Assembly (NCBI RefSeq): GCF_002204795.1
Contig: NZ_NIXO01000015.1
Location: 1-64,000 of the forward strand
DNA: 64,000 nt
Origin: Pseudomonas sp. K2I15
GTDB lineage: Bacteria; Pseudomonadota; Gammaproteobacteria; Pseudomonadales; Pseudomonadaceae
Direction of reading: 5' to 3'
The position numbers and the translations under genes are program-made. Below, piece after piece: positions 1 through 64,000 of the stretch. Each line of letters opens with the position of its first letter. Position 1 is the first letter of the stretch. The notes below the pieces were generated by a model. It worked only from the letters and a program-made list of their open reading frames with translations. It was not told the origin of the DNA and made no database searches.

Positions 1-738
1 CTCCCGCCCAGGCCCTGGCTTGAAGCCTATGCCGACAATTACCGCAACGATGACGTGGTGCATCCCCACTGCCATGCCCAGGCGCAGCTGATCCACGGAG
101 TGTCCGGGGTGATGGTGGTCAGCACCGCCCAGGGCAGTTGGCTGGTGCCGTCCGGGCATGCGCTGTGGGTGCCGGCCGGCACCCCGCACGAAATCCGCAT
201 GGCCGGCGAAGTGCATATGCGCACGCTGTTCCTGATGCCCGAGGCCGAGCCGGGGTTGGGGCGCACCTGTCAGGTGATCGAGGTGTCGGCGCTGCTGCGG
301 GAACTGATCGTCGCCGCTACGCTGATCGCCGGGCACAACAGCCCGCGGCTGCAGGCCATGGTCGAATTGATCCGCATGGAACTGCTCGCAGCCCCGGTGG
401 TGGCGATGCACGTGCCGGTGCCCGGCGAGGCGCGGCTGGCCAGGTTATGCACGCACTTCATCCGCAACCCCTCCGACGACAGCAGCCTGGAATCCTGGGC
501 CGACAGCCTGAACATGAGTGCCCGCACCCTGAGCCGGGTGTTCCAGCGCGAGTTGGGCATGAGCTTCGGCGAATGGCGCAAGCGCGCCCGGCTGGCCTTG
601 AGCTTGAAGCTGCTGGCCCAAGGCGTGTCGATTTTGGAGGTGGCGCTGGAACATGGGTATCAAAGCCCGAGTGCGTTCAGTGCGATGTTTCGCAAGTCGT
701 TGGGCTATCCGCCGAGTCATTTTCGGCCGGTTGGGTAG
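1..738 (+). CDS. AraC-family transcriptional regulator, 5' end missing
   Basis: The frame is open from the first base, so the true start lies upstream; a GTG at 55 is only an internal candidate. The visible N-terminal part is a cupin-like sensing domain: a His-rich stretch (HPHCHA) is followed by a segment ending in VPAGTPHEIRM, typical of AraC regulators with a small beta-barrel ligand or metal pocket. The C-terminal ~100 residues form the double helix-turn-helix DNA-binding domain: the first HTH is around SLNMSARTLSRVFQRELGMS, and the second lies near the end, around ALEHGYQSPSAFSAMFRK. The protein ends in a normal stop. The ligand cannot be read from sequence. It could regulate the efflux operon or the glycosidase downstream, but no binding site was identified. 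Confidence 0.85.
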   Translation, partial: LPPRPWLEAYADNYRNDDVVHPHCHAQAQLIHGVSGVMVVSTAQGSWLVPSGHALWVPAGTPHEIRMAGEVHMRTLFLMPEAEPGLGRTCQVIEVSALLRELIVAATLIAGHNSPRLQAMVELIRMELLAAPVVAMHVPVPGEARLARLCTHFIRNPSDDSSLESWADSLNMSARTLSRVFQRELGMSFGEWRKRARLALSLKLLAQGVSILEVALEHGYQSPSAFSAMFRKSLGYPPSHFRPVG

Positions 739-859
739 GTTTTTCTCCGTATTGGCCGATGATCAAAAGCCGGCCTCCCTGTGAGTTCTGACAGTAGACA
801 CCCACGCTCCAATCCTCAACGCTGCAGGCAGTCACTGACGTGTCCAGAGGATGGGCCTG

Positions 860-3121
860 ATGGGAAAAGTCCTGCTGTTTTGCCTGCTTGTCGGCCTTTC
901 TGGCACAGAGGCCTGGGCGCAACCATCGCTCACAAAGGCTGCGTTCATCGAGCACGTGCTTGTGCAGATGACCCTTGCCGAGAAAGTCGGCCAACTGGAA
1001 TTGGTGGGCATTGACCGGGAACAGACGAAAGCCAGTATCCGCGAAGGGGTTGCTGCCGGATTGATTGGCGCCATCGGTGGCGTCGCGTCACCGCCTTATG
1101 GGCAGGTGTTGCAGCACGTGGCGATGGAGCGTAGCCGGATGAAAATTCCGCTGTTCTTTGCGGCGGACGTGATTCATGGCTTGCACACGGTGTTCCCGGT
1201 GAGCCTGGGCCTGGCGGCCAGTTGGGACCTGTCGGCGATTGCCCTGGCGGGGCGTATCAGCGCCCGGGAGGCGCGTGCCGAAGGTGTGCATTTGACGTTC
1301 GGCCCGTCGGTGGACGTTACCCGCGACCCTCGCTGGGGCAGAGTTTCGGAAGGCTACGGTGAGGATCCTTTCCTGGCCTCGCGTATCGCGGGTGTGATGG
1401 TCAAGGCGTATCGGGGTGACGATCCTCACGCAGCCGACAGCCTCATGGCCGGCGTCAAACACTTCGCGTTGTACGGTGCAGTTGAAGGCGGCAAGGATTA
1501 CAACAGCGTCGAGATGAGCACCGCGAACATGTACCAGTTCTACTTTGCACCTTATCGCGCTGCCGTCGATGCCGGCGCGGGCATGGCAATGATCGCGTTC
1601 AATGCCATCGGTGGAATTCCTGCAGCCGCCAATCGGTGGTTGATCCGGGATGTGCTGCGTCATCAGTGGGGGTTTGACGGCGTAACCCTGGGTGATTGCA
1701 GGGCGATTGAGGGGCTGGTCAATCATGGTGTAGCGCGTGATGCCAGGCAGGCTGCTGCGTTGGCGCTGCGCGCAGGTGTCGACATGGAAGTGTGCGATGA
1801 CGCTTATGCACAGTATTTGCCCGGGTTGGTCGCGTCGGGCGAGGTCGATGTTGCGCTGCTGAATGAGGCTGTCCGCCATGTGCTCGGCCTTAAGTATGAC
1901 CTGGGGTTGTTTGACGACCCGTATCGCAATCTTGGCAGCGTAGCGTTGCCGCCCAGTGCGGCGCGCCTGCAGCGAGACGCGGCCCGGGACATTGCCCGCA
2001 AGACCTTCGTGTTACTGAAAAATGCCCATCAGACGCTGCCGTTGAGCAAGCAGGCCAGCATTGCGTTGGTCGGCCCTTTGGCCAAGAGCCAGCACGATTT
2101 GCTGGGCAGCTATTGCGGTGACTGCGACGACCAGCCCGTGGTCAGTGTCTACGATGGCCTGGCCCGCGCCGTTCAAGGCAAGGCAACATTGCGCTACGCC
2201 AAGGGTGCGAATGTGACCACGGACAAGCAGTTGGCCGAACGCTTGAAGCTCTACAAGACGCCGTTGGAGCTTGACCCGCGTTCGCCCGAAGAGCTTCTGG
2301 GTGAGGCGCTGCAGGTTGCTCGTCAGGCCGAGGTCATCGTGGCAGTTGTCGGGGAGCCCTGGAGCTTCAACGATGAGTCCGTCAGTCGGGCGCATATCAA
2401 CCTGCCTGCCAGCCAGCAGCACTTGCTCAGTGCGCTGAAGTCGTTGGGTAAACCCTTGGTGATCGTATTGGTGAGCGGCCGTCCGATGGACCTGACCCGG
2501 GAGCAGGCACAGGCCGATGCGCTACTGGAGACCTGGTTCAGTGGTACGGAGGGCGGCAACGCGGTGGCCGATGTGTTGTTTGGCGACTACAACCCCTCGG
2601 GCAAGCTGCCGATGACATTTCCCCGGTCGGTGGGGCAAATTCCGATTTATTACAACCACTTGAATACCGGGCGTCCGTTCTTTCCTGCTGCGCCCTATAA
2701 GTACACGAGCCAATACATCGACGAGCCCGACGGCCCGCTCTATCCCTTCGGCTACGGCTTGAGCTACACCCGGTTCGAGCTTTCGGGCCTGCAGTTGTCA
2801 ACGCTGGTACTGCACGCGGGGGAGCAACTCAAGGCGAGCATTACGCTTGCCAACACTGGCCCGCGCGACGGCGAAACGGTGGTGCAGTTGTATATCCGTG
2901 ATGTGGTTGCCTCTGTCAGTCGGCCGGTCAAGGAGCTCAAGGGCTTCCAGAAACTCATGCTCAAGGCCGGGGAGCGCAAGGTCATTGAGTTCACCCTGGA
3001 TGAGAACGACCTGAAGTTCTACGACGCCCAACTGCACTACGTTGCCGAGCCCGGTGAGTTCAAGGTTCAGGTAGGCCTGGACTCCCAAGCGGTCCAGGAG
3101 CAAAGCTTCGAGTTGCGTTAA
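860..3121 (+). CDS. bglX: Secreted glycoside hydrolase family 3 beta-glucosidase
   Basis: Encodes ~753 residues, the usual size of periplasmic BglX-type GH3 enzymes, which cleave terminal beta-D-glucosyl residues from oligosaccharides. A Sec signal peptide (hydrophobic core LLFCLLVGL, cleavage near AWAQ) leads into the GH3 N-terminal barrel, the GH3 C-terminal alpha/beta domain (around LVSGRPMDLTREQ and ETWFSGTEGG) and a C-terminal fibronectin-III-like domain (NTGPRDGETVVQLYI). An ATG at 851 is in frame, but AGAGG at 846-850 touches it; the same AGAGG is 9 nt from the ATG at 860, so 860 is preferred. The catalytic nucleophile should be Asp279, in the context TLGDC; most BglX proteins have SDH or SDW there, so the flanking residues are unusual. 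Its symbol follows the family and the substrate is inferred. Confidence 0.88.
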   Translation: MGKVLLFCLLVGLSGTEAWAQPSLTKAAFIEHVLVQMTLAEKVGQLELVGIDREQTKASIREGVAAGLIGAIGGVASPPYGQVLQHVAMERSRMKIPLFFAADVIHGLHTVFPVSLGLAASWDLSAIALAGRISAREARAEGVHLTFGPSVDVTRDPRWGRVSEGYGEDPFLASRIAGVMVKAYRGDDPHAADSLMAGVKHFALYGAVEGGKDYNSVEMSTANMYQFYFAPYRAAVDAGAGMAMIAFNAIGGIPAAANRWLIRDVLRHQWGFDGVTLGDCRAIEGLVNHGVARDARQAAALALRAGVDMEVCDDAYAQYLPGLVASGEVDVALLNEAVRHVLGLKYDLGLFDDPYRNLGSVALPPSAARLQRDAARDIARKTFVLLKNAHQTLPLSKQASIALVGPLAKSQHDLLGSYCGDCDDQPVVSVYDGLARAVQGKATLRYAKGANVTTDKQLAERLKLYKTPLELDPRSPEELLGEALQVARQAEVIVAVVGEPWSFNDESVSRAHINLPASQQHLLSALKSLGKPLVIVLVSGRPMDLTREQAQADALLETWFSGTEGGNAVADVLFGDYNPSGKLPMTFPRSVGQIPIYYNHLNTGRPFFPAAPYKYTSQYIDEPDGPLYPFGYGLSYTRFELSGLQLSTLVLHAGEQLKASITLANTGPRDGETVVQLYIRDVVASVSRPVKELKGFQKLMLKAGERKVIEFTLDENDLKFYDAQLHYVAEPGEFKVQVGLDSQAVQEQSFELR

Positions 3122-3224
3122 GCAAACATATTGTCCGTTTAGCGACGATACATGGCCCTGACGCGGGCGAACCGCACAGGCCACCTGCCTAACCTGCAAG
3201 GCTCCTTCTTGAGCGAGCCTTGTG

Positions 3225-4673
3225 ATGCACAGCCCTTCTTTTCATCCCTGGATGCCCATCGCCCTGTTAAGCGTGCTGGCCGGGTGCAGTGGCGTGCTCG
3301 GCGAGCCGTCGACCGTCACGGCGCAGCCATTGCCGCGCCTGTCCGCCGAATCGGCCGAACCATTGCCCGCCCGCTGGTGGCAGTTGTACCGCGACCCGCA
3401 GCTGGATGCCCTGGTGGCGCGGGCCCTGCGCCAGAACAAAGACCTTGAAGCCGCTGCCGCCCACGTCGACGCCTTGCTGGCGCGGCTGCAGCAGGCCGAC
3501 GGCGAGCGCCTGCCGTCCACTTCCCTGGACTATGGCCTGGCCTACGGTCGCAGCCGTGATGACCAGACCCTGGCCCAGGCCACCCACGGTCATGCCGGTG
3601 CCGAATGGAGCCACACGCCTGGATTTTCCCTGAGCTACACCCTCGACCTGTGGGGCGAGGTGCGTTATCGCATTGCCGCGGCACGGGCAGATGCCCAGGT
3701 GGCGCGGGCACTGGAGGACGAGTTGCGGGTGACGGTGGCCGCTCAGACGACTCGTGCCTATGCCCAGGCCTGCGTTTATGGATTGCAGGCGCAGGTGCAG
3801 GCGCACTCGGTGCAGTTGCTGGAGCAAAGCGTTTCGGTCACGCAAAAACTGCAAAAAGCCGGCGCGGCGACGGACCTGGACCTGAGCCGGCTGCAAGGCC
3901 TGCTGGAAGAAACCCGCGCACCCTTGCCGATGTTCACGGCCCGTCGCCGCAGCGCGTTGTATGAGTTGGCGGTACTCAGCGGGTTGCCGCCGGAGCAGGT
4001 CACCCCGCGCAACTGCGCCCAAGGCCCACAGTTGCAGGCGCCGCTGCCGGTGGGCGAGGGCTGGGCGCTGGTGCAACGCCGGCCGGATATCCGCCGCGCC
4101 GAGGCGCAACTGCGCGCTGCCACCTCGACGGTGGGGCTGTCTCGGGCCGAGCTTTATCCGCGCATCACCTTCGGCGCGATGCTCGGTTCGTCCGCCAGCA
4201 GCCTGGGCAAACTGGGGGATAGCTACGCGACGGTTTACTCCGTCGGGCCGCTGGTGTCCTGGCGTTTTCCCAATCGGCAGGTCGCCCAGGCGCGCGTCAT
4301 GCAGAGCCAGGCCGAAGCGCGCCAGGCCCTGGCACGGTTTGACGGCACGGTGCTGAACGCGTTGAAACAGGTTGAGCAGGCCATGGCCTTGTACCAAGGC
4401 GAACAGCAGCGTCGCCAGGCCCTGGCCGCTGCCCTGGACAACAACCGCCGCGCCTTCGACCTGGCCTCCCGTGGCTACCACGCCGGCGCGCTGGATGCCC
4501 TGCAACTGCTGGACAGCGAGCGCAGCCTGGTAGGCCTTGAAGCACACGTGGCCGAGTCCGACCTGCGTTTGATCAACCGCCAGATCGACCTGTTCCAGGC
4601 CCTCGGTGGCGGTTGGCAGCGTGACGATCAAACCGCCCACTTTCCCGTAGCTGTCAATGGAGCCAGGCCATGA
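3225..4673 (+). CDS. Outer-membrane efflux lipoprotein, NodT/OprM family
   Basis: Encodes ~482 residues and is the outer-membrane channel of a tripartite drug exporter. The N-terminus is a lipoprotein signal with lipobox LAGC, so the protein should be acylated and anchored in the outer membrane. Two OEP repeats follow; DLWGEVRYRIAAARADAQVA and RRPDIRRAEAQLRAA are typical NodT-family motifs. A GTG at 3222 directly precedes the ATG at 3225; a second ATG at 3252 would give a shorter and more ordinary signal peptide (MPIALLSVLAGC), so the start is uncertain by nine codons. The stop overlaps the next gene by ATGA, showing an operon with the adaptor and MFS pump. The family is clear; the exported substrate is unknown. 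Confidence 0.88.
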   Translation: MHSPSFHPWMPIALLSVLAGCSGVLGEPSTVTAQPLPRLSAESAEPLPARWWQLYRDPQLDALVARALRQNKDLEAAAAHVDALLARLQQADGERLPSTSLDYGLAYGRSRDDQTLAQATHGHAGAEWSHTPGFSLSYTLDLWGEVRYRIAAARADAQVARALEDELRVTVAAQTTRAYAQACVYGLQAQVQAHSVQLLEQSVSVTQKLQKAGAATDLDLSRLQGLLEETRAPLPMFTARRRSALYELAVLSGLPPEQVTPRNCAQGPQLQAPLPVGEGWALVQRRPDIRRAEAQLRAATSTVGLSRAELYPRITFGAMLGSSASSLGKLGDSYATVYSVGPLVSWRFPNRQVAQARVMQSQAEARQALARFDGTVLNALKQVEQAMALYQGEQQRRQALAAALDNNRRAFDLASRGYHAGALDALQLLDSERSLVGLEAHVAESDLRLINRQIDLFQALGGGWQRDDQTAHFPVAVNGARP

Positions 4674-5800
4674 ACCAGGCTGTTGAACCGATTCGCCTGA
4701 CCGTTATGCAACGCCATCGTCGCACCCTGGTGACCACTGCCTCTCTCGCTACGTTGCTGGGGCTCGCCGTCTTTGCCGGGTATTGGTGGCAGTGGGGACG
4801 CTTTCTTGAGGAAACCGACGACGCCTATGTGCGCGCCGACTGGGTCGCCATCAGCCCGCGTATTGCCGGGTATGTGGCCCAGGTGTTGGTGGAAGATAAC
4901 CAGCCGGTCAAGGCCGGGGACGTGTTGGTGCGCATCGACGACCGGGATTTTACCGAGCGCCTGAACAGCGCACAGGCGCAACTGCAACAGGCGCAGGCGG
5001 CCGCGACGGCGCAACAGGCCTCGGTGCAAACCCTCGACGCGCAAATGAGCGAGCAGCAGCAACGCATCGCCCAGGCGCGGGCGGCACTGAGCAGTGGCGA
5101 GGCCGAGGCCCGGCGTGCGGGGCTTGATTACCAGCGCTATCGCGAATTGGTGGCGCAACAGGTCGCCAGCGCCCAGCACCTGGAAACCGTCAGCGCCAGC
5201 CAGGCCAAGGCCCAGGCGGCGCTGGCGCAAGCGAACGCCCAGGTCGCGCGCCAGCAAGCGCAGTTGCGGGTCTTGCAGGCGCGTCGGCAGCAGGCACAAG
5301 CGCAAATGATTGAGCATCAGGCGCGCATTGGCGAAGCCCAGGCCAACCTGGCGCTGGCCAGCAATGCGCTGAAGGACACCGAGATTCGTGCGCCTTTCGA
5401 CGGTGTGGTGGGCCAGCGCAAGGTTCGTCGCCAGCAATACGTGATGCCCGGCCTGCCGCTGCTGGCGGTGGTGCCGGTGGAGCAGGCCTATGTGATTGCC
5501 AACTACAAGGAAACCCAGTTGCAGCACATGGCGCCCGGGCAGTCGGTGGACATCTCGGTGGACAGCTTTGCCGGCGCGCACTGGCACGGCGAAGTGGAAA
5601 GCATCGCCCCCGGCTCCGGTGCCGTATTCGCCCTGCTGCCGCCGGACAACGCCACCGGCAACTTCACCAAGATCGTCCAGCGGTTCCCGGTGAAGATCCG
5701 CCTGCAGCCCGGCGAGTCGCGGATCCTGCCGGGTATGTCGGTCATCGCCACGGTCGACACCCGCCCAGCCGCGAGCCAGGAGCACGCTCATGGAGGTTGA
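4670..5800 (+). CDS. HlyD/EmrA-family periplasmic adaptor of MFS efflux pump
   Basis: Encodes 376 residues. One N-terminal transmembrane segment (about residues 21-42) is followed by a biotinyl-lipoyl-like half (EETDDAYVRADWVAISPRI, the EmrA signature), a long Gln/Ala-rich coiled-coil hairpin (about 100-225), the second lipoyl half (DTEIRAPFDGVVGQ) and a beta-barrel domain ending near residue 360. It bridges the inner-membrane pump to the outer-membrane channel. The start ATGA overlaps the stop of the channel gene, and the gene itself overlaps the pump gene by 11 bp, so translation is probably coupled. The family call is firm; the drug or metabolite handled is not deducible. Confidence 0.9.
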   Translation: MNQAVEPIRLTVMQRHRRTLVTTASLATLLGLAVFAGYWWQWGRFLEETDDAYVRADWVAISPRIAGYVAQVLVEDNQPVKAGDVLVRIDDRDFTERLNSAQAQLQQAQAAATAQQASVQTLDAQMSEQQQRIAQARAALSSGEAEARRAGLDYQRYRELVAQQVASAQHLETVSASQAKAQAALAQANAQVARQQAQLRVLQARRQQAQAQMIEHQARIGEAQANLALASNALKDTEIRAPFDGVVGQRKVRRQQYVMPGLPLLAVVPVEQAYVIANYKETQLQHMAPGQSVDISVDSFAGAHWHGEVESIAPGSGAVFALLPPDNATGNFTKIVQRFPVKIRLQPGESRILPGMSVIATVDTRPAASQEHAHGG

Positions 5801-7301
5801 AGGGCGTGTGTCGATTCGTGCCTGGGTCGCGGTGATCGGCGGGCTGTTTGGCTGCTTCATGGCTGGGATGAACGTGCACGTCACCAGCGCCGCGTTGCCG
5901 GAAATCGAAGGCGCACTGGGCGCGACGTTTGAGGAAGGTTCGTGGATTTCCACCGCTTACCTGGTGGCGGAAATCATCATGATTCCCCTCACGGCGTGGC
6001 TGGTGCAGGTGTTCTCCCTGCGCCGGGTGATGTTGTGGGGCTCGGGGATATTCCTGGTGGCTTCGGTGGCGTGTTCGCTGTCGCCGAACCTGCAAGTGAT
6101 GATCTTTATTCGGGTGGTCCAGGGCGCGGCTGGGGCGGTGCTGATTCCCTTGTCTTTCCAGCTGATCATCACCGAACTGCCGGCCAGCAAGATCCCGCTG
6201 GGCATGGCCTTGTTCAGCCTGGCCAACAGCGTCGCCCAGGCGGCCGGGCCGTCGATTGGCGGCTGGCTGACCGACGCGTATTCCTGGCGCTGGATCTTCT
6301 ACTTGCAACTGTTCCCGGGGATCGCGTTGCTGGCGGCAGTGGCCTGGTCCATCGACCGCCAGCCAATGAAACTGGACCTGCTGCGCCAGGGCGACTGGCT
6401 GGGCATCGGCTGCATGGTGTTGGGCCTTGGCGCGTTGCAGATCGTTCTGGAGGAGGGCGGGCGCAAAGACTGGTTTGGCTCGCCCTTTATCGTGTGGATG
6501 ACGCTATTGGCGGTGGTGGGATTGATCGGCTTCGTTACTCGCCAGTTATGGGGCGCCCACGCCTTCATCAACCTGCGGCTGCTGGGGCATTACAACTTTG
6601 GCGTGGCCAGCGTGGCGATGTTTATCTTCGGCGCCAGCACCTACGGCCTGGTGTTCCTGGTGCCCAATTATCTGTCGCAATTGCAGCACTATAACGCTAG
6701 TGAAATTGGCGAGAGCCTGATTGCCTATGGCCTGGTGCAACTGATCATGGCGCCGTTTTTACCGCGCTTGATGAAATGGGTCAGCGCCAAAATGCTGGTG
6801 GCCTCGGGGTTCGCGATCATGGCCCTGGGCTGCTGGATGGGCGCACACCTGTCGGCCGACAGCGCCAGCAATGTGATCGTGCCCTCGATCGTGGTGCGCG
6901 GCATGGGCCAGCCGTTGATCATGGTGGCGCTGTCGGTGCTGGCGGTACATGGGCTGGCCAAGGCGCAGGCGGGGTCGGCCTCGGCGGTGTTCTCGATGCT
7001 GCGTAACCTTGGCGGCGCGGTGGGTACAGCGTTGCTGGCGCAGTTGGTGGTGGTGCGCGAGCGCGTGCATTCGGCGCGTATCGGCGAGTCGGTGACGCTG
7101 TTTGATCCGGCCCTGCAACAAAAACTGCCCGGTGGCGGGGGGTTGCAGGAGCAGTTGCCGGATCATCAGGTGGTGCTGAACCTGCTGGACCAGAGTGTTC
7201 GCCATCAGGCGTTTTTGATGGCCTACAGTGATGCGTTCTTTCTGGCGTGTGTGGCGTTGGCCGCGTGTGCGGTGGCGGCGTTGATGTTGCGGCGTACCTA
7301 G
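5790..7301 (+). CDS. EmrB-like MFS drug:H+ antiporter, DHA2 family (14 TM)
   Basis: Encodes 503 residues, with the length and hydrophobic pattern of 14-helix DHA2 transporters that expel hydrophobic drugs by proton antiport through an EmrA-type adaptor. The N-terminus runs ISRAWVAVIGG-like into TM1. Motifs include TSAALPEIEGALGAT after TM1, GAAGAVLIPLS in the fourth helix region, and ANSVAQAAGPSIGGWL, the antiporter motif C in TM5. AGGAG at 5778-5782 lies 7 nt before the ATG, supporting this start although it sits inside the preceding gene. It is the last gene of the channel-adaptor-pump operon. Nothing in the sequence ties this pump to the pyoverdine locus 3.6 kb away. Confidence 0.9.
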   Translation: MEVEGRVSIRAWVAVIGGLFGCFMAGMNVHVTSAALPEIEGALGATFEEGSWISTAYLVAEIIMIPLTAWLVQVFSLRRVMLWGSGIFLVASVACSLSPNLQVMIFIRVVQGAAGAVLIPLSFQLIITELPASKIPLGMALFSLANSVAQAAGPSIGGWLTDAYSWRWIFYLQLFPGIALLAAVAWSIDRQPMKLDLLRQGDWLGIGCMVLGLGALQIVLEEGGRKDWFGSPFIVWMTLLAVVGLIGFVTRQLWGAHAFINLRLLGHYNFGVASVAMFIFGASTYGLVFLVPNYLSQLQHYNASEIGESLIAYGLVQLIMAPFLPRLMKWVSAKMLVASGFAIMALGCWMGAHLSADSASNVIVPSIVVRGMGQPLIMVALSVLAVHGLAKAQAGSASAVFSMLRNLGGAVGTALLAQLVVVRERVHSARIGESVTLFDPALQQKLPGGGGLQEQLPDHQVVLNLLDQSVRHQAFLMAYSDAFFLACVALAACAVAALMLRRT

Positions 7302-7378
7302 GGTCAATGCTGTGGTTGGCTCTTCAGGTAGCCAATATCAATGTTGGGAGTGTTGTGTCTGGGTATCTGGGGGGCTGA

Positions 7379-8221
7379 GTACATATCCGTTATATGGGTG
7401 ATAGCCGCCTATGGTTCCGCTCTTACAGCGGCTCACTTTTGAAAAGCGCAAAAGTAAGCAAAACGCTCTTGCCCCACCACTCGGCACCTCGCTTAGGCTC
7501 GGTGTGCCCTCAACTCCGGTAGCACGAAGCGGGCCGCCGCGACGGGGCGTCCCTGCCCCGTCGCGGCTAAACCGGCGTCCTGCCGGTTTACCCGCTCCGT
7601 ACTACCTGCGTTCGGCCAGCGTGGTTTAACGGGGCGCCTAAGATCAAGATCAAAAGCAAGAGCACAGCGGCCTACCGGCCGGCTTGAGTGGTGTAGAGCA
7701 ACGGCAAAATCAAAGGCGCACGCGGTCAAAAAATGTGGGAGCGGGCTTGCTCGCGAAGGTCGTTAACGATGACGCGGGCGTCCTGAATGAACGCGGCGTT
7801 CTCGGGTTTTTCGCGAGCAAGCCCGCTCCCACAGAAAAGCAGCTCTGCTTTCGCTCTGGATCTGGCCCTTGCTTCTAACACTCAGGTCGGCTTTCAGGCC
7901 GCCGTGCTCTTGCTTTTGATCTTGATCTTGATCTGACTGCCCCATTCAGCCCGAGGCCGAACGCAGGTATTGAGGAGCGGGTAAATCGGCAAGGATGCCG
8001 ATTTAGCCACGACGGGCCAGGGACGGGCCAGGGACGGGCCGTCGCGGCGGCCCGCGGAGCCTTGCCGGAATGCGGGCATGCCGAGCCTAGGCGAGGCACC
8101 GAGTGGTGGGGCAAACATTTTGGTTACTTTTGGCTGGGCCGGCATTCCGGGCGTTTGCCAAAAGTGACCCGCTGTAAGAGCGGAACCCTAAGCCGCCGTT
8201 ACCGCAGCAACGGATATGTAC
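7379..8221. repeat. Large imperfect palindrome filling the gene-free stretch 7302-8254
   Basis: No credible gene lies between the pump stop and the TetR gene. Instead the left arm (7379-7687) matches the reverse complement of the right arm (7881-8221) along nearly its whole length. Outer ends: TACATATCCG at 7380-7389 and its complement ending at 8220. Further in, GTTCCGCTCTTACAGCGG pairs with its complement near 8171-8188, GCCCCACCACTCGG pairs near 8099-8112, and GATCAAAAGCAAGAGCAC pairs near 7903-7920. The arms differ by several indels and many substitutions. The ~190-bp centre holds a REP pair. The short ORFs here have Arg/Pro-rich translations and no start signals. I recall similar elements recurring in P. 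fluorescens genomes but could not check. Confidence 0.8.
7734..7833. repeat. REP pair (REPIN-like), inverted 24-bp repeats
   Basis: A 24-bp sequence at 7734-7757, beginning TGTGGGAGCGGGCTTG and ending CTCGCGAA, recurs as its exact reverse complement at 7810-7833, with 52 bp between. This is the well-known Pseudomonas extragenic palindromic sequence in doublet form; such REPINs are mobilised in trans by RAYT transposases. No RAYT gene is in the window. It sits in the loop of the much larger palindrome. Confidence 0.9.
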
Positions 8222-8254
8222 CCCATCTGATCCGAAAACTTCCGCCGCACTCGT

Positions 8255-8839
8255 TCAGCGAACGGCATTGGGCTTCAAACCGCGCAGCAATAACTCCAGC
8301 CCTTGCAAGGCTGCTTCCAGTCGCTCGCCCGGGTGTTCATCCTGGGCGATCCACAGCGATGCGCTCACCAGGCTGCCATTGATCAGCCTCGCCAATGCCT
8401 GGCTGCACGCGTACTCGATGAGGCCCGCTTGCATCAGGTCATCGAGCAAACGGCGCAGCGAGTCCACACATTGCTGCTGGTCGGTTGCACCCAGCACCGC
8501 CGGGGCATCCTGCAATACGATGCGCTGGATCTCGGCATCCTGAGCCATACGCAAATAAGCCCGGCAGCGTTCGCAAAACCCTTCCCAAGGGTCGGTGGCC
8601 TGGTCGGTGATACGGTGCAGGCTCGCGTCCATTTCGCCGTCGAGCTGGGCAACTACCGCCGCCAGCAAGCCTTTCTTGTCGCCAAAATGATGGTACAACG
8701 CACCCCGGGTCAGGCCGGCGCGAGCGGTGAAGTCGTCCATCGACGTCTGGGCGTAGCCTTGTGTGGCGAAGGCCTGGCGGGCGCTGGCGATCAGGCGGGC
8801 GCGGGTGTCTTCGATCATCTCGGCACGGGCTCGGCTCAT
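8255..8839 (-). CDS. TetR/AcrR-family repressor
   Basis: Encodes 194 residues. The N-terminal ~60 residues are a typical TetR helix-turn-helix (ARLIASARQAFATQGYAQ, then ARAGLTRGALYHHFGDKKGL). The rest is the variable helical ligand-binding and dimer domain, with a TetR C-terminal region of the AcrR/NemR kind. The gene is divergent from an MFS transporter at 8974; two near-identical palindromes in the gap are the likely operators, so it probably represses both itself and the pump until an effector binds. The effector cannot be predicted. Confidence 0.92.
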   Translation of the reverse strand: MSRARAEMIEDTRARLIASARQAFATQGYAQTSMDDFTARAGLTRGALYHHFGDKKGLLAAVVAQLDGEMDASLHRITDQATDPWEGFCERCRAYLRMAQDAEIQRIVLQDAPAVLGATDQQQCVDSLRRLLDDLMQAGLIEYACSQALARLINGSLVSASLWIAQDEHPGERLEAALQGLELLLRGLKPNAVR

Positions 8840-8864
8840 GGGTAAGGCTCACAATAGGTGATTG

Positions 8865-8881
8865 ACATACGGCGCGTATGT
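8865..8881. promoter_or_regulatory. Putative TetR operator 1
   Basis: A 17-bp palindrome with half-sites ACATAC and GTATGT around GGCGC, in the TetR/MFS divergent gap. A TTGACA at 8862-8867 overlaps its left half and could be the -35 of the transporter promoter, which would let repressor binding block transcription. Assignment rests on symmetry, location and the second copy. Confidence 0.75.
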
Positions 8882-8896
8882 TACGCATGATTTGTC

Positions 8897-8913
8897 ACAT
8901 ACGCACCGTATGT
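8897..8913. promoter_or_regulatory. Putative TetR operator 2
   Basis: A second 17-bp palindrome with the same half-sites ACATAC and GTATGT, here around GCACC. Its centre (8905) is 32 bp, about three helical turns, from the centre of operator 1 (8873), so two repressor dimers would sit on the same face of the DNA. Confidence 0.75.
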
Positions 8914-8973
8914 ATTTTGCCCCGATAACACCAGATAGCAAGTTTCAGGGCGCTCAGGAAGAGGTTACACACC

Positions 8974-10146
8974 ATGGCAAACCCTTACGCCGAGCTGTTC
9001 CAGGCGCCAGGTTCCAGGGCTTTTGTATTGGCGGGCATGCTCGCCCGCATGCCGATCTCCATGACCGGGATCGGCTTGATCACCATGCTTTCGCAAGTGC
9101 ACGGCGGTTACGGTTTGGCGGGTGCGGTGACGGCCACCTTCACCCTGGCCACGGCGTTTTGCGCGCCCCAGGTTTCGCGGCTGGTGGACCGTTATGGCCA
9201 GGGCCGCGTGTTGCCGGTGGCCGCCTCAATCGGCGGCGGCGCGCTGTTGTTGCTGTTGCTCTGCACCCGCTTGCAGGCGCCGACGTGGACGCTGTTCATC
9301 TTCGCCGCCCTGGCCGGTTGCATGCCCAACATGTCGGCCATGGTGCGGGCGCGCTGGACCGAGCTGTATCGCGGCCAGCCCAAGTTGCAAACCGCATTTG
9401 CCCTGGAGTCGGTGCTTGATGAGGTGGTGTTCATTGTCGGCCCGCCGGTCTCGGTGGGTTTGTGCGTGCTGCTGTTCCCCGAAGCCGGGCCGTTGATTGC
9501 CGCGCTGTTTTTGGCGGTGGGCGTGACCGCGTTCGTGCTGCAACGCCAGACCGAGCCACCGGTGCATGAGCATCAGGCCGGGCACGGCCGTTGGCTGATC
9601 GCCTCGCCCTCGGTGTTGATCCTGATGGTGCTGTTGATGGCCATGGGCATTATCGTCGGCGTGGTGGACGTGGTCAGCGTCGCCTTCGCCCAGCACCAGG
9701 GCCAGCCCGCCGCCGCGAGCATTGTGTTGTCGGTATATGCCATTGGTTCGTGCCTGGCCGGGCTGGCGTTTGGTGCCCTAAAGCTAAAAGCGCCGCTGCC
9801 TCGCCAGTTTTTGTTCTGCGGCGTGGCTACGGCTGTGACCACGTTGCCGTTGTTGCTGGTGACGAACATTCCCGGGTTGGCGGCGGCGATCTTTATTTCC
9901 GGCCTGTTCTTCGCCCCGACGTTAATCGTGTCCATGGCCCTGGTGGAGCAGATTGTTCCTCCAAGTCGCCTGACCGAAGGCATGACCTGGCTGATCACCG
10001 GCCTGAGCATAGGCGTGGCCATTGGTGCCGCCAGCTCCGGGTGGATGATCGACCACTTTGGCGCACCCAGCGGGTTCTGGGTGGCACTGGCGGCTGGAGC
10101 TGTGGTGCTTGGCTCGGCGGTGTTGGGGTATCGGCGATTGGGCTGA
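8974..10146 (+). CDS. MFS transporter, 12 TM
   Basis: Encodes 390 residues with about 12 hydrophobic helices, the size of a simple sugar- or drug-efflux MFS protein. The loop after TM2 (VSRLVDRYGQGRVLPV) is the MFS motif A region. RARWTELYRGQPKLQTAFALES in mid-protein resembles a subgroup of actinobacterial and proteobacterial MFS permeases of unknown substrate. AGGAAGAGG at 8957-8965 precedes the ATG by 8 nt. It is divergent from the TetR gene and shares its twin-operator promoter region, so it is probably the regulated efflux pump. Substrate unknown. Confidence 0.88.
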   Translation: MANPYAELFQAPGSRAFVLAGMLARMPISMTGIGLITMLSQVHGGYGLAGAVTATFTLATAFCAPQVSRLVDRYGQGRVLPVAASIGGGALLLLLLCTRLQAPTWTLFIFAALAGCMPNMSAMVRARWTELYRGQPKLQTAFALESVLDEVVFIVGPPVSVGLCVLLFPEAGPLIAALFLAVGVTAFVLQRQTEPPVHEHQAGHGRWLIASPSVLILMVLLMAMGIIVGVVDVVSVAFAQHQGQPAAASIVLSVYAIGSCLAGLAFGALKLKAPLPRQFLFCGVATAVTTLPLLLVTNIPGLAAAIFISGLFFAPTLIVSMALVEQIVPPSRLTEGMTWLITGLSIGVAIGAASSGWMIDHFGAPSGFWVALAAGAVVLGSAVLGYRRLG

Positions 10147-10503
10147 TTACCCCGCAATGAGTGCGCCGCGATGTTGCAGAAACTCGTTCAGCGCTTGCCG
10201 CGTGAGATCGTTCAGCGTCACTTTTTGCCGGGTCGCCGCCAGGGCGGCGGCCAAATGGAGGTCATGGCCGACACGGACGTTGAACGAGCCCTTGCAGGGC
10301 TTTTCCGGTGTTTGCCCAAGGGCCTGGCAGGTCTCGATGTAGTCGTCTACGGCGTTGCAAAAGGCCGCGTCCAATTCGGCGACGGTTTTTCCCTCGTAGC
10401 TGACCAGAGCCTTGATGAAAAGCAGCTTTCCGAACAGGCAATTGTCTTCGATGCTGGCTTCGATGGAGCCGATGTAGCCTTTGTGTTTCAACTGGTTGTT
10501 CAC
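10147..10503 (-). CDS. hicB: HicB-family antitoxin
   Basis: Encodes 118 residues. The N-terminal half is the partly degraded RNase-H-like fold of HicB (HKGYIGSIEASIEDNCLFGKLLFI, then YEGKTVAELDAAFCNAVDDY). The C-terminal half (NVRVGHDLHLAAALAA, then LNDLTRQALNEFL) is a ribbon-helix-helix DNA-binding domain. HicB neutralises HicA and represses the operon. Its start overlaps the hicA stop by 4 bp, the usual toxin-first order. Family assignment is strong; activity is inferred. Confidence 0.9.
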   Translation of the reverse strand: MNNQLKHKGYIGSIEASIEDNCLFGKLLFIKALVSYEGKTVAELDAAFCNAVDDYIETCQALGQTPEKPCKGSFNVRVGHDLHLAAALAATRQKVTLNDLTRQALNEFLQHRGALIAG

Positions 10504-10751
10504 TGAATCAGTTCTCCTGATTTCAATTGTTCGATGATCTGGCGCCGAATGTAGTGTTTCAGTTCGTTGCCGGGGTGAGGCTTGTGCAGGGTAATCATTG
10601 CACTGGGGTCGCCCTTGTCGAACCTGACTCGGCTCCCAGCCCCTTCGATTTGTGTGTATCCCAGGCGCCGCAGCAGTGTTACGAGTTCGGGCCAGGTAAA
10701 TGCCGATTGCTCATTGAGCAGTTTGGCCAGCAGCTTTTCATTTTTCGACAC
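10500..10751 (-). CDS. hicA: HicA-family mRNA interferase toxin
   Basis: Encodes 83 residues starting at a GTG. HicA toxins are small double-stranded-RNA-binding-fold nucleases that cleave mRNA and stop translation. Visible features are the helix SAFTWPELVTLLRRLGY, the strand containing GSRVRF, and MITLHKPHPGNELKHYI, which carries the histidine expected to be catalytic in this family. It is slightly longer than the typical 60-70-residue HicA because of an N-terminal helix, a variant also common in proteobacteria. It forms a two-gene unit with hicB, lying just upstream of and divergent from pvdI. Confidence 0.88.
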   Translation of the reverse strand: MSKNEKLLAKLLNEQSAFTWPELVTLLRRLGYTQIEGAGSRVRFDKGDPSAMITLHKPHPGNELKHYIRRQIIEQLKSGELIQ

Positions 10752-10767
10752 GGCGATCCTTGCCTGT

Positions 10768-10802
10768 AACTAAATGTAGTTGCAATTGATGGGTTGCGTC
10801 AA
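10768..10802 (-). promoter_or_regulatory. Candidate hicAB promoter with overlapping palindrome
   Basis: Read on the minus strand, TTGACG (10802-10797) and TACATT (10778-10773) are separated by 18 bp and lie 22 bp before the hicA GTG. A 14-bp palindrome, AACTA-AATG-TAGTT (10768-10781), covers the -10 and could be the HicB operator. The match is by eye only. Confidence 0.4.
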
Positions 10803-10882
10803 TGATAGGACAGCCTCGCCGAGCCACTCGGTGTTTGATGTAACCCTTGATGACACCGCTGTCGGCGCCACAAATCCCCCGC

Positions 10883-10905
10883 TAATTTTTCCCCTCCGGA
10901 TTCGT
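10883..10905 (+). promoter_or_regulatory. Variant PvdS (iron-starvation sigma) promoter before pvdI
   Basis: TAATT at 10883-10887 and CGT at 10903-10905 are 15 bp apart, a near match to the PvdS consensus TAAAT-N16/17-CGT. It lies about 55 bp before the pvdI ATG at the expected distance. The five other PvdS boxes in the window are exact with N16, so this one is a weaker variant or may be misplaced. Confidence 0.55.
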
Positions 10906-10960
10906 TTTATAGGGACGACGTGCCTTTGTGCTTCCTGCCTATTGCCCCGGATCCCAAGAA

Positions 10961-23329
<12,369 letters not shown>

Positions 23330-23331
23330 AA

Positions 23332-26300
23332 ATGACTCAGCTCGATAACCTGTCTCTGGTTCAGCGATTCATCCGTTTGCCGCTCGCCCAACGGCAAGCG
23401 TTCCTGCAAAAACTGCACAGCAAAAACATGAGCTTCGCCGCGTTGCCGATTCCGGCGATGCGTGATGAGTTCGAGCACATCGGCTTGTCCTATGCCCAAG
23501 AGCGCCAATGGTTCCTCTGGCAACTGGACCCCCACAGCGCGGCTTACCATGTGCCGACCGCGCTGCGGCTGCGCGGTGCCCTGGATTTGCCGGCGTTGCA
23601 GCGCAGCTTCGATGCGTTGCTGGAGCGCCATGAGGTGCTGCGTACGGTGTTTGTCGACGGGCCGCAAGGGCCGTTGCAGGTTGCGCACGCGTGCCTGAGC
23701 CTGCCGGTTACGACGGTGGTGCTGGAAGCGGTGCCGGACGCCGCAGCGCTCAAGGCGCTGATTGATACTGAAATCACTGCGCTGTTTGATTTGCAGCGGG
23801 GCCCGCTGTTGCGGGTCAAACTGTTGCAGTTGGCGCCGGACGACCATGTGTTGGTCCTGACCCAGCACCACATCATTTGTGACGGCGCTTCGGCGCAGAT
23901 CATGGTTCACGACCTGGTCAAACTCTATGCTGCCCACAGCACCGGCCAGGCGGCGGATCTGTTGCCGCTGCCGATTCAGTACGCCGACTACGCGATCTGG
24001 CAGCGTAAATGGATGGAAGCCGGCGAGCTTGCGCGGCAACTGGACTACTGGACCGAGCGCCTGGGTGATGGTGGCGAAGTACTGCCGTTACCCACGGACC
24101 ACGCACGCCCAGCCGTACAAAGTTATCGCGGTGCGCGGCTGGACCTGGCCGTCGGTGCCGGGCTGACCGAACGCCTCAAACACGTGGCCCAACGCGAAGG
24201 CTGCACCCTGTTCATGCTGTTGCTCGCCTCATTCCAGGTATTGCTGCACCGTTACAGCGGCCAGTCGGACATCCGCGTGGGTGTGCCCGTGGCCAATCGC
24301 AACCGCCTGGAAACCGAAGGCCTGATAGGTTTCTTCGTCAATACCCAGGTCCTGGATGCGCGCATTCAGGGGGCAATGCCTTTCGATCAATTACTGGCGC
24401 AGGTCAAGCAGGCTTCGTTGGGCGCGCAGGCACATCAGGATTTGCCATTCGAGCAATTGGTGCAAGCGCTCGCACCGGACCGGCACATGAGCCACAGCCC
24501 GTTGTTCCAGGTGATGTTCAATCACCAGAGCAGCGACGCCGCCCAAGCGTTGCAACTGCCTGGCTTGCATGTCGAGAGCCTGGATTGGAGCTCGCACACG
24601 GCGCAATTCGACCTGACCCTTGGCACGCACGAGAGCCAGGGCGCATTGGCTGCCACACTGACCTACGCCACCGATTTATTCGACGCCGGCACCATCGAAC
24701 GCCTGGCCGCTCACTGGCTGAACCTGCTGCAAGGCATCGTCGCCGATCCGCAACAGCGCATCGGCGAACTGCCGTTGCTGGATGCGACCGAGCAACAGCA
24801 CAACATCGCCCAGTGGAACCCTGGCCTGCGCAGCTTCCCAAGCGACACCTGCGCCCATCAACTGATTGCCGAACAGGCCCGCCAGAGGCCCGGCGCCGTG
24901 GCCTTGCGTTGCAACGGCCAGACCCTGACCTACGCCGAACTGAATGCCCAGGCCAACCGCCGTGCCCATCAGTTGATCGCTCACGGCGTGGGTCCGGACG
25001 TACTGGTGGGCCTGGCCGCCGAGCGGGGTATCGAGATGATTGTCGGCCTGCTGGCGATCCTCAAGGCCGGTGGCGCCTACGTGCCGCTCGACCCAACGTA
25101 CCCGCAGGACCGCCTGGCCTACATGATGCAAGACAGTGGTATCCAACTGCTGCTGACCCAGGCCTCGCTGGCCGGTCAATTACCGGTGCCTGGCGGCGTG
25201 CAAACACTGTTTTTGGACACGGACGTCAGCGCCTTTGCCGACAGTGATCCGCACGTCGTCATGGATCCCTCGAACCTCGCCTACGTGATCTACACCTCCG
25301 GTTCCACCGGTAACCCCAAAGGCACCTTGCTCGCGCACCACAACATCCTGCGTCTGTTCGCCGCCACTGAACCGTGGTTCGGCTTCGGCCCGCAGGACGT
25401 CTGGAGCCTGTTTCATTCCTATGCTTTCGACTTCTCGGTCTGGGAGATTTTCGGAGCACTGCTGCACGGTGGCGAACTGCTGATCGTGCCGTACGACGTC
25501 AGCCGCTCGCCCCAGGAATTCCTCGACCTGTTGTGCGACGCGGGCGTCACGGTGCTCAACCAGACGCCGTCGGCGTTCAAGCAGTTGATGCACGTGGCCT
25601 GTGCCGACTCACGGGCCAATGCCCTGCGCTATGTGGTATTCGGCGGCGAGGCGCTGGACGTCAAAGGCCTGCGCCCCTGGTTCGAACGGTTTGGCGAGAG
25701 CGCGCCACAGTTGATCAACATGTACGGCATCACCGAAACCACGGTGCACGTGACCTACCGTCCGCTGTCGGTGGCTGATCTTGAACAGGACGCCAGCAGC
25801 CCGATCGGCGAGCCGATAGCTGACCTGTCGTGGTACTTGCTCGACGGTGAACTGAACCCGGTGGCCAAAGGCTGCATCGGTGAACTGTATGTTGGCCGTG
25901 CCGGCCTGGCCCGGGGTTACCTGAACCGTGGCGACCTGACGGCGCTGCGTTTTATCCCGGACCCTTTCGGTGAAAGCGGCGCGCGGTTGTACCGCACCGG
26001 CGATTTGGCGCAATACCGCAGCGACGGTGTGATCGAGTACATCGGGCGGATTGACCACCAGGTAAAAATCCGTGGTTTCCGTATCGAACTGGGTGAAATT
26101 GAAGCGCGCCTGAACGCCCTGGCGGCGGTGCGCGAAGCCGTGGTATTGGCCCAGGAAGGGCTGAACGGCCAGCAACTGGTGGCTTACGTGATCCCGGCGC
26201 AAGGCGTCGAGGATGCGGGCGCCCTCAAGGCGCAATTGAAGGCTGACCTGCCGGACTACATGGTGCCCACGCACCTGCTGTTCCTCAGTGAATGGCCGCT

Positions 26301-29300
26301 GACCGCCAACGGCAAACTCGACCGCAAGGCCTTGCCGCAGCCAGACGCGAGCCAGGTACAGCAAGCGTACGTGGCGCCGCAAAGTGCACTGGAACGGCAA
26401 GTCGCAGCGATTTGGCAAGACGTGCTGAAACTGGAACGGGTTGGCCTCACCGACAATTTCTTCGAACTGGGTGGCCATTCACTGCTGGCTACGCAGATGG
26501 TGTCGCGCATCCGCCAACACCTTGGCATGAACCTGCAACTGCGCAAGCTGTTCGAAAATGTCAGCCTCAAGGCTTGCGTGGCTGCACTTGAGCAAACCCA
26601 AGTGGCGAAGCCGGCGAGCATTCCAACGGTGCCGCGTGACGAGCCGTTGCCCTTGTCCTACGCCCAGCAACGCCAGTGGTTCCTTTGGCAAATGGAGCCC
26701 TCCAGTGCGGCGTACCACATCCCGGCGGCGCTACGGATTCATGGCCGCCTGGATTTGAAGGCGCTGCAACGCAGCTTCAGCGCACTGGTGCAGCGTCACG
26801 AGAGTCTGCGCACGACCTTTGTCCAGAGGGATGAGCGTGCGTACCAGGTCATCCATACCGAACCCGGCCCGCTGCTGACGCCGCAGCATCTCGACCTGAC
26901 CTCGGCCAACCCGGCCGAACAGATCCAGGCTTTTGTTCGCGATCAGATCAGCCAGCCGTTCGACCTGCTAAACGGCCCGCTGCTGCGGGTCGGGCTGCTT
27001 CAGGTGGCGGCCGATGAACAGGTGTTGGTGCTGACCCAGCACCACATCGTCTCCGATGGCTGGTCGATGCAGTTGCTGGTGCAGGAACTGATTGAACGTT
27101 ATGCCGCCTACAGCCAGGGCGGGTCGGTTGAACCGGTCGAATTACCGATTCAGTATGCCGATTACGCGGTGTGGCAACGCCAATGGATGGACGCCGGTGA
27201 GCGCGAGCGGCAGTTGGCTTACTGGACCCGCGTCCTGGGCGGTGAACAGCCATTGCTGGAACTGCCTGCGGACCGTCCGCGACCGGCACGCCAGAGCTTT
27301 GCCGGCGCCCGTCTGGGCGTCCAGTTGCCACAGGCATTGGGCCAACAACTGCGGCAACTGGCCCAGGGCGAAGGCTGCAGCCTGTTCATGCTGTTGCTGG
27401 CTTCGTTCCAGGGCCTGCTGCACCGTTACAGCGGCCAGTCTGATATCCGCGTGGGCGTACCGATTGCCAACCGTAACCGGGTCGAGACCGAAGGCCTGAT
27501 CGGTTTCTTCGTCAATACCCAGGTGCTCAAGGCTGAAGTCGATCCGCAACAGCGTTTCAGCGAACTGCTGCAACAGGTCAAGACGGCGGCGCTTGGCGCC
27601 GAGGCGCATCAGGATCTACCGTTCGAGCAACTGGTCGAAGCCTTGCGCCCCGAGCGCAACCTGAGCCACAGCCCGTTGTTCCAGGTGTTGTACAACCACC
27701 AGAGCGCCGGCCGCCAAGCTATCCCGCAACTGCCGGGGCTGGTGATCAAGGCTCAGGAGTGGGAAAGCCGTACCGCCCAGTTCGACTTGACCCTCGACAC
27801 CCTGGACGCCGACGGCGAGCTCAGTGCAACCCTCACCTACGCCACCGACCTGTTCGATGCGAGCACTGCGGAGCGTATGGCCGCTCACTGGCTGAACCTG
27901 CTGCAAGGCATCGTCGCCGATCCGCAACAGCGCATCGGCGAACTGCCGTTGCTGGATGCGACCGAGCAACAGCACAACATCGCCCAGTGGAACCCTGGCC
28001 TGCGCAGCTTCCCAAGCGACACCTGCGCCCATCAACTGATTGCCGAACAGGCCCGCCAGAGGCCCGGCGCCGTGGCCTTGCGTTGCAACGGCCAGACCCT
28101 GACCTACGCCGAACTGAATACCCAGGCCAACCGCCGCGCCCACCAGTTGATCGCTCACGGCGTGGGTCCGGACGTACTGGTGGGCCTGGCCGCCGAGCGG
28201 GGTATCGAGATGATTGTCGGCCTGCTGGCGATCCTCAAGGCCGGTGGCGCCTACGTGCCGCTCGACCCAACGTACCCGCAGGACCGCCTGGCCTACATGA
28301 TGCAAGACAGTGGTATCCAACTGCTGCTGACCCAGGCCTCGCTGGCCGGTCAATTACCGTTGCCTGGCGGCGTGCAAACACTGTTTTTGGACACGGACGT
28401 CAGCGCCTTTGCCGACAGTGATCCGCACGTCGTCATGGATCCCTCGAACCTCGCCTACGTGATCTACACCTCCGGTTCCACCGGCAACCCCAAAGGCACC
28501 TTGCTCGCGCACCACAACATCCTGCGTCTGTTCGCCGCCACTGAACCGTGGTTCGGCTTTGGCCCGCAGGACGTCTGGAGCCTGTTTCATTCCTATGCTT
28601 TCGACTTCTCGGTCTGGGAGATTTTCGGAGCACTGCTGCACGGTGGCGAACTGCTGATCGTGCCGTACGACGTCAGCCGCTCGCCCCAGGAATTCCTCGA
28701 CCTGTTGTGCGACGCGGGCGTCACGGTGCTCAACCAGACGCCGTCGGCGTTCAAGCAGTTGATGCACGTGGCCTGTGCCGACTCACGGGCCAATGCCCTG
28801 CGCTATGTGGTATTCGGCGGCGAGGCGCTGGACGTCAAAGGCCTGCGCCCCTGGTTCGAACGGTTTGGCGACAGCGCGCCACAGTTGATCAACATGTACG
28901 GCATCACCGAAACCACGGTGCACGTGACCTACCGTCCGCTGTCGGTGGCTGATCTTGAACAGGACGCCAGCAGCCCGATCGGCGAGCCGATAGCTGACCT
29001 GTCGTGGTACTTGCTCGACGGTGAACTGAACCCGGTGGCCAAAGGCTGCATCGGTGAACTGTATGTTGGCCGTGCCGGCCTGGCCCGGGGTTACCTGAAC
29101 CGTGGCGACCTGACGGCGCTGCGTTTTATCCCGGACCCTTTCGGTGAAAGCGGCGCGCGGTTGTACCGCACCGGCGATTTGGCGCAATACCGCAGCGACG
29201 GTGTGATCGAATACATCGGGCGGATTGACCACCAGGTAAAAATCCGTGGTTTCCGTATCGAACTGGGTGAAATTGAAGCGCGCCTGAACGCCCTGGCGGC

Positions 29301-32300
29301 GGTGCGCGAAGCCGTGGTATTGGCCCAGGAAGGGCTGAACGGCCAGCAACTGGTGGCTTACGTGATCCCGGCGCAAGGCGTCGAGGATGCGGGCGCCCTC
29401 AAGGCGCAATTGAAGGCTGACCTGCCGGACTACATGGTGCCCACGCACCTGCTGTTCCTCAGTGAATGGCCGCTGACCGCCAACGGCAAACTCGACCGCA
29501 AGGCCTTGCCGCAGCCAGACGCGAGCCAGGTACAGCAAGCGTACGTGGCGCCGCAAAGTGCACTGGAACAGCAAATCGCTGCGATTTGGCAAGACGTGCT
29601 GAAACTGGAACGGGTTGGCCTCACCGACAATTTCTTCGAACTGGGTGGCGACTCGATTATCTCGATTCAGGTGGTCAGTCGCGCTCGGCAGTCTGGCATT
29701 CGCTTTAGTCCCAAAGACCTGTTCCAGCACCAGACGGTGCAGGCATTGGCGACTGTCGCGCAGACCGGTGCCGAGGTGCAGGTGATGGATCAGGCTCCCG
29801 TGCAGGGCCCGGCGTTGCTGCTGCCGATTCAACAGGCCTACTTTGCCGATGCCATCCCGCAGCGTCATCACTACAACCAGTCGGTGCTGCTGCAACCGGC
29901 CAGCCCGTTGCAAGCGGCGCTGGTGGAGCAAGCGTTGCAGGCGCTGGTGGTGCATCACGACGCGTTGCGGGTGATGTTCAACGAAAGCGCCGAAGGTTGG
30001 AGTGCCAGCCATCGCGAAGTATCGATGCGCAACGACCTGTTATGGGTGCGCCCGGTGGCCGATGCAGCCGCGCTGGAAGTGCTGGCCAATCAAGCCCAGC
30101 GCAGCCTGAACCTGCAAACCGGACCGTTGCTGCGTGGCGTTTTGGCAACCTTGGGCGATGGTACTCAGCGGCTGCTGCTGGTGATCCATCACCTGGCGGT
30201 GGACGGCGTGTCGTGGAGGATTCTGTTCGACGATCTGCAAACTACCTACAACCAATTGCTCGCCGGGCAAGCGTTGCAATTACCGGCCAAGACCAGTTCG
30301 GTCAAGGCGTTTGCCGAACAGTTGCAAGCGCATGCACGTAGCACGCAATTGCAGCAGCAGTTGGCCTACTGGCAGGCGCAACTGCAAGGTGCGCCGGCGG
30401 ATCTGCCGTGCCTCAACCCCGAGGCGAACCCACAGAACGGCCAGGCCAGCACTGTTCATACGCGCCTGGACAAACACCTTACGCGCCAACTGCTTCAGGA
30501 AGCGCCGGCCGCCTATCGCACTCAGGTCAACGACCTGTTGCTGACAGCCTTGGCGCGGGTGATTTGCCGTTGGACCGGGCATGCAAGCACCTTGATCCAG
30601 CTTGAAGGCCATGGCCGCGAAGAGCTGTTTGCCAACATCGACCTGACGCGCACCGTGGGTTGGTTCACCAGTCTGTTCCCGGTCAAGTTATCGCCGGCGG
30701 CGGCACTCGGGGACTCGATCAAGTCGATCAAGCAAGGGTTGCGGTCGATCCCGGACAAGGGTGTAGGTTTCGGCGCGCTGCGCTTCCTCGGTGACGCGGC
30801 CAGCCGGTCAGCCTTGCAAGCGCTGCCGGTGCCACGTATTACCTTTAACTACCTGGGCCAGTTCGACGCCAGCTTCGATAAGGAACAGGGCGCGTTGTTC
30901 AGCCCGGCCAGCGAAAGCGCCGGTGAAGAGCAAAGCTCGATGGCGCCCCTGGGCAATTGGCTGAGCCTCAACGGGCGGGTATTTGATGGCGTACTGAGCC
31001 TGGGCTGGACGTTCAGCCACCAACAGTTCGAGCAGGCCACCATCCAGCGATTGGCCGATGATTATGCAGCCGAGCTGGCACTGCTGATCGGTCATTGCTG
31101 CGACCCGGCAAACCATGGCATGACGCCTTCCGACTTCCCGCTGGCCAGCTTTACCCAGGTGCAACTCGATAGCCTGGGCCTCGCGGCCCGTTCGGTGGAT
31201 GACCTCTACCCGCTGGCACCGATGCAGCAGGGCATGCTGTTTCACAGTTTGTACGAACACGGCAGCGGTCAGTACATCAATCAGATGTGCCTGGACATCG
31301 ACGGTCTCGACCCGCAGCGTTTCGAGGCAGCCTGGCAGGCGGCGGTCGACGCCCATGACATTTTACGCAGCAGTTTCATCTGGGAGGGCAGCGAGCAACC
31401 GGTGCAGGTGGTGCACAAGCAGGTGCGCGTACCCTTTACCTCGCTGGATTGGAGCACCCGCACGGATGCCCCGCAGGCCCTCGTCGAGTTGGCGTGCGGC
31501 GAGCGCGACCAGGGTTTCGACCTGGCCCTCGCGCCGCTGCTGCGGCTGGTGCTGGTCAAGACCGCAGAGCAGCGTTATCACCTGATTTATACCCATCACC
31601 ACATTCTGATGGATGGCTGGAGCAACTCGCAGCTGCTGGGCGAGGTGCTGCAACGTTACGATGGCCAGGCGCTGCCGCGACCTGCCGGCCGCTATCGTGA
31701 CTACATTGCCTGGCTGCAAGGGCGTGATGCCAAGGCCAGCGAAACGTTCTGGCGCGCGCAACTGCATGCGCTCGAAGCGCCGACACGCCTCGCCGAAAAC
31801 CGTTTCGCAGCGCAGCAGCCGGCTTTCGAGACCAGCCACGCCAGCCTGTATCACTCACTGTCCCGCCAGCAGACCCAGCGCTTGGGCGAGTTCGCTCGCC
31901 AGCAGAAAGTCACCCTCAACACCGTTGTCCAGGCGGTGTGGTTGCTGCTCCTGCAGCATTACACCGGGCATGACACGGTGGCCTTCGGCGCCACGGTGTC
32001 GGGGCGCCCCGCCGAGCTCAAAGGTGTCGAGCAGCAGATCGGCCTGTTCATCAACACCCTGCCGGTGATTGCCAGCCCCCGGCCGGAACAATCGGTCACC
32101 AGCCTGTTGCAACAGCTTCAGGCCCGCAACGTTGCGTTGCGCGAGCATGAACACACACCGCTGTTCGAGATTCAGCGCTGGGCCGGGCAGGGCGGTGAAG
32201 GCCTGTTCGACACGCTGCTGGTGTTCGAAAACTACCCGCTGGCCGAGGCCCTGCAAGCGCAGGCGCCGTCCGGCCTGAGCTTCGGCACGGTGGGTAATCA

Positions 32301-34392
32301 GGAACAGACTAATTTCCCATTGACCCTGGCCGTTAATCTCAATGAGACCCTGAGCCTGCACTTCACTTATGCCCATGCTGCGTTCCATACACATACAATC
32401 CAGCGCCTGGCTGAGCAGGTGGAGCACGTGCTCGCGCAGATGGTGAGCCTGGCCGCCGACCGCAGCCTGGGTGATATCGACCTGGTAGGCGCGGCGACGC
32501 GCACCGTGCTGTTGCGCGACTGGAATGCCACGGCAGTGCCGGCCACCGACCGATGCCACGTTCATCAATGGTTCGAGGCCCAGGCCCGACGCACGCCCGA
32601 TGCGCCGGCCCTGTTGGCCGATCAAGCGTCGCTGACCTATGCCCAGCTCAACCTGCGCGCCAATCGCCTGGCTCATGCGTTGATCGAGCGGGGTGTAGGT
32701 CCGGACGTGTTGGTGGGCCTGTGCATGCCGCGCAGTGTGCAGATGGTCGTCGGGTTGCTGGCGATCCTCAAGGCCGGCGGTGCCTATGTACCGCTGGACC
32801 CTGCTTATCCACAGGATCGTTTGATGTACATGGTCGAGGACAGTGGCATTGCCTTGCTGTTGACCGAAACCAGCGTACAGCCGTACTTCGCCGACGTGGC
32901 CGTGGACTGCCTGCTGCTGGACGCACTGCCCGACCGGTTCGATGGCTACAGCGAGCACGAGCCTGCGGTCACCGTCGACAGCCAGAACCTCGCCTATGTG
33001 ATCTATACCTCCGGTTCCACCGGTAAACCCAAAGGCGTGACGATTCGCCATGGCGCGCTGAGCAACCATATGGAATGGATGCAGGGTTGCCTGAAGCTGA
33101 ATCACAGCGACCGCGTTCTGCAAAAGACCGCCGTTAGTTTCGACGCCTCGGTGTGGGAATTCTGGTTGCCGCTGATGAGCGGTGCGCAACTGGTATTGGC
33201 TTCGCCGCAGTTGAACCTGGACTTGACCACCTTGTGGGCCGAGGTGGAACGTTGGCGTATCAGCGTGCTGCAAATGGCGCCATCGTTGCTGCAGGCCCTG
33301 TTGCCGCTGGCGACCCGTGAACATCTGGCCTCCCTGCGCCTGCTGCTGTGTGGCGGCGAAGCGCTGAGTGCGCATCTTTCCCGCCAGGCCCTGGGGCTGT
33401 TCGATGGCGAGCTGCGCAATCTTTATGGCCCTACCGAGGCCACGATTGATACCAGCAGCCATGTGGTGGCTCCCACCGTCGAAGACGACGGGCGAATCAT
33501 CGCCATCGGCCGTCCAATCAACAACGTACGCACCTATGTGCTGGACGGCGCCTTGCAGCCTTGCGCCATCGGCGCAATTGGCGAGTTGTACATCGGTGGT
33601 GAGTCCCTGGCCCGTGGTTATCACCAGCGCCCGGGGCTGACCGCTGAACGCTTCGTTCCCGATCCGTTTGGCGAGTCGGCCGCTGCTCGCCTGTACCGTA
33701 CCGGCGACCTGGTGCGCCACGCTGAAAATGGCGTAATCGAATACATCGGCCGGATTGACCATCAGGTGAAAATCCGTGGCCTGCGCATTGAGCTGGGAGA
33801 AATAGAAGCACGCCTCCACGCTCAAACTGAAGTACGCGACGCCGTAGTGCTGGCTCGTGAAACGTCGAGCGGCACGAGCCTGGTGGCTTGGCTTGTCAGC
33901 CAGGACAGCAGCCTGGACATGGCGGCCGAGGCGCGCCTGGGTGAACAGCTCAAGGCGCGTCTGGCGCAACAGATGCCGGACTTCATGGTACCCACCCAAC
34001 TGGTCTTTCTCGATCAACTGCCGCTTACGCCCAACGGCAAGCTCGACCGCAAGGCCTTGCCCGCGCCGGATACCCGCGCGCTGCATTCGGCTTATCTGGC
34101 GCCGCAAAGCGACCTGGAATGCAAGGTCGCGGCCATCTGGCAAGGCGTGCTCAACGTTGAGCAGGTCGGGCTGGCTGACGATTTCTTCGAGCTGGGCGGG
34201 CATTCGCTGCTGGTGGTGAATGTGGTGTCGCGCCTGCAGCTCGAACTGGGCATGAAGTTAACGCCCCAATTGATATTTCAATTTCCGGTTCTCGGTGCGT
34301 TTGTCGCGCAACTGGAGCAGACCGGCACGCAAATGAGCACGTCAAAATTGAGCAAGCTTGAAGCGCTGCTTGATGAATTCGAGGAGGTTTGA
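23332..34392 (+). CDS. pvdJ: Pyoverdine NRPS, modules 4-6 (Thr, D-Thr, Gln)
   Basis: Encodes 3686 residues, starting 2 bp after the pvdI stop; a TTG at 23326 is a possible overlapping start. Domain order is C-A-T-C-A-T-E-C-A-T. Condensation motifs are at 179 (HHIICDG, with Cys for the usual Ser), 1237 and 2756; the E motif HHLAVDG is at 2286. Carrier serines are Ser1050 (GGHSL), Ser2108 (GGDSI, before the E domain) and Ser3625 (GGHSL). Pocket codes are DFWNVGMVHK twice (threonine; textbook code DFWNIGMVHK) and DAWQLGLIDK (glutamine-like; textbook DAWQFGLIDK). The two threonine modules share a near-identical 1.77-kb tract. Modules 4 and 5 would add Thr then D-Thr, and allo-configuration cannot be judged. 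The symbol follows position in the operon, not substrate identity with PAO1 PvdJ. Confidence 0.92.
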   Translation: MTQLDNLSLVQRFIRLPLAQRQAFLQKLHSKNMSFAALPIPAMRDEFEHIGLSYAQERQWFLWQLDPHSAAYHVPTALRLRGALDLPALQRSFDALLERHEVLRTVFVDGPQGPLQVAHACLSLPVTTVVLEAVPDAAALKALIDTEITALFDLQRGPLLRVKLLQLAPDDHVLVLTQHHIICDGASAQIMVHDLVKLYAAHSTGQAADLLPLPIQYADYAIWQRKWMEAGELARQLDYWTERLGDGGEVLPLPTDHARPAVQSYRGARLDLAVGAGLTERLKHVAQREGCTLFMLLLASFQVLLHRYSGQSDIRVGVPVANRNRLETEGLIGFFVNTQVLDARIQGAMPFDQLLAQVKQASLGAQAHQDLPFEQLVQALAPDRHMSHSPLFQVMFNHQSSDAAQALQLPGLHVESLDWSSHTAQFDLTLGTHESQGALAATLTYATDLFDAGTIERLAAHWLNLLQGIVADPQQRIGELPLLDATEQQHNIAQWNPGLRSFPSDTCAHQLIAEQARQRPGAVALRCNGQTLTYAELNAQANRRAHQLIAHGVGPDVLVGLAAERGIEMIVGLLAILKAGGAYVPLDPTYPQDRLAYMMQDSGIQLLLTQASLAGQLPVPGGVQTLFLDTDVSAFADSDPHVVMDPSNLAYVIYTSGSTGNPKGTLLAHHNILRLFAATEPWFGFGPQDVWSLFHSYAFDFSVWEIFGALLHGGELLIVPYDVSRSPQEFLDLLCDAGVTVLNQTPSAFKQLMHVACADSRANALRYVVFGGEALDVKGLRPWFERFGESAPQLINMYGITETTVHVTYRPLSVADLEQDASSPIGEPIADLSWYLLDGELNPVAKGCIGELYVGRAGLARGYLNRGDLTALRFIPDPFGESGARLYRTGDLAQYRSDGVIEYIGRIDHQVKIRGFRIELGEIEARLNALAAVREAVVLAQEGLNGQQLVAYVIPAQGVEDAGALKAQLKADLPDYMVPTHLLFLSEWPLTANGKLDRKALPQPDASQVQQAYVAPQSALERQVAAIWQDVLKLERVGLTDNFFELGGHSLLATQMVSRIRQHLGMNLQLRKLFENVSLKACVAALEQTQVAKPASIPTVPRDEPLPLSYAQQRQWFLWQMEPSSAAYHIPAALRIHGRLDLKALQRSFSALVQRHESLRTTFVQRDERAYQVIHTEPGPLLTPQHLDLTSANPAEQIQAFVRDQISQPFDLLNGPLLRVGLLQVAADEQVLVLTQHHIVSDGWSMQLLVQELIERYAAYSQGGSVEPVELPIQYADYAVWQRQWMDAGERERQLAYWTRVLGGEQPLLELPADRPRPARQSFAGARLGVQLPQALGQQLRQLAQGEGCSLFMLLLASFQGLLHRYSGQSDIRVGVPIANRNRVETEGLIGFFVNTQVLKAEVDPQQRFSELLQQVKTAALGAEAHQDLPFEQLVEALRPERNLSHSPLFQVLYNHQSAGRQAIPQLPGLVIKAQEWESRTAQFDLTLDTLDADGELSATLTYATDLFDASTAERMAAHWLNLLQGIVADPQQRIGELPLLDATEQQHNIAQWNPGLRSFPSDTCAHQLIAEQARQRPGAVALRCNGQTLTYAELNTQANRRAHQLIAHGVGPDVLVGLAAERGIEMIVGLLAILKAGGAYVPLDPTYPQDRLAYMMQDSGIQLLLTQASLAGQLPLPGGVQTLFLDTDVSAFADSDPHVVMDPSNLAYVIYTSGSTGNPKGTLLAHHNILRLFAATEPWFGFGPQDVWSLFHSYAFDFSVWEIFGALLHGGELLIVPYDVSRSPQEFLDLLCDAGVTVLNQTPSAFKQLMHVACADSRANALRYVVFGGEALDVKGLRPWFERFGDSAPQLINMYGITETTVHVTYRPLSVADLEQDASSPIGEPIADLSWYLLDGELNPVAKGCIGELYVGRAGLARGYLNRGDLTALRFIPDPFGESGARLYRTGDLAQYRSDGVIEYIGRIDHQVKIRGFRIELGEIEARLNALAAVREAVVLAQEGLNGQQLVAYVIPAQGVEDAGALKAQLKADLPDYMVPTHLLFLSEWPLTANGKLDRKALPQPDASQVQQAYVAPQSALEQQIAAIWQDVLKLERVGLTDNFFELGGDSIISIQVVSRARQSGIRFSPKDLFQHQTVQALATVAQTGAEVQVMDQAPVQGPALLLPIQQAYFADAIPQRHHYNQSVLLQPASPLQAALVEQALQALVVHHDALRVMFNESAEGWSASHREVSMRNDLLWVRPVADAAALEVLANQAQRSLNLQTGPLLRGVLATLGDGTQRLLLVIHHLAVDGVSWRILFDDLQTTYNQLLAGQALQLPAKTSSVKAFAEQLQAHARSTQLQQQLAYWQAQLQGAPADLPCLNPEANPQNGQASTVHTRLDKHLTRQLLQEAPAAYRTQVNDLLLTALARVICRWTGHASTLIQLEGHGREELFANIDLTRTVGWFTSLFPVKLSPAAALGDSIKSIKQGLRSIPDKGVGFGALRFLGDAASRSALQALPVPRITFNYLGQFDASFDKEQGALFSPASESAGEEQSSMAPLGNWLSLNGRVFDGVLSLGWTFSHQQFEQATIQRLADDYAAELALLIGHCCDPANHGMTPSDFPLASFTQVQLDSLGLAARSVDDLYPLAPMQQGMLFHSLYEHGSGQYINQMCLDIDGLDPQRFEAAWQAAVDAHDILRSSFIWEGSEQPVQVVHKQVRVPFTSLDWSTRTDAPQALVELACGERDQGFDLALAPLLRLVLVKTAEQRYHLIYTHHHILMDGWSNSQLLGEVLQRYDGQALPRPAGRYRDYIAWLQGRDAKASETFWRAQLHALEAPTRLAENRFAAQQPAFETSHASLYHSLSRQQTQRLGEFARQQKVTLNTVVQAVWLLLLQHYTGHDTVAFGATVSGRPAELKGVEQQIGLFINTLPVIASPRPEQSVTSLLQQLQARNVALREHEHTPLFEIQRWAGQGGEGLFDTLLVFENYPLAEALQAQAPSGLSFGTVGNQEQTNFPLTLAVNLNETLSLHFTYAHAAFHTHTIQRLAEQVEHVLAQMVSLAADRSLGDIDLVGAATRTVLLRDWNATAVPATDRCHVHQWFEAQARRTPDAPALLADQASLTYAQLNLRANRLAHALIERGVGPDVLVGLCMPRSVQMVVGLLAILKAGGAYVPLDPAYPQDRLMYMVEDSGIALLLTETSVQPYFADVAVDCLLLDALPDRFDGYSEHEPAVTVDSQNLAYVIYTSGSTGKPKGVTIRHGALSNHMEWMQGCLKLNHSDRVLQKTAVSFDASVWEFWLPLMSGAQLVLASPQLNLDLTTLWAEVERWRISVLQMAPSLLQALLPLATREHLASLRLLLCGGEALSAHLSRQALGLFDGELRNLYGPTEATIDTSSHVVAPTVEDDGRIIAIGRPINNVRTYVLDGALQPCAIGAIGELYIGGESLARGYHQRPGLTAERFVPDPFGESAAARLYRTGDLVRHAENGVIEYIGRIDHQVKIRGLRIELGEIEARLHAQTEVRDAVVLARETSSGTSLVAWLVSQDSSLDMAAEARLGEQLKARLAQQMPDFMVPTQLVFLDQLPLTPNGKLDRKALPAPDTRALHSAYLAPQSDLECKVAAIWQGVLNVEQVGLADDFFELGGHSLLVVNVVSRLQLELGMKLTPQLIFQFPVLGAFVAQLEQTGTQMSTSKLSKLEALLDEFEEV
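24705..26475 (+). repeat. Direct repeat copy 1 (threonine A domain, module 4)
   Basis: This tract, running from the end of the first C domain through the whole A domain to the carrier motif ELGG, matches 27879-29649 at a constant offset of 3174 bp with about 11 base differences seen by eye (roughly 99.4% identity). Identity stops sharply at both ends: upstream in the C domain and downstream exactly where GGHSL and GGDSI diverge. Confidence 0.92.
27879..29649 (+). repeat. Direct repeat copy 2 (threonine A domain, module 5)
   Basis: Second copy of the near-identical adenylation tract, embedded between a different C domain and an epimerase-type carrier. Three of the differences cluster near the 3' end of the tract (about 29569-29580) and three near codons around 28119-28145; the rest are scattered. 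This fits recent duplication or gene conversion within pvdJ. Confidence 0.92.
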
Positions 34393-37300
34393 TGGACACC
34401 GCTGTCGCACAACGTATTGCCAGGCGCTTCATAACGCTGCCGCTGGAAAAACGCCGTCTTTACCTGCAGAAAATGCTTGAAGAGGACGTTTCCCCGGCGA
34501 ACCTGCCGATTCCGCCTGTCAGTGCCGAGTTCGACACGTTGTCATTGTCTTTTGCCCAGGAACGCCAATGGTTCCTGTGGCAGTTGGACCCGCAGAGTGC
34601 GGCTTATCACATGCCCACGGCCCTGCGCTTGCGCGGGCCATTGGACATCGCTGCGCTGCAACAGAGTTTCAGTGCGCTGGTCGCGCGCCACGAGAGCCTG
34701 CGTACCACCTTCGTGACGCACGGCGAGCAAGTGGTGCAGCACGTGCAGGAGGCAGCACCGGTACATCTGCACGTGCAGCCTCTGGCCCAGGTGCCGGACG
34801 AGGCGCAACTGCGGCACTTGATCGAAGACGAGACCCGCCGGTTGTTCGACTTGCAGCAGGGGCCGTTGTTGCGCACGTGCCTGTTGCAACTGGCAGCGGA
34901 TGACCATGTGCTGATTGTGACCTTGCACCACATCGTCTCCGATGGCTGGTCGATGCAGGTAATGGTTGAGGAGTTGGTCAAGGGCTACGCCGCGTTCAGT
35001 CGGGGGCTCAGCCTGGAACTGCCGGCTTTGCCGATTCAATACAGCGACTATGCCATCTGGCAGCGGCACTGGATGGAGGCCGGCGAACGAGAGCGTCAGT
35101 TGCAGTACTGGACCGCGCAACTGGGTGGCGAGCAGCCGGTGCTTGAACTGCCGACTGACGTTGCCCGGCCGGCTGTGATGAGCTATCGCGGTGCCCGGCT
35201 GGAGTTGAATATCGACGCCGCGCTGGTTGCAGGCCTCAAGCAGATGGCCCAGCGCGAAGGGGTCAGCCTGTTCATGATTCTGCTGGCCTCCTACCAGGCC
35301 TTGCTGCATCGCTACAGCGGGCAGAACGACATTCGGGTCGGTGTGCCGACTGCGAACCGCAACCGGGTGGAGACCGAGGGGTTGATCGGGTTTTTCGTCA
35401 ACACCCAAGTGCTCAAGAGCGAGGTCGACAGCCAGGGCTCATTCAGTGCGTTGCTGCAACAGGTCAAGCAGGCCGCGCTGGATGCACAGGCGCATCAGGA
35501 TCTACCGTTCGAGCAACTGGTGGAAGCCTTGCAGCCGCAACGCAACCTGAGCCACAGCCCGCTGTTTCAAGTGATGTTCAACCACCAGACCCAAGGCCCG
35601 ACGGGCGAGGGGCCGGTGGGCGAATTGAAGGTCGAGGGGCTGCGCTGGGATACCCATAGTGCGCAATTCGACCTGACCCTGGAAACCATGGAACGTCCCG
35701 AGGGCCTGTCTGCGGCGCTGATCTATGCCACGGACCTGTTCGGCGTGGACACGGTTGCGCGCATGGCCGGGCACTGGCAAAACCTGCTGCAGGCAATTGT
35801 CGCGAACCCGGCACACAGCATTGGTGAGCTACCGTTGCTTGACGCTGTACAGCGTCAAGTACAGCTCCAAGATTGCGCCCCCCCTCCGGTCGCCATGCCG
35901 CAGGCGGGTTATGTTCATCGACTGTTCGAGGCGCAGGTGGCCCGTTCACCGGACGCCCCGGCGCTGGTCGTCGATGGCCTGCGCTTGAGCTACGGGCAAC
36001 TCAACAGCCGGGCCAATCAGTTGGCGGTGGAGTTGCAGCGTCACGGCGTGAGCGCCGGTGTGCTGGTGGGCATTGCCGTCGAGCGCAGCCCGCACATGCT
36101 GATCGGGTTGTTGGCGATCCTCAAGGCCGCAGGCGCCTATTTGCCCCTCGATCCCGCGTTCCCGCAGGATCGCCTCGCCTACATGATTGAAGACAGTGGT
36201 ATTGACCTGTTGCTGACCCAGCATTCGCTGCTTAGCCAGATACCGGTGCCCGACACGGTCAAGACGTTGGTGCTGGATCAACCGGGCGACTGGCTTGACG
36301 GCCATCCCGGTGACGATCTGCCGACCCGGCTGGACCCGGAGCACCTGGCTTATGCAATCTACACCTCCGGCTCCACCGGCCAGCCCAAAGGGGTGATGGT
36401 GCGGCATGCTGCACTGACCAACTTTGTCGCAAGCATGGCCCGGGTGCCGGGAATGACCGCCCAGGATCGGGCGTTGTCACTGACCACGTTCTCGTTCGAT
36501 ATTTTTGGCCTGGAAATCTACGTACCCCTGATGGTCGGTGCGTGCATCGTACTGACCGGCCAGGAGGTGGCGCAGGACCCGTACGCGGTGCTGGCCCTGA
36601 TCGAAGCCGAACAGGTCAACGTGGTGCAAGCGACCCCCTCGACCTGGCGCATGTTGCTCGACAACGAACAGGCCCAGGTGCTCCAGGGTTGCAAGTGCCT
36701 GTGCGGTGGCGAGGCGTTGCCCCAGGAGCTGGCGGTACGCATGCTTGGCCTTGGCGGTGAGGTCTGGAACCTCTATGGCCCTACGGAAACCACCGTCTGG
36801 TCGGCGTTGCACCGGCTGGGTCCGCAGGCTGCGCAACCATGGCTGGGCGGGCCAATCGACAACACATCGCTGTACATCGTCGGTGCAGACCTGATGCCGG
36901 TACCCTATGGTGTTGCCGGCGAGTTGCTGATCGGCGGGGACGGCCTGGCGCGGGGTTACTTCCAGCGCCCGGCATTGACCGCCGAACGCTTTGTTCCCCA
37001 TCCGTTTTCCAGTGCCGGCGAGCGGCTTTACCGTACCGGCGACCTTGCACGTCAGCGCCCGGACGGCATCCTCGAATACCTGGGGCGGATCGACCATCAG
37101 GTGAAAATTCGCGGTTTCCGCATCGAGCTCGGGGAAATCGAAGCACGCCTGCTCGAACAGGACGCCGTGCGCGAAGCCGCAGTACTGGCCCAGGATGCCC
37201 CGGGCGGCCAGGCGTTGGTGGCGTATGTGGTCCCCAGCGCCGAATGGCAGAACCTGGATGCTGACGGGCAGTGTCGCCTGCGTGACAGCTTGAACGCGCG

Positions 37301-40300
37301 GCTCAACGTCAACCTGCCCGATTACATGGTGCCGGCGCACATGGTGCTGCTGCCAAGGTTCCCGCTGACCCCCAACGGCAAGCTGGACCGCAAGCAACTG
37401 CCCAAGCCGGATGCCAGCCAATGGCAGAAAACCTATGTGGCTGCGCAGACGCCCGTGCAGCAAGCGGTAGCGGCGATCTGGGCCGAGGTGCTCAACGTGC
37501 CGCGGGTTGGCCTGAGTGACAACTTCTTCGAGCTGGGCGGCCATTCGCTGCTGGCGACCCAAGTGGTTTCGCGGATTCGCCAGCAACTGTACGTCCAGGT
37601 GCCTTTGCGCCTGCTGTTCGCCCATAACAGCCTGCAAGCGTTTGTCGAGGCGATGGCCCCGGCATCGTCGACCCCTGAGCTGGCTATCCCGCGTCTCGCG
37701 CGGGACCAATCGCTTGCGTTGTCGTACGCCCAGCAACGGCAATGGTTTTTGTGGCAACTGGAGCCTGCCAGCAGCGCCTACCATATTCCCGCCGCCCTGC
37801 GTTTGCGCGGCCACCTTGACCAGGCGGCGTTGCAACAGTGTTTTGACGCCCTGGTGGCGCGTCATGAGAGCTTGCGTACCCGGTTTGTGCTGGAGAACGA
37901 ACGTCCCGTACAACGGATTGACGCGCCGGTGCCGGTGGCCATTGCAGTGGAGTCGGCGGCTGCCGAGCTGGATGCCAATAGCCTGCGCGGCTTGATTGAA
38001 GCTGAAACCCGCCAGCTCTTTGATCTGCAGCGTGGGCCGTTGCTGCGGGTCAAACTGTTGCAACTGGGCGCTGAAGATCATGTGCTGATCCTGACTCAGC
38101 ACCACATCGTGTCGGACGCCTGGTCGATGCGGGTCATGATCGACGAACTGATGCAGTTGTATCGCGGCTTCAGTCAAGGCCAGCCGGCTGAGCTGGCGGC
38201 ACTGCCGATCCAGTACGCCGATTACGCGCACTGGCAGCGTCAGTGGCTGGCGGCGGGTGAGCAGCAACGTCAGCTCGGCTACTGGACAGAACAGTTGGGA
38301 GGCGAGCAACCCGTTCTTGAGCTGCCAACTGACCATCCACGTCCGGCTCAACAAAGCTATCGCGGTGCCAGGCTGCCGATCACCCTCGAACCGTCCCTGG
38401 CCGAGAGCCTCAAGCGCCTGGCGCAACAGCAAAACACCACACTGTTCATGCTGCTGTTGGCCGGTTTCCAGACCTTGTTGCATCGCTACAGCGGGCAGCA
38501 GGATATTCGTGTCGGGGTACCGATTGCCAACCGCAATCGCCTTGAAACCGAGGGGATGCTGGGTTTCTTCGTCAACACCCAGGTGCTCAGGGCCGACATT
38601 GAGGGGCACTTGCGCTTTGACCAGTTGCTCCATCAGGTTAAGCAGCGGGTACTGGGGGCGCAGGCTCATCAGGACCTGCCCTTCGAGCAACTGGTGGAAC
38701 TGCTTGCTCCCGCACGCAACCTGAGCCACACGCCATTGTTCCAGGCGATGTTCAACCATGCCAGCGATGCCCGTCGTGAGGTTATTGACCTGCCGGGGTT
38801 GAGCCTGGAGCAATTGACCTGGGATTCGGGCAGCGCGCAGTTCGACCTCTCCCTGGATACGTTCGAGTACAGCGAAGGCATCAGTGCCGCACTGTCCTAC
38901 GCCTCTGACTTGTTTGAGCCGGCTACTGTCGTGCGCCTGGGCGAGCATTGGCTGAACCTGCTGCGCGCGATTGTGGCCAACCCCACCCAACGCATCGCCG
39001 AGTTGCCGATGCTCGATGCGGTGCAGCGCCGGATGATGGTTCAGGACTGGAACCGCACGTTCGCCCACTTCCCGAATCACCAGCCGGTGCAGCACTTGAT
39101 CGAAGCCCAGGTGGAGCGGGCCCCGCATGCGGTAGCGTTGGTGTTCGAGGGCCAGTCGCTGACCTATGCCCAGCTCAACGCGCGGGCCAACCAGTTGGCC
39201 CATGCCCTGATCGCGCGTGGCGTCGGGCCGGACGTGCTGGTGGGCATTGCACTGCACCGTAGCGTGGAAATGGTGGTGGGGCTGCTGGCGATCCTGAAGG
39301 CCGGCGGTGCCTATGTACCCCTGGACCCGGAGTACCCGCCGGAGCGCCTGGCCTACATGATCGACGACAGCGGCATCGAGTGGCTGCTGACCCAGCAAGC
39401 GCTGGTCGCAACCTTGCCGCTGCCGGAGCGGGTGCGCACACTGATACTCGATGGTGGCGACGATTGGCTGGCCGGTGAGGCGCAAAGCAACCCCGAGTCG
39501 CGCGCCGTCGCGCACAACCTCGCTTATGTGATTTACACCTCCGGTTCTACCGGCAAACCCAAAGGGGCTGGCAACAGCCACGGAGCCCTGACCAACCGGT
39601 TGTGCTGGATGCAGCAGGCCTACGCGCTGCACGCCGACGACCGCGTGCTGCAAAAAACGCCGTTCAGCTTCGATGTGTCGGTCTGGGAGTTTTTCTGGCC
39701 GTTGATGACTGGCGTCCGGCTGGTCGTGGCGTCGCCAGGGGATCACCGTGATCCACAGAAGCTGGTGCGGCTGATCGAACGCGAAGGCATTACTACCCTG
39801 CATTTCGTCCCGTCGATGCTGCAAGCATTTGTGCTGGACGCCAACGTCAGCCGCTGCACCAGCCTCACCCGTATCGTCTGCAGTGGCGAAGCCTTGCCGG
39901 TCGATGCCCAGCAGCAGGTATTCGCCAAGCTGCCGGGCGCGGGGTTGTTCAATCTCTACGGCCCTACCGAAGCGGCGATTGATGTCACCCACTGGACCTG
40001 TCGCGACGAAGGTCGTGATGCAGTGCCCATCGGTGAGCCGATAGCGAACTTGATGACCTACATCCTCGACGCTGAACTGAACCCGGTGCCTATCGGCGTC
40101 AACGGCGAACTGTACCTCAGCGGCCAGGGGCTGGCGCGCGGGTACCACCGTCGTCCGGAACTGACGGCCGAACGTTTCGTTGCCAGTCCGTTTGTCGCCG
40201 GCGAACGGCTGTACCGCACGGGTGACCTGGCACGCTACCGCGCCGACGGCGTGATTGATTACATCGGCCGTATCGACCATCAGGTGAAGATCCGCGGTTT

Positions 40301-43300
40301 TCGTATCGAGTTGGGAGAAATCGAAGCGCGCCTGCTGGAGCACGAGGCCGTGCGTGAAGCCGTGGTGGTGGCGCAGGACAGCCGCAACGGCAAAGCCCTG
40401 AGTGGCTACGTCGTGACCCAGCCTGACGCCGCCACCGACTGGCCGGCACTGCGCGAGGCGCTGGCGGCGCATCTGCGCCAGGCCCTGCCGGAACACATGG
40501 TGCCGACGCACCTGACGCCGCTTAAAAAAATGCCCCTGAGCCCCAACGGCAAACTCGACCGCAAGGCACTCCCGGTGCCAGACCTGGTTGAGGTGCAGCA
40601 GGACTTCGTGGCTCCCGCCAATGCGGTCGAAAGTGCCCTGGTCGAGATCTGGCAAGCCGTGCTCGGCGTGGCCCGGGTGGGTACCACCGATAACTTCTTC
40701 GCCTTGGGTGGCGACTCGATCAATTCGATTCAAGTGGTCAGCCGCGCACGTCAGCAGGGAATCGGCTTGACCCCCAAGGACCTGTTCCTGCACCAGAACA
40801 TCCAGGCGCTGGCCCGGGCTGCGACCGCTGATCAAGCCGGTACGATCGATCAGGGGCCGGTCAGCGGTGACAGCCACCTGGTACCGATGCAGCACTGGTT
40901 CTTCGCCAGTGACATGGCGCACCGTGACCACTGGAACCAGTCGCTGATGCTGACCCCGCGCGAGCCATTGGACGTCGCGTGTTTGCAACAGGCACTCGAG
41001 CACGTGGTGGCCCATCATGACGCCTTGCGCTTGCGCTTCCTGCAATCGGGCGAGGGTACCTGGCAGGCCGGCCATGAGGCCGTCGGTGCACAACCGGTGG
41101 ACCTCTGGCAGCGCCAGGCAGAGAACGCCGATGAGATCATCGCCATTGCCAACCAGGCGCAACGCAGCCTTGACCTGCAACACGGCCCGTTGCTGCGCTG
41201 CAGCCTGATCGCGGTGCAGGACGGCAGTTCGCGCTTGCACCTGGCGATTCACCACTTGGTAATGGACGGAGTTTCGTGGCGCGTGCTGCTGGAAGACTTG
41301 CAAACGGCCTACCGGCAACTGACGGCGAACCAGCCGGTGGTGTTGCCGGCCAAGTCCACGGCGTTCAAGGCATGGGCCGATCAGTTGCAGGGCTACGCCC
41401 ACAGTGAAGGGCTGGCTCGGGAATTGAGTTACTGGACCAGACAACTGGCCCATACGTTGCCGGAGCTGCCACGGGCGCGGCCTGAGGGCAGCCAGGCTTC
41501 GGTGCATGGCCATTCGGTCAATACCCGTCTGGATACAGAACAGACCCGGCGCCTGCTCAAACAGGCGCCGTCGGCCTATCGCACGCAAGTCAACGATCTC
41601 TTGCTCAGTGCCCTGGCGCAGGTGATTTGCCAGTGGACTGCGCAACCTGCGTGCCTGGTGCAACTGGAAGGTCATGGGCGTGAGGAGTTATTCGGGGGTG
41701 TCGACCTGAGCCGCACGCTGGGCTGGTTCACCAGCCTGTTCCCGGTGGTATTGACACCATCGGCGCACGCGGCAGACACGATCAAGGGCATCAAGGAACA
41801 ACTGCGCGCGGTGCCGAACAAGGGCCTGGGTTATGGCGTGCTGCGTTACCTCGGTGCCGAGGACGTCCGGTCGCATTTGGCGAAACTCGCGCAGGCGCGG
41901 ATTACCTTCAACTATCTCGGCCAGTTCGACCAAAGCTTCGATGAGCAGGCGTTGTTCACGCCGAGCGAGGAGGGCAGCGGGGCAGGGCACGCTGATGACG
42001 TGGCGCTGGGCAACTGGCTGACCATCGATGGCCGGGTGTTCAACGGCCAGTTGTCCCTGGACTGGACCTTCAGTCGCGACGTTTTTGATGAGGCCACTGT
42101 CCAGCAATTGGCCGATGCCTACGGCGTAGCGTTGCGGGCATTGATCGAGCATTGCTGCGGCGAAGAGCATCAGGGCCTGACGCCGTCTGACTTCCCGTTG
42201 GCCCGTTTGACCCAGGCGCATCTGGACGGCTTGCCGGTACCCGTGGCGCAGGTGCAAGACGTCTATCCGTTGTCACCGATGCAAGAAGGCATGCTGTTCC
42301 ACACCCTGGCCGACGACAGCAGCGGCCTGTACATCAACCAGATCAGCCTGCCGGTACGCGGGCTGGATACCGAACGTTTCACCGCAGCCTGGCAATCGGT
42401 GGTTGAGCGTGAGGACATTCTGCGGACCAGTTTTCATTGGCAGGATGGCTTGAGCGCCCCGGTGCAAATTGTCCACCGCCAGGCCGAACTGCCGCTGCTG
42501 ATCGAAGACTGGCGCGGCCAGGACATCAGCGAACAGGCGATCGGCGAGCGCGCAACGGCCGATTACCTGCAAGGTTTCGATTTGGCCCGTGCGCCGTTGC
42601 AGCGTGTGCTGTTGTTGCGTCTTGAGGACGACCGCTACCAGATGATCTGGACCTGCCATCACATCCTGATGGACGGCTGGAGCAGCTCGCGACTGTTCGG
42701 CGAGGTTTTACAGTTTTATGCCCACGGCCACGTGCCGGGGCGCAACGGTCGTTACCGCGAGTTCATCGAATGGCTGCAACGCCAGGATCAAGGGGCACTG
42801 GAGGGCTTCTGGAGAAGCCGTCTCGCAACACTGGAGCAGGCAACCTCGCTGAACCAGGCGATGTTCCCGCGCCATGTCGAGGATTTGCCGGGGCACCAGG
42901 CGCTTTATTCGCGCTGGGATGCGGCGCAAACCGCACGCCTGCAACAGGCTTGCCGCGCCTTGCAAATCACACCCAACACGCTGATCCAGGGGGCGTGGCT
43001 GTTGTTGCTGCAACGCTTTACCGGGCAGAACACCGTGGTGTTCGGTGCCACCGTCGCCGGCCGTCCTGCGGGGCTGGTCAACGCCGACAACATCCTGGGG
43101 CTGTTCATCAATACGCTACCGGTGATCCAGACCCTGGAGCCGGCGCAGCCTCTGGATCAGTGGTTGCAACAGTTGCAGGCCTGCAACATGGATATCCGTG
43201 AGCACGCACACGCGCCGCTGGCAGACATTCAGCGCTGGTCGGGCCTGGGGGGGCAGGGGCTGTTCGACAGCATCATCGTGTTTGAGAACTACCCGATCGA

Positions 43301-46300
43301 TGAGCGCCTGGGTGAACAACAAGACACTGGCCTGAGCTTCGGCGAGTCGCGCAACCATGACGTCACCAACTTTGCGATGGACCTGGCGGTAAACCTCGGC
43401 GAACAGTTGTCGATCGAGTATCTGTTCCTGCGCAATGCCTTCAGTGTCGAGGCGGTGGAGCAGATTCGCCGCTGCATGGAAGACACCCTTGAGGCCATGA
43501 TCGTTGCGCCGACAGCGCGACTGGGTAACCTTCAGCGCCTTGGCGCCGATCAGTGGCAGGCCTTTGAGCAGTGGAGTGCGGCGCCGAATGCCAGCTACCA
43601 GGCGCAGCTCTTGCCGGAACTGATCGCGCGCCATGCCCATTCGCGTGGAGAGGCGACGGCACTGGTGTGTGGGGGCGACTCGCTGAGCTACGGTGAGCTG
43701 GAACGTCGAGCCAATTGCCTGGCCCATCGTTTGATCGAATTGGGGGCCGGGCCGGAAGTGGTGGTCGGGGTGGCCCTGGAACGTTCCGTAGAAATGGTCG
43801 TGGCGTTGTTGGCGGTGATGAAAAGCGGCTCGGCTTATGTGCCGTTGGACATCGACTATCCGCCCGAGCGCCTGGCGTTCATGATGCAAGACTCGGCGAT
43901 GGCGCTGCTGCTGACTCATAGCCAGGTGCAGGCGCGCCTGCCAGCGGTGGAAGGCCTGGCCCAACTGGCCATCGATACGTTTGACCGCGCGGGCTACAGC
44001 GACACGCCGCCAGCCAGCGGTTTGCTGGGCGCCAATCTGGCCTACTTGATTTATACCTCGGGCTCCACAGGCCGGCCGAAAGGTGTGGCAGTGGCGCATG
44101 GGCCGATGAGCATGCATTGCCAGGCCATTGCCGGGCTGTATGACATGGATGAGCGCACCCGCGAGCTGCATTTCATGTCGTTTGCCTTCGACGGCGCTCA
44201 CGAGCGCTGGCTCAGTACGCTATTGAGCGGGGGCACGCTGGTGATCCGCGATGCCAGCCTGTGGACGCCGGAGCAGACCTTCGACGCCTTGCATCAACAC
44301 AGCATCACGATTGCCTGTTTCCCGCCGGCCTACCTCAAGCAGTTGGCCGAATACGCGGCCCATAGCCAACAGGTACCGCCACCGGTACGGGTGTATTGCT
44401 TCGGTGGCGATGCGGTGCCGGACCAGACCTTCGAACAAGTGAAAGCGGCACTGCGCCCACAGTTCTTTACCAACGGCTATGGCCCGACCGAAACCGTGGT
44501 CACGCCGATGCTCTGGAAGGTCCCGGTCGGCACCCGTTGCGAGGCCGCTTATGCGCCGATCGGGCGTGCTGTCGGCGAGCGAGCGTTGTACGTGCTGGAC
44601 GAAGACCTCAACCCGCTGCCGCCGGGGATTGCCGGTGAACTGTACATCGGGGGCCAGGGCATTGCCCGCGGCTATTACCGTCGTCCGGACCTGAGTGCCG
44701 AGCGCTTTGTGCCGGACCCTTTCGGGCCGCCGGGCGATCGTCTCTACCGCAGTGGCGACCTGGTGCGTCAGCGCGTTGATGGTGTGCTTGATTACGTCGG
44801 GCGAATTGATCACCAGATCAAGGTCCGGGGCTTTCGCATTGAACTGGGGGAAATCGAGGCGAGCCTGCGGCAACTGGACGACGTCAGCGATGCGTTGGTG
44901 ATCGCCCGTGACAGTGCATCGGGCAAGCAACTGATCGGTTATGTGGTGACGCCCGATGGCATGGCCATCGGTGATCGCCTCAAGGCGCACGTGCGCGCGC
45001 AATTGCCGGATTACATGGTGCCCACCCAGATCATCTGCATGGTGGCGCTGCCTGTGACGCCCAACGGCAAGCTGGATCGCCAGGCCTTGCCGGAACCTGA
45101 ATTCAAGGGCAGCGAGTATGTCCCCGGCCGTACTCGTGACGAGCAACTACTGGCGCAGGTCTGGGCTGATGTGTTGCAAGTGGAGCGCGTGGGTATCACC
45201 GACAACTTCTTCGAGCTGGGCGGTGACTCGATCCTCAGCCTGCAGGTCGTGTCGCGGGTACGCAACCACCCTGAACTGAAGATGGACCTCAAGCTGCGGG
45301 ACCTGATGCGCGGGCAGACCATCGAGGCGATTTTCGAGCAGCGCTCCAGCAGCGGCGCCACGGTGATCGATGACGTGTCGCAGGTGGCCGCCGAGGGCCA
45401 GTTCAACCTGATTCCGATCCAGCAGTGGCTGTTCGACCAGCGTATGAGCGAGCCGCATCATTACAACCAGGCATTGATGCTGCGTGCACGCCAGGCGCTG
45501 AATCTGCCGGCGCTGGAGCTGGCATTGCGCTGCATGTTGAAGCAGCACGACGCCCTGCGCTTGCGCTTTCGTGAGGTGGGCGCACGCCATTACCAGCATT
45601 ACCAGCCACTTGAGGAAATGCAGGCGCAATGGGCCACTGAGCCCTTGTTATGGCAACACACCGTGGCCGATGAGGCTGAGCTTGAACTGTATGCCGAACA
45701 GGTACAGCGCAGCCTGGACTTGCAAGACGGGCCGGTGTGGCGTACCGCTCATGTGACGTTGGGCGATGGCCAGGTCCGGGTATTGATGGTGATCCATCAT
45801 TTGGTGATCGACACTGTTTCCTGGCGTTTGCTGCTGCAGGATTTGCAGGTCGCTTATGAGGCTTACAGCAATGGCCAGGCGCCGGCCCTGCCGATTCGCA
45901 CCAGCAGCTACCGGGCCTGGGCCGAGGGTTTGCAAGCGTACGCGGCGAATTATCCGGCGCAGGAGCAAGCCTGGTGGCTTGAGCAGATCGACCAGCCGGG
46001 CAGTGAGCTGCCGTGCGACAACCCGCGTGGCAAGAACCAGGTGCAGTACCAATCGGTCGCGCTGATGGGCCTGTCGCAGGAGCACACCCAGCAGTTACTC
46101 AAACAGGTGCCTGCGGTCTACCAGACGCAGATCAATGATGTGTTGCTCGCGGCGTTGAGCCGGGTGTTGTGCCGCTGGAGCGGGCAGCCTTCGGTACTGA
46201 TCCAGCTCGAAGGCCATGGCCGCGAAGACCTGGTCAAGGACATCGACCTGAGCCGCAGCCTGGGATGGTTTACCAGTATGTTCCCGGTGCGCCTGGCACC

Positions 46301-46721
46301 CGGTGCCGGGGCTGATATCGGGGCCTCGGTGCGTGCAGTGCAGCGGCAATTGGCGGGCGTACCGAACAAAGGCCTGGGCTATGGAATACTGCGTCACATG
46401 AGCGGTGGGCAAATGGCCGATACCTTGCGCCTTGCACCGCAGGCGCGTGTCACCTTCAACTACCTGGGGCAGTTCGACCAGAGCTTCGATGACAAGGCGA
46501 TGTTGGTGCCGGCTCAGGAGAGCTATGGCAGTTGCTACAGCCCGCAGGCGGCGCTGGGCAATTGGCTGGAAGTGGTGGGGCAGGTGTATGACGGACGCCT
46601 GGCGATGCGCTGTATCTTCAGCACGCGCCGCTACCGTGCCGAAACCGTTGAACAGTTGATGCGTGAGTACCAGGCCGAACTGGAGGCGCTGATCGAGCAT
46701 TGCGTGGCACAAGCGGCTTAA
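34392..46721 (+). CDS. pvdD: Terminal pyoverdine NRPS, modules 7-9 (Gly, D-Ser, D-OHOrn), no thioesterase
   Basis: Encodes 4109 residues; its ATG shares the last base of the pvdJ stop (TGATG), with GAGGAGG at 34381-34387 as a strong ribosome site. Domain order is C-A-T-C-A-T-E-C-A-T-E. Condensation motifs are at 179 (HHIVSDG), 1237 (HHIVSDA, Ala replacing Gly) and 2756; E motifs are at 2287 (HHLVMDG) and 3802 (HHLVIDT, Thr replacing Gly). Carrier serines are Ser1052, Ser2109 and Ser3613. Pocket codes are DILQLGLVWK (glycine), DVWHVSLIDK (serine) and DGECCGGVTK (hydroxyornithine-type). The protein stops right after the last E domain; no thioesterase or reductase follows. By position it corresponds to PvdD of PAO1, which I recall as ending in a thioesterase. 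Release may be by lactamisation of the terminal hydroxyornithine or by a separate enzyme. Confidence 0.9.
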   Translation: MDTAVAQRIARRFITLPLEKRRLYLQKMLEEDVSPANLPIPPVSAEFDTLSLSFAQERQWFLWQLDPQSAAYHMPTALRLRGPLDIAALQQSFSALVARHESLRTTFVTHGEQVVQHVQEAAPVHLHVQPLAQVPDEAQLRHLIEDETRRLFDLQQGPLLRTCLLQLAADDHVLIVTLHHIVSDGWSMQVMVEELVKGYAAFSRGLSLELPALPIQYSDYAIWQRHWMEAGERERQLQYWTAQLGGEQPVLELPTDVARPAVMSYRGARLELNIDAALVAGLKQMAQREGVSLFMILLASYQALLHRYSGQNDIRVGVPTANRNRVETEGLIGFFVNTQVLKSEVDSQGSFSALLQQVKQAALDAQAHQDLPFEQLVEALQPQRNLSHSPLFQVMFNHQTQGPTGEGPVGELKVEGLRWDTHSAQFDLTLETMERPEGLSAALIYATDLFGVDTVARMAGHWQNLLQAIVANPAHSIGELPLLDAVQRQVQLQDCAPPPVAMPQAGYVHRLFEAQVARSPDAPALVVDGLRLSYGQLNSRANQLAVELQRHGVSAGVLVGIAVERSPHMLIGLLAILKAAGAYLPLDPAFPQDRLAYMIEDSGIDLLLTQHSLLSQIPVPDTVKTLVLDQPGDWLDGHPGDDLPTRLDPEHLAYAIYTSGSTGQPKGVMVRHAALTNFVASMARVPGMTAQDRALSLTTFSFDIFGLEIYVPLMVGACIVLTGQEVAQDPYAVLALIEAEQVNVVQATPSTWRMLLDNEQAQVLQGCKCLCGGEALPQELAVRMLGLGGEVWNLYGPTETTVWSALHRLGPQAAQPWLGGPIDNTSLYIVGADLMPVPYGVAGELLIGGDGLARGYFQRPALTAERFVPHPFSSAGERLYRTGDLARQRPDGILEYLGRIDHQVKIRGFRIELGEIEARLLEQDAVREAAVLAQDAPGGQALVAYVVPSAEWQNLDADGQCRLRDSLNARLNVNLPDYMVPAHMVLLPRFPLTPNGKLDRKQLPKPDASQWQKTYVAAQTPVQQAVAAIWAEVLNVPRVGLSDNFFELGGHSLLATQVVSRIRQQLYVQVPLRLLFAHNSLQAFVEAMAPASSTPELAIPRLARDQSLALSYAQQRQWFLWQLEPASSAYHIPAALRLRGHLDQAALQQCFDALVARHESLRTRFVLENERPVQRIDAPVPVAIAVESAAAELDANSLRGLIEAETRQLFDLQRGPLLRVKLLQLGAEDHVLILTQHHIVSDAWSMRVMIDELMQLYRGFSQGQPAELAALPIQYADYAHWQRQWLAAGEQQRQLGYWTEQLGGEQPVLELPTDHPRPAQQSYRGARLPITLEPSLAESLKRLAQQQNTTLFMLLLAGFQTLLHRYSGQQDIRVGVPIANRNRLETEGMLGFFVNTQVLRADIEGHLRFDQLLHQVKQRVLGAQAHQDLPFEQLVELLAPARNLSHTPLFQAMFNHASDARREVIDLPGLSLEQLTWDSGSAQFDLSLDTFEYSEGISAALSYASDLFEPATVVRLGEHWLNLLRAIVANPTQRIAELPMLDAVQRRMMVQDWNRTFAHFPNHQPVQHLIEAQVERAPHAVALVFEGQSLTYAQLNARANQLAHALIARGVGPDVLVGIALHRSVEMVVGLLAILKAGGAYVPLDPEYPPERLAYMIDDSGIEWLLTQQALVATLPLPERVRTLILDGGDDWLAGEAQSNPESRAVAHNLAYVIYTSGSTGKPKGAGNSHGALTNRLCWMQQAYALHADDRVLQKTPFSFDVSVWEFFWPLMTGVRLVVASPGDHRDPQKLVRLIEREGITTLHFVPSMLQAFVLDANVSRCTSLTRIVCSGEALPVDAQQQVFAKLPGAGLFNLYGPTEAAIDVTHWTCRDEGRDAVPIGEPIANLMTYILDAELNPVPIGVNGELYLSGQGLARGYHRRPELTAERFVASPFVAGERLYRTGDLARYRADGVIDYIGRIDHQVKIRGFRIELGEIEARLLEHEAVREAVVVAQDSRNGKALSGYVVTQPDAATDWPALREALAAHLRQALPEHMVPTHLTPLKKMPLSPNGKLDRKALPVPDLVEVQQDFVAPANAVESALVEIWQAVLGVARVGTTDNFFALGGDSINSIQVVSRARQQGIGLTPKDLFLHQNIQALARAATADQAGTIDQGPVSGDSHLVPMQHWFFASDMAHRDHWNQSLMLTPREPLDVACLQQALEHVVAHHDALRLRFLQSGEGTWQAGHEAVGAQPVDLWQRQAENADEIIAIANQAQRSLDLQHGPLLRCSLIAVQDGSSRLHLAIHHLVMDGVSWRVLLEDLQTAYRQLTANQPVVLPAKSTAFKAWADQLQGYAHSEGLARELSYWTRQLAHTLPELPRARPEGSQASVHGHSVNTRLDTEQTRRLLKQAPSAYRTQVNDLLLSALAQVICQWTAQPACLVQLEGHGREELFGGVDLSRTLGWFTSLFPVVLTPSAHAADTIKGIKEQLRAVPNKGLGYGVLRYLGAEDVRSHLAKLAQARITFNYLGQFDQSFDEQALFTPSEEGSGAGHADDVALGNWLTIDGRVFNGQLSLDWTFSRDVFDEATVQQLADAYGVALRALIEHCCGEEHQGLTPSDFPLARLTQAHLDGLPVPVAQVQDVYPLSPMQEGMLFHTLADDSSGLYINQISLPVRGLDTERFTAAWQSVVEREDILRTSFHWQDGLSAPVQIVHRQAELPLLIEDWRGQDISEQAIGERATADYLQGFDLARAPLQRVLLLRLEDDRYQMIWTCHHILMDGWSSSRLFGEVLQFYAHGHVPGRNGRYREFIEWLQRQDQGALEGFWRSRLATLEQATSLNQAMFPRHVEDLPGHQALYSRWDAAQTARLQQACRALQITPNTLIQGAWLLLLQRFTGQNTVVFGATVAGRPAGLVNADNILGLFINTLPVIQTLEPAQPLDQWLQQLQACNMDIREHAHAPLADIQRWSGLGGQGLFDSIIVFENYPIDERLGEQQDTGLSFGESRNHDVTNFAMDLAVNLGEQLSIEYLFLRNAFSVEAVEQIRRCMEDTLEAMIVAPTARLGNLQRLGADQWQAFEQWSAAPNASYQAQLLPELIARHAHSRGEATALVCGGDSLSYGELERRANCLAHRLIELGAGPEVVVGVALERSVEMVVALLAVMKSGSAYVPLDIDYPPERLAFMMQDSAMALLLTHSQVQARLPAVEGLAQLAIDTFDRAGYSDTPPASGLLGANLAYLIYTSGSTGRPKGVAVAHGPMSMHCQAIAGLYDMDERTRELHFMSFAFDGAHERWLSTLLSGGTLVIRDASLWTPEQTFDALHQHSITIACFPPAYLKQLAEYAAHSQQVPPPVRVYCFGGDAVPDQTFEQVKAALRPQFFTNGYGPTETVVTPMLWKVPVGTRCEAAYAPIGRAVGERALYVLDEDLNPLPPGIAGELYIGGQGIARGYYRRPDLSAERFVPDPFGPPGDRLYRSGDLVRQRVDGVLDYVGRIDHQIKVRGFRIELGEIEASLRQLDDVSDALVIARDSASGKQLIGYVVTPDGMAIGDRLKAHVRAQLPDYMVPTQIICMVALPVTPNGKLDRQALPEPEFKGSEYVPGRTRDEQLLAQVWADVLQVERVGITDNFFELGGDSILSLQVVSRVRNHPELKMDLKLRDLMRGQTIEAIFEQRSSSGATVIDDVSQVAAEGQFNLIPIQQWLFDQRMSEPHHYNQALMLRARQALNLPALELALRCMLKQHDALRLRFREVGARHYQHYQPLEEMQAQWATEPLLWQHTVADEAELELYAEQVQRSLDLQDGPVWRTAHVTLGDGQVRVLMVIHHLVIDTVSWRLLLQDLQVAYEAYSNGQAPALPIRTSSYRAWAEGLQAYAANYPAQEQAWWLEQIDQPGSELPCDNPRGKNQVQYQSVALMGLSQEHTQQLLKQVPAVYQTQINDVLLAALSRVLCRWSGQPSVLIQLEGHGREDLVKDIDLSRSLGWFTSMFPVRLAPGAGADIGASVRAVQRQLAGVPNKGLGYGILRHMSGGQMADTLRLAPQARVTFNYLGQFDQSFDDKAMLVPAQESYGSCYSPQAALGNWLEVVGQVYDGRLAMRCIFSTRRYRAETVEQLMREYQAELEALIEHCVAQAA

Positions 46722-46748
46722 GGATTGAGGCCGATCCAACGTTATACA

Positions 46749-46773
46749 AAGAGGGGCCCTTGCGGCTCCTCTT
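46749..46773 (+). terminator. Hairpin after the NRPS operon
   Basis: AAGAGGGGCC (46749-46758) pairs with GGCTCCTCTT (46764-46773) around a 5-nt loop, with one G-T type mismatch. It begins 27 bp after the pvdD stop. There is only a short T run afterwards, so it may attenuate rather than stop read-through into the hydrolase gene. Confidence 0.6.
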
Positions 46774-46805
46774 TCGTCTGTGGCTTTTTCATAAGGAAAC
46801 CTGCG

Positions 46806-47768
46806 ATGTCCTTGCATCCGGAACTCAATGCCTTCCTCGACCTGGCGCAAGAAAGCCAGGCGGACGGCCCTGGGCCGTTTCACCTGTCAACGCCTGCCCA
46901 GGCCCGTGAGGCGTTCGAGCGCACCACCGCGCAACTGCGCTGGGAGGCACCTGCGCAGGTGCGCTGTAGCGCCATCGAATTCACGGCACGCGATGGCTCG
47001 ACGCTGGCGTTGCGTGTGTACCGTCCTGCTGCCGTTTCGGCGCAGAGCCTGCCGGTACTCGTGTACTTTCATGGCGGTGGCTATGTGGTCGGCAGCCTGG
47101 AGTCTCATGACGGGGTGTGCCGCGAGTTCTGCGCCAGAACCCCGTGTGCGGTGGTTTCAGTGGGTTATCGACTGGCACCGGAGCACAGGTTCCCGACGCC
47201 GCTGAACGATGGCGCCGATGCCCTGGCCTGGCTGGCCGATAACGCCGCAGGCGAAGGCCTGGACATCACCCGCGTGGCTTTCGGTGGCGACAGTGTGGGG
47301 GCCACACTGGCGACGGTACTGGCGTTGCAGTCGGTGCTTGAGCCCGCGACACTGGCAATCAAACCCTGCTGGCAACTGCTGTGCTATCCGGTGACGGACG
47401 CTTCCACCAATAGCCCGTCGACCGAGTTGTTCGGCGAGGGGTATCTGCTGGAGAGCGAGACACTTGAATGGTTCTACCGGCATTACGCCCGGGAGGCGGC
47501 GGATCGTCTTGACTGGCGCTTCTCGCCATTGCTGGCGCCGGGTTACCAGGGAATGCCACCGGCGTTGATTGCGTTGGCCGGTCATGACCCGCTGCTGGAT
47601 GAAGGCCGTGCCTACGCCCGACGTTTGCAGGATCAGGGGGTGGCGGTGGAGGTGATCGAGTACGCCGGGTTGATTCACGACTTCCTGCGCTTGCAGAGCG
47701 TGGTGCCGGATATCGACGGGGTGTACGGTCAATTGACCCAGGCATTGCGAACCGCGCTGACAGCTTGA
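46806..47768 (+). CDS. HSL-family alpha/beta hydrolase in the pyoverdine locus
   Basis: Encodes 320 residues. The catalytic set of the hormone-sensitive-lipase family is complete: oxyanion motif HGGG at 89-92, nucleophile Ser163 in GDSVG, acid Asp261 in HDPLLDE, and His291 in LIHDF. There is no signal peptide, so it is cytoplasmic. AAGGAA at 46793-46798 precedes the ATG by 7 nt; upstream in-frame codons would run through the terminator hairpin and are rejected. It lies 84 bp after the last synthetase, in the same direction, and converges on fpvA. I recall a lipase/esterase gene in the same place in P. putida KT2440. A role as separate thioesterase or editing enzyme for the synthetase is attractive because the synthetase lacks one, but this is inference. 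Confidence 0.85.
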   Translation: MSLHPELNAFLDLAQESQADGPGPFHLSTPAQAREAFERTTAQLRWEAPAQVRCSAIEFTARDGSTLALRVYRPAAVSAQSLPVLVYFHGGGYVVGSLESHDGVCREFCARTPCAVVSVGYRLAPEHRFPTPLNDGADALAWLADNAAGEGLDITRVAFGGDSVGATLATVLALQSVLEPATLAIKPCWQLLCYPVTDASTNSPSTELFGEGYLLESETLEWFYRHYAREAADRLDWRFSPLLAPGYQGMPPALIALAGHDPLLDEGRAYARRLQDQGVAVEVIEYAGLIHDFLRLQSVVPDIDGVYGQLTQALRTALTA

Positions 47769-47778
47769 GAGCAGGCAC

Positions 47779-47807
47779 AAAAAAACCGGGCCAGGCCCGG
47801 TTTTTTT
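47779..47807. terminator. Bidirectional rho-independent terminator
   Basis: A perfect 7-bp GC stem, CCGGGCC and GGCCCGG around a single A, is flanked by seven A on the left and seven T on the right. It sits between the convergent hydrolase and fpvA genes and should stop transcription from both sides. Confidence 0.92.
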
Positions 47808-47818
47808 GTGGGTGCTGC

Positions 47819-50284
47819 TTAGAAGTTGTACGTCACGTCAACCGAGGCGACACGCTCCTGGCCGTAGTAGCAGCCGAACGAATAGTTGCAGTGGGACACG
47901 TACTCGCGGTTAAACACGTTTTGCACGTTCAGGCTGGTCTCCACGCCGCGCAGGCTTGGCGATACTTTGCTCAGGTCGTAGCTGACGGTGGTGTCATAGA
48001 CCACGAAGCCCGGGATCTCGAACGAGTTGGCTGCGTCACCCGGCTTGGGGCCGGTGTAGCGGGCGCCGGCACCGAAGGTCAGGCCATTGAGCACGGCTTG
48101 GGTGAAGTGGTAGTCAACCCACAGCGAGGCTGAAACCGGCGCTTGTTGCTCGGTGCGGTTGCCGGTGTTGCCGTAGTTGTTCTTGATGTAGAACGCATCC
48201 AAGTAGGAAGCGGCGGCCAGTACGTCGACGTTGGCAATCGACGATTTGACTTCCAGTTCAACACCACGGGAGCGCACCTGGCCCTGCTGGACCGAGTACT
48301 GTGTGTATTCGTTATCCTGGCTCAGCACGTTTTTCTGTTTGATCTGGTACACGGAAGCGGTGATCAGGGTCTTCTCGAACGGCTGGTATTTCACACCCAC
48401 TTCGTACTGTTCGCCTTCGGTCGGCGCGAAGGCCTTGCCACCACGCTCGGGCGCGGTGGTGCCGACGGTCGGCAGGAAGGATTCGGAGTAGCTGACGTAT
48501 GGCGCCAGTCCGAAGTCGGTGACATAGGTCAGGCCGACACGGCCAGTGAACTTGTTGTCACGCTGTTCGGTGATGGAGTTTGCAATCAGGTCCTTGTTTT
48601 CCACTTCGGCCCAGTCCTGGCGGCCACCAACGGTCAGGATCCACTTGTCCAGTTTGATCTGGTCCTGCAGGTAGACGCCGGTCTGGCGCACGGTGTTGTC
48701 CCACTTGGTGGTTTTCTCTGGGGTCACGCTGCTGGTGTCGTAGTTGTTGTTTTCGCCGTAGAGGTTGATCGGCAGCACGTTGTAGGAGTTGTAGCCGGTG
48801 TATTTGCGGTTGAAGTTGCGATAGTCCAGGCCGACCAGAGTGGTGTGCTCAAGCGCGCCGGTGTTGAATTTGTATTCCAGGTTGTTATCGATGGTGTAAG
48901 CGGTGTTGTGCTGGCGCCAGTCGAGTTTGACGCGATTGGCCTGGGTCTGGTCGACCGCGCCGGTGACTGCGTCGGTGACGAAGCTGCGCAGGTAGAAGCC
49001 TTTGTAGTCGTCGCGCACGTCGGTGTAGCGGGCGGTGGAGCGACCTTTCAGGTTGTCGCTGAAGCTGTGGGTCAAATCGTAGCCCAGGATGAACTGGTCA
49101 CGTTTGTAGTCGTTGTATTTCGAGTCGCCGGAGAAGAAATTGCGGTCGATGCGCTTGCCGTTGGGGCCACGCTCCAGAGAGCCGATCATCGGCAGCGCCT
49201 GATAGTCTTCCAGCCCCCGGTCCCGCTGGATTTGCGCCAGTACGGTCAGGGAGGTGTCGTCGTTCGGGGCCCAGGTCAGGCTTGGCGCCAGCAGCATGCG
49301 TTCACTGTGGGTGTGATCGACCTGCTGGTTGCCTTTCTTCGCGACGCCGACGATGCGATAGCTGAACTCTTTCTGCTCGTCGAGCGGGCCGCTGGTGTCG
49401 AATGCGCCGTTGACCCGGTTGTAGCTGCCGGCACCGATCTTGACTTCAGTGCGTTGTTCCGTGGTCGGTCGCTTGGAGACCATGTTGATCAGGCCACCTG
49501 GCTGGTTCTGGCCAAAGAGCACCGACGACGGGCCTTTGAGCACTTCGATGCGCTCCAGGGTGTACGGGTCTATCTGCGGAGCGCCGCCCAGGCTGCCGGC
49601 ATAGGGCAGGTAAGCGCCGTCCAGGTACAACTGGGTAGGGGCGAAGCCACGGCTGGTGATTTCGTCAGCGATCGCGTTGCGGTCGGTGAAGCCGCCAGTG
49701 TTCAGGCCGGGCGTGTAGCGCAAGGCTTGGGTCAAGTTCAGTGCGCCCTGGGTCTCGATCTGTTTGGCGGTGACCACGTTGATGGTTTGCGGGATTTCCA
49801 GGATGGGCGTATCAGTCTTGGTGCCGGTGGCGCTGCGGGTGGCGACGTAACCGTCCACGGGGCCGTAGGCCGATTCAACAGCCCGGCCGCTGATAGTAGT
49901 GGCACCCAGTTCCAGCGAGTCGCCCGTTGCCCTGGCACGTACGGTGACGGTGTTGTCTTGAACAGTGAACACTGCGCCGGTCCCCACCAGCATCAGCGAT
50001 AACGCCTGTTCAGACGAAAACCGGCCGCTCACCGGTTGGCTGCGCTGGCCCTTTACATCATCGGCGCTGTACAGCACTTGCATGTTCGACTGGGTGCCCA
50101 GTGCCTGCAGTGCGCTTGCCAGCGATTGTGCCGGGATATTGAAGCTGATCTCCTGGGCCTGAACCTGCGCACTGAACGGCAACGCCAGCGCCATGCTGAA
50201 CGCGGTGGCGCTGAAGCCCGGCTGCAGCATACGACGCATGAACAAGGCCTTGGTAAAACGTGGAATCCCCGCAATTGCTGACAT
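47819..50284 (-). CDS. fpvA: Ferripyoverdine TonB-dependent receptor with signalling domain
   Basis: Encodes ~821 residues. After a long signal peptide (cleavage near QVQAQE) come the N-terminal STN signalling domain (SFNIPAQSLASALQALG, about residues 45-115), the plug domain (IPQTINVVTAKQIETQG; LKGPSSVLFGQNQPGGLINMVSKRP) and a 22-strand beta-barrel ending in aromatic Phe. It imports the iron-pyoverdine complex using TonB energy and signals through an anti-sigma factor to FpvI and PvdS. A GTG at 50293 is in frame, but ATG 50284 has AAGAG 8 nt upstream. A Fur-like site lies about 80 bp upstream. The gene is adjacent to pvdE and 51 bp from the hydrolase stop. The barrel should be specific for this strain's own pyoverdine. 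Confidence 0.95.
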   Translation of the reverse strand: MSAIAGIPRFTKALFMRRMLQPGFSATAFSMALALPFSAQVQAQEISFNIPAQSLASALQALGTQSNMQVLYSADDVKGQRSQPVSGRFSSEQALSLMLVGTGAVFTVQDNTVTVRARATGDSLELGATTISGRAVESAYGPVDGYVATRSATGTKTDTPILEIPQTINVVTAKQIETQGALNLTQALRYTPGLNTGGFTDRNAIADEITSRGFAPTQLYLDGAYLPYAGSLGGAPQIDPYTLERIEVLKGPSSVLFGQNQPGGLINMVSKRPTTEQRTEVKIGAGSYNRVNGAFDTSGPLDEQKEFSYRIVGVAKKGNQQVDHTHSERMLLAPSLTWAPNDDTSLTVLAQIQRDRGLEDYQALPMIGSLERGPNGKRIDRNFFSGDSKYNDYKRDQFILGYDLTHSFSDNLKGRSTARYTDVRDDYKGFYLRSFVTDAVTGAVDQTQANRVKLDWRQHNTAYTIDNNLEYKFNTGALEHTTLVGLDYRNFNRKYTGYNSYNVLPINLYGENNNYDTSSVTPEKTTKWDNTVRQTGVYLQDQIKLDKWILTVGGRQDWAEVENKDLIANSITEQRDNKFTGRVGLTYVTDFGLAPYVSYSESFLPTVGTTAPERGGKAFAPTEGEQYEVGVKYQPFEKTLITASVYQIKQKNVLSQDNEYTQYSVQQGQVRSRGVELEVKSSIANVDVLAAASYLDAFYIKNNYGNTGNRTEQQAPVSASLWVDYHFTQAVLNGLTFGAGARYTGPKPGDAANSFEIPGFVVYDTTVSYDLSKVSPSLRGVETSLNVQNVFNREYVSHCNYSFGCYYGQERVASVDVTYNF

Positions 50285-50363
50285 TGTGCTCACTCTTACT
50301 GGTTTTAATGGTTGCGTAGTTGTTATCGATTCTTAGTTAGACGCACGAGGCTGCAAAAACCAG

Positions 50364-50382
50364 AATGAGAATCGAACTTATT
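50364..50382 (-). promoter_or_regulatory. Fur-box-like site upstream of fpvA
   Basis: The plus strand begins AATGAGAATCG and ends TTATT; I count about 13-14 of 19 positions matching a typical Pseudomonas Fur box (AATGAGAATCATTATCATT). It lies in the 97-bp pvdE-fpvA gap and fits direct iron control of fpvA. A position-weight scan would settle it. Confidence 0.55.
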
Positions 50383-52031
50383 CATGCCGGTTGAAGTTCG
50401 GTGACCACTTTTCCGGCTTCCATGCGAACCAGTTGATCGGCGATGTCGAAGTAACGATCGTCGTGGGAAATCACGATGATGGTTTTGCCCAGGCGCTTCA
50501 GATCCGGCAGCAACTCTGTGTAGAAAATTCGCCGGAACGTCGGGTCCTGGTCTGCGGCCCATTCGTCAAACACCAGCACCGGGCGCTCCTCCAGCCATGC
50601 ATTGACCAGCGCCAGGCGCTTGCGCTGGCCGGTGGACAGGTCGGTTGTGGTGAACGAACCGTCACGCACGCTGACCTTGTGGCCGATCTCCAGGCGTTGC
50701 AGGTACTGGTTGGCATCTTCGGGAATATGCGTGTCGCCTTGCACCACATCGTCGAACAGGTAGTAGTCAGCGAAGATCGTGGTGAACAACTGGCGATAGT
50801 CGTCACGGGTCACTGCGGTCACGGCCTGGCCGTTGAGGCGGATCTCCCCCTGCTGCGGCGCGTACAGGCCAAGCAGCAGCTTGATCAGGGTGGTTTTGCC
50901 GCAACCGTTTTCGCCGACAATGAAGATGATGTCGCCTTGCTCGATCTTCAGGTTTACCGGCCCCAGGCGAAACGGTGCGCTGCCTTCGGTGGGGGGGAAG
51001 CTGTAGGCGACGTCAGTCAGTTCCAAGCTGTGCACCGGCGTGCTTTTGTTGCCTTGGTCGCTGAGCAGCAGGTGGGGCTCGGGCGAGGAAAACTGTTCCG
51101 ACAAGGCTGCAATGCGGCGCAAGGCTATCTGCGCGCGGCTGACGATTGGCAGAGTGCCGATCAGGTGCTCCAGCGGACCTTTCATGTACAACAGCACCAG
51201 CACAAAGCCGCTCATCACTGATTTGTCTGCACTCGGCCACAATGATTGCAGCGCGAGCGCCAGGCCGATCACCACGAAAAACAACATGGAGCCGAGGGTC
51301 TTGGCGACGACGAAAATATTCACCGAACGGATCTGCGTGTCGCAGATTTTGTCGGCAGTGTTTTCTATGCCTGAGACAAACATGCGGTGCCGGCGTGGAC
51401 GATGGATACGCAACTCCTTGGCGCCCTCGGCGATGGAGTTGTAGTGTTTTTGCAGTTCGTCTTCGGCGTCGCGGGCCTCCATGAATCCTTTGATTCCGCG
51501 GCCCCGGGCAATGTACTGGACGACTGTACCGATGATGATCGCGACCACCATGATCAGGAACATCGGCCATGACAGCATCGCCAGGTAACCCATGCAGCCA
51601 AGGGTGACGGTCAGGGAAATGGCCAGCGGCGCGAAGGCGAATGCGAAATCGCTGATGGTGTCGACGTCGTGGGTGAGTACCGGGATCAGGCGGTGGCTGC
51701 GGTAGCGCTCGATCTGTTCGATCGGCGCCGACAGGACTTTTTCCCCAAGCTCCTTGCGCAGCCGGGCGATGATCTTTTGCCCCACATAATTGGTGCCGAT
51801 ATCGGAAAAGATCGAACTGACCAGTGCCAGCAGGCAGAGGCCGGCGAAGGCGCCGACCACAGTGTTGGTCAGGCCGCTGTCGGCGTGCAGCACAGTATTG
51901 ATGGTCGCCAGCAATACCGTGACGCTGAGGCCACCGACCATGCCAAGCAGGATGGAGCCGACGACAATCAGCCGAAAGGGTTTGAGCAGGGTGAACAATT
52001 CATTGATCACCCCACGTGTTGGTTTGCTCAT
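50382..52031 (-). CDS. pvdE: Pyoverdine precursor ABC exporter
   Basis: Encodes 549 residues, the same length I recall for PAO1 PvdE. An N-terminal six-helix membrane domain (about 15-300) is fused to an ATPase domain with Walker A GENGCGKT (Lys379), signature LSTGQRKRL and Walker B VLVFDEWAAD. It moves the acylated ferribactin precursor across the inner membrane for periplasmic maturation. An upstream in-frame start at 52121 would lie at or before the expected transcription start, 8-10 bp beyond the CGT of the PvdS box at 52133-52135, so ATG 52031 is preferred. In PAO1 pvdF sits between pvdE and pvdO; here only 139 bp separates the genes and pvdF is absent. Confidence 0.95.
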   Translation of the reverse strand: MSKPTRGVINELFTLLKPFRLIVVGSILLGMVGGLSVTVLLATINTVLHADSGLTNTVVGAFAGLCLLALVSSIFSDIGTNYVGQKIIARLRKELGEKVLSAPIEQIERYRSHRLIPVLTHDVDTISDFAFAFAPLAISLTVTLGCMGYLAMLSWPMFLIMVVAIIIGTVVQYIARGRGIKGFMEARDAEDELQKHYNSIAEGAKELRIHRPRRHRMFVSGIENTADKICDTQIRSVNIFVVAKTLGSMLFFVVIGLALALQSLWPSADKSVMSGFVLVLLYMKGPLEHLIGTLPIVSRAQIALRRIAALSEQFSSPEPHLLLSDQGNKSTPVHSLELTDVAYSFPPTEGSAPFRLGPVNLKIEQGDIIFIVGENGCGKTTLIKLLLGLYAPQQGEIRLNGQAVTAVTRDDYRQLFTTIFADYYLFDDVVQGDTHIPEDANQYLQRLEIGHKVSVRDGSFTTTDLSTGQRKRLALVNAWLEERPVLVFDEWAADQDPTFRRIFYTELLPDLKRLGKTIIVISHDDRYFDIADQLVRMEAGKVVTELQPA

Positions 52032-52132
52032 GGAGGTTCCCTGCTTGAAGAGCGGCCGGGCGCGGCCTGGGTGGCATAGAGGGCGGTGGTGCGCCGCAGT
52101 GCATTGCACGGCGGGTCGCACACACCTGTAAA

Positions 52133-52156
52133 ACGACTGGGAGGAGGGTTAATTTA
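52133..52156 (-). promoter_or_regulatory. PvdS promoter for pvdE
   Basis: On the minus strand an exact TAAAT, 16 bp, CGT, preceded by C. The CGT is about 100 bp before the pvdE ATG. Exact agreement with the consensus. Confidence 0.88.
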
Positions 52157-52170
52157 GATGGCTGGCCGCC

Positions 52171-53046
52171 TTACAGATCCCGCACGACGCGAAAGCCGAT
52201 CCAGTCGCCACGGTTGTCTGGTATCAGCGCGTTGCGGTTGCCGGAGCGGGAGAACACGGGCGCTTCGCCCCAGTCGTTGCCGCGGATGCGCCTGAATTCG
52301 CATTTGCCGGTCAGCCAGGCGCTGCCGTCGCCTGGGGCGCCGACGTAATCGTCGTTGTAGCAATCGGCGGTCCATTCGTAGACGTTGCCGTGCATGTCGT
52401 ACATACCGAAGGCGTTGGGCGGGTAGCTGCCCACCGGGGACGAATAGCTGTAGCCGTCCGCCGGGCCGTAGGTATTGGCATGCAGGGCGATGCTGTAGCC
52501 CTTGCCCTCATCGAACGGGAAGGGGAACGGGCCGGTGGAGCCGGCACGGGCGGCGTATTCGCGCTGGGCTTCACTGACCATTTGGTAGTGATGGCCGGTT
52601 TTCTTCGACAACCACGCGACGTAGCTCTGCACATCCTCAAAGTCCATGCATACGGCAGGTTGGCGCGGCCCTTGTAGATAGCGTGGCTTGCTGGCGACAC
52701 ATTCACGGCCCGGTCGCTCATCGCCATTGGCGATCTTGACCCCGGACTGGCGTACATAGCTGTCCCACTCGCCGGCGGTGACCTGGAAGCGGCTCATGGC
52801 GAAGGGCTTGGCGAAGGTGACCGGGTGCATCGGGCCTTCGTCGGGCTCGCGGCCCACTTCGTCTTCGGGGGTGCCCATGGTGAACGTACCGGCGGGCAGC
52901 ACGACCATTTCGGGGCAGTCCTTGCAGTCCTTGAACACTTTACCGGGTGCTGGCGTGGCGGCCTGCGCCAGGCCTGGCAGCAGGGCACCGCACAGTGTCG
53001 TCAGAATCAGTGCGGCCAGTGGTTTGAGGTGCGGGTGATGGTTCAT
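52171..53046 (-). CDS. pvdO: Pyoverdine maturation protein PvdO (FGE-sulfatase fold)
   Basis: Encodes 291 residues. A Sec signal peptide (LAALILTTLCGALLPGLAQA) exports it to the periplasm. The mature part is a formylglycine-generating-enzyme-like domain: CPEMVVLPAGTFTMG at the start, MHPVTFAKPFAMSRFQVT, HGNVYEWTADCY in the middle and GFRVVRDL at the end. PvdO is needed for the last oxidation of the fluorescent chromophore, from dihydropyoverdine to pyoverdine. It starts 31 bp after pvdN and is the last gene of the pvdM-pvdN-pvdO operon. Whether it binds copper like true FGEs was not resolved here. Confidence 0.93.
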   Translation of the reverse strand: MNHHPHLKPLAALILTTLCGALLPGLAQAATPAPGKVFKDCKDCPEMVVLPAGTFTMGTPEDEVGREPDEGPMHPVTFAKPFAMSRFQVTAGEWDSYVRQSGVKIANGDERPGRECVASKPRYLQGPRQPAVCMDFEDVQSYVAWLSKKTGHHYQMVSEAQREYAARAGSTGPFPFPFDEGKGYSIALHANTYGPADGYSYSSPVGSYPPNAFGMYDMHGNVYEWTADCYNDDYVGAPGDGSAWLTGKCEFRRIRGNDWGEAPVFSRSGNRNALIPDNRGDWIGFRVVRDL

Positions 53047-53077
53047 GGGAGCATCTCGATGAAAAGAAAAAGAGGTG

Positions 53078-54355
53078 TCACAACCGTTGGCTCAGCAAGG
53101 TCATGAAGCGCTGGATCTCGGCCGATGTGTTGAGCAGGCCCGGGGAGGTACGAATCACCGGGCCGGCATCCCGATAGACCGAGTCGATCACTACCCGGTT
53201 TTTCATCATGTAAGCCGCCACGTCGCGGCTGTCCTGGCCGTTGACCCGGAAGAAGGTAAAGCCCGCCGACAAATCGGAGCTGCGGGGTGTCACCAGCTCG
53301 ATCTTCGAGTGCGCCAGCAATTGGGTTTTCAGTTCATCGTTGAGCTGATGGATGCGCGCCTGAACCTGCGGCTTACCCAGTTGCAGGTGCAGCTTGAACG
53401 CTTCGTCTGCGGCCCAGCGATGTTCGAAGGCGTGATAACCACCGGGTGTCATGGTGGTCGCGAAGTTGGTGTCTTCGGAGAAGGTCGGCACCATCGGTGT
53501 CACGTCGGTGTTCTGCTCCGAGCGGGCGCAAATGATCCCGGTGCCCCGTGGGCCGAACATCCACTTGTGGGTGCCGGCAATGAAAAAGTCGCAATGCATC
53601 TGCGGGAAGTCGAGGTTCTCGACACCAAAGCCATGCACGCCATCGACCACGTAGAGGATGCGGTCCTTGTCGTCGCGGTGGCGGTTGTGTTCATCCACCA
53701 GCTTGCCGATCTCGCCGATCGGCAACTTGACGCCGCTGCCGGACTGCACCCAAGTCATGCCGAGCACGCGGGTGTTGGGACGGATATTGCGCTCGATAGA
53801 GCCGAGCACTTCGTCGACGGATACCGAATGGGCGTTTTCGAATAATTTGATCTTGCGTACCTGCGTGCCTTGCTTGCGTACCCGGAAATCGAGGCTGTAG
53901 GCGGTAGCGTAATGTTCGTGAACGGTGGTCAGGATCTCCTGGTCTGGCCGCACGTGGATGCCGCCGTAAATCATCGCCAGCCCTTCCGAGGTGCTGCCGG
54001 TCAGGGCGATCTGGCCAGGCCTGGCATTCAGGTAGCGGCCGGCCCATTCGCGCACCTGGCCTTCACGTTTCCAGGTCTCTTGCAGGTCCCAGTCCATGGC
54101 CAGGCCCGGGTTGCGGTCGATCTGTGCGCGGTAACGGTCAATCGCGTCGCGCACCGGTTTGGGGTGCGAGGCCACCAGGAAGTTGGAAAAGTGCAGGTAG
54201 TCCGGGTCCTGGGTGAACAGTTGGCGAAACCCTGCCCATGGGTCGCCAGGTGGTGCCGCATTGCCTGCCAGTGCCTGGGGGATGATGGCAGTGCCCAGCG
54301 GCAGGCTCGCGGCGAGAAGCCCGGCCTGCTTGAGAAATGTACGGCGGTCGGTCAT
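53078..54355 (-). CDS. pvdN: Periplasmic PLP enzyme PvdN
   Basis: Encodes 425 residues. The N-terminus is a twin-arginine signal (DRRTFLKQ then a weak hydrophobic run), so it is folded with its cofactor before export. The body is a fold-type I, class-V aminotransferase-like domain: substrate/cofactor segment ALTGSTSEGLAM, cofactor Asp in VVDGVHGFG, and the PLP lysine Lys264 in GTHKWMFGPRG. In P. aeruginosa and P. fluorescens PvdN converts the glutamate side chain on the chromophore to succinamide. It lies 27 bp after pvdM and 31 bp before pvdO, in one operon. Confidence 0.95.
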   Translation of the reverse strand: MTDRRTFLKQAGLLAASLPLGTAIIPQALAGNAAPPGDPWAGFRQLFTQDPDYLHFSNFLVASHPKPVRDAIDRYRAQIDRNPGLAMDWDLQETWKREGQVREWAGRYLNARPGQIALTGSTSEGLAMIYGGIHVRPDQEILTTVHEHYATAYSLDFRVRKQGTQVRKIKLFENAHSVSVDEVLGSIERNIRPNTRVLGMTWVQSGSGVKLPIGEIGKLVDEHNRHRDDKDRILYVVDGVHGFGVENLDFPQMHCDFFIAGTHKWMFGPRGTGIICARSEQNTDVTPMVPTFSEDTNFATTMTPGGYHAFEHRWAADEAFKLHLQLGKPQVQARIHQLNDELKTQLLAHSKIELVTPRSSDLSAGFTFFRVNGQDSRDVAAYMMKNRVVIDSVYRDAGPVIRTSPGLLNTSAEIQRFMTLLSQRL

Positions 54356-54382
54356 GAATTCACTTCATTCATTGGGGGTGGT

Positions 54383-55738
54383 TCAGCGGTTGGCCAATGG
54401 CTTGGCGGCTTTTTGTACCTGGTCCCAGACCCGCAGGAAGTTGCCTCCCCACAGCTTGGCGATATCGGCTTCGGAGTAGCCGCGCTGGATCAGCTCGGCG
54501 GTCACGTTGCGCACTTCGCCGACGTTCTCCCAACCCTTGATTCCGCCGCCGTCGTTGAAGTCCGAGGCAATGCCGACGTGGTCGATGCCAATCTTGCGCA
54601 CGGTGTAATCGATGGCATCGCCCAGGTCCTTGAGAGTGGCCTTGGGTTCTTCTTCGAGGATGGCGTACAGCGCACTGGCGTACTGGCCGAACTTCTGTTC
54701 GGGCCAGGCCGAGATGATCGGATCGCCAGGCATCAGGGCCACGGCCAGGTTGGGCAGTGGCGGCAGGTCGAAGCGTGCGCGCAGAGCGTTGAGCTTGTCC
54801 TGGATGGGCTGGCTGAGGGGGCGCAGGTACGCAGGGAAGCCCACCACCTGGACTACGCCGCCGCTGTTCTTGATCAGTTGCAGTTCTTTGTCGCTGAGGT
54901 TGCGCGGTATGTCCACCGACGCCCGTGGCGCCGAGTGGGAGGCCACCATGGGGGTGCGGCTCAACTGCGCCACTTGCTCCAGGGCCTTGGTAGACATTTG
55001 CGAGACATCAATGATTACGCCCAGGTCATTGAGGCGATGTACCGCTTGCTTGCCGATGTCCGAGAGGCCATCGAGGGCGTCGGGCGAGTCATTGAAAAAC
55101 GGCAGCGGGCGCGACGAGTCCGACCAGGCATTATTGCCGATGTAGCTGAAACCGAACATGCGCATGCCGCGCGCCGTCCACAGGTTCAACTGATTCAGGT
55201 CATCGCCCAGCGGATAGGCGTTGAGCATGCTGATAAAAATCGCAAACTTGCCTTCGCCATGCAGGCGCCGGAAATCATCCGGTGTGTAGGCAATGCCGAC
55301 CTGGTTGGGGAAGTCGCGGACCATGCCGGAAATGATCTTGTAGCGAGTCTCCTGCTGGTGGCGGGCTTCTTCGACAAAACCTTCGGTGGGCTTGTGGGGC
55401 GCGTTGGGGCCGTTCCACATTTCCGGCCAGCCGAAAATCGTCAGGGCTGCGCCGGACAAGCGCCCTCGGTTGGCCTTGGCCAGGTCGAACTGGCCGCTGC
55501 CATCCTTGTCAGCTTCGTTGCCGGCGGTGCCAAAGTTAAGCGGCACGGTGATGTGACTGTCGAACGACAGCAGGCGGTCCTGCAACTCATTGGCTTGCTT
55601 GATTACCGCCAACGGGTACCCGGCATTACCCTTGAACCAATGGTCCCAAACCAGGAACCCGGCCCCGGCGCCAATGGCCAGGACCAGTGGCAGGCCGAGG
55701 TACAACGCCTTTTTCGAACGTGGTTTTGTCATTGCCAT
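54383..55738 (-). CDS. pvdM: Pyoverdine maturation dipeptidase-like protein PvdM
   Basis: Encodes 451 residues of the membrane dipeptidase (M19) family. An N-terminal hydrophobic segment (LGLPLVLAIGAGAGFLVW) anchors or exports it to the periplasm. Metal-ligand motifs include FDSHITVPL near the start and HSAPRAS and GIASDFND further on. In pyoverdine makers PvdM is needed together with PvdP for ferribactin oxidation to dihydropyoverdine. Two starts are possible (MAMT; 55738 or 55732). It heads pvdM-pvdN-pvdO and has an exact PvdS box 35 bp upstream. Confidence 0.93.
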   Translation of the reverse strand: MAMTKPRSKKALYLGLPLVLAIGAGAGFLVWDHWFKGNAGYPLAVIKQANELQDRLLSFDSHITVPLNFGTAGNEADKDGSGQFDLAKANRGRLSGAALTIFGWPEMWNGPNAPHKPTEGFVEEARHQQETRYKIISGMVRDFPNQVGIAYTPDDFRRLHGEGKFAIFISMLNAYPLGDDLNQLNLWTARGMRMFGFSYIGNNAWSDSSRPLPFFNDSPDALDGLSDIGKQAVHRLNDLGVIIDVSQMSTKALEQVAQLSRTPMVASHSAPRASVDIPRNLSDKELQLIKNSGGVVQVVGFPAYLRPLSQPIQDKLNALRARFDLPPLPNLAVALMPGDPIISAWPEQKFGQYASALYAILEEEPKATLKDLGDAIDYTVRKIGIDHVGIASDFNDGGGIKGWENVGEVRNVTAELIQRGYSEADIAKLWGGNFLRVWDQVQKAAKPLANR

Positions 55739-55772
55739 CTCAGTCAGTTGAGGCCTTTGCTATCTGGGATGA

Positions 55773-55796
55773 ACGAGCGATGGGCGAGAAAATTTA
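55773..55796 (-). promoter_or_regulatory. PvdS promoter for pvdMNO
   Basis: On the minus strand an exact TAAAT, 16 bp, CGT. The CGT end is 35 bp before the pvdM start. It is back-to-back with the pvdP box, their -35 elements being 19 bp apart. Confidence 0.88.
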
Positions 55797-55815
55797 GGCG
55801 TGTTGCCGGCGGTGC

Positions 55816-55839
55816 TAAATTTCCCCTGTCAGCGAACGT
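55816..55839 (+). promoter_or_regulatory. PvdS promoter for pvdP
   Basis: Exact TAAAT (55816-55820), 16 bp, CGT (55837-55839), preceded by GC and followed by C-rich sequence as usual for PvdS sites. Transcription should start near 55847, which excludes the TTG at 55846 as the pvdP start. Confidence 0.9.
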
Positions 55840-55884
55840 TCTAGCTTGGATAAAGCCTGCTTGATGGCTGACACAGGTAAAGCA

Positions 55885-57513
55885 ATGACGATTTCTCGAC
55901 GAGGGTTTATCGCCGGCCTGGCGCTGACTGGCGCTGCAGTGCCTGCGGCCTTTTATGCCCATCGCGAGCTGACGCGTGAAGAGTTTCCGATTACCCCCGG
56001 CGAAGCCACGGTCGACCTGGCAGACACCGCCGGCCAGCATTTGGCGGACAGCCTGCGCGGCGTCTGGAGTGTGCGGTTGGCAGGGCGCGATGCAGGTCTG
56101 AACGGCTTGCCCCTGGACGGCCTGGAATTGCTCCTCGACATCGCACCGCGAGGGCGTGGCCTGCGTGGCTACCTGGACACCGCCGAACAGCTGCGTGCCG
56201 ACGGCGAACCGCGCTACCGTGTGCTGGGTGACCTGGCTACGGGCGACGGGGCGCATCTGTATTGGCGCCTGATCGACCGCGATGCAGCGGACGGTGCTCC
56301 TGCCTATGAATTCAAAATGACCCTCGATGAAGTCTGGGCCGAGTTCGGTAACGCTGGCAGCGGCACCCTGAGTGGGCAAGTCCTCAGCCTGGATCGGCCA
56401 TTGGCCCTGCTCGAACAAGACAACCATTTTGTCGCCACCAAGCAGCTGTTTCCCGAAGCCCGTGAGCGCATTGGTCTCAACCCAACGTTACTGGCCTGGC
56501 TGATTGCTCCTGAACACCGTCTGTTTCACCAGCTCTGGCACGCCTCTCGTGACCAGTGGCATAAACTCTCTGAAGACAAGCGCAATGCCTTGCGGGGGAT
56601 CGGCTGGCAGCCGGGCCCACGTGACAACGAGCGCGATGCCCGTGGGGCGCGCAAGGATCGCAACGGTTCGGGTATCGACTTCTTTTTCATGCACCGGCAC
56701 ATGCTCGGCGCCGCCCGTTCGATGCAGGATTTGCCATCGTGGGCATACTTCCCGCAGCCGCAACCGGGGCTGGAGCGTGATCGCCAAGGGTTTGTCCGCT
56801 ATTTCGACAACCATGACGGTTTTGCGCTACCGCCCACCTGGAGGGCGGCGAATGACAGCGCGTACACCCAGTGGGTCAGCGATATCAAGGCAGCCGAGAC
56901 TTACCACAGTAATTTCGAGGTCTGGGAGTCGCAGTACCGTGACCCGCGTTACCTCGCGAAACTGACGTTAGGGCAGTTCGGCTCCGAGGTGGAACTGGGG
57001 CTGCACGACTGGCTGCATATGCGCTGGGCCTCGGTGCCACGTGACCCGTCCAACGGTGCCCCGGTGCCTTTTGCGCGTGATCCCGCTGACTTTGCGGGGC
57101 GTTGGTATGCACCGGAGAATGACTTTCTGGGTGACCCGTTTTCCTCGCATGTGAATCCGGTGTTCTGGCGTTTTCACGGTTGGATTGATGACCGCATCGA
57201 GGATTGGTTTCGCGCTCATGAGCGTTTTCATCCGGGGGAAGTGAGCCGCTTGCAGGTCAACGGCGTGCCCTGGTTTGCGCCGGGGCGCTGGGTGGAAGTG
57301 GATGATCCATGGCTGGGGCCGGATACCCATGGTTGCAGCACCACGCCAGGGTTGCAGATGGGAAAATCGATGGAGATGGACCCGGAGACCATGAAGCTGG
57401 CACTGCGGATTACCTTCGGTGCGGATGAGGACACGTTGACCGGGTTGTTTCGCAAGGTGCCCAGGCGGCCTTGGTACGCGCGGCATTTGAAGGTCAAGGA
57501 GCGGGTGCTCTAA
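55885..57513 (+). CDS. pvdP: Periplasmic tyrosinase PvdP
   Basis: Encodes 542 residues (I recall 544 for PAO1). The N-terminal TAT signal SRRGFIAGLAL shows export in folded, copper-loaded form. The C-terminal half is a tyrosinase with histidine-rich copper motifs: FHQLWHAS, MHRHMLGAA, LHDWLHMRW and FWRFHGWIDDRIEDW. PvdP oxidises the tyrosine ring of ferribactin, closing the chromophore to dihydropyoverdine. Starts at 55846 (TTG) and 55864 (ATG) are in frame, but only 55885 puts the twin arginine at the proper place, has GGTAA 7 nt upstream and lies well after the PvdS start point. It is monocistronic and divergent from pvdM. Confidence 0.94.
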   Translation: MTISRRGFIAGLALTGAAVPAAFYAHRELTREEFPITPGEATVDLADTAGQHLADSLRGVWSVRLAGRDAGLNGLPLDGLELLLDIAPRGRGLRGYLDTAEQLRADGEPRYRVLGDLATGDGAHLYWRLIDRDAADGAPAYEFKMTLDEVWAEFGNAGSGTLSGQVLSLDRPLALLEQDNHFVATKQLFPEARERIGLNPTLLAWLIAPEHRLFHQLWHASRDQWHKLSEDKRNALRGIGWQPGPRDNERDARGARKDRNGSGIDFFFMHRHMLGAARSMQDLPSWAYFPQPQPGLERDRQGFVRYFDNHDGFALPPTWRAANDSAYTQWVSDIKAAETYHSNFEVWESQYRDPRYLAKLTLGQFGSEVELGLHDWLHMRWASVPRDPSNGAPVPFARDPADFAGRWYAPENDFLGDPFSSHVNPVFWRFHGWIDDRIEDWFRAHERFHPGEVSRLQVNGVPWFAPGRWVEVDDPWLGPDTHGCSTTPGLQMGKSMEMDPETMKLALRITFGADEDTLTGLFRKVPRRPWYARHLKVKERVL

Positions 57514-57532
57514 AGGGTGCGTCGTTCAACTG

Positions 57533-57557
57533 CAGGAGCCGGCAAGCCAGGCTCCTG
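57533..57557. terminator. Possible terminator between pvdP and opmQ
   Basis: An exact 8-bp stem, CAGGAGCC and GGCTCCTG, with a 9-nt loop, lies in the 61-bp gap between convergent pvdP and opmQ. No strong T tract follows, so it is only a candidate. Confidence 0.5.
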
Positions 57558-57574
57558 GATTGGAATTTTGTTGT

Positions 57575-58981
57575 TCAGTTGATGGTGCCTGGCACCTGCC
57601 ATCCACCCCCCAGTGCCTTATACAGCGCAATGCTTGCGTTCAGCCGCGACCGGCGCAATTGCACATTCAAATCCTGCGCCGCATAGAGCGTGCGCTGCGT
57701 CTCCAGCACTGTCAGCAAGTCCTCCGCCCCGGCCTCGTACCGGCTTTGGGCAATCTCAAAGGCGGTCTGTGCCTCACTCAATTCCTCGCTCTGCCACTGG
57801 CGCTGCGCATCCAGCCCGCGAATGCTGCTCAGGGCCTTTTCCACATCGGCAAAGCCATTGATGATCGCGCCCCGGTATGTCTGCAGCAGTTCATCCTGGC
57901 GTGCGTGGGCCTTATTCCGTTCGGCGCTCAGACGGCCATTGTTGAAGATCGGTGCGACCAGGCCCGACGTGAGGTCGTAGAACGGGTTGCGCAATACGTC
58001 GCTGAGTTTATCGGCGCCCGAGCCAAGGTCGGCACTGAGGGTGATGGTGGGCAACATGGCTGCCCGGGCGACGGTGACGTCTGCCTGGGCCGCTGCCAGG
58101 CGGGCCTCGGCGCTGGCGATATCGGGCCGGCGGCTGAGCAGTTGGCTGGGAACGCCGGCACTGATGCTCGGCCAGTTCAACTGTGCAAAGGGCTGCGGTG
58201 CGAGGTGCAGGTCCTGCACCGGTTTGCCCAACAGCGCCGCGAGGCTGATCAAGGCCTCGTCGGCCTGTTGTTGTGCCAGCGGCAGTTGGCGTTGTTGCGC
58301 GGCCACCAGGCTTTTTTGCTGAGCCAGTTCCAGGGCGGTAGCGGAGCCTGCATCGTGGCGGGTTTGTACCAGTTTCAACACGCTTTGGGCGTTGTCCAGG
58401 TTCAGTTGAGCAATGCGCAGTTGCTCACACAATGACAGCCACTGGGTATAACTGGTTGCAACGCCGCTGAGCAGGGTCAGCTCAACCGTGGCCTGGTCGA
58501 ACTCGCTGGCGCGCACTTCCTCCACGGCGCTGTCCCGCGCGGCGCGCTTGCCGCCCCAAAAATCAATTTCGTAAGTGGCGCTCAGGCGCGCATCAAAGTA
58601 ATCCACGGCCTTGTTGCTGCTGGTGGCGTCCAGCTGGCTGTAGCCATTGCCCCGCAGCAACTGCTGGCGGTTTGCATTGAACGCGCCGGTGAGTTCAGGC
58701 AGCAACGGCGCCCCGGCTATCACCGCGCTGGCCTGGGCCTGGCGCACCCGGGCCATGGCGCTGGCCAGGTCGTAACTGCCACTGCGGGCCTGTTCGATCA
58801 GTTGGTTGAGCTGGCGGCTGGCAAAGGTCGCCCACCATTGCTGGTTGTCCCGCAGCGCCGTTACGCCGCGTGCGCTGTGCCAGGCGGGCGGTGCTTGCAT
58901 ACCGGCGTCGAGGCGCGGTGCGGGGGTGCTGCAGGCAGCCAGCAGCAGGCTGGCGGCGAGGAGGGTCAGGGGCGCTTTCAT
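57575..58981 (-). CDS. opmQ: Outer-membrane channel OpmQ of the pyoverdine pump
   Basis: Encodes 468 residues. The start ATG at 58981 gives a lipoprotein signal with lipobox LAAC (Cys17); longer in-frame starts inside pvdT lack this and are rejected. Two OEP repeats follow, including DFWGGKRAARDSAVEEVRA and SRRPDIASAEARLAAAQAD. With PvdR and PvdT it exports new pyoverdine and recycled pyoverdine after periplasmic iron release. It starts 7 bp after the pvdT stop. Confidence 0.93.
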   Translation of the reverse strand: MKAPLTLLAASLLLAACSTPAPRLDAGMQAPPAWHSARGVTALRDNQQWWATFASRQLNQLIEQARSGSYDLASAMARVRQAQASAVIAGAPLLPELTGAFNANRQQLLRGNGYSQLDATSSNKAVDYFDARLSATYEIDFWGGKRAARDSAVEEVRASEFDQATVELTLLSGVATSYTQWLSLCEQLRIAQLNLDNAQSVLKLVQTRHDAGSATALELAQQKSLVAAQQRQLPLAQQQADEALISLAALLGKPVQDLHLAPQPFAQLNWPSISAGVPSQLLSRRPDIASAEARLAAAQADVTVARAAMLPTITLSADLGSGADKLSDVLRNPFYDLTSGLVAPIFNNGRLSAERNKAHARQDELLQTYRGAIINGFADVEKALSSIRGLDAQRQWQSEELSEAQTAFEIAQSRYEAGAEDLLTVLETQRTLYAAQDLNVQLRRSRLNASIALYKALGGGWQVPGTIN

Positions 58982-58988
58982 AGGGCGA

Positions 58989-60959
58989 TCATTCACTGGT
59001 AAGGGCCTTGACCGGATCAAGTCGGGCGGCTTTTCGGGCCGGCATGAAACCGAAAATGACGCCGGTGACCAGGGCGCACAAAAAGGCACCCAGGGCGGCC
59101 GGAATCGAGAATGCGACGGCCACGTTGCTAAGGATCAGCACGCCACCCACCAGCAGAGCAAGGCCGATGCCGGTGACGCCACCGACCACCGAGAGCATCA
59201 CCGCTTCGGTAAGGAACTGACGCAGGATGTCCCGCTGCCGTGCGCCGGTGGCCATGCGAATGCCGATCTCCCGGGTGCGTTCGCGCACGGTCATCAGCAT
59301 GATGTTCATCACGCCGATACCGCCCACCAACAGCGAAATCGCGGCAATCGAGCCGAGCATCAGCGACAGGGTGTTCTGGGTGCGTGCCTCGGCCTGGATC
59401 ATCGCGGCGTTGTTGGTCAGTTCAAAGTCATGCTTGCCGTTGTGCAGGCGCAGCAACAACTGGTTGATGGCCTGTTCGGCGTCGTGCACGTTGCGCGCGT
59501 CGGCAGCGGCAATCACTACGTATTCGGGGTTGTAGCTGCCGAATAGGCGCACGCTGGCGGCGGAGTAGGGGATGGCGATACGGTCATCGCTGTCCTTGTT
59601 GCCGGAGCTGGCGCCTTTTTCGGCGAGCACACCGACCACCTGGAACGGAACGTTTTCGATCAGGATGTATTGTCCGATCGGATCGACCTGATCCTTGAAC
59701 AGCTTGTCCCGTACCCGCTTGCCGATCACGGCCACCGTGGCTCCGGCGCGCTCGTCGGCCTCGGTGAAGTAGCTACCCTCGACCACCGGCCAGTTGAAGA
59801 TTGCCGGGAAGTTGGTGTCATTGCCGCCGACATAGGCCATGTGGTCGACGTTGCCAAAGCGAACCCCGGCCTCTGCGCCATTCACCGGCATGATGCGCCT
59901 GACCTGAGGCAGGGCCGCCAGGGCGGCCACGTCGTTGAGGGTGATCACGCCGGGTGGCGTGCGCGGGTTGGGTGCCGACCCGCTGACGTAGAGGATATTG
60001 GAGCCAAAGGCGCCCATCTGCGCCATGACCTGGCGCTTGCTGCCTTCGCCCACCGCCAGCATCACCACCACCGACGCGACGCCGATGATGATCCCCAGCA
60101 ACGTCAGCGCGGTGCGAAAGCGGTTGATCCACATCACCCGCCAGGCGGCTTGCACGGCGTCCAGCAACTCGGCTTTCCAGGCACCGTTGTGCTCGGCGCC
60201 ATCGGCCAGGCGCTGGCGCAGGTCCACGGCTTGCAAGGCGCCCGAGATGGCCACGGGGGCCGTCTTGCTGGTGTCGGCGGAGTCGCTGATGATCAGCCCA
60301 TCGCGAATCTCGATGATGCGGTTGGCCCGCGCCGCCACTTCGCGGTCGTGGGTGATCAGGATCACCACATGGCCCTGGCTGGCCAGTTCGTCCAGCAGGG
60401 TCATGACCTCGGCGCCGCTGTGGCTGTCGAGTGCGCCGGTAGGCTCGTCGGCGAGGATGATATGCCCGCCGTTCATCAATGCGCGGGCAATTGACACCCG
60501 TTGCTGTTGGCCGCCGGAAAGCTGGTGCGGGCGATTGGCGGTGCGTTCGGCCAGGCCCAAACGAGTCAGCAGGGCGTTGGCGCGGGCGTGGCGTTCGGCG
60601 GCGCTGATACCGGCATAGATCGCCGGCATTTCGACGTTTTCCTGGGCCGAGCCGGAAGGGATCAGGTGGTAGCCCTGGAACACAAAACCAAAGGCTTCGC
60701 GGCGCAGCCAGGCGAGTTCGTCACTGTCCAGTTGGGCGACGTTCTCCCCGGCGAACAGGTAGTCGCCCTCGGTGGGGCGGTCGAGGCAGCCGAGGATGTT
60801 CATCAGCGTGGATTTGCCGGAGCCGGAGGCGCCGACAATCGCCACGAATTCACCGGCATGGATCGCCAGGTCGATGCCGCGCAGCACGTCAACCTGGGGT
60901 GTGTCGCCGCCGCCGTAGGATTTGCGGATGCCCTTGAGTTCGATCAGTGGGGTCGACAT
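58989..60959 (-). CDS. pvdT: MacB-type ATPase/permease PvdT
   Basis: Encodes 656 residues. The N-terminal ATPase domain has Walker A GASGSGKS (43-50), signature LSGGQ (147-151) and Walker B ILADEP (168-173). An FtsX-like permease half has one helix near residue 280 ([17 protein letters not shown]), a large periplasmic domain and three C-terminal helices. It drives pyoverdine secretion and recycling from periplasm to outside with PvdR and OpmQ. The start ATG abuts the pvdR stop with no gap, so translation is coupled. Confidence 0.95.
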
Positions 60960-62132
60960 TCAACCCCCGCTGCCATCGGCCGGGCCGATCAGCAGGTGAT
61001 CGCCTTCGTTCAGGCCTTCCAGCACCTGGACTCGCAGGCGGTCGCTGATGCCCAGGCGGATTTCGCGCAGTTCAATGTTGCCGTTTTTCGCCACCACGCG
61101 GGCGATCTGCTTGTCGGCGCCAATACGGCCTTGCAGGGCGGCAACAGGGGCGGTGAGGGTGTTCTGCGCCTGGCCTGCGACGAAGAACACTTGGGTAGTC
61201 ATTTCGGCCATCAAGGCGTTGTCGGTGTTATCAACATCCAGCAGCACCGTGTACAGCACCACTCGGCCGGTGCCGCTTTTGCCGGCACTGCTGGGGCTGC
61301 CGCTGCCCTGGCTGGTTTCGTTGAGCGGCTTGGGCGGGATCGGCAAAATCTGCCGTACGGTACTGCTCCAGCGCCGGGCACCGCCGCTCAAGGTGGTGAA
61401 GTAGGCGGTCATGCCGGGTTTGACGTGGCCGATATCCGCTTCCGAGACCTCGGCCCACACGGTCATTGGTGACAGCTTGGCGATCCGCAGGATCAGCGGG
61501 GTTTGCTGCTGGGCGTTGAGGGTCTGGCCTTCCCGGGCGTCCACCGCGACCACGGTGCCGCTCATCGGCGCATAGATGCGGGTGTAGCCCAGTTCCGCTT
61601 CGTCGCTGCGCAGGCTGGCCCTGGCCTGGCGGATCTGCGCCTGGAACATCTCGACCCGGGCCTGGGTGGCACTCAGTTCGGCCTTGGCGGTTTGCACGTC
61701 TTCTTCACGAGTGGCGTTACCGGCCTCCAGGCGTTGCTGGCGCTGGTACTTCTGGCGGGCGAGTTCGTGCTGGGCCCGTTGCTCCTGCAACTGGGCCTGC
61801 AGGTTTTCGATGGCAAAGCGGCTGGCATCGAGCTTGGCTTTTTGCGTCGAGGGGTCGATCTCCACCAGCAATTGGCCTTCGTTGACCTGATCGCCGGCTT
61901 CAACGTGGATCTTCTGGATTTGCCCGGACGCCTGCGCGCCCACGTCCACATAGCGCCGGGGTTGCAGGGTGCCCAAGGCCGTGACGCTGCTTTCGATATC
62001 GCCACGCGTCACGGTGACGGTCGCCAGATTGTCCCGGCCCGGCGGCAGGACCTGCCAGGCCGCCACGGCAATAATGGGAATCAGGCACGTAATGACAAAC
62101 AGCGCGCGTCGGGCAGGTCGAGGACGTTTCAT
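60960..62132 (-). CDS. pvdR: Periplasmic adaptor PvdR
   Basis: Encodes 390 residues of the MacA-type membrane fusion family. One N-terminal transmembrane helix (about 9-27) is followed by a lipoyl half (YVDVGAQASGQIQKIHV), a coiled-coil hairpin (about 95-165), the second half (YAPMSGTVVAVDAREGQ) and beta-barrel/membrane-proximal domains. It joins PvdT to OpmQ. First gene of pvdR-pvdT-opmQ, with an exact PvdS box 54 bp upstream. Confidence 0.95.
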   Translation of the reverse strand: MKRPRPARRALFVITCLIPIIAVAAWQVLPPGRDNLATVTVTRGDIESSVTALGTLQPRRYVDVGAQASGQIQKIHVEAGDQVNEGQLLVEIDPSTQKAKLDASRFAIENLQAQLQEQRAQHELARQKYQRQQRLEAGNATREEDVQTAKAELSATQARVEMFQAQIRQARASLRSDEAELGYTRIYAPMSGTVVAVDAREGQTLNAQQQTPLILRIAKLSPMTVWAEVSEADIGHVKPGMTAYFTTLSGGARRWSSTVRQILPIPPKPLNETSQGSGSPSSAGKSGTGRVVLYTVLLDVDNTDNALMAEMTTQVFFVAGQAQNTLTAPVAALQGRIGADKQIARVVAKNGNIELREIRLGISDRLRVQVLEGLNEGDHLLIGPADGSGG

Positions 62133-62186
62133 GCAGAGTTCCAGCCAGGAAAGATCGGCCCGCAGGAGCGGGAAGCTGACAGGTAG

Positions 62187-62210
62187 ACGAGGAAATTGCC
62201 CGGGGATTTA
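62187..62210 (-). promoter_or_regulatory. PvdS promoter for pvdRT-opmQ
   Basis: On the minus strand an exact TAAAT, 16 bp, CGT, preceded by CC. It lies in the 270-bp gap shared with fpvI, whose own control site faces the other way. Confidence 0.88.
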
Positions 62211-62284
62211 GGCCGTTACATATGCGGTTACAGGTGTGCGGAGGCAAAATAATTGCCTGGCGATGCAAGTCTTGTTTAAAAGTA

Positions 62285-62303
62285 GATGAGAATTACTATA
62301 AAT
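62285..62303 (+). promoter_or_regulatory. Fur-box-like site upstream of fpvI
   Basis: Begins GATGAGAATTAC and ends TAAAT; I count about 13-14 of 19 positions matching the Pseudomonas Fur consensus. It lies ~100 bp before the fpvI ATG. Iron repression of fpvI through Fur is established in P. aeruginosa, so the location is right. Confidence 0.55.
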
Positions 62304-62402
62304 TACACGCGCCTCAAACTGCCATCATCGAGCTGCGTCACCGAATCGGCTGTTAACTTCGTATTCAAAGGACCTAATTCCGCCTCCAGGCGGTCGGGAG
62401 TC

Positions 62403-62885
62403 ATGTTGGAAAACTACTATCGCGAGCTGGTGTGTTTCCTTAACGCCAAGCTGGGCAACCGTCAGGTGGCCGAAGATGTGGTGCATGACGCTTATGTGCG
62501 AGTACTGGAGCGCGCCAGTGATACGCCGATCGAACAGCCTCGCGCCTTTCTCTATCGCACCGCACTGAACCTGGTGATAGATGGCCATCGGCGCAACGCG
62601 TTGCGCCAGGCCGAACCCCTGGAAGTACTCGACAGCGAAGAGCGTTTTTCGCTGTCTTCGCCTCACCACAGCCTGGATCACGGCCAGCGCCTGGAGATGC
62701 TCGAGCGCGCCCTGGCCGAACTGCCGTCGCTTTGCCGTGACAGCTTCCTGCTGCGCAAGCTTGACGGTCTGTCCCACCTGCAAATCGCCGAGCGCCTGAG
62801 CATTTCCCGCGCGTTGGTGGAAAAGCACATCGTCAATGCCATGAAGCATTGCCGGGTGCGCATGCGCGAGTGGGACGCGCACTGA
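62403..62885 (+). CDS. fpvI: ECF sigma factor FpvI
   Basis: Encodes 160 residues (FpvI of PAO1 is about this long). Region 2 is around AKLGNRQVAEDVVHDAYVRV with the -10 recognition part near RAFLYRTALNLVIDG; region 4 HTH is HLQIAERLSISRALVEKHI. FpvI directs RNA polymerase to fpvA when ferripyoverdine binds FpvA. In-frame codons run back to 62286 but would cross the Fur site; ATG 62403 gives the family N-terminus LENYYRELV. GGGAG at 62396-62400 is very close to the ATG. In PAO1 the anti-sigma gene fpvR lies beside fpvI; it is not here. PvdS was considered, but the shorter length and the position next to pvdA favour FpvI. Confidence 0.9.
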   Translation: MLENYYRELVCFLNAKLGNRQVAEDVVHDAYVRVLERASDTPIEQPRAFLYRTALNLVIDGHRRNALRQAEPLEVLDSEERFSLSSPHHSLDHGQRLEMLERALAELPSLCRDSFLLRKLDGLSHLQIAERLSISRALVEKHIVNAMKHCRVRMREWDAH

Positions 62886-62898
62886 TTCCAGCGCCAGC

Positions 62899-62922
62899 TA
62901 AATTTTTTTTCATTGTCCTCGT
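62899..62922 (+). promoter_or_regulatory. PvdS promoter for pvdA
   Basis: Exact TAAAT (62899-62903), 16 bp, CGT (62920-62922), preceded by GC. It begins 14 bp after the fpvI stop and gives an untranslated leader of ~80 nt before the pvdA ATG. Confidence 0.92.
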
Positions 62923-63013
62923 CTCCTATCAACACACGACCTGTTGCTGTGCCTTCAGGTCTCTGAGGCTTTCCCGCCCCCACCGCCACGGGGCTTATCC
63001 AGAGGACACTGGA

Positions 63014-64000
63014 ATGACACAGGCAATTGCATCGCCCGCCGTTCACGACCTGATCGGTATTGGTTTCGGCCCTTCGAACCTGGCGCTGGCCATCGCCCTG
63101 CAGGAGCGTGAGAAAGCCCAGGGCAAACTGGACGTGCTGTTTCTCGACAAGCAGGCCGACTACCGCTGGCACGGCAACACCCTGGTGACCCAGAGTGAAT
63201 TGCAGATTTCCTTCCTCAAGGACCTGGTGACCCTGCGCAACCCCACCAGCCCGTATTCGTTCGTCAATTACCTGAAAGCCCACGGCCGACTGGTGGACTT
63301 CATCAACCTGGGCACCTTTTATCCGTGCCGCATGGAGTACAACGACTACCTGCGCTGGGTCTCGGGGCAGTTCCAGGCGCAGAGCCGTTATGGCGAGGAA
63401 GTGCTGGCCATCGAGCCGATCCTGCATCAGCAGCAGGTCGAGGCGCTGCGGGTGATTTCCCGGGATGCCCAGGGTGAGCAGCATGTGCGCACCACCCGTT
63501 CGGTGGTGGTCAGCGCTGGTGGCACGCCGCGTATTCCGGCGTCGTTCAAGGGGCTCAAGGATGACGGGCGGGTGTTCCATCACTCCCAATACCTGGAGCG
63601 CATGGCCAAGCAGCCGTGTGTCGACGGCAAGCCGATGCGCATCGCGATCATCGGCGGCGGCCAGAGCGCGGCCGAAGCCTTTATCGACCTCAACGACAGC
63701 TTCCCGTCGGTACAGGTCGACATGATCCTGCGCGGCTCCGCCCTCAAGCCCGCCGATGACAGCCCGTTCGTCAACGAAGTGTTCTCGCCGGAATTCACCG
63801 ACCTGGTGTTCCAGCAGAACGGCAGTGAGCGCGAGCGCCTGGTCAACGAGTACCACAACACCAACTACTCAGTGGTGGACCTGGACCTGATCGAGCGCAT
63901 CTACGGGATCTTCTACCGTCAGAAAGTCTCCGGCATCGCCCGTCACGCGTTCCGCACCCTGACCACCGTGGAAAAAGCCACGGCCGGGCCGCTGGGTGTC
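63014..64000 (+). CDS. pvdA: L-ornithine N5-monooxygenase PvdA, 3' end beyond window
   Basis: The first 329 codons of a protein usually ~443 residues long. FAD-binding motif GFGPSN (17-22) and NADPH-binding motif IIGGGQSAAEAF (about residue 213) are present, along with the family stretch SFLKDLVTLRNPTSPYSF. PvdA hydroxylates ornithine at N5 to make the iron-binding hydroxamate precursor; in this locus that residue is predicted at peptide positions 2 and 9. AGAGGA at 63001-63006 lies 7 nt before the ATG. It is cytoplasmic and PvdS-controlled. Confidence 0.96.
   Translation, partial: MTQAIASPAVHDLIGIGFGPSNLALAIALQEREKAQGKLDVLFLDKQADYRWHGNTLVTQSELQISFLKDLVTLRNPTSPYSFVNYLKAHGRLVDFINLGTFYPCRMEYNDYLRWVSGQFQAQSRYGEEVLAIEPILHQQQVEALRVISRDAQGEQHVRTTRSVVVSAGGTPRIPASFKGLKDDGRVFHHSQYLERMAKQPCVDGKPMRIAIIGGGQSAAEAFIDLNDSFPSVQVDMILRGSALKPADDSPFVNEVFSPEFTDLVFQQNGSERERLVNEYHNTNYSVVDLDLIERIYGIFYRQKVSGIARHAFRTLTTVEKATAGPLGV

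Follow-up and report, generated by a model that had tools for sequence, protein, structure and literature searches.

The gene at 46806..47768 on the + strand of the window (the whole stretch of Pseudomonas sp. K2I15 DNA that was analysed, 64,000 nucleotides) encodes an HSL-type α/β hydrolase whose true correlate in Pseudomonas genomes is a terminal hydroxyornithine module in the nonribosomal peptide synthetase (NRPS), with or without a thioesterase (TE) domain. Because the hydrolase follows the chemical nature of the final residue and not the absence of a release domain, it is a good candidate for a ring-preparing or ring-closing enzyme, and we regard it as very probable that it works on the terminal hydroxyornithine end.

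The gene starts with ATG and its product of 320 residues, a candidate terminal-hydroxyornithine deacylase or cyclase, matches PF07859 (Abhydrolase_3) in a Pfam profile search with an E-value of 1.8e-68 and 230.9 bits against a curated cut-off of 25. The catalytic triad is complete at Ser163, Asp261 and His291, as the first-pass annotation had placed it, with HGGG at residues 89–92 and a GDSxG motif around the serine. In an alignment of 110 sequences (the window protein and 109 survey homologues), the HGGG motif and the triad were both found, with Ser and Asp invariant in 110/110 and His in 109/110, the remaining sequence having a gap. Judged by eye, the N-terminus (MSLHPELNAFLDLAQ) is not a signal peptide, in agreement with the earlier reading, and the protein is probably a cytoplasmic serine hydrolase. 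Its three best NCBIfam equivalogs all score below cut-off: LipP1 (286.1 bits, cut-off 350), chloramphenicol hydrolase (218.9, cut-off 500) and acetyl esterase (143.3, cut-off 389). PF00975, the type II thioesterase family, is absent from its three Pfam matches, and the same genome encodes five weaker relatives at ≤38% identity. An AlphaFold2 model (pLDDT 91.6) and a fold search gave a fold and no information on the substrate. The best fold matches, the HSL-type esterases LAE6, EH1AB1 and Est8, are alike in fold (TM-score 0.92–0.93 on the query), HGGG, GDSxG serine, Asp and His, but they are only 36–39% identical and are, by title, metagenome enzymes without a siderophore context.

The hydrolase gene lies 84 bp behind a synthetase that has no TE of its own, a spacing and architecture borne out by the coordinates and by Pfam. 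This terminal NRPS (34389..46721, +, 4110 aa) comprises three modules, Gly, Ser with an epimerization (E) domain and hydroxyornithine with an E domain; Pfam finds five condensation-family, three adenylation (A) and three carrier stretches in it and no thioesterase match. The terminal A domain (43569..45098, +) reads FDGAHE ... YCFGGDA ... NGYGPTETVVT and appears to be of hydroxyornithine type, and the last E domain (45369..46718, +; motif HHLVID) forms the final 450 residues. Two further synthetases precede it: NRPS 1 (10928..23329, +), with A-domain codes for Ser, hydroxyornithine and Gly, and NRPS 2 (23326..34392, +), with three modules of which the last, the only code parsed, is Gln-like. 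Downstream, convergent with the hydrolase gene, are a TonB-dependent receptor gene (47819..50293, −), FpvA-type by position, and an ABC transporter gene (50382..52121, −), PvdE-type by position. The A-domain codes of the window fit the P. aureofaciens pyoverdine, listed as Ser-AOHOrn-Gly-aThr-Thr-Gln-Gly-Ser-cOHOrn (PMC4219678), and the organism may well produce a pyoverdine of this type. Elsewhere in the genome, contig C32 carries a PvdY-type acetyltransferase gene near a sigma factor gene, a pvdL-like gene and, adjoining the latter, a gene for a PvdG-like type II thioesterase (252 aa, PF00975).

The first-pass annotation had tied the hydrolase to thioesterase-free architecture, an idea that would fall if genomes showed no correlation between the two. 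A search for relatives found 283, of which the best 79 loci were kept, 31 of them from Pseudomonas. In all 31 the next same-strand upstream ORF of at least 400 aa, a cut-off that leaves room for small ORFs in the longer gaps, is an NRPS ending −10 to 821 nt before the hydrolase; 19 of these NRPSs are E-terminal and 12 have a terminal TE by BLAST (3 of the 12 confirmed by Pfam). We then used the window hydrolase as query against 398 Pseudomonas genomes, of which 162 matched at 1e-60 and 236 did not. Reading ∼7 kb upstream and 3 kb downstream (less at contig ends) in 80 of the 162 positives gave 19 with an adjacent E-terminal NRPS without a TE, 55 with an adjacent TE-bearing NRPS and six with a TE-bearing NRPS elsewhere; in these six, the hydrolase gene stands, by eye, among genes resembling pvd genes. 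A terminal TE is therefore present in 61 of 80 hydrolase-positive genomes, no correlation with TE absence was found, and we reject both the proposed tie and the idea that the hydrolase stands in for a missing TE. A further 29 top-ranked positives all have an E domain upstream, within a view of 1.5 kb that leaves the last A domain outside. The counts cover these 80 and 29 genomes and the window, the other 52 of the 162 positives being left out, and place 49 of 110 classified hydrolases behind E-terminal lines and 61 with TE lines (55 adjacent, six elsewhere). In a quick, midpoint-rooted tree of the 110 hydrolases, the E-type genes fall into a single group (support only 53, one change needed) with TE-type genes on both sides of it, so that the association with TE lines looks older.

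What the adjoining synthetases have in common is their last A domain. The motifs FDGA[HQ]E, YC[FLC]GGDA and NGYGPTETV[VI]T were found by motif check in the last A domain of 105/105 NRPSs located just upstream of the hydrolase, E- and TE-terminal alike; the 105 combine the 31 named loci with 74 survey genomes, two sets that overlap in species and strains. The six TE-bearing NRPSs located elsewhere end in the same kind of module. By comparison with the P. aureofaciens product and with A-domain code tables, we predict this A domain to be of hydroxyornithine type. The earlier proposal of a release enzyme thus keeps its setting in a pyoverdine locus and, probably, its action at the end of the line, and loses its link to a missing TE.

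The same arrangement recurs outside the genus. Azospirillum sp. TSH64 (L031 10001-10960, 48% identity) and a record named Pantoea sp. Cy-639 (L035 10001-10879, 42%) both have, in order, a hydroxyornithine-type A domain, a TE, the hydrolase and a receptor. The full A-domain motif is present in L035, and L031 is readable only for the last part of the domain. No such NRPS stands beside the hydrolase relative in Paraburkholderia (L032), nor was a hydroxyornithine-ending NRPS seen beside the relatives in L033, L034 and L036-L058, some of which are short loci (L060-L079 lay outside this comparison).

To ask the converse question, we took a census of hydroxyornithine-type A cores in the 236 genomes unmatched at 1e-60, which found cores in 37/80 genomes at 1e-28 and in 27/78 and 37/78 at 1e-38. 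Of 158 core places, 100 were followed downstream: 93 are internal, a further condensation domain coming after them either within their own synthetase or in the one behind it; at two (L286, L370) the contig stops; and five end a synthetase (G180, G071, G247, G068 and G077). G180 (L272, G180:C32:59000-69000) is a clear pyoverdine-type case, with a hydroxyornithine-T-TE end, an acetyltransferase and, by eye, an adjoining receptor, ABC transporter and PvdA-like gene; a hydrolase of this clade is absent. G071 may be a second, its synthetase-ending core having a doubtful code (DGEGSGGVT) and a receptor next to it. G247 (L291, G247:C1:1977907-1984269) and G068 (L293, G068:C11:80933-87289), which also lack a hydrolase of the clade, have marinobactin-like hydroxyornithine-T-E-TE ends. 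Downstream of the G247 synthetase are, by eye, an aminotransferase and then a receptor, an order resembling the fmbE-fmbF-fmbG order reported for formomarinobactin, a product whose residues are described as staying acylated and whose C-terminal carboxyl is described as free (PMC13037486). Among the 58 unfollowed places, G302, G368 and G381 resemble G247 by NRPS size, and in G093 and G193 a core of 47% identity is followed after ∼2.2 kb by a TE; these five may be further terminal cases of the marinobactin-like kind without the hydrolase.

A TE query covered 230 of the 236 negatives. At 1e-25 it matched 22 of 74 genomes; the preceding A core was readable in eleven of these, with a hydroxyornithine code only in G180, and unreadable in the other eleven. 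At 1e-32 (78 + 78 genomes) it matched five, namely G076, G315, G107 (which has another last module), G045 and G307. G071 escaped the TE query at 1e-32, which makes the search by A core the more reliable census. G076 and G315, considered for a time as counterexamples, were withdrawn: blastx places the hydrolase right behind the terminal TE in both, missed at 1e-60 because it is split over two frames (the G076 contig holds only a fragment of the A domain). G077, G045 and G307, which have a different A-domain code, were excluded as NRPSs of another kind; G077 has, by eye, two-partner-secretion-like genes downstream. Sequencing error or decay may account for the hydrolases split over two frames in the fragmented assemblies L315 and L318 and for that at G285:C401:5644-6543, which has two internal stops.

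The second correlate is the acetyltransferase. For ACETYLTRANSFERASE, a strong PF13523 match (E ≤ 1e-40) was found in 42/42 hydrolase-positive genomes and 20/38 negatives, all chosen rather than random (Fisher p 9e-8, uncorrected for kinship). Of the 31 named Pseudomonas genomes 27 were tried, and all 27 have it, as do both L031 and L035, so that every hydrolase-bearing genome tried in the survey, in the named set and in these two other genera has the acyltransferase; PF13523 is absent from the Paraburkholderia genome. By core count, nine of the 42 positives have one core at 1e-28, eleven have a second at 45–47% identity and 22 have two clear cores. In the nine single-core genomes (G103 a single contig, the others drafts), the only core detected is by position the terminal module, and the acetyltransferase is retained. 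The acetyltransferase is not specific to hydrolase-positive genomes. Among the negatives, the strong match occurs in 15/15 with a single internal core, in 0/10 with two internal cores of 58–60% identity and in 1/8 without a core (G085), as well as in G244 (two internal cores, 55%), G077, G180 and G247, and not in G068; ten further negatives picked as special cases all have it. In three of 111 loci (G310, G296 and G270) the hydrolase and acetyltransferase genes converge, two of the pairs lying within 0.1 kb of each other and one 0.7 kb apart. P. putida KT2440 is reported to have PvdYII (PMC3596284), and hydroxyornithine occurs only as cOHOrn in the pyoverdine listed for it (PMC4219678). A review passage holds that acetylation is believed to be required for cyclization (PMC6206403).

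A single scheme could account for both correlates. PvdA supplies N5-hydroxyornithine, which a PvdY-type acetyltransferase then acetylates, and the terminal hydroxyornithine in known products of such lines is a cyclo-hydroxyornithine ring. The same two steps would operate here, as expected from these families and from the acetyltransferase gene found in this genome. The terminal A domain, with a code nearly that of the internal hydroxyornithine module, would load the masked residue, and on the carrier-bound peptide Ser163 of the hydrolase would strip the N5-acetyl group. The freed N-OH nitrogen would then attack its own thioester to give a six-membered hydroxamate lactam and release the peptide, unaided in E-terminal lines and with the assistance of the TE in TE lines. 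The acetyl group would serve to prevent premature cyclization on the carrier. We put the chances that the hydrolase is an N5-acetyl-hydroxyornithine deacetylase, judging from sequence, at about even. That the PvdY acetyl is a biosynthetic protecting group, the hydrolase a dedicated deprotecting enzyme that triggers lactam closure and release, and TE thereby made dispensable in one large Pseudomonas group is a tentative proposal, with somewhat less than an even chance of being right. If it is, the hydrolase gene would be a genomic marker for C-terminal cyclo-hydroxyornithine.

Several observations favor a deacylase. The usual targets of HSL-type esterases are small acyl groups, and G247 and G068, with their E-TE ends, have no hydrolase, in keeping with a formomarinobactin that keeps its acylated residues and free carboxyl. 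The formyl group of formyl-hydroxyornithine is described in a synthetic study as unusually easily lost (PMC13305306). Against it stand G180, and possibly G071, without the hydrolase, the limited specificity of the acetyltransferase, the sub-threshold scores of the three best curated family models and a paper that ascribes formation of the cyclic residue to PvdYII itself (PMC3596284). Loading of the acetylated residue is an assumption, because substrate tools are reported to be unable to separate hydroxyornithine and its formyl, acetyl and cyclic forms from one another (PMC11444679). The product that fits the window also has an internal acetyl-hydroxyornithine, so that the hydrolase would need selectivity for the terminal residue.

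A further point against the deacylase is that a cyclizing release enzyme would account just as well for the association with the NRPS. In this alternative, which acts in trans, the peptide would pass from the carrier to Ser163 and the acyl-enzyme would be attacked by the N-OH of the terminal residue, the original release idea being moved to terminal hydroxyornithine. We consider this less likely: it would draw on the same terminal-module association and would explain a possible loss of TE in the lines that precede 49 of the 110 hydrolases, yet the other 61 go with lines that retain a TE, the acetyltransferase is left unexplained where no hydroxyornithine module other than the terminal one was detected, and an HSL-type esterase would be expected to act on a smaller acyl group. 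PvdD-like C-terminal TE domains would share the hydrolase's step under this alternative, but they are integral to the NRPS, belong to PF00975 (three examples by Pfam) and coexist with the hydrolase in the 61 genomes. We consider it improbable that the hydrolase instead serves pyoverdine catabolism or repair, as an esterase that works on finished or mis-made molecules and might open the terminal lactam or take off a wrong acyl group; its nearest solved relatives are general esterases and a receptor matches in 69 of 111 fetched loci, but in 74 survey loci the gene is on the NRPS strand and close behind it (median gap 63 nt, 51/74 within 100 nt). Also improbable is the editing role first suggested, that of a type II thioesterase-like enzyme clearing blocked carriers, since, although a probably cytoplasmic serine hydrolase adjoining an NRPS would suit it, the genome already encodes the PvdG-like enzyme, likewise a small serine hydrolase of the pyoverdine pathway but of a different family (PF00975, not PF07859), and editing gives no reason for the strict tie to one type of terminal module.

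A comparable stand-alone hydrolase is CchJ, the esterase of the coelichelin cluster, which is encoded beside a hydroxamate-siderophore NRPS without a TE and resembles the present enzyme in that setting. With PP_4218, which we take to be the KT2440 locus tag for the hydrolase, a literature search returned no paper. Cyclo-hydroxyornithine is stated to terminate many pyoverdines (PMC4219678); the retrieved passages that credit PvdY(II) with a part in its formation name neither a hydrolase nor a cyclase, and the literature passages found contain no discussion of the hydrolase. For P. putida W15Oct28, a passage places 'one thioesterase gene' in the NRPS-fpvA cluster (PMC4219678), which could be this gene or another one. 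A large pyoverdine survey takes the thioesterase as the marker of the assembly-line end (PMC11444679), and pipelines built in that way could misplace the ends of clusters like that at 34389-46721 of the window. The hydrolase gene offers a candidate enzyme for the terminal residue and a handle on TE-free line ends, and it could serve as a marker when structures are predicted.

The hairpin noted earlier between the NRPS and hydrolase genes was recovered by RNA folding as a strong one at 46748-46774, within the intergenic region of 84 nt (46722..46805, +). The 88 nt folded give −30 kcal/mol (z −2.33), no T-run directly follows the hairpin and it is absent from the output of a terminator scan. When the gaps of ten relatives were folded, three close ones retained much of the window sequence and the rest gave hairpins of other sequence, so that the hairpin may have a part in RNA stability or attenuation. 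In L002 and L004 the gap before the hydrolase is 186 nt and consists mostly of a very long inverted repeat of the GAGGGAGCTTGCTCCC type, whereas the window has a short hairpin there.
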